NCBI RefSeq assembly: GCF_900185725.1
Contig: NZ_FYAU01000043.1
Span: forward strand, 1 to 41,725
Source: Stappia sp. TSB10P1A
GTDB taxonomy: Bacteria > Pseudomonadota > Alphaproteobacteria > Rhizobiales > Stappiaceae
DNA length: 41,725 bases
Direction: 5' to 3'
The translations under genes were made by a program, and so were the position numbers. Under the pieces are notes generated by a model. That model did not search any database. It was given only the letters and a program-made list of their open reading frames with translations, and had not been told where the DNA came from. Of the stretch, positions 1 through 41,725 are shown in pieces; within the stretch, counting starts at the first letter, position 1; each line of letters opens with the position of its first letter.

Positions 1-280
1 TCTCGGCAAGGTCGGTCAGTTTCCGCTCGCCGAGGGTGAAGTGGTTGCCCGGCTCGTCGCGCACGGTGACCGGCTCCAGCGCGGCGGTGACCGTGTCGCC
101 GGTCATCGCCAGCCGGTCCGGCGTGTAATGGAAGAGCGCGTGGCCGCGCGCCTGCGCCTCAAGCATCATCGCGAAGGCGCTGTCGCCGGCGATGTTGATC
201 GAGGAGATGTGGTCCATCTGGACCGCGACCTTGAGCCGGGGGGAGGCCTGGCCGGCGGTCGAAGGGGTGGAAGAGGTCAT
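1..280 (-). CDS. gshB: Glutathione synthetase, N-terminal part (cut by window edge)
   Basis: Reading leftwards from ATG at 280 there is an open frame of 93 codons running off the window. After a short variable leader (about 16 residues) comes [20 protein letters not shown], then [18 protein letters not shown] and [11 protein letters not shown], the typical N-terminal domain of prokaryotic glutathione synthetase. The enzyme joins glycine to gamma-glutamylcysteine using ATP in the cytoplasm. It is the last gene seen of a leftward group rsmI - small membrane protein - yraN - gshB; the 135-bp gap from yraN leaves room for a separate promoter. The ATP-grasp part lies outside the window. Confidence 0.93.
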
Positions 281-415
281 CGGAAGGTCTCCGGGGAAGG
301 TCTCCGGCGCCGGATCGGCGCGCTGAACGACGGATGGAAAGGCGGGGCGGGCGCCCCGCGGTTGGGGACAGGATATGCGGCCCGCGCCGGGCTTTGTCCA
401 GAGCGGCCCGGCCGC

Positions 416-817
416 TCACGCTTCCGCGACGGTGAAGGCGTCGGCGACATGCACCGGCAGCGCCCAGGGGCAGACCAGCACCGCGTCGAAGCGCAGCGTC
501 ATGAGGCTGAGATCCTCGCGCCCGGCGCACCAGGTCCGGGCAGCAGCGGCGATCCGGCGCCGGGTCGCCGGGGTGATCGCGGCAAGCGCCGCGTCCCGGT
601 CGGCGCGCGCCTTGACCTCGATGAAGGCGATTGTGTCGCCGCGCCGGGCGATGATGTCGATCTCGCCGCTGCCGGCACGAAAGCGCCGGGCGAGGATCCG
701 CCAGCCCTTCGCCCGCAGATAGAGCGCGGCGAGCGTTTCGGCCCTGAGGCCGAGCCGATAGGCGCCGCGCCGGCGGCGGCGGGTGCCGCCCGGACCCTGC
801 GCGCCGCCCGCACTCAT
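416..817 (-). CDS. yraN: YraN/UPF0102 family endonuclease-like protein
   Basis: 133 residues, usual length for the UPF0102 family. It shows the nuclease-like core: GLRAETLAALYLRAKGWRIL near residues 18-37, then GSGEIDIIARRGDTIAFIEV with the catalytic-type Asp and E-x-K (EVKAR), as in archaeal Holliday junction resolvase-like folds. The molecular role is not firmly established in the family. The start at 817 is chosen because it overlaps the stop of the upstream 57-aa gene as ATGA, implying translational coupling. A longer upstream reading in the same frame exists, but it is arginine-rich, lacks family similarity and overlaps the small gene. Its place between rsmI and gshB is common in this class. 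Confidence 0.9.
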   Translation of the reverse strand: MSAGGAQGPGGTRRRRRGAYRLGLRAETLAALYLRAKGWRILARRFRAGSGEIDIIARRGDTIAFIEVKARADRDAALAAITPATRRRIAAAARTWCAGREDLSLMTLRFDAVLVCPWALPVHVADAFTVAEA

Positions 818-987
818 GCGGAGGGCTGGAACATGGCGGCGAGGATCACCGCCAGCACCGTGACGAGAAAGCCGCCGACGGCGAGCTTCCAGGCATCGCG
901 GCGGTGCTTCAGCCCCGGCCAGCCGAGCGGCTTGATCACCTGGATCGCGGCGACGGCGGCGAAGAACACCATGATGATCTTGGTCAT
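814..987 (-). CDS. Small two-helix membrane protein, function unknown
   Basis: 57 residues, beginning MTKIIMVFFAAVAA and ending AAMFQPSA. Two hydrophobic stretches (about residues 3-19 and 33-52) are joined by a basic loop around KHRRDAWK, suggesting an inner-membrane hairpin. A Shine-Dalgarno-like GGAG lies about 10 nt before the ATG, and the stop overlaps the yraN start (ATGA), which supports real translation and co-expression with yraN. It sits 83 bp downstream of rsmI in the same direction. I do not recognise a named family; a conserved hypothetical membrane protein is the safest description. Confidence 0.7.
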   Translation of the reverse strand: MTKIIMVFFAAVAAIQVIKPLGWPGLKHRRDAWKLAVGGFLVTVLAVILAAMFQPSA

Positions 988-1070
988 GCGCGGCGCTCCG
1001 CAGGGTCGGGGTGACGAGGCTCAATCGCCCGAGTAGCACGGGCGGCACGGCAGGGCAAAGGAGCGGCGCG

Positions 1071-1991
1071 TCACTTCGCCTTGATCTCCAGGGCGCGGGC
1101 GTAAAGCTCCTTGCGGTCGAGGCCGGTGAGCTGCGCCACATGCTTGGCCGCGCCCGCCGCCTTCATGGTCTTCAGCGCCTCGGCGAGCAGCGCGTCGGCA
1201 TCGCCCGCCTCGGCTTCAGGCCGCTCCGGCGGCGGGGCGATCACCACGACGAACTCGCCGCGCGCCGGGCCTTCCGCGAAATGGCGGGAAAGCTCCTCCA
1301 GCGTGCCGCGCTCGAAGGTCTCGAAGCGCTTGGTGATCTCGCGGGCGACCGCCGCCTCCCGCGCGCCGCCGAACACTTGCGCCATGTCGGCGAGCGAGGC
1401 GGCGATGCGGTGCGGGCTTTCGAAGAAGATCAGCGTTGCGGGAATGCGCGAGAGCTCCTCCAGCCGGGCAAGGCGCGGCCCGCCCTTCTGCGGCAGGAAG
1501 CCGGCGAAGCAGAACGTGTCCGACGGCAGGCCGGAGGCGACGAGGGCGGCGAGCGGCGCGCTGGCGCCGGGCACCGGGAAGACCTTGTGGCCGGCCTCGA
1601 CCACCTCGCGCACCAGCCGGTAGCCGGGATCGGAGACGAGCGGCGTGCCGGCATCGGAGACCAGCGCGATGGCCTTTCCGGCCTCCAGCGCCGCCATCAG
1701 CCGCGGGCGGACCTTCTGGGCATTGTGCTCGTGATAGGCGGTGAGCGGCGTCTTCAGCCCGAAGCGCTGCATCAGGACCGCGGTGACGCGGGTGTCCTCG
1801 CAGGCGACGAGATCGGCGCCCGCCAGCACCTCCAGCCCGCGCACCGTCATGTCGCCGAGATTGCCGATCGGTGTCGCGACGATATAAAGGCCGCAGGCGA
1901 GCGAGGGCGCCGTCATGCGATGGGCGCCGATGAAGAAATCGCGGGAGGCCGGCTTCGGCGCTTCGCTCTGGTCCGGCTCGGTGGAGGACAT
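1071..1991 (-). CDS. rsmI: 16S rRNA (cytidine(1402)-2'-O)-methyltransferase
   Basis: A 306-residue SAM-dependent methyltransferase of the tetrapyrrole-methylase fold that 2'-O-methylates C1402 of 16S rRNA in the decoding centre. Visible signatures are LYIVATPIGNLGD (35-47), LVACEDTR, ALVSDAGTPLVSDPGYRLV, the PGASAPLAAL loop, FFESPHR and AREITKRFE. The last residues (KELYARALEIKAK) match the C-terminal helical extension of RsmI. The start is uncertain: ATGs at 2006, 1991 and 1916 are in frame and none has a strong ribosome site; 1916 would give a length nearer to E. coli RsmI. It heads a leftward gene group ending with gshB and is divergent from the lipoprotein gene at 2189. Confidence 0.93.
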   Translation of the reverse strand: MSSTEPDQSEAPKPASRDFFIGAHRMTAPSLACGLYIVATPIGNLGDMTVRGLEVLAGADLVACEDTRVTAVLMQRFGLKTPLTAYHEHNAQKVRPRLMAALEAGKAIALVSDAGTPLVSDPGYRLVREVVEAGHKVFPVPGASAPLAALVASGLPSDTFCFAGFLPQKGGPRLARLEELSRIPATLIFFESPHRIAASLADMAQVFGGAREAAVAREITKRFETFERGTLEELSRHFAEGPARGEFVVVIAPPPERPEAEAGDADALLAEALKTMKAAGAAKHVAQLTGLDRKELYARALEIKAK

Positions 1992-2188
1992 GCGGTCGGC
2001 TTTCATGCGAACGGGAGCCCGCGCGGCGGGCTTTCGCCCGTTTTGGCAGGAAACGCCGGCAAGGCCAAGGCGGCGAGCGAGGATTTGCAGCCGGCGGGCG
2101 GGGCTGATAAGCATTTCCGGCGGATGCCTTGGGCAGGCGGGGCCGGGCAAACGGGAGATCGGGGACAGTGCTTGGAGGTCTGGACAAG

Positions 2189-3376
2189 ATGATGCATGCG
2201 CGGCGATCCGTCCTTGCGCTCTCGCTCGGAGCTGCCCTGGCGCTTGCCGGCTGCAGCGGCTCGACCATGGGCGAATATCCGGGCTACCCCTCGACGCCGT
2301 CGGGTCCGCCCGCCCCGAGCGGCGAGACGCTCGGCCAGGGATCGGTGCGCGTTGCCATGCTGCTGCCGATGAGCGGCGGCGGCAATGCCTCCTCCATCGC
2401 CAGCGTGTTCCGCAACACCGCCGAACTGGCGCTGTCCGACTTCCAGGGCGCCGACGTGCAGATCCTGATCAAGGACAGCGGCGGCACGGCGCAGGGCGCC
2501 CAGGCCGCCGCCCAGGCGGCGATCGCGGAAGGGGCGGAACTGATTCTCGGGCCGGTCTTCGCGCCGGCGGTCGGCGGGGCGGGCGCGACCGCGCGCTCCT
2601 CCGGCATTCCGGTCGTCGCCTTTTCCAGCGACGAATCCGTCGCCTCGCGCGGCGTCTATCTGCTGAGCTTCCTGCCGCGCAGCGACGTGGCGCGGATCGT
2701 CTCCCACGCCTCGCGCCAGGGCAAGCGCTCCTTCGCCGCGCTCCTGCCCGACGACACCTATGGCGCGGTGGTCGAGGCCGCCTTCCGCCAGGAGGTCGGC
2801 CGGGCCGGCGGGCGCATCGTCTCCATCGAGCGCTACAGCCTGAGCGGCAACGACACCACCGACATCGCCGCCAAGGCCGGGCGGATCGCCGCCAACGCGG
2901 CGCAGATCGACGCGATCTTCGTGCCGGCCGGCAATGTCGCGCCCTTCGTCGCCCAGACCCTGTCGACCGGGGGCGTCAATCTCGGCCAGACCCGGCTGCT
3001 CGGCAGCGGCCAGTGGGAAACGCCGCAGGTGCTGAACGCGGCGCCGCTGACCGGCGCCTGGTATCCGGGTCCGGACGGGTCCGGCTTCCAGGCCTTCGCC
3101 TCGCGCTACCAGGCGCGCTATGGCAGCCAGCCGCCGCGCAACGCCTCGCTCGCCTATGACGCGACGATCCTCGCCGCCGGTCTCGTGCGCTCCGCCGGCC
3201 CGGCGCGGTTTTCCGAGCGGGTGCTGACCAATCGCGACGGGTTCCTCGGCATCGACGGCGTCTTCCGCTTCGACCGCGACGGGCGCAACGAGCGCGGCCT
3301 TGCGGTCTACGAGGTGACGGGCAGCGGCTCGCGGGTGATCGCGCCGGCACCGCGCGCCTTCGGCTCGGGAAGCTGA
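2189..3376 (+). CDS. LpoA-like penicillin-binding-protein activator lipoprotein
   Basis: 395 residues. A type II signal peptide ends in ALALAGC with the lipidated Cys at 22, followed by a Pro/Ser/Gly-rich tether (about 23-50) and a periplasmic-binding fold: VRVAMLLPMSGG, a segment ILGPVFAPAV, then IPVVAFSSDESVA and GVYLLSFLPRSDVARIV. This is the arrangement of proteins annotated as penicillin-binding-protein activators (LpoA C-domain/Peripla_BP_6) in alphaproteobacteria; a role in stimulating peptidoglycan synthases from the outer membrane is inferred from family. The N-terminal TPR domain of E. coli LpoA is absent. The start at 2189 follows GGAGGT at 2174-2179 with good spacing. It is divergent from rsmI, a neighbour seen in many genomes. 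Confidence 0.85.
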   Translation: MMHARRSVLALSLGAALALAGCSGSTMGEYPGYPSTPSGPPAPSGETLGQGSVRVAMLLPMSGGGNASSIASVFRNTAELALSDFQGADVQILIKDSGGTAQGAQAAAQAAIAEGAELILGPVFAPAVGGAGATARSSGIPVVAFSSDESVASRGVYLLSFLPRSDVARIVSHASRQGKRSFAALLPDDTYGAVVEAAFRQEVGRAGGRIVSIERYSLSGNDTTDIAAKAGRIAANAAQIDAIFVPAGNVAPFVAQTLSTGGVNLGQTRLLGSGQWETPQVLNAAPLTGAWYPGPDGSGFQAFASRYQARYGSQPPRNASLAYDATILAAGLVRSAGPARFSERVLTNRDGFLGIDGVFRFDRDGRNERGLAVYEVTGSGSRVIAPAPRAFGSGS

Positions 3377-3423
3377 CGGCGACAGCCCGCCGCCGTCCGT
3401 CATCCAGCCCGCGGGAGGGAGCC

Positions 3424-4650
3424 TTGAGCCTTACTGACACGCGCATCCTTCTCATCATCGGCGGCGGCATCGCCGCCTATAAGAGCCTCGACCTGATCCG
3501 CCGGTTGCGCGAGCGCGGGGCGAGCGTGCGGGTGGTGATGACCGAGGGCGCCTGCCGCTTCGTCACGCCGATGGCGGCCGGCGCGCTTGCCGGCGACAAG
3601 GTGTTCACCGATCTCTTCGACCGCGACGACGAGCACGATGTCGGCCATATCCGCCTGTCGCGCGAGGTCGATGCCATCGTCGTCGCGCCGGCGACCGCCG
3701 ACCTGATGGCGAAGATGGTGGCCGGGCTTGCCGGCGATCTCGCCAGCGCCGTGCTGCTCGCCGCGAACAAGCCGGTATTGCTCGCCCCGGCGATGAACCC
3801 GGCGATGTGGGCAAGTCCCGCGACCCGCCGCAATGTCGGCCAGCTTGCCCGCGACGGGCTTGCCTTCGTCGGGCCGAATGCCGGCGAAATGGCCGAGAGC
3901 GGCGAGGCGGGCCTCGGCCGGATGGCCGAGCCGCTGGAGATCGTCGCCGCGCTGGAAGCCATGCTCGATCCGGTGCCGCAGGACCTTGCCGGCCGGCATG
4001 TGCTGATCACCTCCGGGCCGACGCATGAGCCGATCGACCCGGTGCGCTACATCGCCAACCGCTCCTCCGGCAAGCAGGGCCATGCCATCGCCGGCTGGAT
4101 GGCGCGGCACGGCGCCCGCGTGACGCTGGTCAGCGGGCCGGTGACGCTGGCCGATCCGCCGGGCGTCGATGTGGTGAAGGTGGAGACCGCGCGGCAGATG
4201 CTGGCCGCCGTCGAGGCGGCGCTGCCGGCCGATGTCGCGGTGATGGCGGCGGCCGTCGCCGACTGGCGCAGCGACGGCGAGAGCGACCGCAAGATCAAGA
4301 AGGACGGCAGCGGCAAGGTGCCGGTGCTGGCGCTGACCGAAAACCCGGACATTCTCGCCACCATCGGCCGTCACCCGACCGCGCGCCCGCGCCTCGTCGT
4401 CGGCTTTGCCGCCGAGACCAACGACGTCGTCGACAACGCCCGCGGCAAGCTGCAGCGCAAGGGCGCGGACCTGATCGTCGCCAATGACGTGTCGCCGGAG
4501 ACCGGCGTCATGGGGGGCGATGCCAACACCGTGCGGCTGGTCGGCCATGACGGCGTCACCGACTGGCCGACGCTGGCCAAGGACGAGGTGGCGCGCCGGC
4601 TGGTCGCCGAGATCGCCCGCCGGCTCGCCGCCACTCTCGGCCCGGCGTGA
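3424..4650 (+). CDS. coaBC: Bifunctional phosphopantothenoylcysteine decarboxylase / phosphopantothenate-cysteine ligase
   Basis: 408 residues performing two consecutive steps of coenzyme A synthesis. The N-terminal flavoprotein half (CoaC, about 1-185) shows [20 protein letters not shown], the [20 protein letters not shown] block and [10 protein letters not shown]. The C-terminal half (CoaB) shows [30 protein letters not shown], the IKKDG lysines and VGFAAETND. The start is TTG at 3424, preceded by GGGAGGG at good spacing. The last residues are LGPA and the stop lies inside a 15-bp unit present three times. dut follows 106 bp downstream, a conserved pairing in bacteria. Confidence 0.96.
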
Positions 4651-4682
4651 GGCGGCCCGGCGTGAAGCGGCCCGGCGTGAGG
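4638..4682 (+). repeat. Three 15-bp tandem copies spanning the coaBC stop codon
   Basis: Units at 4638-4652, 4653-4667 and 4668-4682 read CGGCCCGGCGTGAGG, with one A for G in the middle copy. Fifteen bases keep frame, so each unit carries the same in-frame TGA; the gene has one working stop and two reserve stops. A comparable 15-bp triplication occurs at the end of glpD. Confidence 0.95.
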
Positions 4683-4756
4683 CAGCCGCCCTCCCGCAAG
4701 CCCGCCTTCAGCACCTTTCGCCAATTTTTCCCGCTTCCACACACGGATCCCAGCCC

Positions 4757-5206
4757 ATGACCCTTCCCCTGCGCGTGCGCCGCCTTGCCCATGGCCTCGA
4801 CCTGCCGCTGCCCTCCTACCAGAGCGAGGAGGCCGCCGGCATGGATCTTCTCGCCGCCGTCGAGGCGCCGCTGGTGATCGCGCCGGGCGCCCGCGCGCTG
4901 GTGCCGACCGGCATCGCCATCGCCCTGCCGCCGCATACGGAGGCGCAGGTGCGCCCGCGCTCCGGCCTTGCCGCCCGCCACGGCGTCACCGTGCTCAACA
5001 CGCCCGGCACCATCGACCCGGACTATCGCGGCGAGGTGAAGGTGATCCTGATCAATCTCGGCGACGAGCCCTTCACCGTGGAGCGCGGCAGCCGCATCGC
5101 CCAGATGGTGGTGGCGCCGGTGGCGCGGGCCGAGCTGATCGAGGTCAACGAGTTGGACGAGACCCGGCGCGGCGAGGGTGGCTTCGGCTCGACCGGGCAT
5201 CATTGA
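4757..5206 (+). CDS. dut: dUTP diphosphatase (trimeric dUTPase)
   Basis: 149 residues, standard for homotrimeric dUTPases that hydrolyse dUTP to dUMP and keep uracil out of DNA. All five motifs are visible: AAGMDLLA (1), [12 protein letters not shown] (2), [16 protein letters not shown] with the catalytic Asp and Tyr (3), [10 protein letters not shown] (4) and the flexible C-terminal arm [13 protein letters not shown] (5). The ATG at 4757 gives the family's normal N-terminus ([17 protein letters not shown]); longer in-frame reading is just the coaBC shadow. It probably shares a transcript with coaBC. Confidence 0.97.
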
Positions 5207-5378
5207 TCCCGCATTGGGGTATTCTTTTTCAAAAGATCCGCCGATTTCGGATTGAAGTTCCAGGCTTGCGCGGTTTCCGGCGACGGCAGGGGCTCGTCAG
5301 GGCGGCGATGCCTGCCTAGATTGAGAGAGAATGACGCGCCGGGCCTTGCGCGATCCGGCGAGACCAAGGGAGTTCAGC

Positions 5379-6341
<963 letters not shown>

Positions 6342-6378
6342 GGGTCACCGCCTGTCGGAAGCGGGCCCCGTAGGCCCT

Positions 6379-6426
6379 CGGCTCGCCGATCCCGGATCGG
6401 CGCTGCGCGCCGTCCGGGAGGACGCC
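6379..6426. repeat. Dispersed palindromic repeat, copy R1
   Basis: Intergenic element after cysK with complementary arms CCCGGATCGGCG (6391-6402) and CGCCGTCCGGG (6409-6419), flanked by CGGCTCGCCGAT and GACGCC. It is the opposite orientation of the element at 18493-18540 (shared blocks GGCTCGCCGATCCCGGA and TCCGGGANGACGC, read on opposite strands). It could fold as a hairpin at the cysK/maiA convergent junction. Confidence 0.75.
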
Positions 6427-6504
6427 AGGAAGGGGTGGGCGCGTGGGGTGCGCGGATGGACGGCCCTGCGGGGCCGGGCGTCTGCGCCCCCAACACGCCC
6501 CGCC

Positions 6505-7152
6505 TCAGGCGGGGGCGCCGATGCGGTCCGGATGGGCGGCGGCGAAGGGCTCCAGCGCGTTGCAGGCCGCATCGATCGAAACCAGCCTCGGCAGGGCGGC
6601 AAGGTCGACGCCCCAGCGGCGGGCATTGTAGATCTGCGGCACCAGGCATAGGTCCGCGAGCGTCGGCGTGTCGCCGTGGCAGAAGCGCCCGGTGCGCGGA
6701 TCGTCGAGCATGCGCTCCAGCGCCGAGAGCCCCTTGCCGATGAAGGTGCGCATCCAGGCGGCCTTGGTCTCGTCGCCGCCGCCGGTGAGTTCGGCGACGT
6801 GAGTGGCGACCGACAGGTTGCAGACCGGATGGATCTCCATGGCGATGGCATGCGACAGGGCGCGCACCCGGTGGCGGCCAAGGGCATCGCCCGGCAGCAG
6901 GGTCGAGGCCGGCTGGCGGGTTTCGTGCAGATATTCGATGATTGCGAGCGACTGGGTCAGCACCTCGCCGTCGATCTCCAGCGTCGGCACCAGCCCTTGC
7001 GGATTGCGGGCAAGGTTCTCCGCCGCCCGGTGGGCGCCGGTGAGCAGGTTCACCGGGGCCGCCCGATAGGCGATGCCGAGCAGGTTGAGAGCGATGCGCA
7101 CGCGGTAGCTTGCGGACGAACGCCAGTAGTCGTGAAGGACGGGGTGCGTCAC
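6505..7152 (-). CDS. maiA: Maleylacetoacetate isomerase (zeta-class glutathione transferase)
   Basis: 215 residues. The N-terminal thioredoxin-like domain carries LHDYWRSSASYRVRIALNL, the zeta-class Ser-Ser active-site motif (the usual Cys after it is Ala here), then GLVPTLEIDGEVLTQSLAIIEYL for glutathione binding; the C-terminal helical domain contains the GDTPTLADLCLVPQIYNARR motif. It isomerises maleylacetoacetate in tyrosine/homogentisate degradation. The start is GTG at 7152, behind GGGAGAGAGATC at good spacing. None of the other homogentisate genes (hmgA, fahA) is in the window, so it appears as a single gene, divergent from preT across a 371-bp region. Confidence 0.9.
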   Translation of the reverse strand: MTHPVLHDYWRSSASYRVRIALNLLGIAYRAAPVNLLTGAHRAAENLARNPQGLVPTLEIDGEVLTQSLAIIEYLHETRQPASTLLPGDALGRHRVRALSHAIAMEIHPVCNLSVATHVAELTGGGDETKAAWMRTFIGKGLSALERMLDDPRTGRFCHGDTPTLADLCLVPQIYNARRWGVDLAALPRLVSIDAACNALEPFAAAHPDRIGAPA

Positions 7153-7274
7153 CGATCTCTCTCCCGTGAAGGTTTCTCTGCCGCCGGGCGGCCTGTTCCC
7201 CCGCATATCGCATGGCCGCCGCCGCCGGCCAAGTGCTGCCGGGATCGGCCGGAGATGGACGCCGCACAAAAAAT

Positions 7275-7290
7275 TTGACTATTTGGTCAA
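7275..7290. promoter_or_regulatory. RutR-like operator upstream of preT
   Basis: TTGACTATTTGGTCAA, one mismatch to the E. coli RutR consensus TTGACCANNTGGTCAA. Symmetry extends outwards through AAT/ATT flanks. It lies about 234 bp before the preT ATG, and matching sites lie beside the two TetR genes at 15122 and 15155. Confidence 0.8.
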
Positions 7291-7343
7291 AATTCGGCCC
7301 AATGACCCCGGACGCGCTCCCAACCAACGAGGCGCGCGCCATT

Positions 7344-7382
7344 GAGATCTTCTTGGCAGATCTGCCGAGGAGATCTGCCAAG
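7344..7382 (+). repeat. Three 13-bp direct repeats forming a leader hairpin
   Basis: Units GAGATCTTCTTGG, CAGATCTGCCGAG and GAGATCTGCCAAG sit head to tail, each with AGATCT at the same place. Within them CTTGGCAGATCT (7352-7363) and AGATCTGCCAAG (7371-7382) are perfect 12-bp complementary arms around a 7-nt loop; GGCAGATCTGCC (7355-7366) is itself a palindrome. It lies between the operator and preT, so it would be in the mRNA leader if transcription starts near the operator. Confidence 0.8.
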
Positions 7383-7523
7383 CAAATCGCCAGAGCCGGC
7401 GCAGGCCGACAGCGGGACCCCCTTCCGGTCCCGGTCCGACGACGAAACGGATCGCCTGCGCTCCAGAGGAGAACATCGACGCCGGACCCGCGGCAGCGGC
7501 CCGGCGCTATCGGAGGTGCAGCC

Positions 7524-8879
7524 ATGGCTGATGCACTCGTGACCCCCGACATTCGCGCGGGGCGCCTGACGGCCGACGACTACCTGGAGAATTTCGAGGA
7601 CCTGCATCCGCCGCTCGGCGTCCATGAGGCGCGGGTCGAGGCGGATCGCTGCTATTTCTGCTACGACGCGCCCTGCACGATCGCCTGTCCGACCTCGATC
7701 GACATTCCGAAATTCATCCGCCAGATCGCCACCGGCAATCCGCTCGGCTCGGCCAAGACGATCTTCGAGCAGAACATTCTCGGCGGCATGTGCGCCCGCG
7801 TCTGTCCGACGGAAACGCTGTGCGAGGAGGCCTGCGTGCGCAACCTCGCCGAGGACCGGCCCGTGTCCATCGGCCTGCTGCAGCGCCATGCGACGGACAC
7901 GTTCCTCGCACGCGGGGCAGCGCATCCTTACGAGCGTGCAGCGCCCACGGGCAAGCGCGTCGCCGTCGTCGGCGGCGGCCCGGCCGGGCTTTCCTGTGCC
8001 CATGCCCTGGCGCGCCAGGGCCATGACGTGACGATCTTCGAGGCCCGTCCCAAGCTCGGCGGCCTCAACGAATACGGCATCGCCGCCTACAAGACGACGC
8101 AGGATTTCGCCCAGGCGGAGGTCGACTTCGTCCTTTCGATCGGCGGCATCACCGTGGAGTGTAACAAGGCGCTCGGCCGCGACGTCACGCTGGAGGGCCT
8201 GCGCCGCGACTTCGACGCGGTGTTCCTCGGCATGGGGCTCGGCGGCGTCAATGCGCTGAAGACCGAGGGCGAGGATCTGGCCGGCGTCATCGACGCGGTC
8301 GCCTATATCGCCGAGCTGCGCCAGGCGCAGGACCTCTCCGCCCTGCCGGTCGGCCGCAAGGTCGTGGTGATCGGCGGCGGCATGACCGCCATCGACATCG
8401 CCGTGCAGATCAAGCGCCTCGGCGCCGAGGAGGTGACCATCGCCTATCGCCGCGACCGCGAGGCGATGAAGGCCAGCGCCTATGAGCAGGAGATCGCCCT
8501 GACCAACGGGGTGGTGATCCGCGAGTGTCTGGCGCCGCGCCGGCTGATCGGCGAGGGCGGCCATGTGCGGGCCATCGAGCTGGAGCGGATGCTGCCCGAC
8601 AGCGCCGGCCGGCTGACGGGAACCGGCGAGACGGTCACGCTGGAAGCGGACCAGGTGTTCAAGGCGATCGGCCAGACCTTCGTGCCGGACGCGCTGGGCG
8701 GCGGCGAGGCGCTGGAGCTCGACGGCGGCCGGATCGGCGTCGATGCCGACCGCCGCACCTCGCTTGCCGGCGTGTGGGCCGGCGGCGATTGCGTCGCCGG
8801 CGGCGAGGACCTGACGGTCGCCTCGGTCGAGGACGGCAAGATCGCCGCGGCCTCGATCCATGCGGCGCTGACCGCCTGA
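7524..8879 (+). CDS. preT: NAD-dependent dihydropyrimidine dehydrogenase, subunit PreT
   Basis: 451 residues, the NAD(H)/FAD subunit of bacterial dihydropyrimidine dehydrogenase, which with PreA reduces uracil and thymine. The N-terminal domain has Fe-S cysteines at 43, 46, 51, 55 (CYFCYDAPCTIAC) and 90, 94, 100, 104 (CARVCPTETLCEEAC). An FAD site VAVVGGGPAGLS follows near 147-157 and an NAD(P) site VVVIGGGMTAIDIAV near 279-293; the end has GVWAGGDCVAGGEDLTVASV, typical of the glutamate synthase small-subunit family. The start at 7524 follows CGGAGGT. preA is 65 bp downstream, so the two form an operon, probably under the operator at 7275. Confidence 0.94.
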   Translation: MADALVTPDIRAGRLTADDYLENFEDLHPPLGVHEARVEADRCYFCYDAPCTIACPTSIDIPKFIRQIATGNPLGSAKTIFEQNILGGMCARVCPTETLCEEACVRNLAEDRPVSIGLLQRHATDTFLARGAAHPYERAAPTGKRVAVVGGGPAGLSCAHALARQGHDVTIFEARPKLGGLNEYGIAAYKTTQDFAQAEVDFVLSIGGITVECNKALGRDVTLEGLRRDFDAVFLGMGLGGVNALKTEGEDLAGVIDAVAYIAELRQAQDLSALPVGRKVVVIGGGMTAIDIAVQIKRLGAEEVTIAYRRDREAMKASAYEQEIALTNGVVIRECLAPRRLIGEGGHVRAIELERMLPDSAGRLTGTGETVTLEADQVFKAIGQTFVPDALGGGEALELDGGRIGVDADRRTSLAGVWAGGDCVAGGEDLTVASVEDGKIAAASIHAALTA

Positions 8880-8944
8880 GCGCGGCAGGACCCCTGGCAA
8901 CCCCGTACCTTTCACTCCCGAACATCCGTGGGGAGGATTCTCAG

Positions 8945-10255
8945 ATGGCCGATCTTCGCAGCAATTTTCTCGGCATCAAGTCGCCGAACCCGTTCTGGCT
9001 GGCCTCCGCGCCGCCGACCGACAAGGAATACAACGTCGTCCGCGCCTTCAAGGCGGGCTGGGGCGGCGTCGTCTGGAAGACGCTGGGCGAGGACCCGGCG
9101 GTGGTCAATGTCAACGGCCCGCGCTACGGCGCGATCCACGGGCCGGACCGCTCGCTCATCGGGTTCAACAATATCGAGCTGATCACCGACCGCCCGCTGG
9201 AGGTGAACCTGCGCGAGATCAAGCAGGTCAAGCGCGACTGGCCCGACCGGGCGCTGGTCGTCTCGCTGATGGTGCCCTGCGAGGAGCGGAACTGGATCGA
9301 TATCCTCAAGCGCGTCGAGGAGACGGAAGCCGACGGCGTCGAGCTGAACTTCGGCTGTCCGCACGGCATGTCGGAGCGCGGCATGGGCTCGGCCGTCGGC
9401 CAGGTGCCCGAATATATCGAGATGGTGACGCGCTGGTGCAAGCAGCACACGCGCATGCCGGTGATCGTCAAGCTGACGCCGAACATCACCGACATCCGCA
9501 ACCCGGCCCGCGCCGCCCATGCGGGCGGGGCGGATGCCGTGTCCCTGATCAACACGATCAACTCCATCGTCTCGGTCGATCTCGATCAGATGGCCCCCTA
9601 TCCGACCATCGACGGACAGGGCGCCCATGGCGGCTATTGCGGCCCGGCGGTGAAGCCGATCGCCCTCAACATGGTCGCCGAGATCGCCCGCGATCCGCAG
9701 ACGCACGGCCTGCCGATCTCCGGCATCGGCGGCGTGACGACGTGGCGGGACGCGGCCGAGTTCATGGCGCTGGGCGCCGGCACGGTGCAGGTCTGCACCG
9801 CGGCGATGACCTATGGCTTCCGCATCGTCGAGGACCTGATCGACGGCCTGTCCGACTGGATGGACGAGAAGGGCTACACCTCGATCGACCAGGTGGTCGG
9901 GCGGGCGGTGCCCAAGGTCACCGACTGGCAGCGGCTCAACCTCAACTATGTGGTCAAGGCGCGCATCGACCAGGACGCCTGCATCAAGTGCGGCCGCTGC
10001 CACATCGCCTGCGAGGACACCTCGCACCAGGCGATCACCGCGATGAAGGACGGCTTGCGCCATTTCGAGGTGATCGACGAGGAATGCGTCGGCTGCAACC
10101 TGTGCGTCTCGGTCTGTCCGGTCGAGGACTGCATCACCCTGGAGCAGATCACCGAGGGCAGCGACCCGCGCACCGGCAAGCCGATCAACCCGAACTACGC
10201 CAACTGGACGACCCATCCCAACAACCCGAACCGGGTGGCGGAAGCGGCCGAGTGA
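8945..10255 (+). CDS. preA: NAD-dependent dihydropyrimidine dehydrogenase, subunit PreA
   Basis: 436 residues, the FMN-containing catalytic subunit plus a C-terminal ferredoxin. The barrel (about 1-330) starts [20 protein letters not shown] and contains [37 protein letters not shown] and [11 protein letters not shown]. Two 4Fe-4S motifs follow: C346, C349, C352, C356 ([11 protein letters not shown]) and C381, C384, C387, C391 ([11 protein letters not shown]). By eye the active-site cysteine of mammalian enzyme (GLACGQ) corresponds to Val151 here (GSAVGQ). GGGAGG at 8931-8936 precedes the ATG. It lies directly after preT and a rho-independent terminator follows at 10316. Confidence 0.95.
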
Positions 10256-10315
10256 TCGAAGGGAGCCTGTCGGCGGCGCGGTAACGGTCGCCGCCAACGG
10301 GCACCAACTGCGAGG

Positions 10316-10346
10316 CCGGGTCCGTCCGCGCGGCGGGCCCGGTTTT
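10316..10346 (+). terminator. Terminator after preT-preA
   Basis: Stem CCGGG (10316-10320) with CCCGG (10338-10342), extended by CCG/CGG and CC/GG pairs with one wobble and one bulge, loop GCGC, followed by TTTT at 10343-10346. Confidence 0.7.
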
Positions 10347-10463
10347 GTCGTTTCCGGCGCGGCGCTGGTTCGCAGGTTCCCCTGCGTTAACCCGATCTTG
10401 GCAGTTTGCGGCGATCAATCGCTCGGGGAGACGGGAGACCACGCCTGGAGGTCCGGCGAACTT

Positions 10464-12545
10464 ATGACCAAGATCAGCGTATCCACCATTCTGCGCGCCT
10501 CGTTCCTGGGGTTCACGCTGGCGATCGGGGTGTTGCTCGCCCTGTCGGCCCGGTCGGCCTGGACGGAGTTCCAGACCGCCCGTCAGGTGCAGGACATCGC
10601 GCGGATCGCGGCGCCGCTGCTCGATACCCTGCTGTATCTGCGCCTCGACCGCGGCAACAGCTTCCGCGACCTGAAGGCGGATGTGGTCGGCCTGACGGAG
10701 CGCACGCGCGAGTTGCGCCTTGCCGGCCGCTCGGCGGCCGAGCGGGTGGTGAGCGCCATCGAACAGTCCTCGATCAGCGACCGCGACGCCCGGCTGGCGG
10801 AATTCACCGGCGCGCGCGACCGGCTTTTCGCGCTGATGCAGGAGGTCGACGCCGCGCTGGAGCAGACGGATGCGGCCCGGCGCGGCGCGGTGGCCGAGCG
10901 CTGGCGCGATGAGCTGACCAGCCAGATCAACGCCAATTTCGCCTTCGCCGGCGAGCTCGGCACCCGCGTCCAGTACAAGGATCCGGTCGTCGACGCGCTG
11001 CTTGCGGCCCAGTCCGCCGCCCTGGATGCGCGCAGCACGGCGGGCGAGGCCTCGCTTCTCGTCTCCAACGCGACCTCCGGCGTCGCGCTGCCGGACGATG
11101 CCACGCGCAGGTTCTACGGGTCCACGGCCTCCGCGCTGGCGTCGCTGAAGATGGCCCGGTCGCTGCTCGGCGACCTGCCGCTGTCGCCAGGGCTCGCCAA
11201 GGCCTTCACCGATACGGATGCGATCTACAATGCCGGCTTCCGCGAGCTGAGCGAGCGCCAGTTCCTGGCCCTGCAGGCCGGCACCACCCCGCCGCTCGCC
11301 CTGCCCGAGTGGATGGCCGCGACGCTGCCCACGCTCGACGCCATCGCCTCCATCGCCATCGAGGCGCTGGCCCAGGCCGAGGTCGCGGCGGCGGAAACCG
11401 CCGCTGCCGCCGAGGCGCATGTCTATCGGCAGCTCGGCTTTCTCGGCATCGGCTTGGTGCTGGCCGCGCTGCTGCTGTTCCTGGTCGGCCGCCGGGTGAC
11501 CGGGCCGCTCGGCGTGGTGACCGAGCGCATGCGGCTGCTGGCGGACGGCCAGCTCGACACGCAGGCGCCCTTCGTCGACCGGCAGGACGAGATCGGCGCG
11601 CTTGGCCGGGCGCTCGCCCTGTTCCGCGAGAACGCGCTGGAAACCGAGCGGCTGCGCCAGCGCGAGGCGGAGAAGGAGCGCGATGCCGCCGAGACGCGGC
11701 GGGCCGACATGATGCGCCTGGCCGACAGTTTCGACGAGGCGGTCGGCTCGTCGGTGAGCGCCCTGACCCAGGCGGCCGAGCGGCTGAAGAGTACCGCGTC
11801 GGGCCTGTCGAGCGTCGCCGAACGCACCTCGGGGCAGGCGATCGCCGTTGCGGCGGCCTCCGAACAGGCCTCCGCCAATGTCGCCTCCGTCGCCGGCGCG
11901 ACTGAGGAACTGTCGTCCTCGGTGACGGAAATCCGCAGCCAGGCCGGCCGCTCGAGCGAGATCGCCGAGACGGCGGTGGCCGAGGTGGAAGAGACCAACA
12001 AGCAGGTGGCGGGGCTCGCCGCCGCCGCCGAGCGCGTCGGCTCGATCGTCATCATGATCGAGGACGTCGCGGCCAAGACCAACCTTCTGGCGCTCAACGC
12101 CACCATCGAGGCGGCGCGGGCGGGCGAAGCCGGCAAGGGCTTCGCCGTCGTCGCCGGCGAGGTCAAGCAACTGGCCGACCAGACCGCCAGGGCGACCTCC
12201 GACATCAGCAGGCAGATCGCCGACATGCAGGCGGCCTCGCTCGGCGCGGCCGAGGCGATCAAGGCGATCGGCGAGACGATCCGCCGGATGAGCGACATCT
12301 CGTCCGAGATCTTCGACTCGGTCGGCAGCCAGGGCCAGGCGACGGTGGAGATCGCGCGCAATGTCGCCGAGGCCTCCACAGGCACGGCCGACGTCTCGCG
12401 CAACATCTCCGGGGTCACCGCCGCGGCCTCCGACGCCAGCGAGGCGGCAAGCGAGGTGCTGGCGGCGGCCTCGCAACTGTCCGACCAGTCGGCGGCGCTG
12501 TCACGGCAGATCGAGAGTTTTCTCGGTCACGTGCGGGCGGCTTGA
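10464..12545 (+). CDS. Methyl-accepting chemotaxis protein
   Basis: 693 residues. TM1 lies at about 9-29 and TM2 at about 324-344, enclosing a roughly 290-residue, mostly helical periplasmic sensor of unrecognised class. A HAMP domain follows ([20 protein letters not shown], then [16 protein letters not shown]) and then the cytoplasmic coiled-coil signalling domain (about 420-693) with the hairpin tip around [20 protein letters not shown]. No C-terminal CheR/CheB-binding pentapeptide is seen (ends GHVRAA). GGAGGT at 10447-10452 precedes the ATG. It lies inside the pyrimidine locus, behind the preTA terminator, so pyrimidine taxis is a possible but unproven role; MCP genes are often scattered. 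Confidence 0.93.
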
Positions 12546-12589
12546 CCGCCCGCAGAAAAACCAAGCTAGCGGGCGGCGTGACCGCCCGC
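12533..12589 (+). terminator. Hairpin carrying the MCP stop codon, repeated 36 bp on
   Basis: GCGGGCGG (12533-12540), loop CTTGA holding the stop TGA, CCGCCCGC (12546-12553), then AGAAAAA. The same structure recurs at 12569-12589 with loop CGTGA; the 36-bp offset keeps the second TGA in frame. Probably a transcription terminator or 3'-end protector, although the downstream tract is A-rich rather than T-rich on this strand. Confidence 0.6.
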
Positions 12590-12601
12590 GGAAGGGGTTC
12601 T

Positions 12602-12717
12602 AGAGCATATTCCGTTCAGATCGAACCGATCTGAACGACAAGAATATGCTCAAGGTATTGAATTTGGAGCGATTTCTTATCGATCAGGTGATTCCACCTG
12701 ATCGGAAAGCGCTCTAG
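12602..12717. repeat. Rhizobiales-type dispersed palindromic repeat
   Basis: Two adjoining hairpins. The first pairs GAGCATATTC with GAATATGCTC and, inside, GTTCAGATCG with CGATCTGAAC (12603-12652). The second pairs CGATCAGGTG (12681-12690) with CACCTGATCG (12695-12704), with outer arms GAGCGATTTC/GAAAGCGCTC differing by one base. I recognise this AGAGCATATTC...GCGCTCTAG organisation as an interspersed repeat seen in many Rhizobiales genomes. Its right end overlaps the stop codon of the transglycosylase gene (12714-12716). Confidence 0.8.
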
Positions 12718-13529
12718 CGGCGCAGCTCGCTCGCCATATGGGCGATGGTGCGGCGATAGACCTCCGCCCGGTTCCAGTCGCGCAGCACCCCGTAATTGTG
12801 GCTGCCCGGCGCCCAGTCGCCGCCGGGCTTCCAGCCGTGCTGGCGCAGGAAATTGGCGGTCGAGGCAAAGACGTCCGCATGGCTGTGGATCAGGTTCGGC
12901 CGGCCGTCGCCGTCGAAATCGACCGCAAAGCGCTCGTAGCTGGAGGCGAGGAACTGGGTCTGGCCGATCTCGCCGGCCCAGGCGCCCTTCATCTCGGAAA
13001 TCCGCATGAAGCCGCGGTCGGCGATCCTGAGCGCGCTCATCAGCTCTTTGGTGAAGAACTCGGAGCGGCGGCAGTCATAGGCGAGCGCCGAGAGCGAGGA
13101 GAAGATCGGGATGTCGCCCATGAAGCCGCCGAAGCCCGATTCCAGCCCCCAGATCGCGACGATGATCTCCTTCGGCACGCCATAGCTGCGCTCGACCCGG
13201 TCGAGCAGCACGGCGTGCTGCTGCAGCCGCCGCTTGCCCATGGCGATGGTCGAGGGCGGCGCGCGGCGGGCGAGGAATTCCTCGAAGGACAGTTTGAAGG
13301 ATTTCTGGTTGCGGTCGAGCCGGATCACCCGGCTGTTATAGGTCATGCCGCCGAGCGCCGCCTCCACCGTGCGGCTGGAAATGCCGGCGGCCACCGCCTC
13401 GCGCTTGAAGCTGGCGAGCCAGGCCGGGAAGCCGGCGGCGTTGTTGCCGCATTTGGCGGCGAGCGCCGGGCCGGCCAGCGTCAGCGGGGCAAAGAGCAGA
13501 AGGGCGGCGAAAACGAGGGCCTTGCGCAT
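12714..13529 (-). CDS. Exported lytic murein transglycosylase (MltB-like)
   Basis: 271 residues with a Sec signal peptide (about 1-24, ending AGPALA). The mature protein is the SLT_2 domain: FPAWLASFKREAVAAGIS, VIRLDRNQKSFKLSFEEFLA, then YGVPKEIIVAIWGLESGFGG, which contains the catalytic Glu, GEIGQTQFLASSY and VDFDGDGRPNL. It cleaves peptidoglycan glycosidic bonds to 1,6-anhydromuropeptides in the periplasm. It is shorter than E. coli MltB and lacks the peptidoglycan-binding domain found in some relatives. GGGAGA precedes the start. The stop TAG is supplied by the end of a dispersed repeat. No functional link to the neighbouring pyrimidine genes is evident. Confidence 0.92.
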   Translation of the reverse strand: MRKALVFAALLLFAPLTLAGPALAAKCGNNAAGFPAWLASFKREAVAAGISSRTVEAALGGMTYNSRVIRLDRNQKSFKLSFEEFLARRAPPSTIAMGKRRLQQHAVLLDRVERSYGVPKEIIVAIWGLESGFGGFMGDIPIFSSLSALAYDCRRSEFFTKELMSALRIADRGFMRISEMKGAWAGEIGQTQFLASSYERFAVDFDGDGRPNLIHSHADVFASTANFLRQHGWKPGGDWAPGSHNYGVLRDWNRAEVYRRTIAHMASELRR

Positions 13530-13617
13530 GCGGTCTCCCGGTCGGGTCGCAGGGTCGATCGGGGACGGCGACGCACGTCCCTTGCAAAAAAGCAGGATAC
13601 AGGCGGTAAGGGCAAGA

Positions 13618-14334
13618 TCAAGGCGAACCGGGCCGAGGCAGCAGCCCGCCGAAGATCAGGTCGGTCAACGCCTGCAGCGCCTGGCGGCGGAACGCCTCGT
13701 CATGGACGCCGGTGCCGGTGATCGCCTCGATCTGCGGCGCGAAGTCGGCATAGGTCTGGGTCGTCGCCCAGATCAGGAAGATGAGGTGGGTGGGATCGAC
13801 CGGCCGGATGCGGCCGCGCTCCGCCCAGTGGCGCAGCACCTGCGACTTCTCGTCGACCAGCGCCTTCAGCGGTCCTGCCAGCACGTCGCGGATCACCGGC
13901 GCGCCCTGCAGCATCTCGTTGGCGAAGAGGCGTGAGGCCTGCGGATAGTCGGCGGAAAATTGCAGCTTCTGCTCGATATAGGCGGTGAGTTCCTTGCGCG
14001 GGTCGCCATCCGGATCGAGCGTGCGCAAGGGCGCCAGCCAGCGGTCGAGCAGGTCGGCGAGCACCGCCTTGTAGATCTCCGACTTGGAGCCGAAATAATA
14101 GAGCAGGTTCGACTTCGACATGCCCGCGTCCTCGGCGATCTGGTCGACGCGGGCGCCGCGATAGCCGAAGCGCGAGAAGGTGCCGAGCGCCGCCTCCAGG
14201 ATGCGGGCGCGGTTCTTCTCCTGGATGCGGGTGCGCGGGGCGCCGTCGCTTTCGGGCTCGGTGCCTGCGTCCGGTATCCGGCCTGCCTCCATCTGCTGCT
14301 GTCCTTCGCTGTCGGGCGCCATTGCGGCGGTCAT
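13618..14334 (-). CDS. rutR: RutR-like TetR-family regulator
   Basis: 238 residues. After a variable, acidic N-terminus of about 35 residues, the HTH region FGYRGARVDQIAEDAGMSKS and LLYYFGSK (about 57-84) is followed by a C-terminal domain closely resembling E. coli RutR: DYPQASRLFANEMLQGAPVI, LVDEKS, DPTHLIFLIWATTQTYADFA and QIEAITG. RutR senses uracil/thymine and represses or activates pyrimidine genes. The start at 14334 overlaps the stop of the upstream paralogue as ATGA; Met15 (14292) is an alternative. Three palindromes fitting the RutR consensus are at 7275, 15122 and 15155, giving it obvious targets. Confidence 0.9.
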   Translation of the reverse strand: MTAAMAPDSEGQQQMEAGRIPDAGTEPESDGAPRTRIQEKNRARILEAALGTFSRFGYRGARVDQIAEDAGMSKSNLLYYFGSKSEIYKAVLADLLDRWLAPLRTLDPDGDPRKELTAYIEQKLQFSADYPQASRLFANEMLQGAPVIRDVLAGPLKALVDEKSQVLRHWAERGRIRPVDPTHLIFLIWATTQTYADFAPQIEAITGTGVHDEAFRRQALQALTDLIFGGLLPRPGSP

Positions 14335-15062
14335 CGGGCCGCGCCGTTGCGGGCGGCAGCATCGCGCGGCGGCCCGGCGGCGGCAAGCCCGGCCGGGGGG
14401 ACAGCGCCGATGCCGGCGAGGATGATGCCGGTCACCGTGCGCTTGGCCTCCTCGAACTGGGCATCGGAGAGCGGCCGGCCGCCGTTCAGCGTGTCGATCT
14501 GGTGGTTGAAGTCGGCATAGTGCTGGGTCGTCGCCCAGATCATGTAGAGCAGATATTGCGGGTCGATCGGCGCAATCCGGCCGCTGGCGATCCAGCGCTC
14601 GATCACCGCGACGCGGGAGGCGGTCCACTCGCGCAAGGTGGTCTCCAGATAGTCCTGGATCACCGGCGCCTTGTGCAGGATCTCGTTGGCCCAGACCTTG
14701 GAGCCCATCGGATGGGCGCGCGAGATGTCCATCTTCTTGGCGATGTAGCTGGTCAGCGCCTCGACCGGATCGTCGCTCTCGTCGAAGGAGTTCGCCGCCT
14801 CCAGCCAGATGTTGAAGATATGCTCGACCACCCGCCGGTAGAGCACTTCCTTGGTCGGGAAATAATAGTGCAGGTTGGCCTTGGGGATGCCGGCCCGGTC
14901 GGCGATCATGCCGGTGGTGGCGCCGCGAAAGCCGCTCTGCGCGAAGACCTCCTCGGCCGCCTTGAGGATGACGCGCTCGTTCTCCGCCCGGATCGCGCTC
15001 TTCTGCGTCCTGTCCGGTATTCGGGCCTGCGCCCTGCCTTTTAACCTGTCCGTGCCGCTCAT
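14331..15062 (-). CDS. Second RutR-type TetR regulator, paralogue of the next gene
   Basis: 243 residues. HTH about 46-70 (FRGATTGMIADRAGIPKANL, then HYYFPTKEVLY). The C-domain has WANEILHKAPVIQDYLETTL, IDPQYLLYMIWATTQHYADF and NHQIDTLNGGRPL, the same TetR_C subfamily as RutR but clearly diverged from its neighbour. Translation starts at 15062 right behind GGAGAG and ends overlapping the rutR start (ATGA), so the two proteins are probably made together. Its own gene start is 60 bp from operator 15122-15137, suggesting autoregulation. A basic, proline-containing N-terminus of about 25 residues precedes the HTH domain. Confidence 0.88.
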   Translation of the reverse strand: MSGTDRLKGRAQARIPDRTQKSAIRAENERVILKAAEEVFAQSGFRGATTGMIADRAGIPKANLHYYFPTKEVLYRRVVEHIFNIWLEAANSFDESDDPVEALTSYIAKKMDISRAHPMGSKVWANEILHKAPVIQDYLETTLREWTASRVAVIERWIASGRIAPIDPQYLLYMIWATTQHYADFNHQIDTLNGGRPLSDAQFEEAKRTVTGIILAGIGAVPPAGLAAAGPPRDAAARNGAAR

Positions 15063-15121
15063 CTCTCCGGGCCGTCCGCTGCGGTGAGTGCCAATTCGGC
15101 AGGCGAGCCGAAAAAATGATC

Positions 15122-15137
15122 TTGACCGGATGGTCAA
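15122..15137. promoter_or_regulatory. RutR-like operator B
   Basis: TTGACCGGATGGTCAA, a perfect TTGACC/GGTCAA palindrome with one mismatch to the RutR consensus (G for A at position 7). It overlaps the proposed -35 of the mmsA promoter. Confidence 0.85.
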
Positions 15138-15150
15138 GCCTTCCTACGCT
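15122..15150 (+). promoter_or_regulatory. Putative promoter for mmsA and downstream genes
   Basis: -35 TTGACC (15122-15127) and -10 TACGCT (15145-15150), 17 bp apart. The -35 is within operator B and the likely start near 15157 is within operator C, so a bound regulator would cover both ends. The -10 is a weak match. Confidence 0.4.
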
Positions 15151-15154
15151 CGAT

Positions 15155-15170
15155 TTGACCATTTGGTCAG
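15155..15170. promoter_or_regulatory. RutR-like operator C
   Basis: TTGACCATTTGGTCAG, one mismatch (last base) to the RutR consensus. Its centre is 33 bp, about three helical turns, from that of operator B, which would place two dimers on the same face of the DNA. Confidence 0.85.
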
Positions 15171-15485
15171 GTTTTTCCGCCTGGCGCAATGGCAAAGACG
15201 CGACTGACCAAGCGACTGGCAACCCGGCGGGCACAACAGACCGGGGCCGCGCACCTTTCAGATTTCGGCCGGAGCGCGAGGACGCGAAGGCCGCCCGGAT
15301 GGCCGAACCATCCGGAACGGGGAATGGCCGGCGGCGCGACCAGCGCTGCCCGATGCCGGAGAGGCATCGAGGGAGAGGACAGGAGAGGCCGGCGCGCGTG
15401 CGTGGCTTCCCGCCGATCCCGGCCGCGATCGCAGACGCACGAGGGCGCCCGGAACCGCATGTCGCGCCGGGCGAGCGGAGGGAAC

Positions 15486-16997
15486 ATGCCGAAGTCCGGC
15501 CTTGCCAACATCGAGAACGCCATCGGCGGGGCGCGTGTCGTCTCCCGCTCGACGAGGACGCAAGCGGTGTTCAACCCGGCGACGGGCGAACAGACCGCGG
15601 TCCTGCCGCTGTCGAGCGCGGCCGAGGTCGGCGAGGCGATCGCCGCGGCCAAGGCCGCCTTCCCGGCCTGGCGCGACACGCCGCCCTTGAAGCGCGCGCG
15701 CATGATGTTCCGTTTCAAGGAACTGCTCTCCGCCCATGCCGACGACATCGCAAGGGCGATCTCGGCCGAACACGGCAAGACCCATGACGATGCCTTGGGC
15801 GAAGTGGCGCGCGGCATCGAGGTGGTGGAATTCGCCTGCGGCATCCCGCATCTCTTGAAGGGCGAGTTCGCCCGCAATGTCGGCCCGGCCATCGACAGCC
15901 ATTCCGACCGCCAGCCGCTCGGCGTCGTCGCCGGCATCACCCCGTTCAACTTCCCGGCGATGGTGCCGCTGTGGATGTATCCGATCGCGGTTGCCTGCGG
16001 GAACACCTTCGTGCTGAAGCCGTCCGAGCGCGACCCTTCCGCCGTCATGGCGGTCTATGACCTGTTCCACCAGGCCGGCTTCCCGGACGGGGTGCTCAAT
16101 GTCGTGCATGGCGACAAGGAGGCGGTCGACGTGCTGCTGACCCATCCGGACGTCAAGGCGGTGTCCTTCGTCGGCTCCACGCCGATTGCCGAATATGTCT
16201 ATGCGACCGGCACCGCGCATGGAAAGCGGGTGCAGGCGCTGGGCGGCGCCAAGAACCACATGATCGTCATGCCGGATGCCGACATGGACCAGGCCGCCGA
16301 TGCGCTGATGGGCGCCGGCTACGGCTCGGCCGGCGAGCGCTGCATGGCGATCTCCGTCGCCGTTCCCATCGGCGAGGAGACCGCCGACCGGCTGGTGGAA
16401 AAGCTCGTCCCCCGCGTGCAGGCGCTGAAGATCGGCCCGGCGACCGACCGCGAGGCGGAGATGGGCCCGCTGGTCACCGAGGCGCATATGCGCAAGGTGC
16501 TCGGCTACATCGACCAGGGCGTCAAGGAAGGCGCCGAGCTGCTGGTCGACGGGCGCGGCTTCTCGCTGCAGGGCTACGAGAACGGCTATTTCGTCGGCGG
16601 CACCCTGTTCGACCGGGTGACCCGCGACATGACGATCTACCGCGAGGAGATCTTCGGTCCCGTCCTGTCGGTGGTGCGCGCCAAGGGCTACGACGAGGCG
16701 CTGTCGCTGATCAACGAGCACGAATACGGCAACGGCACCGCGATCTTCACCCGCGACGGCGATGCCGCGCGCGCCTTCGCCGACCGGATCGAGGTGGGCA
16801 TGGTCGGCATCAACGTGCCGATCCCGGTGCCGGTCGCCTATTTCTCCTTCGGCGGCTGGAAGCGCTCGCTGTTCGGCGACCATTCGATCTACGGCATGGA
16901 AGGCGTGCGCTTCAACACGCGCCTGAAGACGGTGACGACGCGCTGGCCGGCCGGTATCAAGGACGGCGCCGTCTATACCTTTCCCAACATGGAGTGA
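15486..16997 (+). CDS. mmsA: CoA-acylating methylmalonate/malonate-semialdehyde dehydrogenase
   Basis: 503 residues, aldehyde dehydrogenase superfamily, MmsA branch. Visible: [14 protein letters not shown], the Rossmann region [62 protein letters not shown] and the catalytic Cys286 in AGERCMAIS. It converts malonate semialdehyde or methylmalonate semialdehyde with CoA and NAD+ to acetyl-CoA or propionyl-CoA plus CO2. These are the products expected from uracil and thymine after transamination of beta-alanine or beta-aminoisobutyrate, fitting its place here. Start at 15486 after GGAGGGA; an in-frame ATG at 15459 has no better signal. The amidohydrolase gene follows 43 bp later. Confidence 0.95.
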
Positions 16998-17040
16998 GGC
17001 CGGCGCCGCCGGCTGAGGATCGACCGAGGGAGTGACCTGA

Positions 17041-18291
17041 ATGACCGCACCGGGCAAGAACCTGCGCATCGACGCCGACCGCCTGTGGGACGCCCTGATG
17101 GAGATGGCGAAGATCGGTCCGGGCGTTGCCGGCGGCAACAACCGCCAGACGCTGACCGATGCCGACAACGAGGGGCGCAAGCTGTTCCAGGCCTGGTGCG
17201 AGGCGGCCGGGATGAGCATGGGCGTCGACACCATGGGCAACATGTTCATGACGCGGCCGGGCACCGATCCGGACGCCCTGCCGGTCTATGTCGGCTCGCA
17301 TCTCGACACCCAGCCGACGGGCGGCAAATATGACGGCGTGCTCGGCGTGCTCGGCGGCCTGGAACTGGTGCGCACCCTCAACGACCTCAACATCCGCACG
17401 AAGCGGCCCATCGTCGTCGCCAACTGGACCAACGAGGAGGGCACGCGGTTTGCCCCCGCCATGCTGGCCTCCGGCGTCTTTGCCGGGGTGCACGACCTCG
17501 ACTGGGCCTATGCGCGCAAGGACGCGGACGGCAAGACGGTCGGCGAGGAGCTGAAGCGCATCGGCTGGGTCGGCGAGGAAGCGGTCGGCGCGCGCAAGAT
17601 GCACGCGATGTTCGAACTGCATATCGAGCAGGGGCCGATCCTGGAGGCCGAGGGCAAGGATATCGGCGTCGTCACCCACGGCCAGGGCCTGTGGTGGCTG
17701 GAAGTGACGGTGACCGGCAAGGACAGCCATACCGGCTCGACGCCGATGCCGATGCGCCGCAATGCCGGCCTCGGCATGGCGCGGATGACCGAGCTGGTGC
17801 ACGAGATCGCGATGCGGCACCAGCCGCGCGCGGTCGGCGCCATCGGCCATTGCGACGTCTATCCCAACTCGCGCAACGTCATTCCCGGCAAGGTGGTGTT
17901 CACCGTCGACTTCCGCTCGCCCGACCGGCAGACGCTGGACGCGATGAAGGCGGAGTTCGAGGCGCGGGCGCCGAAGATCGCCGAGGATCTGGGCTTGATG
18001 GCGACGATCGAGGCGGTCGGCCATTTCGATCCCGTGACCTTCGACGAGACCTGCGTCAAGGCCGTGCGCAATGCCGCCGAAAAGCTCGGCTACAGCCACA
18101 TGGACATCATCTCCGGCGCCGGTCACGATGCCTGCTGGGTCAACAAGGTCGCCCCGACGGCGATGATCATGTGCCCCTGCGTCGACGGGCTGTCGCACAA
18201 CGAGGCCGAGGAGATTACCAGGGACTGGGCGCGGGCCGGCGCCGACGTGCTGCTGCATGCGGTGCTGGAAGCGGCGGAGATCGTGGAGTGA
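17041..18291 (+). CDS. Zn-dependent amidohydrolase, probable N-carbamoyl-beta-alanine amidohydrolase (beta-ureidopropionase)
   Basis: 416 residues, M20/hydantoinase-carbamoylase family. Metal-site motifs: GSHLDTQPTGGKYDGVLG (His87, Asp98), NWTNEEGTRFAPAM (Glu132, Glu133), HIEQGPILE and, near the end, SGAGHDACWVN and DGLSHNEAEE. The dimerisation domain includes GKDSHTGSTPMPMRRNA and SRNVIPGKVVFTVDFRSPD. Relatives hydrolyse N-carbamoyl-beta-alanine, N-carbamoyl amino acids or allantoate; next to preTA and hydA, N-carbamoyl-beta-alanine and its methyl homologue are the likely substrates, releasing ammonia and CO2. It lies 43 bp after mmsA with a ribosome site GAGGGAG. A 666-bp repeat/GIY-YIG interval separates it from hydA. 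Confidence 0.92.
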   Translation: MTAPGKNLRIDADRLWDALMEMAKIGPGVAGGNNRQTLTDADNEGRKLFQAWCEAAGMSMGVDTMGNMFMTRPGTDPDALPVYVGSHLDTQPTGGKYDGVLGVLGGLELVRTLNDLNIRTKRPIVVANWTNEEGTRFAPAMLASGVFAGVHDLDWAYARKDADGKTVGEELKRIGWVGEEAVGARKMHAMFELHIEQGPILEAEGKDIGVVTHGQGLWWLEVTVTGKDSHTGSTPMPMRRNAGLGMARMTELVHEIAMRHQPRAVGAIGHCDVYPNSRNVIPGKVVFTVDFRSPDRQTLDAMKAEFEARAPKIAEDLGLMATIEAVGHFDPVTFDETCVKAVRNAAEKLGYSHMDIISGAGHDACWVNKVAPTAMIMCPCVDGLSHNEAEEITRDWARAGADVLLHAVLEAAEIVE

Positions 18292-18330
18292 GCGCTGGCG
18301 CGCGTGGTGATGGCGCGCGCGCCGGACAGG

Positions 18331-18388
18331 TTTGTGGCTCTCCGGTCCCGGGTCGCGGCTTCGCCTTGCCCGGGATGACGCCGGAGAG
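18331..18388. repeat. Dispersed palindromic repeat, copy R2 (left direct repeat)
   Basis: Arms CTCTCCGG (18339-18346) and CCGGAGAG (18381-18388) enclose CCCGGG...CCCGGG. The first 56 bases (18331-18386) are identical to 18841-18896, exactly 510 bp downstream in the same orientation. Confidence 0.92.
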
Positions 18389-18492
18389 GGGAGTGTGAAG
18401 GGCGGGGTTGAGGTTTGGCGCTGCCTTGCCTGTGAGGGCGATGGAGACGATGGAGCGGCAGGCGGGGCGTGAGACTGGGGTACTGCCTCTCC

Positions 18493-18540
18493 GCGTCATC
18501 CCGGACGAGCGTCAGCGAGATCCGGGATCGGCGAGCCGGG
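18493..18540. repeat. Dispersed palindromic repeat, copy R3
   Basis: CGTCATCCCGGA and TCCGGGATCGGCGAGCCGG form a hairpin with central pairing CCCGGA/TCCGGG. It shares GTCATCCCGG (as CCGGGATGAC) with R2 and R4 and is the inverse of R1 at 6379. It ends just before the GIY-YIG start. Confidence 0.8.
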
Positions 18541-18551
18541 GAGGGTGATGG

Positions 18552-18839
18552 GTGGCGTCATGGGTCTACATCATGGCCTCGCGGCCATACGAGACCCTCT
18601 ACACCGGCGTGACGACGGATCTTGCGAGACGGGCGTATGAGCATCGCAACGACCTCGTTCCCGGCTTTACCACGCGCTACGGCGTGAAGGCGCTGGTCTG
18701 GTACGAAGAGTACGACGACATCGAAAATGCCATTCGCAGGGAGAAGCAGATCAAGCGATGGCACCGAAAATGGAAGTTCGAGCTGATCGAGACGATGAAT
18801 CCGGAATGGGCCGACCTGTATGAGACGATGAACCGATAG
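18552..18839 (+). CDS. Small GIY-YIG nuclease-domain protein
   Basis: 95 residues, about the length of a bare GIY-YIG domain (YhbQ/UPF0213-like). The core WVYIMASRPYETLYTGVTTD supplies the VYI...YTG version of the motif, followed by the conserved Arg and His in LARRAYEHRND, then TTRYGVKALVWYEEYD, AIRREKQIKRWHRKWK and a Glu-containing C-terminus. The start is GTG at 18552 behind GGGGAGGGTGATG. It is bracketed by identical 56-bp repeats beginning one base after its stop, and has a third related palindrome just upstream. It interrupts an otherwise functional gene set, suggesting insertion. Cellular role of these stand-alone domains is unknown. Confidence 0.88.
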   Translation: MASWVYIMASRPYETLYTGVTTDLARRAYEHRNDLVPGFTTRYGVKALVWYEEYDDIENAIRREKQIKRWHRKWKFELIETMNPEWADLYETMNR

Positions 18840-18840
18840 T

Positions 18841-18896
18841 TTGTGGCTCTCCGGTCCCGGGTCGCGGCTTCGCCTTGCCCGGGATGACGCCGGAGG
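18841..18896. repeat. Dispersed palindromic repeat, copy R4 (right direct repeat)
   Basis: Identical over 56 bp to R2 at 18331-18386. It begins one base after the GIY-YIG stop codon, in the gap before hydA. Confidence 0.92.
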
Positions 18897-18957
18897 GGGG
18901 CGCGAGCAGCACGCGGGTGAGTTGTCAGGAAACGACAGACGAGATTGGGGAACGGCG

Positions 18958-20415
18958 ATGGCGAGCAAAGTGATCAAGGGCGGAACGGTCGTCACGGCCG
19001 ATCTCACCTACCGCGCGGATGTGAAAATCGACGGCGGCAGGATCGTCGAGATCGGGCCGGACCTTTCCGGCGACGAGGTGCTCGACGCGACCGGCTGCTA
19101 CGTGATGCCGGGCGGCATCGACCCGCATGTGCACCTGGAAATGCCCTTCATGGGCACCTATTCCGCCGACAATTTCGAGAGCGGCACGCGCGCCGCGCTT
19201 GCCGGCGGCACCACCATGGTGGTGGATTTCTGCCTGCCTTCGCCCGGCCAGTCGCTGCTGGAAGCGCTGACCATGTGGGACAACAAGTCGACCAGGGCCA
19301 ATTGCGACTACTCCTTCCACATGGCGATCACCTGGTGGGGCGAGCAGGTGTTCAACGACATGGAAGCGGTGGTGCGCGACAAGGGCATCAACAGCTTCAA
19401 GCATTTCATGGCCTACAAGGGCGCGCTGATGGTGGACGACGACGAGATGTTCGCCTCGTTCCAGCGCTGCGCCGAGCTCGGCGCCCTGCCGATGGTGCAT
19501 GCGGAAAACGGCGACGTGGTCGCCCAGTTGCAGGCCAGGCTGATGGCCGAGGGCAATGACGGGCCGGAAGCCCATGCCTATTCGCGCCCGGCAGAGGTGG
19601 AAGGCGAGGCGACCAACCGCGCCATCATGATCGCCGACATGGCCGGCGTGCCGCTCTATGTGGTGCACACGTCCTGCGAACAGGCGCATGAGGCGATCCG
19701 CCGGGCCAAGCAGAACGGCATCCGCTGCTATGGCGAGCCGCTGATCCAGCACCTGACGCTGGACGAGAGCGAGTATCGCCATCCCGACTGGGACCATGCG
19801 GCGCGCCGGGTGATGTCGCCGCCCTTCCGCGACAAGAAGCACCAGGACAGCCTGTGGGCCGGCCTGCAGGCGGGCACGCTGCAGGTGGTGGCGACCGACC
19901 ACTGCGCCTTTACCACGGAGCAGAAGCGCACCGGGCTCGGCGACTTCACCAAGATCCCCAACGGCACCGGCGGGCTCGAGGACCGCTTGCCGATGCTGTG
20001 GACCCATGGCGTCGCCACCGGCCGGCTGACCATGAACGAATTCGTCGCCGTGACCTCGACCAACATCGCCAAGATCCTCAACATGTACCCGAAGAAGGGG
20101 GCGATCCTGGTCGGCGCCGATGCCGACCTGGTGGTCTGGGATCCGCAGAAGGAAAAGACGATTTCCGCCGCGACCCAGCAGTCGGCCATCGACTACAACG
20201 TGTTCGAGGGCAAAAAGGTGAAGGGCCTGCCGCGCTTCACGCTGACCCGCGGCGAGGTCGCCATCGAGGACGGTGCGATCAAGACGCGCGAGGGGCACGG
20301 CAAGTTTGTCGCCCGCCCGCCGTTCCAGGCGGTCAACGCGGCGCTGTCGACCTGGAAGGAACTGACCTCGCCGCGCAAGGTGGAGCGCTCGGGCATTCCT
20401 GCAAGCGGCGTTTAA
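18958..20415 (+). CDS. hydA: Dihydropyrimidinase (D-hydantoinase)
   Basis: 485 residues, cyclic amidohydrolase fold. Binuclear metal ligands are visible: His57 and His59 in GGIDPHVHLEMPFMG, the carboxylated-type Lys154 in FKHFMAYKGALM, His181 in MVHAENGD, His237 in VVHTSCEQAHEA and Asp314 in VATDHCAFTTEQK. SPPFRDKKHQD and PNGTGGLEDRLPML are also typical. It opens dihydrouracil/dihydrothymine to N-carbamoyl-beta-amino acids, the step between PreTA and the amidohydrolase at 17041. Start at 18958; a longer frame would run back into repeat R4. The next small gene starts 8 bp after its stop. Confidence 0.96.
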   Translation: MASKVIKGGTVVTADLTYRADVKIDGGRIVEIGPDLSGDEVLDATGCYVMPGGIDPHVHLEMPFMGTYSADNFESGTRAALAGGTTMVVDFCLPSPGQSLLEALTMWDNKSTRANCDYSFHMAITWWGEQVFNDMEAVVRDKGINSFKHFMAYKGALMVDDDEMFASFQRCAELGALPMVHAENGDVVAQLQARLMAEGNDGPEAHAYSRPAEVEGEATNRAIMIADMAGVPLYVVHTSCEQAHEAIRRAKQNGIRCYGEPLIQHLTLDESEYRHPDWDHAARRVMSPPFRDKKHQDSLWAGLQAGTLQVVATDHCAFTTEQKRTGLGDFTKIPNGTGGLEDRLPMLWTHGVATGRLTMNEFVAVTSTNIAKILNMYPKKGAILVGADADLVVWDPQKEKTISAATQQSAIDYNVFEGKKVKGLPRFTLTRGEVAIEDGAIKTREGHGKFVARPPFQAVNAALSTWKELTSPRKVERSGIPASGV

Positions 20416-20423
20416 GGAGCGAC

Positions 20424-20810
20424 ATGACCATCCGGTTGCTGCCCTTTCTGGCTCTGCTCCTTGCCGGCGCGCCGGCCGTCGCCGACACGACGGCGATCGA
20501 CGGGCGCTACGGCGATGCGGAGGGCTGCGCTCTGATGGCCGCGGGGGCGGCCGAGGGGGGAGCGGTGACGGGGCCCGACTTCTTCTTCCTGATGGACGAC
20601 GAGGGCATTTCCACCGCCGTCTCCTATTGCGCCTTTTCGCCGGAGCGGCGGATGCGGGCGGACGGCCTGGAAATCCTCGCGCAGTGCCACGAGGAAGGCG
20701 AGGAGGAGGTGACGCCCTTCACCCTCACCCTGCGGCGGGAGGGCGAGGGCTATCTCGTCGCCTTTCCCGACGGGATGACATGGGGACCGTTGATGCGCTG
20801 CGCGCCATGA
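20424..20810 (+). CDS. Small exported four-cysteine protein, function unknown
   Basis: 128 residues with a clear signal peptide (about 1-21, LLPFLALLLAGAPAVA then DTT). The mature part of about 107 residues has four Cys (AEGCALM, VSYCAFS, LAQCHEE and MRCAP at the end), suggesting two disulfides in the periplasm, an acidic stretch CHEEGEEE and a C-terminal FPDGMTWGPL. AAGGAG overlaps the hydA stop (TAAGGAG), so it is co-translated with hydA. I do not recognise a named family; its place between hydA and the ABC transporter genes hints at a link with uptake or processing of pyrimidines, but nothing in the sequence shows it. Confidence 0.75.
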   Translation: MTIRLLPFLALLLAGAPAVADTTAIDGRYGDAEGCALMAAGAAEGGAVTGPDFFFLMDDEGISTAVSYCAFSPERRMRADGLEILAQCHEEGEEEVTPFTLTLRREGEGYLVAFPDGMTWGPLMRCAP

Positions 20811-20931
20811 CCCGGACGGGCGGGTGCGGGGCGATGGGCACGGATCGAGATGGATGCAGGGAGCCGCAAGTCCGGTCATGATCGCGACAGATGCAAGCAA
20901 GGACGCCGCAAGGGCGACAGGGGACGCAAGG

Positions 20932-21723
20932 ATGACCGGGCCGGAGCGCAGCGTGATCGACATCGAGAACCTGTCGCTGACCTTCGAGACCAATGACGGT
21001 CCGGTGCATGCCCTGTCGGACATCGATCTTTCGATCGGCGAGGGCGATTTCGTCTCGCTGATCGGCCCGTCCGGCTGCGGCAAGACCACGCTGTTGCGGG
21101 TGATCGCCGATCTGGAGGCGCCGACCGGCGGCACGATCAGCGTCAACGGCATGAGCCCGGAGGAGGCGCGGCTGAAGCGCGCCTATGGCTATGTCTTCCA
21201 GGCCGCCGCGCTCTATCCCTGGCGGACCATCGCCGACAACATCGCCCTGCCGCTGGAGATCATGGGTTTTGCGAAGGGAGAGCGCGAGGAGCGCATCCGC
21301 CGCAACATGGAGCTGGTGAACCTCTCCGGCTTCGAGCGCAAATATCCCTGGCAACTGTCGGGCGGCATGCAGCAGCGCGCCTCCATCGCCCGCGCGCTGT
21401 CCTTCGATCCCGACCTGCTGCTGATGGACGAGCCGTTCGGCGCGCTCGACGAGATCGTTCGCGATCACCTCAACGAGCAATTGCTGAAACTGTGGGCCAA
21501 GACCCGCAAGACGGTGGTCTTCGTCACCCATTCGATCCCGGAAGCTGTGTTCCTGTCGACCAGGATCGTGGTGCTGTGCCCGCGTCCGGGCCGCATCTAT
21601 GACGTGATCGAAAGCGACCTGCCGCGCGAGCGCACGCTCGACATCCGCGAGACGCCGGAATTCCTGAAGATCGCCCACCGGGTGCGCGAGGGGCTGCGGG
21701 CGGGGCACAGCTATGACGATTGA
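20932..21723 (+). CDS. ABC transporter ATPase, nitrate/taurine/pyrimidine type
   Basis: 263 residues from the chosen ATG. All ATPase motifs are intact: Walker A LIGPSGCGKTTLL, Q-loop YVFQAAALYPWRT, signature LSGGMQQR, Walker B LLLMDEPFGALDE and the H-loop FVTHSIPEAVFLS. This is the SsuB/TauB/NrtD-like branch used with NMT1-type binding proteins. The start is uncertain: ATG at 20878 is also in frame (18 more residues) and neither has a strong ribosome site. The end overlaps the next permease by 11 bp. Co-location with preTA/hydA suggests it energises pyrimidine or hydantoin uptake (inference). Confidence 0.92.
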   Translation: MTGPERSVIDIENLSLTFETNDGPVHALSDIDLSIGEGDFVSLIGPSGCGKTTLLRVIADLEAPTGGTISVNGMSPEEARLKRAYGYVFQAAALYPWRTIADNIALPLEIMGFAKGEREERIRRNMELVNLSGFERKYPWQLSGGMQQRASIARALSFDPDLLLMDEPFGALDEIVRDHLNEQLLKLWAKTRKTVVFVTHSIPEAVFLSTRIVVLCPRPGRIYDVIESDLPRERTLDIRETPEFLKIAHRVREGLRAGHSYDD

Positions 21724-22636
21724 GGCCTTGACGGCGCCGCCTTCCCGCTCGCCTTTCGCCGGCCTGATGCAGGGCACCGCCGGGCCGGTGCTGGTGGTCG
21801 TCGCGGCGATCATCGCCGTCTGGTATCTGGCGGCGGTGATGCTCAACGCGCCGTTCCAGCGCGACATGTACAAGCGCGGCGGCATTGAGGACGCGCCGCT
21901 GGCGCAGCTCGTCGCCGACACGCTGTCGCAGGACCGGCCCGTGCTGCCCGCCCCGCATCAGGTGGCGGTCGAGCTGTGGGACACCACCGCCAACAAGGCG
22001 GTGACCTCCAAGCGCAGCCTCGTCTATCACGGCGGCATCACCCTGTCCTCGACCCTGCTCGGCTTCGTGCTCGGCACCGCCCTCGGCATCGGCCTGGCGA
22101 TCCTGGTCGTGCACAGCCGGGTTCTCGACAAGAGCCTGATGCCCTGGGTGATTTCCTCGCAGACGATCCCGATCCTCGCCATCGCGCCGATGATCATCGT
22201 GGTGCTGAACGCCATCGGCATTTCCGGCCTGCTGCCGAAGGCAATGATCTCGACCTATCTCTCGTTCTTTCCGGTGACGGTCGGCATGGTGAAGGGCCTG
22301 CGCTCGCCCGAGGCGATCCAGATGGACCTGATGAAGACCTATTCGGCCTCGCCCGCCCAGGCGCTGTGGAAGCTGCGCCTGCCCTCGGCGATGCCCTATC
22401 TCTTCGCCTCGATGAAGGTCGGCGTTGCCGCAAGCCTTGTCGGCGCCATCGTCGGCGAACTGCCGACCGGTGCGGTCGCCGGCCTCGGCGCCCGCCTGCT
22501 GTCGGGCTCCTATTACGGCCAGACGGTGCAGATCTGGTCGGCGCTGATCGCCGCCGCCGTGCTGGCGGCAACGCTCGTGGCGCTGATCGGCGTCGCCGAG
22601 CGGTTGGCGCTGAAGCGCATGGGGATGCGGCGATGA
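21713..22636 (+). CDS. ABC transporter permease 1
   Basis: 307 residues, BPD_transp_1 type with about six membrane segments. TM1 is near 23-43 (VLVVVAAIIAVWYLAAVML); a periplasmic loop of about 60 residues follows, then ITLSSTLLGFVLGTALGIGL. The EAA-like loop is DLMKTYSASPAQALWKLRLP, the contact to the ATPase. It overlaps the ATPase gene by 11 bp and its stop overlaps the start of permease 2 as ATGA. With permease 2 it would form a heterodimeric channel. Confidence 0.92.
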   Translation: MTIEALTAPPSRSPFAGLMQGTAGPVLVVVAAIIAVWYLAAVMLNAPFQRDMYKRGGIEDAPLAQLVADTLSQDRPVLPAPHQVAVELWDTTANKAVTSKRSLVYHGGITLSSTLLGFVLGTALGIGLAILVVHSRVLDKSLMPWVISSQTIPILAIAPMIIVVLNAIGISGLLPKAMISTYLSFFPVTVGMVKGLRSPEAIQMDLMKTYSASPAQALWKLRLPSAMPYLFASMKVGVAASLVGAIVGELPTGAVAGLGARLLSGSYYGQTVQIWSALIAAAVLAATLVALIGVAERLALKRMGMRR

Positions 22637-23811
22637 GCGCGCGGGAGGGGACGACCCCCGCACCGGCGCCGCGGCCGCACCGGCTCGGCGCGGTGAGAAC
22701 CGTGCTGGCCTCGCTGGCGCTCGCCCTCGCCCTGGTCGCGACGATGATGCCGGTGATCGCCTCCGACACGATGGCGCTCGGGCTGCTTGCCTTTCCGCTG
22801 CTGGCGGCAATGGTGCTTGCCGCGGTGATCGTGCTGGCGCCCTATCGCCTGTGCCTGCTGCGCGGGCCGCGGGCCGCCGGCCTGCTCGCGGCCGTTTCCT
22901 ATGCCATGGCCTTCGTGCTGATCTCGCTGATCGCCGCCCATCCGGGCCAGGCGGGATCCGGCTTCTGGGCCCTTGTCGTCGTCGCCTGGGCCATCGCCTG
23001 GCTGTCGGTGGAGGAAATGGCCGGACTGAAGCCCCGGCAGCCGCTGTGGGGCCGCGCCATCGCGCTCGCCATCCCGCTGACCTTCGGCGCCTGGCTGCTG
23101 ATCCTGTGGCAGGTGCTGGTGGTCGGCTTTGCCGTGCCCAAGGTGCTGCTGCCGCCGCCCTCCGACATCTGGGTGCGGCTCATCGCCTCGCCCGAGGTGC
23201 TGTGGGCCGATTTCCGCCAGACCTTCCTGAAGGGGGTTCTCATCGGCTATGCCCTGGGCTGCGGCGCCGGCTTCCTGGTCGCCATCCTGGTCGACCGGGT
23301 GCCGTTCCTGCGGCGCGGCCTGCTGCCGATCGGCAATCTCGTCTCGGCCCTGCCGATCATCGGCGTCGCCCCGATCATGGTCATGTGGTTCGGCTTCGAC
23401 TGGCCGTCCAAGGCGGCGGTCGTCGTCATCATGACCTTCTTCCCGATGCTGGTGAACACGGTCACGGGGCTTGCCGCCGCCGACCGCATGCAGCTCGACC
23501 TGATGCACACTTACGCGGCAAACTATCCGCAGACGCTGCTCAAGATGCGGCTGCCGATGGCCATGCCCTTCGTTTTCAATGCCCTGAAAATCAACTCGAC
23601 GCTGGCGCTGATCGGGGCCATTGTTGCCGAATTCTTCGGCACGCCGATCGTCGGCATGGGCTTCCGCATCTCCACCGAGGTGGGGCGGATGAACATCGAC
23701 ATGGTCTGGGCTTCGATCGCCGTCGCCGCGCTTGCGGGGTCGCTGTTCTACGGCTTGGTGACCCTCGCGGAGCGGGCGGTCACGTTTTGGCATCCGTCAG
23801 TCCGGCGATAA
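22633..23811 (+). CDS. ABC transporter permease 2, with extra N-terminal membrane region
   Basis: 392 residues, longer than permease 1. The first 150 residues hold additional hydrophobic helices (around 20-45, 48-70, 78-100 and 105-125) before the usual permease domain, which starts near LTFGAWLLILWQVLVVGFAV followed by PKVLLPPPSDIW. The ATPase-contact loop is DLMHTYAANYPQTLLKMRLP, near-parallel to that of permease 1. Ends TLAERAVTFWHPSVRR. The start overlaps the upstream stop (ATGA). The role of the N-terminal extension is unknown. Confidence 0.92.
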   Translation: MSAREGTTPAPAPRPHRLGAVRTVLASLALALALVATMMPVIASDTMALGLLAFPLLAAMVLAAVIVLAPYRLCLLRGPRAAGLLAAVSYAMAFVLISLIAAHPGQAGSGFWALVVVAWAIAWLSVEEMAGLKPRQPLWGRAIALAIPLTFGAWLLILWQVLVVGFAVPKVLLPPPSDIWVRLIASPEVLWADFRQTFLKGVLIGYALGCGAGFLVAILVDRVPFLRRGLLPIGNLVSALPIIGVAPIMVMWFGFDWPSKAAVVVIMTFFPMLVNTVTGLAAADRMQLDLMHTYAANYPQTLLKMRLPMAMPFVFNALKINSTLALIGAIVAEFFGTPIVGMGFRISTEVGRMNIDMVWASIAVAALAGSLFYGLVTLAERAVTFWHPSVRR

Positions 23812-23845
23812 CGGGCGGCGGCTGCATCACCAGAGGGAGCAGGAA

Positions 23846-24823
23846 ATGAGGAAGACTTTGCTAGCCGCCGCCGCGTTTGCCTTGGCATTCGGTCCCGCGC
23901 AGGCGGCCGACGACGTCACGCTGCAGCTCAAATGGGTCACGCAGGGCCAGTTCGCCGGCTATTACGTCGCCAAGGACAAGGGCTTCTACGAGGAAGAGGG
24001 GCTCAACGTCACGATCAAGCCGGGCGGGCCGGACATCGCCCCGCCGCAGGTGATCGCCGGCGGCGGCGCCGACGTGATCATCGACTGGATGCCGGCGGCG
24101 CTCGCCAGCCGCGAGCGCGGCGTGCCGCTGGTCAACATCGCCCAGCCGTTCAAGGCGTCGGGCATGATGCTGACCTGCCTGAAGGAGACCGGCATCACCA
24201 AGCCGGAGGATTTCCGCGGCCGCACGCTCGGCGTCTGGTTCTTCGGCAACGAGTATCCGTTCCTGTCCTGGATGAGCAAGCTCGGCATCCCGACCGATGG
24301 CGGGCCGAACGGCGTCACCGTGCTGAAGCAGGGCTTCAATGTGGATCCGCTGCTGCAGAAGCAGGCCGACTGCATCTCGACCATGACCTACAACGAATAC
24401 TGGCAGGTGATCGACGCCGGCATCGCGGAAAGCGATCTCGTGGTCTTCAAGTATGAGGAGCAGGGCGTCGCGACGCTGGAGGACGGGCTCTATGTGATGG
24501 AGGACAAGCTCTCCGACCCGGCCTTCGTCGACAAGATGGCCCGCTTCGTCCGCGCCACCATGAAGGGCTGGGACTATGCCCGCGAGAACCCGGACGAGGC
24601 GGCGGAGATCGTGCTGGAGAATGACGCCACCGGCGCCCAGACCGAGAACCACCAGAAGCGCATGGTCCGCGAGATCAACAAGCTGACGGACGGTTCCGAC
24701 GGCCGGCTGGACATGGAAGACTACCAGCGTACGGTCAACACGCTGCTGAGCGGCGGTTCCGACCCGGTGATCACCAAGGAGCCGGTCGGCGCGACCACCA
24801 CCGTGGTGACCGACCAGCTCTGA
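23846..24823 (+). CDS. NMT1/THI5-like ABC substrate-binding protein
   Basis: 325 residues with a Sec signal peptide (1-20, ending PAQA). The mature protein starts DDVTLQLKWVTQGQFAGYYV and KDKGFYEEEGLNVTIKPGGP, the hallmark of the THI5/NMT1 family that binds pyrimidine-like or small aromatic ligands (ThiY, RibY relatives). GADVIIDWMPAAL and FRGRTLGVWFFGNEYPF follow. Four-gene order ATPase - permease - permease - binding protein is complete. A pyrimidine or hydantoin ligand is inferred from neighbours, not shown. AGGGAG precedes the ATG and a strong bidirectional terminator follows at 24884. Confidence 0.92.
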   Translation: MRKTLLAAAAFALAFGPAQAADDVTLQLKWVTQGQFAGYYVAKDKGFYEEEGLNVTIKPGGPDIAPPQVIAGGGADVIIDWMPAALASRERGVPLVNIAQPFKASGMMLTCLKETGITKPEDFRGRTLGVWFFGNEYPFLSWMSKLGIPTDGGPNGVTVLKQGFNVDPLLQKQADCISTMTYNEYWQVIDAGIAESDLVVFKYEEQGVATLEDGLYVMEDKLSDPAFVDKMARFVRATMKGWDYARENPDEAAEIVLENDATGAQTENHQKRMVREINKLTDGSDGRLDMEDYQRTVNTLLSGGSDPVITKEPVGATTTVVTDQL

Positions 24824-24883
24824 TTGATCGGCTCTGCTCCTCGGTCCTGTTTTTCGGGACAGGCGCATTCCTCGCAAGAAAAG

Positions 24884-24912
24884 ACCGCCGGACGGGCCTC
24901 CCGTCCGGCGGT
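24884..24912. terminator. Bidirectional terminator between the pyrimidine and glycerol loci
   Basis: Perfect 13-bp arms ACCGCCGGACGGG (24884-24896) and CCCGTCCGGCGGT (24900-24912) around a CCT loop. The plus side is followed by TTGCGTTT and the minus side by a run read as CTTTTCTT, so it can end both the ABC operon and glpD. Confidence 0.9.
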
Positions 24913-24933
24913 TTGCGTTTCGGTGCAAGCCTT

Positions 24934-24978
24934 GGCTTCAGGCGCCCCGGCTTCAGGCGCCCTGGCTTCAGGCGCCCT
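24934..24978 (-). repeat. Three 15-bp tandem copies spanning the glpD stop codon
   Basis: Units at 24934-24948, 24949-24963 and 24964-24978 read GGCTTCAGGCGCCCY on the plus strand. On the glpD strand each encodes Ser-Gln/Arg-Gly-Ala-stop in frame, so the true end (SQGA, stop at 24968) is followed by two reserve copies. Same size and logic as the coaBC triplication. Confidence 0.95.
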
Positions 24979-26521
24979 GGCTGCGTTCGGCCGGGGCGGC
25001 GGTGTCGAGGCGCCCGGCCATCCAGGCCTCCAGCGCCTGCGCCTGTTCTGCGGAGACCCGCAGGCCCAGCTTGCTGCGCCGCCACAGCACGTCCTCGGCG
25101 CGCCGCGCCCATTCGTGCTGCATCAGATAGGCGACCTCGCGGCCGTAGAGATCGGCGCCGAAATGCGGTCCGAGGTCGTCGATCGAGGTCGCGCCGGCCA
25201 GCAGGTCGCGCGCCCTGGTGCCGTAGCTGCGGGCGAGGCGGGCAATGAGCGGGCGCGGCAGGAAGGCGAAGTCGCGTGCAAGAGCGGCTTCGAGGTCGGC
25301 AAGCCCGGTGGTCGGGAAGTCGCCGCCCGGCAGCAAGGCCGTCGCCGTCCAGTCCGGTCCCTTGGCGCCGAGCGCCTTCTCGATCATCTCCAGCACGGAG
25401 AGGGCCAGGCGCCGATAGGTGGTGATCTTGCCGCCGAAAATGTTGATCAATGCCGCGCCGTCGCGGCGCCCGCCCTCGTCGAGCTTCAGGACATAGTCGC
25501 GGGTCGCCTCCTGCGCCTTGGAGGCGCCGTCGTCGAACAGCGGCCGCACGCCCGAATAGGTCCACACCACGTCGCCGCGGGTGATCGGCTTGCGGAAATA
25601 CTCGCTCGCCGCCTCGGTCAGGTAGACGATCTCCTCCTCCGTCGCCGCGACGTCGGCCGGATCGCCCTCGTAGTCGCGGTCGGTGGTGCCGATCAGGGTG
25701 AAATCCTGCTCGTAGGGAATGGCGAAGACGATGCGCCCGTCGCCGTTCTGGAAGATATAGGCGCGGTCGTGGTCGAACAGCTTGCGCACCACGATATGGC
25801 TGCCCTGCACCAGCCGGACATTGTGGGTGTCGTTGCGCTTCAACGCGCCCTTCAGCACCCGGTCGACCCAGGGCCCGGCGGCGTTGACGGCGAGGCGGGC
25901 GGTGACGGAGCGGGTCGCACCGCTTTCCCGGTCCTTGAGGGTGGCGCGCCAGATGTCGCCCTCGCGCTCCAGCGCCACCACCTCGGTGCGGGTGTGGACC
26001 TGAGCCCCCCGGTCGGCGGCGTCGCGGGCGTTGAGCACCACCAGGCGGGCATCGTCCACCCAGCAGTCGGAATATTCGAAGCCGGTGCCGAACCCGTCCT
26101 TCAGCGGCCTGCCGGCCGGGTCGCTTGCAAGGTTCAGCGTCCGGGTTGCCGGCAGCAGCTTGCGGCCCCCCAGATGGTCGTAGAGGAACAGGCCGAGGCG
26201 CAGCATCCAGCGTGGCCGCAGGCCCTTCTGGTGCGGCAGCACGAAGCGCATCGGCCGGATGATGTGCGGTGCGTTGGCCCACAGGAGTTCGCGCTCGCTG
26301 AGCGCCTCGCGCACCAGGCGGAACTCGTAATGCTCCAGGTAGCGCAATCCGCCATGGATCAGCTTGGTCGACCAGGACGAGGTGCCGCTGGCGAGATCGT
26401 TCATCTCGGCAAGGCAGACCGAATAGCCCCGCCCGACCGCGTCGCGGGCGATGCCGCAGCCGTTGATGCCGCCGCCGATGACCAGGATGTCGAACTCCGC
26501 CGCTTGCGTCGCTGCAGTCAT
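24968..26521 (-). CDS. glpD: Glycerol-3-phosphate dehydrogenase (FAD, aerobic)
   Basis: 517 residues, membrane-associated flavoenzyme that oxidises glycerol-3-phosphate to dihydroxyacetone phosphate and passes electrons to quinone. FAD site: FDILVIGGGINGCGIARDAV (10-29); then SGTSSWSTKLIHGGLRYLEH, FALLED-type segment GFEYSDCWVDDARLVVLNAR, VNAAGPWVD and IGTTDRDYEGDP; the C-terminal domain has NIFGGKITTYRRL. Its ATG overlaps the glpR stop (ATGA), so glpR-glpD form one leftward operon divergent from the glycerol transporter. glpK is not in the window. The 3' end is a 15-bp triplication. Confidence 0.96.
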   Translation of the reverse strand: MTAATQAAEFDILVIGGGINGCGIARDAVGRGYSVCLAEMNDLASGTSSWSTKLIHGGLRYLEHYEFRLVREALSERELLWANAPHIIRPMRFVLPHQKGLRPRWMLRLGLFLYDHLGGRKLLPATRTLNLASDPAGRPLKDGFGTGFEYSDCWVDDARLVVLNARDAADRGAQVHTRTEVVALEREGDIWRATLKDRESGATRSVTARLAVNAAGPWVDRVLKGALKRNDTHNVRLVQGSHIVVRKLFDHDRAYIFQNGDGRIVFAIPYEQDFTLIGTTDRDYEGDPADVAATEEEIVYLTEAASEYFRKPITRGDVVWTYSGVRPLFDDGASKAQEATRDYVLKLDEGGRRDGAALINIFGGKITTYRRLALSVLEMIEKALGAKGPDWTATALLPGGDFPTTGLADLEAALARDFAFLPRPLIARLARSYGTRARDLLAGATSIDDLGPHFGADLYGREVAYLMQHEWARRAEDVLWRRSKLGLRVSAEQAQALEAWMAGRLDTAAPAERSQGA

Positions 26522-27342
26522 TTCCTGTGGCCTCCCCGGCCGTCCTCGGGCTCCGCGCCGCCGGCGTCGGGGTCCCCGTCTCCGGCGATCTCGACGCGCA
26601 CGCCATGCTCGCGGCAGATCTCCATCACCGGCTCGGGCGGGGCCTTGTCGGTGACGAAGATGTCGATCTGCGACATGTGGGCGATGCGCACCGGAGCGCT
26701 GCGCTCGAATTTCATGTTGTCGGCGACGAGGATCGTCTGCCGCGCATGGGTGATGATCTCGCGGGCGACGCGCACCTCGCGGAAGTCGTAGTCGAAGATC
26801 GTCCCGTCCGGATCGATCGCCGAGGCGCCGATCAGCGCGTAGTCGACCTTGAACTGGCGGATGAAGTCGGCCGCCGCCTCGCCGACGATGCCCCCGTCCG
26901 AGGCGCGCACCTGGCCGCCGGCGATGATCACCTCGACGGCCGGCGCCGCCCGCAGGATGTTGGCGACGTTGATGTTGTTGGTGATCGCCATGATGCCGTC
27001 ATGCTGGCGCAGGGCCCTGGCCACCTGTTCGGTGGTGGTGCCGATGTTCAGCATGATCGAGGCATTGTCGGGAATGAGGCTGGCGGCGCGCAGGCCGATC
27101 CGCCGCTTCTCCTCGGCCGCGAGCTGGCGCCTTGCGTCATAGGCGTAGTTGGCGATGCCCGAGGGCAGCACGGCGCCGCCATGCACGCGCTGCAGCATGC
27201 CGCGCTCGCACAGTTCATTGAGGTCCTTGCGGATGGTCTGCGGCGTGACGTCGAAGTCCGCCGCAAGCCCATCCACATCGACCCGTCCGGCGCGTCGCGC
27301 GCGGTCGAGAATCTCGCTCTGCCGGGGGGTTACGGGCTCCAT
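26518..27342 (-). CDS. glpR: DeoR-family regulator of glycerol metabolism
   Basis: 274 residues. N-terminal DeoR helix-turn-helix (about 6-56): RQSEILDRARRAGRVDVDGL, then VTPQTIRKDLNEL and LQRVHGGAV. The C-terminal sugar-phosphate sensor domain includes LNIGTTTEQVARAL, the SDGGIVGEAAADFIRQF region and DYALIGASAIDPDG. It probably senses glycerol-3-phosphate and represses glpD and the glpVSTPQU operon; this follows from gene order (glpR-glpD divergent from the transporter). The start at 27342 is chosen on family alignment; the preceding ribosome site is weak (GAAAGATC). TTTCG-rich candidate operators lie on both sides of the divergent region. Confidence 0.9.
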   Translation of the reverse strand: MEPVTPRQSEILDRARRAGRVDVDGLAADFDVTPQTIRKDLNELCERGMLQRVHGGAVLPSGIANYAYDARRQLAAEEKRRIGLRAASLIPDNASIMLNIGTTTEQVARALRQHDGIMAITNNINVANILRAAPAVEVIIAGGQVRASDGGIVGEAAADFIRQFKVDYALIGASAIDPDGTIFDYDFREVRVAREIITHARQTILVADNMKFERSAPVRIAHMSQIDIFVTDKAPPEPVMEICREHGVRVEIAGDGDPDAGGAEPEDGRGGHRK

Positions 27343-27350
27343 GGGTGATC

Positions 27351-27369
27351 TTTCGTTTTTTTTCGATAT
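27351..27369. promoter_or_regulatory. Candidate GlpR operator, glpR side
   Basis: TTTCGTTTTTTTTCGATAT holds two TTTCG half-sites 10 bp apart. DeoR-family operators often use TTTCG/CGAAA half-sites. A similar T8-CG block is at 27481. Position is just before the glpR start. Confidence 0.4.
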
Positions 27370-27470
27370 GGCGCGGGTCTTAGGCGGGTCTCGTTCGCAC
27401 CTGCAACATTCTGTCGGAAGCAGACAAATTTTGCCTCTTGAGAGCAAGGAATGGCAAGTCGATTTTCGAG

Positions 27471-27499
27471 TTGACGTTCATTTTTTTTCGTTTGATAGT
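27471..27499 (+). promoter_or_regulatory. Putative glpV promoter with overlapping operator candidate
   Basis: -35 TTGACG (27471-27476) and -10 GATAGT (27494-27499) with 17-bp spacing. The spacer is TTTTTTTTCGTTT (27481-27493), a close partner of the block at 27351, so a regulator bound there would block RNA polymerase. This AT-rich patch stands out in GC-rich surroundings. Confidence 0.55.
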
Positions 27500-27530
27500 C
27501 ATATTGCAGACGTGCAAGGGAGGACTGCAC

Positions 27531-29264
<1,734 letters not shown>

Positions 29265-29267
<3 letters not shown>

Positions 29268-29315
29268 GCCTTTCGGCTCACGCGAGCGGCGGTCCGGGAC
29301 AGGTCCCGGGCCGCC
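29265..29315 (+). promoter_or_regulatory. Two 3' hairpins between glpV and glpS
   Basis: TGAGCC/GGCTCA (29265-29280) begins at the stop codon itself. The second pairs GGCGG+CCGGGAC with GTCCCGG+CCGCC (29288-29315) with one mismatch. No T-tract follows, so partial termination or mRNA protection is more likely than full termination. The rest of the 268-bp gap to glpS shows no gene. Confidence 0.6.
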
Positions 29316-29535
29316 TGCCCGGCACCGGTCGCGGATGCGGGAAGTCCGGGCCTCCCGGCATGGTCGCGGGCCGCGGCCACGTCCAGCCAGGGCGCGCCCT
29401 GCCGGGACACGCCGCGCGGGGACCGAGAACCGCGGGCAAGCGGAGCGCCGGCACGGCCGGACCTCTCCCGGACCCTGCCCGGACCCCGCCGGACCCGAGA
29501 GACTGCCCATCGACCCTTGCATGAAGGCGACCGAG

Positions 29536-30615
29536 ATGTCCCTTGAATTGAGGCGCGTGAGCCTGCGCGTCGGTGCCGAGACGCATATTCACCCGACCGA
29601 TCTCGTCTGCGAGCCCGGCAGTTTCAACGTCCTGCTCGGCACGACGCTGGCCGGCAAGACCACCTTGATGAAGCTGATGGCGGGCCTCGAGCGGCCGACC
29701 TCCGGCGAGGTTCACTTCGGCGGCCGCGACGTCACCGGCGTGTCGGTGCGCAACCGCAACGTCTCGATGGTCTACCAGCAGTTCATCAACTACCCGAACA
29801 TGTCGGTCTACGAGAACATCGCCTCGCCGCTCAAGGTGGCGCGGCTGCCGGACGACGAGATCAAGCGTCGGGTCGGCACCTTCGCCGAGCTGCTGCGGCT
29901 GACGCCGATGCTCGGCCGGCGGCCGTCCGAACTTTCCGGCGGCCAGCAGCAGCGCACGGCGATGGCGCGGGCGCTGGTCAAGGACGCCGATCTGGTGCTG
30001 CTCGACGAGCCGCTCGCCAATCTCGACTTCAAGCTGCGCGAGGAGCTGCGCGACGAACTGCCCCGCCTCTTCGCCAATCGCGACTGCATCGTCGTCTATG
30101 CGACGACCGAGCCGGTCGAGGCGCTGCTGTTCGGCGGGCATACCGCCTGCCTGTTCGAGGGCCGGGTGGTGCAGTTCGGCCCGACGGGCGAGGTCTATCG
30201 CAGCCCGCTCGACCTCACCAGCGCCCAGGTCTTCTCCGATCCGCCGATCAACACGGCGCAGGTGACCAAGGCGGGCGGCGACTTCCGCCTGGCCGACGGC
30301 GGCAGCTTCCCGGTGCCGGCCGGCCATGCCGGCCTCGCCGACGGGGCCTATACGCTGGGGGTGCGCCCGCATCACGTCAGCCCCGCCCCGGAGGGCGCCC
30401 AGCCGGTGGCCATCGAGGGCGACGTGCTGGTGACCGAACTCTCCGGCTCGGAGAGCATCATCCATTTCACCTTCCACGAGCGGACCTGGGTGTCGCAGGC
30501 GCATGGCATCCATCCCTTCGAGGTCGGCACGCGGCAGCGGCTCTATGCCGACATGTCGAAGGCGCTGGTCTTCGACGGCGCCGGCCGGCGCATCGCCGGC
30601 CAGTCCACGACCTAG
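29536..30615 (+). CDS. glpS: Glycerol ABC transporter ATPase GlpS (H-loop His missing)
   Basis: 359 residues, MalK/UgpC-like. Walker A is LLGTTLAGKTTL (34-45), the signature LSGGQQQR is intact (about 133-140), Walker B LVLLDEPLANLD is intact (about 153-164), but the H-loop reads VYATTEPVEAL, with Thr191 where the switch His normally sits. The C-terminal TOBE-like region (LGVRPHHVSPAPEG, LSGSESIIHF) follows. In GlpT the defect is the opposite, so the pair forms one complete and one degenerate ATP site. The start is uncertain between ATGs at 29521 and 29536; neither has a strong ribosome site. Confidence 0.92.
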   Translation: MSLELRRVSLRVGAETHIHPTDLVCEPGSFNVLLGTTLAGKTTLMKLMAGLERPTSGEVHFGGRDVTGVSVRNRNVSMVYQQFINYPNMSVYENIASPLKVARLPDDEIKRRVGTFAELLRLTPMLGRRPSELSGGQQQRTAMARALVKDADLVLLDEPLANLDFKLREELRDELPRLFANRDCIVVYATTEPVEALLFGGHTACLFEGRVVQFGPTGEVYRSPLDLTSAQVFSDPPINTAQVTKAGGDFRLADGGSFPVPAGHAGLADGAYTLGVRPHHVSPAPEGAQPVAIEGDVLVTELSGSESIIHFTFHERTWVSQAHGIHPFEVGTRQRLYADMSKALVFDGAGRRIAGQSTT

Positions 30616-30624
30616 GAGAACGAC

Positions 30625-31701
30625 ATGGCACGAATCGTACTCGACGCCCTGCGACATGCCTACGGTCCGGCACCGGCCTCCGACGGCGACTGGGCGCTGA
30701 AGCGCCTCGACCTGGAATGGGAGGATGGCGGCGCCTATGCGCTGCTCGGCCCGTCGGGCTGCGGCAAGACCACGCTGCTGTCGATCATTTCCGGCCTGCT
30801 GCGGCCGACGGAAGGGCGGGTGCTGTTCGACGGCGAGGACGTCACCGCCCTGCCGCCGGACCGCCGGCATATCGCCCAGGTGTTCCAGTTCCCGGTCGTC
30901 TACGACACGATGACCGTCTACGACAATCTCGCCTTCCCGCTGCGCAACCGCGGCGTCGCCGAGCCAGAGGTCGATGCCAGGGTGCGCGAGATCGCCGGCA
31001 TGATCGACCTCACCCACATGCTCGGCCGGCGCGCCGCCGGGCTGACCGCCGACGGCAAGCAGAAGATCTCGCTCGGCCGCGGCCTGGTGCGCTCGGACGT
31101 CAACGCGATCATGTTCGACGAGCCGCTGACGGTGATCGATCCGCATCTGAAATGGCAGCTCCGCTCCAAGCTCAAGGAGCTGCACCAGCGGGTGCGCACG
31201 ACGATGATCTACGTCACCCACGACCAGACCGAGGCGCTGACCTTCGCCGACAAGGTGGTGGTGATGAACCAGGGCGAGGTGGTGCAGATCGGCACGCCGG
31301 TCGAGCTGTTCGAGCGGCCGCAGCACACGTTTGTCGGTCACTTCATCGGCTCGCCGGGCATGAACGTGCTGCCCTGCGAGATCGCCGGCGGCAAGGCCGT
31401 GGTCGCCGGCACGCCCGTTGCCGACTGCCCGCCGGCCGCCGCGACCGGCAGCGGCCGGCTGGAGGTGGGCGTGCGGCCGGAATTCGTCCGCTTCGCACCG
31501 GAGGGCGGCGGCGAGGGACTGCCGGCCCGCGTCGTCAAGGTCAGCGATGCCGGCCGCTTCAGCATCGTCGAGGCGCAGGCGCAGGGGCACAGGGTCAAGC
31601 TGCTGGTGCCCGAAGGGGTCGCGATCCCGGGCGAAAGCGCCCTGCTGCGCTTCGATCCGGACCGCACCGCGGTCTATCGCGACGGCTGGATCGTGAACTG
31701 A
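30625..31701 (+). CDS. glpT: Glycerol ABC transporter ATPase GlpT (degenerate signature)
   Basis: 358 residues. Walker A LLGPSGCGKTTLL (41-53) and Walker B AIMFDEPLTVIDP are present, and the H-loop is canonical (YVTHDQTEAL, His199). The signature, however, reads LTADGKQK (140-147) in place of LSGGQQQR. C-terminal TOBE-like segment: LEVGVRPEFVRFAPEG. It starts 9 bp after glpS. Together with GlpS it would drive the GlpPQ channel with a single full catalytic site. Confidence 0.94.
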   Translation: MARIVLDALRHAYGPAPASDGDWALKRLDLEWEDGGAYALLGPSGCGKTTLLSIISGLLRPTEGRVLFDGEDVTALPPDRRHIAQVFQFPVVYDTMTVYDNLAFPLRNRGVAEPEVDARVREIAGMIDLTHMLGRRAAGLTADGKQKISLGRGLVRSDVNAIMFDEPLTVIDPHLKWQLRSKLKELHQRVRTTMIYVTHDQTEALTFADKVVVMNQGEVVQIGTPVELFERPQHTFVGHFIGSPGMNVLPCEIAGGKAVVAGTPVADCPPAAATGSGRLEVGVRPEFVRFAPEGGGEGLPARVVKVSDAGRFSIVEAQAQGHRVKLLVPEGVAIPGESALLRFDPDRTAVYRDGWIVN

Positions 31702-31712
31702 GGGAAGGCGAG

Positions 31713-32576
31713 ATGAACAAGACGCATGACAACAGGGCGTGGTTCTTCGTCCTTCCGGTGGTGGCGCTGGTTGCCTTCAACGCCATCATTCCGCTGATGA
31801 CCGTCGTCAACTATTCCGTCCAGGAAACGTTCGGCGACAACGTGTTCTTCTGGGCCGGCGTCACCTGGTTCGAGCAGGTGCTGCAGTCGCAGCGGTTTCA
31901 CAACGCGCTCGGCCGGCAGTTGATCTTCACCTTCACCATCCTCGCCATCGAGATCCCGCTCGGCGTCGCCATCGCGCTCGCCATGCCGCGCAAGGGGCCG
32001 TGGGTGCCGGTCTGCCTGGTGCTGATGGCGCTGCCGCTGCTCATTCCGTGGAATGTGGTCGGCGCCATGTGGAACATCTTCGCCCTGCCCGATATCGGCC
32101 TGCTCGGCCGCAGCCTCAACGCGCTCGGCTTCAACTACAATTTCACCCGCCAGCCGGGCGATGCCTGGTTCACGCTGATCCTGATGGATGTCTGGCACTG
32201 GACGTCGCTGGTGGTGCTGCTCGCCTATGCCGGTCTCGTCTCGATCCCCGACGCCTATTACCAGGCCGCCAGGATCGACGGGGCCAGCTCGTTTGCCATC
32301 TTCCGTTACATCCAGTTGCCGAAGATGAAGCGGGTGCTGACCATCGCCGTGCTGCTGCGCTTCATGGACAGTTTCATGATCTACACGGAACTGTCGGTGC
32401 TGACGGGCGGGGGACCCGGCAACGCGACGACGCTGCTGTCGATCGACCTCGTCAAGATCGCCCTCGGCCAGTTCGACCTCGGCCCGGCGGCGGCGATGTC
32501 GCTGATCTACTTCCTGATCATCCTGTTGCTGAGCTGGGTGTTCTACACCCTGATGATGCGCAACGAGCAGCAGTGA
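31713..32576 (+). CDS. glpP: Glycerol ABC transporter permease GlpP
   Basis: 287 residues, MalF/UgpA-type. Six membrane segments: TM1 AWFFVLPVVALVAFNAIIPL (9-28), a periplasmic loop, then FTFTILAIEIPLGVAIALAM, PVCLVLMALPLLIPWNVVGA, and further helices. The ATPase-contact loop is YYQAARIDGASSFAIFRYIQ followed by LPKMKR, and GGGPGNATTLLSI is typical. GGGAAGG precedes the ATG; 11 bp after glpT. Confidence 0.94.
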   Translation: MNKTHDNRAWFFVLPVVALVAFNAIIPLMTVVNYSVQETFGDNVFFWAGVTWFEQVLQSQRFHNALGRQLIFTFTILAIEIPLGVAIALAMPRKGPWVPVCLVLMALPLLIPWNVVGAMWNIFALPDIGLLGRSLNALGFNYNFTRQPGDAWFTLILMDVWHWTSLVVLLAYAGLVSIPDAYYQAARIDGASSFAIFRYIQLPKMKRVLTIAVLLRFMDSFMIYTELSVLTGGGPGNATTLLSIDLVKIALGQFDLGPAAAMSLIYFLIILLLSWVFYTLMMRNEQQ

Positions 32577-32588
32577 GGAGGCTCACCG

Positions 32589-33389
<801 letters not shown>

Positions 33390-33413
33390 CGGCAGGCCAA
33401 GGGGAGACACGTC

Positions 33414-33695
33414 ATGGGATTGAGCTGGATGGCCTGGACCGGGCCGACCGCCGCCTTCTTCATCTTCATCGGCCTGTGCTTCGTCGCCATGTCCGTCTGG
33501 GAATATGTCTCGCCCGGCGGCGGGCCGCGGCACGGCGTTCTCGGACTGGACACAACGCGCGGCGACCGGCTGTTCATCTCGCTGCTCGGCAGCGCCTTCA
33601 TCTTCCTGGCCTGGCTCGGACTGGTCGGCCCCGACCTGTGGGTGCCGCTGGCGATCGCCGTGGCCTATGCGGTGGCGGTGTTCCGCTGGGTGTGA
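33414..33695 (+). CDS. glpU: Small membrane protein GlpU (DUF2160 family)
   Basis: 93 residues with about three hydrophobic segments: WTGPTAAFFIFIGLCFVAMS (8-27), LFISLLGSAFIFLAWLGLVG (about 53-72) and VPLAIAVAYAVAVFRWV at the end, with a conserved-looking loop RHGVLGLDTTRGDR between. DUF2160 members are the last gene of rhizobial glycerol transporter operons; role unknown, possibly an accessory subunit of the permease. 24 bp after glpQ with GGGGAG before the ATG. Confidence 0.9.
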   Translation: MGLSWMAWTGPTAAFFIFIGLCFVAMSVWEYVSPGGGPRHGVLGLDTTRGDRLFISLLGSAFIFLAWLGLVGPDLWVPLAIAVAYAVAVFRWV

Positions 33696-33848
33696 CGAGC
33701 GGTCCTCGCCGCGCCTCTTGTCCTTCGATCCGACTCGCCGGATGATTGCCCAATGGCAACCGGCAAAGCGCGAGCGAGAATGGAAGGCGGCCTGATCGCG
33801 GTGGCAGGGACAGCCCGCATCCGCCCGTCAGGGGGAGGCGGTTCCGCC

Positions 33849-34238
33849 ATGACGGCGCTGCGCGCCAGGGCGGCAGCCGTTGCCGGCGCCTGTCTTTGCA
33901 GCCTCGCGGGGGCCTTGGCCACCGCCGCGCCGGGGTCGGCGGAGGGCTGGCAGAGCGCGAGCCAGATCGCCACCATCTGCAAGGCCGACCCCGAAACCAG
34001 CCCGGTCGCCGTGACCTTCTGCCTTGGCTATCTGCAGGGCACGCTCGATGCCTTCCTGCTCGGGCGCGCCAACTGCGTGCCGCCGGGGGTCGATGCCAAC
34101 GGCTTGCGGCGCATCCTCGTGGAGCATGCGCAGCGGCATCCCGACAGGCTCGCCGCCAGCGGCCCGATGCTGGTCTATGACGCCTTTGCCGAGGCCTGGC
34201 CGGCCTGCGCCCACATGCCCCGCTATTCGGCTCGCTGA
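33849..34238 (+). CDS. Exported Rap1a/Tai-like small protein
   Basis: 129 residues. Signal peptide about 1-30 (AAAVAGACLCSLAGALATAA). The mature part resembles the Rap1a/Tai immunity-protein domain: ASQIATICKADPET, VTFCLGYLQGTLDAFLLG, ANCVPPGVDANGLRRILVEH, then AQRHPDRLAASGPMLVYDAF and EAWPAC. Four mature-part Cys suit two disulfides. Some family members neutralise type VI amidase effectors, but many, including singletons in alphaproteobacteria like this one, have no effector next door; none is visible here. GGGGGAGG precedes the ATG. A terminator follows at 34267. Confidence 0.75.
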   Translation: MTALRARAAAVAGACLCSLAGALATAAPGSAEGWQSASQIATICKADPETSPVAVTFCLGYLQGTLDAFLLGRANCVPPGVDANGLRRILVEHAQRHPDRLAASGPMLVYDAFAEAWPACAHMPRYSAR

Positions 34239-34266
34239 GACGCGCCGGCGTCCTGCTGAAACGCAA

Positions 34267-34291
34267 AACGCGCCGGCGAGGCCGGCGCGTT
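34267..34291. terminator. Terminator between the Rap1a-like gene and hemA
   Basis: Perfect 11-bp arms AACGCGCCGGC and GCCGGCGCGTT around loop GAG. It lies between convergent genes; T-tracts are short on both sides (TTGCG one way, TTTTGCG the other). Confidence 0.8.
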
Positions 34292-34344
34292 GCGAAGCTG
34301 TTGCGGAAGATCGGGCGAAAGACCGGATGGGATGGCCTGTAGGG

Positions 34345-35565
34345 TCAGGCGACCGCCCGGGCCAGCGCACACTGCGACCACAGCGACTCGATCGAGCGCA
34401 CCAGATGGTCGATGTCGCCGTCGCTGTGCAGCGGCGAGGGGGTGATGCGCAGCCGCTCCAGCCCCTTCGGCACCGTCGGATAGTTGATCGGCTGGATGTA
34501 GATCCCGTAATTGTCGAGCAGGATGTCCGAGATCATCTTGCACTTGACCGGGTCCTTCACCATCACCGGAACGATGTGGCTGGGATTGGGCATGTGCGGG
34601 ATGCCGGCGGCATCGAGCTTGCGCCGCAGCGTCGCCACCCGGTTGCGGTGGCGGGTGCGCAACACCTCGCCCTCAGCCGACTTGAGGTACTGGATCGAGG
34701 CGCGGGCACCGGCCGCCAGTGCCGGCGGCAGCGCGGTGGTGAAGATGAAGCCGGAGGCGAAGGAGCGGACGAAGTCGCACAGCGCCTCGGAGGCGGCGAT
34801 ATAGCCGCCCATCACGCCGAACGCCTTGCCGAGCGTGCCCTCGATCACCGTCAGCCGGTCCATCAGGCCCTCGCGCTCGGCGATGCCGCCGCCGCGCGGA
34901 CCATACAGGCCGACCGCATGCACCTCGTCGAGATAGGTCATCGCGCCGTATTTCTCGGCGACGTCGCAGATCTCCTTGATCGGCGCGATGTCGCCATCCA
35001 TCGAATAGACGGATTCGAAGGCGACGAGCTTCGGCCGGCCCGGCTCGATCTCGGCAAGCTGACGCTCCAGGTCGGCGACGTCATTGTGCTTCCAGATCCG
35101 CTTTTCGGCGCGCGAATGGCGGATGCCCTCGATCATCGAGGCGTGGTTCAGCGCGTCCGACAGCACCACGCAGCCCGGCAGATGCGAGGCGAGCGTGCCG
35201 AGAGCGGCCCAGTTGGACACATAGCCGGAGGTGAACAGCAGGGCCGACTCCTTGCCATGCAGGTCGGCCAGCTCGCGCTCCAGCAGCACGTGATAATGGT
35301 TGGTGCCGGAGATGTTGCGGGTGCCGCCGGCACCGGCGCCACAGCGCTCGATCGCCTCGTGCATCGCATCGGTCACGATCGGATGCAGGCCCATGCCGAG
35401 ATAGTCGTTGGAACACCAGACGGCGACCTCGTGGGAGCCGTCCCGCGTATAGCGGGTCGCCCGGGGGAAATTCCCGGTCTGGCGCTCGAGATCCGCGAAA
35501 ACCCGGTAACGGCCTTCCTTGTGCAGCCCTTCGATCTTGTGTCGAAAGAAGCTCTCGTAATCCAT
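34345..35565 (-). CDS. hemA: 5-aminolevulinate synthase
   Basis: 406 residues, PLP-dependent enzyme that condenses glycine and succinyl-CoA, the Shemin entry to haem typical of alphaproteobacteria. Motifs: [20 protein letters not shown] at the start, [60 protein letters not shown], the PLP lysine in [16 protein letters not shown], and [12 protein letters not shown]. The start at 35565 has GGAGG upstream. Divergent from trpS across 343 bp. Confidence 0.97.
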
Positions 35566-35908
35566 TCCGGCCTCCGGACCTCTTGCGGGGGTTCTGACGG
35601 CAACGATGCGTCGATTCATACGAGGTTTCAAATGCTCGCAAATTAGTCTTATTCCAGTCTATAGCCGATCGATCCGCCTGCGTGAATTGGGAATATGCCG
35701 AATGGGCGTTTCGACGCAGGCAGCGCCGGATGCGCGGCGTTGCGCGTCCGCCAAAGGGCGCCGGGAAAGCGCGCCGCCCCCTCGCCTTGCCGCTTGCACC
35801 GCGCCCCCGCCTTCGCCATAACCCGCAGGCGCGCGCCGGCACCGGCCGCGCCCGCATCCCGATCAACCGGAGGTCCAAACTCCGAGGCCCAAACTGGGGG
35901 ACAATCAG
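35566..35908. other. hemA/trpS divergent region
   Basis: 343 bp without a gene. The hemA half is AT-richer and contains a promoter-like pair at 35658-35686. The trpS half is GC-rich, with a GGGGGA ribosome site at 35896-35901. I see no FNR box (TTGAT-N4-ATCAA) or T-box leader. Confidence 0.6.
35658..35686 (-). promoter_or_regulatory. Putative hemA promoter
   Basis: On the minus strand -35 TTCACG (35686-35681) and -10 TATAGA (35663-35658), 17-bp spacing, about 85 bp from the hemA ATG. Each hexamer matches consensus at four of six positions. Confidence 0.4.
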
Positions 35909-36985
35909 TTGAGTGAGTTCCAGCCGCGCGTTTTCTCCGGCGTCCAGCCGACCGGCAACCTGCATCTTGGCAATTATCTTGGCGCCATCGCCCGTTTCGT
36001 GCCGCTGCAGGACGAGATGCCGGCGATCTATTGCGTCGTCGACCTGCACGCGATCACCGTCAAGCACGATCCGGCGTTGCTCGCCGGAACGACGCGCGAG
36101 GTGACTGCCGCCTATCTCGCCGCAGGCATCGACCCGAAGAAGGCGATCATCTTCAACCAGAGCCAGGTCCGCGAGCATGCGGAGCTTGCCTGGCTGTTCA
36201 ACTGCATCGCGCGCATCGGCTGGCTGAGCCGCATGACCCAGTTCAAGGAGAAGGCCGGCAAGAACCGGGAGAACGCCTCGGTCGGCCTCTTTGCCTATCC
36301 GACGCTGATGGCCGCCGACATCCTCGCCTATCGGGCGACGCATGTGCCGGTGGGCGACGACCAGAAGCAGCATCTGGAGCTGACCCGCGACATCGCCCAG
36401 AAGTTCAACAACGACTTCGCCGAGCGGATCAAGGAACTGGGTCTCGGCATCGCCAACCCGACGCCGAGCCCGGAACTGCCGGACGAACTGTTCTTCCCGC
36501 TGACCGAGCCGATGATCGCAGGTCCCGCGACCCGCATCATGAGTCTGCGCGACGGCACCAAGAAGATGTCGAAGTCGGACCCGTCCGACCTGTCGCGCAT
36601 CAACCTGCGCGATTCGGCCGACGAGATCGCCAAGAAGATCCGCAAGGCCAAGACCGATCCGGAGCCGCTCCCCAGCGAGATGGACGGCCTTGCCGAGCGC
36701 CCCGAGGCGGCCAACCTGGTCGGCATCTATGCGGCGCTCTCCGGCAAGTCCAAGGACGCGGTGCTGTCGGACTTCGCCGGCCAGCCCTTCTCGGTGTTCA
36801 AGCCGGCGCTGGCCGATCTGGCGGTCGACAAGCTGGCGCCGATGACCGGCGAGATGAACCGGCTGCTCGCCGATCCCGGCCATATCGACGCGGTGCTGCG
36901 CGACGGCGCCGGCCGGGCCTCGGAGATCGCCGGCCCGGTGCTGCGCGATGCCCGCCGCATCATGGGCTTCCTGGAAGGGCGCTGA
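35909..36985 (+). CDS. trpS: Tryptophanyl-tRNA synthetase
   Basis: 358 residues, class I synthetase charging tRNA-Trp. The HIGH-type motif is [17 protein letters not shown] (11-27) and the KMSKS motif is [53 protein letters not shown] and [14 protein letters not shown] are typical of the bacterial enzyme. The start is TTG at 35909 behind GGGGGA with 7-nt spacing. A strong terminator follows at 37024. Confidence 0.97.
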
Positions 36986-37023
36986 GCCGGCAGCGGCTGG
37001 ATCTCGTCTCCATATATCCTCGG

Positions 37024-37053
37024 GGGCCGCGGGCACTGTCCGCGGCCCTTTTT
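37024..37053 (+). terminator. trpS terminator
   Basis: GGGCCGCGG (37024-37032) and CCGCGGCCC (37040-37048) around a 7-nt loop, followed directly by TTTTT. Confidence 0.93.
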
Positions 37054-37132
37054 GCGTCCATCGACCGCCCCGTCGCCGGAGCGCCGGCAACGGGCTTGTC
37101 TTTCCCGGCTGTCTGGGGCTAGTGTTCGGGTC

Positions 37133-37147
37133 GAACAAAAGAGGAAC
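37133..37147. promoter_or_regulatory. LexA (SOS) box upstream of mmcB
   Basis: GAACAAAAGAGGAAC, that is GAAC-N7-GAAC, the exact direct-repeat form (complement of GTTC-N7-GTTC) of the alphaproteobacterial LexA site. It lies 13 bp before the mmcB ATG, near the expected ribosome-binding region. Confidence 0.75.
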
Positions 37148-37160
37148 GGGATTGAGGCAG

Positions 37161-37658
37161 ATGAGCGGACAGCGCATCCAGCTCGACCAGCCGCTGGTCG
37201 ACGGCCGGCAGTCGGAAACGGCCTTGCGGGTCTGGCGCGGCGCGGCGCGCCTGTTGCGGCAGTTGCGCTTTGCCTGCATCGGCGAGTTGACGCTGGCATC
37301 GGGCCGGCGCGCCGACATCGCCGCCGTCGGCCCGAAGGGCGAGATCTGGATCGTCGAGGTGAAGTCGTCGCTGGCGGATCTGCGCGCCGACAGCAAGTGG
37401 CCGGACTACCGCCTGCATTGCGATCGGCTGTTCTTCGCCACCCATGCGGAGGTGCCGGCGGACGTCTTTCCGCAAGACGCCGGCCTGATCCTGTCCGACG
37501 GCTTTGCCGCCGAGATCCTGCGCCCGGCGCCCGAACACCGTCTGCCGGCGGCGACCCGCAAGGCGGTGCTTCTGCGCTTCGCGCAGTCCGCCGCGCTGCG
37601 GCTGCACGACCTGCACGATCCCGACGCCCGGGCCGCGACCGGCTATGACCTGATCTGA
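37161..37658 (+). CDS. mmcB: MmcB family DNA-repair protein
   Basis: 165 residues, PD-(D/E)XK-like fold (formerly DUF1052). The core LASGRRADIAAVGPKGEIWI and VEVKSSLADLRADSKWPDY carries the Asp and E-x-K triad, followed by LHCDRLFFATHAEV. Family members are needed for resistance to mitomycin C in Caulobacter and are SOS-regulated there; a matching LexA box lies at 37133. The start is either ATG 37161 (GAGG very close) or TTG 37152 (better spaced GAGG at 37141); the difference is three residues. Separate from trpS because of the intervening terminator. Confidence 0.9.
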   Translation: MSGQRIQLDQPLVDGRQSETALRVWRGAARLLRQLRFACIGELTLASGRRADIAAVGPKGEIWIVEVKSSLADLRADSKWPDYRLHCDRLFFATHAEVPADVFPQDAGLILSDGFAAEILRPAPEHRLPAATRKAVLLRFAQSAALRLHDLHDPDARAATGYDLI

Positions 37659-37704
37659 GGCCCGGTCTGCTTTGCCGGTCTGCTCTGGAAGTCCGGCGCG
37701 GAGG

Positions 37705-38259
37705 TCAGCGCGGCGCGCGCTTGGCGAGGATCCGCTGCAGCGTGCGGCGATGCATGTTGAGCCGGCGCGCGGTTTCCGACACGTTGCGGTCGCACAATTC
37801 GTAGACCCGCTGGATATGCTCCCAGCGCACCCGGTCGGCGGACATCGGGTTCTCCGGCGGCGGCGCCTTCTCCTCGCCCTCCGACAGCAGGGCGGCGAGC
37901 ACGTCGTCCGCATCCGCGGGCTTGGCCAGATAGTCGACGGCGCCGAGCTTCACCGCGGTCACCGCTGTCGCGATATTGCCGTAGCCGGTGAGGATCACCA
38001 CCCGGGCCTCCGGCTTGCGGGCGCGGATCGCCTCGACCACGTCGAGGCCGCTGCCGTCCTCCAGCCGCATGTCGACCACCGCATAGTCCGGCGCCAGGCT
38101 CTGCAGCGCCTCCAGCGCCTCGCGCACGCTGTCGGCGGTCACGGTGGTGAAGCCGCGCTTTTCCATCGCCCGCGCCAGCCGTTGCTGGAACGGGCGGTCG
38201 TCGTCGACGATAAGCAGATTGCCCCGTGCGACGGTGTCCGCCCCTGACTGTTCACTCAT
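37705..38259 (-). CDS. actR: ActR/RegA/PrrA-type redox response regulator
   Basis: 184 residues. Receiver domain (about 14-125): LLIVDDDRPFQQRL, phospho-acceptor Asp63 in YAVVDMRLEDGSGL, VVILTGYGNIATAV and the Lys in VDYLAKPADADDV. A proline-containing linker leads to a Fis-type HTH at the C-terminus, NVSETARRLNMHRRTLQRIL, nearly invariant in this family. It controls respiratory, photosynthetic, nitrogen and carbon fixation genes in response to the quinone pool. The sensor actS lies 75 bp upstream; a separate promoter for actR is visible in between. Confidence 0.96.
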   Translation of the reverse strand: MSEQSGADTVARGNLLIVDDDRPFQQRLARAMEKRGFTTVTADSVREALEALQSLAPDYAVVDMRLEDGSGLDVVEAIRARKPEARVVILTGYGNIATAVTAVKLGAVDYLAKPADADDVLAALLSEGEEKAPPPENPMSADRVRWEHIQRVYELCDRNVSETARRLNMHRRTLQRILAKRAPR

Positions 38260-38315
38260 CCCATCGTCCCGTTCATTCTGCCGCCCCGAATCTCGCCGAC
38301 GGACCTGTTTTGTCC

Positions 38316-38343
38316 TTTATAAGTGCGTTTCCGCTCAGGGCAA
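38316..38343 (-). promoter_or_regulatory. Putative actR promoter overlapping the actS end
   Basis: Minus-strand -35 TTGCCC (38343-38338) and -10 TATAAA (38321-38316), 16-bp spacing. The -35 covers the last actS codons and stop (38335-38337). -10 matches consensus at five of six. Confidence 0.55.
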
Positions 38344-39708
38344 ATCGGCCTGCCTCGCCGGCTCCGCCCCGGCCTCGGCCCGCCAGGGCGAGCGGCCGTC
38401 GCGCGGCCAGGCGATGCGCACCACCGCCCCGTGCTCCGGCGGCGGCCGGTTGCGCAGGCGCAGCTCCGCGCCGGTGCGCTCCAGCAGCGTCTTGGCGATG
38501 AAGAAGCCGAGGCCGAGCCCGCCGCCGGTCTGGCCCTGCCCCGGCCGGCCGTCCCGCGCCCCGCGCGCGGTCACATAAGGCTCGCCGAGCCGCGACATCA
38601 CATCGGGCGTGAAGCCGTGACCGTCGTCGGCGATTTCCAGCAGGACCTGGCTGTCGTTCCAGCGGGCGGTGACCGTCACCGTGCTGTCGGCGAAGTCGAC
38701 GGCGTTTTCCAGCAGGTTGCCGAGCCCGTAATGGATCGCCGGATTGCGATGGGCGACGGGCTCCCCGCCCTCGCCCTGCACGTCGATGCGGATCCGCGCG
38801 CCGGCCGCGCGGGCCGGCTCGGCCACCTGGTCGAGCAGATGCGACAGCTTCTCTCCGCGGAAGTGCTGGTCGCGGTCGTCGGACAGCGAGGACAGTTTCG
38901 ACAGGATCTCGCGGCAGCGCTCGGCCTGGGACAGGATCAGCGCCATCTCCTCCCGGAGCATCTCGGGAGAGGGAATGTCCCTTTCATTGGCGAGATCGCG
39001 CGCCAGTTCCTTGGCCGACAGATAGACCGTGGCGAGCGGCGTGCCGAGCTCATGGGCGGCGGCGGCGGCCAGCCCGTCGAGCGCGTGCAGGTGCTGCTCG
39101 CGCGCCAGCACCAGCTCGCTGGCCATCAGCGCATCGGACAATTGCCGGGCCTCCTCCGCGACGCGGAAGGCATAGATGCTCATGAAGGTCAGCGAACAGA
39201 CCAGGGCGATCCACACGCCGATCGCATAGACGGGCGGCAGGCGGAACGTCTGACCCTCCGGCCAGGGCAGCGGCAGGTGAACGGCGGCGATCAGCGTGGC
39301 GATGGCGGCGGCAAGCAGGCCGAGATAGAGCGTGTTGCGGGCCGACAGGCCGGCGGCCGAGACCATCACCGGGGCCAGCAGCAGGAAGGCGAAGGGATTG
39401 CCGAGGCCGCCGGTGAGATAAAGCAGGCCGCCGAGCTGCATCAGGTCATAGGCCAGTTGCAGGGCGGCGGAGCGTTCCGACAGGCGCTGCGACTGCGGCG
39501 AGCGGACCTTGAGGAAGATGTTGAGCCAGGCCGAGGCGGCGACCAGCGCCGCGCAGAGCGACAGGGGCAGCGGATAGGCCAGATAGAAATGCACGACGAC
39601 GAGGGCGGCGGTCTGCCCGCCGATGGCGAGCCAGCGCAGGCGCACCAAGGTGTCGAGCTTCAGCCGCCGGTGCGGGGAGCCGAGTTCGGGTCTGTCGGTA
39701 TCGTCCAT
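38335..39708 (-). CDS. actS: ActS/RegB/PrrB-type redox sensor histidine kinase
   Basis: 457 residues. Six N-terminal membrane helices (about 25-185) contain the ubiquinone-sensing motif GGLGNPF (100-106). The H-box is AAAAAHELGTPLATVYLSAK with phospho-His219; the redox-active cysteine is Cys265 in QAERCREIL, the same number as in Rhodobacter RegB. ATP-binding motifs: NLLENAVDFA, EIADDGHGF and GGGLGLGFFIAKTLL. It phosphorylates ActR depending on the quinone pool. AAGGATCAT before the start supplies the ribosome site; the AAGGATCA string is repeated 14 bp upstream. Confidence 0.96.
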   Translation of the reverse strand: MDDTDRPELGSPHRRLKLDTLVRLRWLAIGGQTAALVVVHFYLAYPLPLSLCAALVAASAWLNIFLKVRSPQSQRLSERSAALQLAYDLMQLGGLLYLTGGLGNPFAFLLLAPVMVSAAGLSARNTLYLGLLAAAIATLIAAVHLPLPWPEGQTFRLPPVYAIGVWIALVCSLTFMSIYAFRVAEEARQLSDALMASELVLAREQHLHALDGLAAAAAHELGTPLATVYLSAKELARDLANERDIPSPEMLREEMALILSQAERCREILSKLSSLSDDRDQHFRGEKLSHLLDQVAEPARAAGARIRIDVQGEGGEPVAHRNPAIHYGLGNLLENAVDFADSTVTVTARWNDSQVLLEIADDGHGFTPDVMSRLGEPYVTARGARDGRPGQGQTGGGLGLGFFIAKTLLERTGAELRLRNRPPPEHGAVVRIAWPRDGRSPWRAEAGAEPARQADLP

Positions 39709-40018
39709 ATGATCCTTCTGGCGTGATCCTTGGAGCGATCGCTCCGGGACGGGGCAAGGTCTGGATGCCTGTTGTGGCGCGCCGCCGGTGCCGCGTCAAA
39801 TACGGGAGACCCCGCTCCCGCCGCTGCTTCCCGCTGGCGTGCGGGCCGCGGCGCTCCGATCGCGGCGGCGGCCAATCAGCCCTTGGCAGCGCGGCCCTGC
39901 CATGCTAGCCGATGCTGCGAGTTTGCGCGCCGGGCCTTTGCAGCGACGGGGGACGGCCGCGCCGGAATGTGCCGGACCTTGCCGGCATGGGATGTCATCG
40001 AGACAGGATAGCTGACGC
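39709..40018. other. actS/secB divergent region
   Basis: 310 bp without a gene. It holds a perfect 14-bp palindrome GGAGCGATCGCTCC (39732-39745), twin TGATCCTT strings at 39710 and 39724 next to the actS start, and an AGGA ribosome site for secB. I see no convincing promoter hexamers. Confidence 0.5.
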
Positions 40019-40510
40019 ATGAGCGACACGAACGACGCGGCCGCTGGCCAGGGCAACGAGGCCGGCGCTGTACCGGGCATGAGCATTCTCGCCCAGTACA
40101 TCAAGGATCTCTCCTTCGAGAACCCCAACGCGCCGGGATCGCTGCAGCCGCAGGAGCAGCCCAAGCTCGATATCAACGTCAATGTCGGCGCCCAGCCGAT
40201 GGGCGAGAACCAGTTCGAGGTGGTGCTGACGCTGACCGCCACGGCCAGGACCTCGGCGATGACCGTCTTCGCCATCGAGCTGGTCTATGGCGGCCTGTTC
40301 CGCATCGTCGGCGTGCCGGAGGAGCACCTGCACCCCTTCGTGCTGATCGAGTGCCCGCGCATGCTGTTCCCCTTCGCCCGCAACATCCTGGCGGAGGCCT
40401 CGCGCAATGGCGGCTTCCCGCCCTTGATGCTCGACCCGATCGATTTCGCCGCCCTCTATCGCCAGAACGCCGCCCAGGCGCAGGCCCAGGCGGCACAGAA
40501 GCCGAACTGA
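40019..40510 (+). CDS. secB: Protein-export chaperone SecB
   Basis: 163 residues, homotetrameric cytoplasmic chaperone that keeps preproteins unfolded and hands them to SecA. Family landmarks: [80 protein letters not shown] and [17 protein letters not shown]. The Gln/Ala-rich tail is usual for alphaproteobacteria. A strong bidirectional terminator follows at 40543. Confidence 0.97.
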
Positions 40511-40542
40511 CGCGCCAGCGCGCCTCTTGCGGCAAGGATACG

Positions 40543-40577
40543 AAAAAGCCCCGGAGCTTGGTGCTCCGGGGCTTTTT
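40543..40577. terminator. Bidirectional terminator between secB and the DUF2852 gene
   Basis: Perfect 15-bp arms AAAAAGCCCCGGAGC (40543-40557) and GCTCCGGGGCTTTTT (40563-40577) around TTGGT; T-tracts on both strands. Confidence 0.95.
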
Positions 40578-40609
40578 TCGTGTTCGGCGGTGTCGGCCGA
40601 CCGGCGGCG

Positions 40610-41110
40610 TTACGCCTCCGGTGCCCCTGTCCCTGCCCCTGTCCCGGCGCCCGGCGATGCCGGGCCGCGGCCGCGATCGGCCATGAAGCGGTCGAACTCT
40701 TCCTGGTCGCGGGCCCGGCGCAGCTCCCGCAGGAACGCGTCGAACTCGGCGCGCATCTCGTCGATGCGGGCGCGCTCTTCCTCGAGCCGCTTCAACTCGC
40801 GGGCACGGTAGTCGTCGAAGGCGGCGTTGCCGGTCGGGTGCACGCCGGAAAAGCCGCGCCCGGACGACAGGCCCTGGGCGAGGGGGCTGGCGTTCCACTG
40901 CTCGCGCGCATCGTGTGCAAGACCGGGAAGCCGGTCGCCCCACAGGATATAGGCCAGCATCGCCAGGCCGAGCGGCCAGAAGACGACGAAGCCGAGCACC
41001 ATCAGGCCGATCGTCACCGGCGACCAGCCGGGACGGATCGCCGGACGGCAGGTAGCCCCCGCGCGGCCGCCAGCCGGGCCACTGGCATGGGTTGCGGTTC
41101 CGTAGCTCAT
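40610..41110 (-). CDS. DUF2852 domain membrane protein
   Basis: 166 residues. Beginning with a Gly/Ala-rich segment, then PGWSPVTIGLMVLGFVVFWP and LGLAMLAYILWGD (about 28-60), one or two membrane helices with the family's W-P pattern, then an amphipathic, charged region ELKRLEEERARIDEMRAEFD and AFLRELRRARDQEEFDRFMA, predicted coiled coil. The tail is Gly/Ala/Pro-rich with a repeated GAGT. DUF2852 is widespread in Rhizobiales; function unknown. GGAGAGGAG precedes the ATG. Confidence 0.9.
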   Translation of the reverse strand: MSYGTATHASGPAGGRAGATCRPAIRPGWSPVTIGLMVLGFVVFWPLGLAMLAYILWGDRLPGLAHDAREQWNASPLAQGLSSGRGFSGVHPTGNAAFDDYRARELKRLEEERARIDEMRAEFDAFLRELRRARDQEEFDRFMADRGRGPASPGAGTGAGTGAPEA

Positions 41111-41464
41111 CTACACTCCTCTCCTGTTCGAGAACGAGTTTGATGTGGGAACGCACGCCCCCCTGTTCAAGGAAATCCCTATTCATGAAACCCGCGCGGC
41201 GCTGGCCGCGAGCGGCTCCCGAGGCGCCAGCGAGGCGGCGATCAGATGCCGCGCAGCGTCCCCGCCTTACGAGGGGAGATCGGCGGGCGACAAGGGCGGC
41301 GAGACGGGAGAGGCCCGCAACAGCGAGGGCAAGACCTGCAAGACTGGCCGCGGACTGCGACGGGGGGATGACGGATCCAGGCCGATTTCCCGCAAATCGG
41401 CGCCTTGCGGTGGGCTCGAGCGCGGCGCCAGGCGGCCGGTGTCGGCGTCCCCTCTCTCCTGTGC
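41111..41464. other. Gene-free region upstream of the DUF2852 gene
   Basis: GC-rich stretch without a credible gene. Frames on both strands are arginine/alanine-rich shadows. It contains a perfect hairpin GCCGATTT (41381-41388), loop CCCGC, AAATCGGC (41394-41401). Confidence 0.5.
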
Positions 41465-41615
41465 ATATTGTTATGTAATTGATATTGTTTTGGTTTGTTG
41501 GTTTGTTGGGTATGTTTTCCCCAAGTGGGGTTGGGGGTTTGGATTGGTTTTTGGGTTTGGTTTGATTTTTTTTGGTGAGGTGGGTTGACGGTGTTGGGGG
41601 GTGGTGAGTATATAG
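41465..41615. other. Strand-asymmetric G/T-rich block
   Basis: 151 nt with only five C on the plus strand (41519-41522 and 41589); four of these belong to CCCCAAGTGGGG. The block is also AT-rich against its surroundings and holds several G runs (GGGG, GGGGG, GGGGGG). Read on the minus strand it is C/A-rich and almost free of G, as in Rho-utilisation sites. It lies after the minus-strand gene ending at 41668. Confidence 0.7.
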
Positions 41616-41631
41616 CTCCCACAACGACGGC

Positions 41632-41656
41632 GCCGCCGGGGTTCACCGGCGGCTTT
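41632..41656. terminator. Hairpin after the right-edge gene
   Basis: GCCGCCGG (41632-41639) and CCGGCGGC (41646-41653) around a 6-nt loop, followed by TTT on the plus strand. It lies 11 bp beyond the stop of the minus-strand partial gene. Confidence 0.5.
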
Positions 41657-41667
41657 GACTGTCGCTA

Positions 41668-41725
41668 TCACCTGATACGAACTGACATGGGGTTGCGCCC
41701 TTCGGGGTGCCAGGATTTCTTGTCG
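41668..41725 (-). CDS. C-terminal end of an unidentified gene (cut by window edge)
   Basis: On the minus strand the window opens in a frame reading DKKSWHPEGRNPMSVRIR and then TGA. Codon choice looks coding and a hairpin follows, so this is probably the tail of a real protein, but 18 residues are too few to identify it. Confidence 0.4.
   Translation of the reverse strand, partial: DKKSWHPEGRNPMSVRIR

Follow-up and report, generated by a model that had tools for sequence, protein, structure and literature searches.

RutR-type palindromes as probable operators of reductive pyrimidine catabolism in Stappia sp. TSB10P1A

The reductive pyrimidine catabolic genes of Stappia sp. TSB10P1A are probably controlled by RutR-type TetR repressors, whose operators would be three palindromes in the window, i.e., the whole analysed stretch of 41,725 nucleotides (Table 1). 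Judged from sequence comparison, the probability of this reading is estimated at about 0.85. The original prediction had located the palindromes at one mismatch each from TTGACCANNTGGTCAA, which we take to be the E. coli RutR consensus and which was used as the scan pattern. Positions and mismatches could be reproduced, and the two palindromes placed between the RutR-like genes and mmsA were found in the divergent rutR1/mmsA region. The proposal that this type of box controls the reductive pathway appears well founded, given the gene content, the conservation of the boxes, the conserved uracil-pocket residues of the regulators and the lack of a match to rutA (TIGR03612) in the genome.

Table 1. 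Boxes, predicted promoter and genes of the pyrimidine locus (positions in the window)
Feature	Position	Strand	Description
RutR-type box upstream of preT	7275..7290	+	TTGACTATTTGGTCAA; 1 mismatch to TTGACCANNTGGTCAA
preT	7524..8879	+	dihydropyrimidine dehydrogenase NAD(P)-binding subunit; Fer4_20 and Pyr_redox_2; start by homology
preA	8945..10255	+	dihydropyrimidine dehydrogenase subunit; NF006183, 748 bits (cut-off 335)
rutR2	13618..14337	-	RutR-like TetR repressor; NF011584, TIGR03613, PF08362
rutR1	14331..15062	-	diverged RutR paralogue; TIGR03613 and NF011584 (both under cut-off), PF08362
RutR-type box A, nearer rutR1	15122..15137		TTGACCGGATGGTCAA; 1 mismatch to TTGACCANNTGGTCAA
RutR-type box B, 33 bp from box A	15155..15170		TTGACCATTTGGTCAG; 1 mismatch to TTGACCANNTGGTCAA
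Predicted mmsA-unit promoter	15122..15150	+	-35 TTGACC 15122-15127; 17-bp spacer; -10 TACGCT 15145-15150
mmsA	15486..16997	+	CoA-acylating (methyl)malonate-semialdehyde dehydrogenase; TIGR01722, 727 bits (cut-off 448.5)
hyuC-like amidohydrolase gene	17041..18291	+	NF006769, 713 bits (named allantoate amidohydrolase); TIGR01879
hydA	18841..20415 (ORF)	+	dihydropyrimidinase; TIGR02033, 606 bits (cut-off 393.25); homology from near 18967
ABC transporter genes	20824..24823	+	ATPase 20824-21723; permease 21713-22636; second permease about 22851-23849; NMT1-like binding protein 23846-24823

The preT product scored 330.7 bits against NF009410, under the cut-off of 516. The longest preT ORF opens at 7212 and would enclose the upstream box. 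Since homologues align from 7524 and the longer frame is absent in several of them, the start was placed at 7524. The description of a box lying exactly before preT is right as to the upstream position, but generous in its wording, as the box begins 249 bp ahead of this start codon. Judging from the gene context, the hyuC-like product is probably a beta-ureidopropionase, and the ABC transporter presumably imports a pyrimidine or dihydropyrimidine.

The two regulator genes overlap, the ATG of rutR2 sharing the sequence ATGA with the stop codon of rutR1, and both proteins carry a TetR_N and a TetR_C_3 (YcdC-like) domain. RutR2 exceeds the cut-off of NF011584 (239.2 bits, cut-off 230) and misses that of TIGR03613 (258.7 bits, cut-off 368), and RutR1 misses both RutR equivalog cut-offs (TIGR03613 203.9 bits, NF011584 181.3 bits). 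For this reason, RutR2 is called RutR-like only and RutR1 a diverged paralogue. The two form separate clades with support of 99/96. After removal of rows that contained stops or were short or duplicate, the uracil-contact residues of E. coli RutR (W77, Y97, W167, Q171 and Q179) were found in all 79 RutR1 and all 85 RutR2 rows, as was K62, while K52 is kept in 79/79 and 84/85 rows, respectively. The uracil- and DNA-contact roles of the E. coli residues are described in the available part of PMC10891134. The conserved pocket suggests that uracil may abolish DNA binding of both proteins.

In the window, 11 matches with up to three mismatches to TTGACCANNTGGTCAA were detected versus 0.44 expected, a number reached by none of 100 shuffles, and only the three boxes have at most one mismatch. 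Genome-wide (5.13 Mb in 64 contigs), five sites have up to one mismatch, three of them at this locus, and the reversed pattern used as control gives none. With up to two mismatches, 25 sites equal the 25 of the control; the two-mismatch scan was thus rejected as a regulon finder, and only the strict set (up to one mismatch) carries signal. Across 14 genomes of the genus, 41 of the 61 strict sites belong to this locus, and the other 20 lie elsewhere. The reversed pattern matched 16 times in these genomes, and arithmetic gives 43/4^14 per position or about 0.8 per genome, so that the predicted chance rate of about one per 4^12 bases was of the right order. Equally good sites scattered over unrelated genes would speak against a regulon at this locus; the 20 elsewhere are close in number to the control, and 18 of them lie in coding-like ORFs.

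The two remaining strict sites of the genome lie within an ORF (the C28 site) and upstream of a Rieske gene; the latter is absent from the strict sites of the other genus genomes. The C28 site recurs inside ORFs of homologous genes in four genomes (G008, G009, G012, G013) over a conserved DQLVK peptide; a Pfam search at 1e-5 gave no match for this gene. In total, six of the strict sites elsewhere in the genus, C28 included, fall in this one homologous gene, and two further locus pairs are homologous. As all of these recurring sites lie inside ORFs encoding conserved peptides, they are explained by coding constraint. With up to two mismatches, the genome has 22 off-locus sites, 18 within predicted ORFs and four outside: before the Rieske gene, at a position with no clear downstream gene, before a gene for a BMP-type binding protein, and at a third paralogue of the regulators. 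The BMP-type ABC transporter has a RutR-like double site that is weaker but conserved, and is a possible further target of RutR-type control. Calling the regulon "local" is probably too narrow in view of this transporter.

The preT box is present with one mismatch at 18/18 of the nearest preT loci (L049-L066, the Stappia sp. TSB10P1A locus counted) and with up to three mismatches at all 30 preT loci examined. Among the rows listed, it is kept in aligned relatives while its flanks diverge; L054 was left out of this comparison because its box lies outside the 300 bp aligned. The preT leader also contains a palindromic insert, which was considered as a second operator and rejected, as it is absent from the aligned relatives and single-copy in the genome. 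A scan of this leader for the generic sigma-70 consensus revealed no promoter.

Boxes A and B lie 60-108 bp upstream of rutR1, so that the promoter of the RutR-like pair itself carries boxes matching TTGACCANNTGGTCAA, and 316-364 bp upstream of the likely mmsA start. The pair was found in 90 of 92 distinct alphaproteobacterial regions (up to six mismatches over 28 fixed positions; mono-shuffle controls reach nine at the lowest); 80 loci were retrieved via RutR1 patterns, and the loci are mutually related, so the counts are not independent. The spacing is 33 or 34 bp in 82/90 regions, and position 3 is G in both boxes in 90/90. In one Stappia genome (G001, loci L034/L083), the counterpart of box A is degenerate and the pair has six mismatches. 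Four relatives lacking RutR1 (L184, L186, L188 and L190) still have regulator and catabolic genes in divergent orientation, with a box in this region; its partner at 33 bp is clear in L186 and has three mismatches in L190, while L184 and L188 have no good partner (five and seven mismatches).

The predicted promoter of the mmsA unit overlaps box A. TTGACC-N17-TAnnnT occurs in all 28 distinct regions of the near subset and in none with spacers of 16 or 18; over all 90 regions, 28 matches have spacer 17 and 10 spacer 16, and most regions beyond the near subset are without it. The generic sigma-70 consensus scan of the rutR1/mmsA region did not pick it up, and sigma-54 elements, searched with what we take to be their consensus, were not found in either leader at up to two mismatches. 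The box pair would straddle this promoter, with box B covering the start point.

In the mechanism proposed here, RutR1 and/or RutR2 dimers would occupy the preT box without uracil and silence preTA, while dimers on boxes A and B would silence the presumed mmsA-hyuC-hydA-ABC and rutR1-rutR2 units together. At the mmsA-hyuC-hydA-ABC promoter, one dimer would cover the -35 element and the other the start point, with the roles swapped for the opposite promoter. Uracil, possibly also thymine, would bind in the conserved pocket and free the dimers from the DNA. Induction would then allow uptake, reduction by PreTA, ring opening by HydA, decarbamoylation by the HyuC-like enzyme and semialdehyde oxidation by MmsA.

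That the three boxes are chance matches has a practically negligible probability: two-mismatch sites do occur at background frequency, but position speaks against chance and conservation already refutes it. A role of the palindromes at the RNA level, as leader hairpins or terminators instead of DNA operators, is very improbable. Box A with a T-run on the minus strand does score terminator-like, but relatives keep the box and lose the T-run, and the terminator reading of box A was rejected for this reason; moreover, the box spacing fits the promoter in the near subset, and no Rfam match at gathering score was found within 6300-25000. Short palindromes are used by many TetR repressors and the genome encodes three PF08362 proteins, so the boxes might serve another TetR-family or unrelated regulator, with the RutR-like genes being neighbours by chance. 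This is improbable, since the boxes match the presumed E. coli consensus and sit at the promoter of the RutR gene itself across Alphaproteobacteria, the third PF08362 paralogue comes with its own variant of the palindrome, TTGACGAAGTCGTCAA, and the binding-protein gene, where detached (L185 and L187), has its own RutR-type box.

A refinement that does not exclude operator function, with odds somewhat short of even, is that RutR2 regulates preTA and RutR1 the lower pathway and transport, the operator classes having diverged in Rhodobacterales and being still nearly alike in Stappia. In Rhodobacterales and some others, the preT box is a different, class II palindrome, TTTAYCRNNYGRTAAA, so that TTGACCANNTGGTCAA does not hold as consensus everywhere. 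In 80 RutR1-bearing loci, 40 matches to it (up to one mismatch) were found, 39 of them before preT, versus one for the reversed control, while the rutR1/pyd boxes keep their G at position 3. Of 11 whole genomes, 10 encode one protein of each type, RutR1 and RutR2, and all of these show a match to the class II pattern at preT (nine without mismatches; G158, with one, is less clear). G156, which contains L140 and has a single RutR1-type protein, has neither class there; as it is the sole genome found without RutR2, the missing class II box suggests that the two proteins may divide the pathway. The separate clades agree with this, but the co-loss is seen in a single genome, and the Stappia sp. 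TSB10P1A genome has no class II site. In addition, RutR2-only relatives have class I-like boxes (up to two mismatches) at both places, so RutR2 can presumably read class I, and class I boxes (up to two mismatches) are found at 7 of 34 promoters of detached RutR2 genes. Recognition-helix residues do not correlate cleanly with box class (L092). Tentatively, and with still less confidence, an old RutR duplication might have split the pathway: RutR2 would gate PreTA via an operator class of its own, which in Rhodobacterales and some others is TTTAYCRNNYGRTAAA, and RutR1 ring opening, downstream enzymes and transport via the promoter-straddling double operator. In Stappia, with its similar operators, the overlapping pair would cross-regulate both halves, perhaps as heterodimers.

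In Pseudomonas putida, PydR reportedly is, by the title of the publication, a RutR-like protein that represses the gene for dihydropyrimidine dehydrogenase, an enzyme of the reductive pathway. Control of this kind is therefore not new, and the position of the box before preT agrees with it; the title names no second paralogue. The PydR work is cited as Hidese 2012 in the available text of PMC7332683. E. coli RutR (rutR/rutAG and carAB boxes) shares the TetR_C_3 protein, the uracil pocket, the DNA-contact lysines and, according to the available part of PMC10891134, a palindrome of roughly 16 bp at the promoters of the regulator and of catabolic genes. In contrast to E. coli, the locus described here encodes the reductive instead of the Rut pathway, two paralogues from overlapping genes that meet the RutR family cut-offs only in part, and a divergent promoter with two boxes 33 bp apart. 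As far as the excerpt of PMC5343134 (RegPrecise) goes, the RutR regulogs cover 68 proteobacterial genomes from 13 taxonomic groups, with 273 sites and 743 genes; RutR is linked there to pyrimidine catabolism, and taxon-specific motif changes are noted. The site tables of that paper (Table S3) may already list the class II motif or the pair of paralogues. In the parts available, PMC7685610 describes a motif resembling that of RutR close to small RNAs of Azospirillum, and PMC9491525 only cites a RutR paper. Among the literature matches listed, which cover sources other than the RegPrecise tables and subscription journals, neither RutR paralogue pairs nor alphaproteobacterial RutR control of preTA were found.

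The principle of RutR control is thus known, and the paired regulators with paired sites are a distinctive variant of it. The analysis gives a RutR-like pair of Alphaproteobacteria a defined regulon that can be tested, suggests a transporter target beyond the locus, and the promoter geometry offers a reason for the fixed operator spacing of 33-34 bp. Paired paralogues and two operator classes in related genomes make a good system for studying how duplicated repressors share one pathway; the duplication split, if true, would offer a natural series in which operators and repressors diverge after duplication.

The three RutR-type palindromes of the original prediction were confirmed at their places, and no other site in the window lies within one mismatch of TTGACCANNTGGTCAA. 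The complete genome (5.13 Mb) contains five such strict sites, three of them at this locus. Across the 14 genomes of the genus that were searched, 61 strict sites were detected (reversed-pattern control: 16), of which 41 were assigned by position to the reductive-pathway locus, three per genome and two in G001. When equally good sites over unrelated genes were sought, 20 were found elsewhere, 18 of them within coding-like ORFs; the other two precede a Rieske gene in the window's own genome and a BMP-type transporter gene in G001. Six in-gene sites share one homologous gene, and two further pairs of loci with in-gene sites are homologous as well; since the peptides beneath these recurrent sites are conserved, coding constraint suffices as an explanation. 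The palindrome on contig C28, one of the six, overlies a conserved DQLVK peptide and is likewise read as coding constraint; a Pfam search of the gene bearing it gave no match. With two mismatches allowed, the genome yields 25 sites versus 25 for the control.

Features of the window, in gene order, and of other loci
Feature	Sequence	Position	Strand	Remark
maiA	window		-	
Box 7275	window	7275-7290		before preT
Inverted repeat	window	7352-7382		in preT leader
preT	window			
preA	window			
Methyl-accepting chemotaxis protein	window	10398-12545		right behind preA
Lytic transglycosylase	window		-	
rutR2	window	13618-14337	-	RutR-like TetR protein
rutR1	window	14331-15062	-	RutR-like TetR protein
Box A	window	15122-15137		
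Box B	window	15155-15170		
mmsA	window			
hyuC-like amidohydrolase	window			
Dihydropyrimidinase	window			
ABC transporter	window			
BMP-type ABC transporter	L212 (G000:C41:401640 on)	8641-12574		RutR-like motif conserved upstream
Gene with strict palindrome	L002 (G000:C28:291399)	1110-2108		palindrome also in homologues from four further Stappia genomes
Region of the third RutR-like paralogue	L164 (G000:C43)	6746-13020		Met replaces Q179
Class III aminotransferase	L080	8265-9500		

The locus is one of reductive pyrimidine degradation, in which uracil is converted via dihydrouracil and N-carbamoyl-beta-alanine to beta-alanine and the semialdehyde is finished by mmsA; the HyuC-like step is inferred. 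A search of the genome for rutA, encoding the first Rut enzyme, gave no match. In five relatives (L080, L081, L084, L085, L086) a class III (omega) aminotransferase gene, which could provide the beta-alanine transamination step, comes first in the divergent catabolic unit; none was found at that place in the window or in S. indica (L079). The chemotaxis protein, possibly a pyrimidine chemoreceptor, has no match in the S. indica locus, where the gap from preA to the transglycosylase gene is only about 1 kb.

For the rutR1/pyd promoter, 110 loci including the window were examined, of which two were too short. The box pair was found with at most six mismatches in total in 106 of the 108 regions (90 of 92 distinct ones; the remaining two regions have nine), counts that come from phylogenetically dependent loci in collections sharing members, 80 named loci having been selected through RutR1 peptide patterns. 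Mono-shuffled controls never fell below nine. The spacing is 33 in 48, 34 in 34 and different in 8 of the 90 distinct regions.

A preT match at 1e-150 or better was obtained in 38 of 61 genomes, and all 30 loci of the best among these matches carry a box with at most three mismatches, 52 to 317 bp 5′ of the start. In the 18 nearest loci, the window's own included, it reads TTGACTATTTGGTCAA or TTGACTAATTGGTCAA. Among 46 distinct preT upstream regions of the wider named set, the window's box type (class I) was present with at most two mismatches in 10 and with exactly three in 18 more; 1 of 230 mono-shuffles reaches three or fewer. The preT leader of the window also contains a perfect inverted repeat, CTTGGCAGATCT-N7-AGATCTGCCAAG, which is single-copy in the genome and lies within an insertion that aligned relatives lack.

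Rhodobacterales and certain other lineages have a preT box that is altered on both arms to TTTAYCRNNYGRTAAA (class II). Allowing up to one mismatch, a search of 80 loci (1.46 Mb) gave 40 matches, 39 of them before preT (control: 1). Eleven genomes were searched whole: those of 8 among the 12 loci at which just one RutR-like match was obtained, and 3 that show both. Ten encode one RutR1-type and one RutR2-type PF08362 (TetR_C_3) protein and have a class II match at preT, exact in nine and less clear, with one mismatch, in G158. The eleventh, Fluviibacterium sp. MJW13 (G156; L140, L221), has a single, RutR1-type PF08362 protein, and the search of its genome found no RutR2 and neither box class before preT. 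This one natural case of joint loss is suggestive of RutR2 acting at preT. Against this, class I-like boxes stand at both places in relatives that have RutR2 only, 7 of 34 detached RutR2 promoters carry class I boxes, and the recognition-helix residues do not track the box class.

E. coli RutR is the best solved relative of both regulators. RutR2 scores 239.2 with NF011584 (cut-off 230) and 258.7 with TIGR03613 (cut-off 368); RutR1 is below both cut-offs. The residues named for the uracil site of RutR (W77, W167, Q171, Y97 via water and Q179′) and for its DNA contacts (K52, K62) (PMC10891134) are conserved, with K52R as the single exception, in 79 RutR1 and 85 RutR2 rows, after omission of rows with stops, of fewer than 150 aa or in duplicate. 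In a tree built on 54 of 166 rows, RutR1 and RutR2 separate (99/96) and E. coli RutR groups with RutR2 (98/94), but on a long branch. The rutR1 stop overlaps the rutR2 start (ATGA), so that both genes are probably co-transcribed and autoregulated. The third paralogue, on contig C43, is divergent from a gene that is followed by GMC oxidoreductase and BMP/B6-like ABC genes; a variant palindrome, TTGACGAAGTCGTCAA, is located at the divergent promoter. With Met in place of Q179, this paralogue likely has a different ligand.

In the direction of mmsA, box A starts with TTGACC, and TACGCT stands 17 bp further. All 28 distinct regions that make up the near subset (window, L020-L048, L079-L090) contain TTGACC-N17-TAnnnT, and none has the motif with a spacer of 16 or 18. 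Over all 90 regions, spacer 17 occurs in 28 and spacer 16 in 10; the pattern is thus absent from more than half, above all in Rhodobacterales. In the promoter inferred from this pattern, box B would sit on the start point, one dimer would block the -35 element and the other +1, and the 33-bp box spacing would follow from promoter geometry. Generic promoter scans gave no match. Among four relatives without RutR1, L186 has a good partner box at about 33 bp, the partner in L190 carries three mismatches, and those in L184 and L188 are poor. By eye, a bare TTGACC remains 33-34 bp 5′ of the box in L184 and of the box at the detached binding-protein gene in L185 and L187. A weaker signal is seen in the rutR1 direction, where 27 of 90 regions have TA at spacer 18.

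Upstream of the BMP-type ABC binding protein gene (C41:401723), a box with one to three mismatches, mostly TTGACCAAACGATCAA, is present in 14 of 14 Stappia genomes, and a second, mostly TTGTCCATTTGTTCAA, follows 19 bp on in 13. Four of seven more distant BMP loci have a box with at most three mismatches, and three have none. The transporter may belong to the regulon as a remote member, or it may be controlled by another TetR protein. The predicted pyrimidine regulon is supported, and "local" is probably too narrow, given this site elsewhere.

RutR-type control of the reductive pathway is supported, at the sequence level, by conserved boxes, gene content, pocket residues and the lack of a rutA match. 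Its principle is already known: PydR of P. putida, by the title of the report, represses the dihydropyrimidine dehydrogenase gene (Hidese 2012, cited in PMC7332683), and RutR regulogs with taxon-specific motif changes were predicted for 68 proteobacterial genomes (PMC5343134). In contrast to the Rut-type RutR system, the window combines the reductive pathway with two overlapping paralogues and a double operator. The most interesting part is the split of operator classes, of which no mention was found among the papers listed; this, with the site tables of PMC5343134 outside that scope, is weak evidence of newness. The locus is ordinary in kind and well supported, with an evolutionary twist that is testable.
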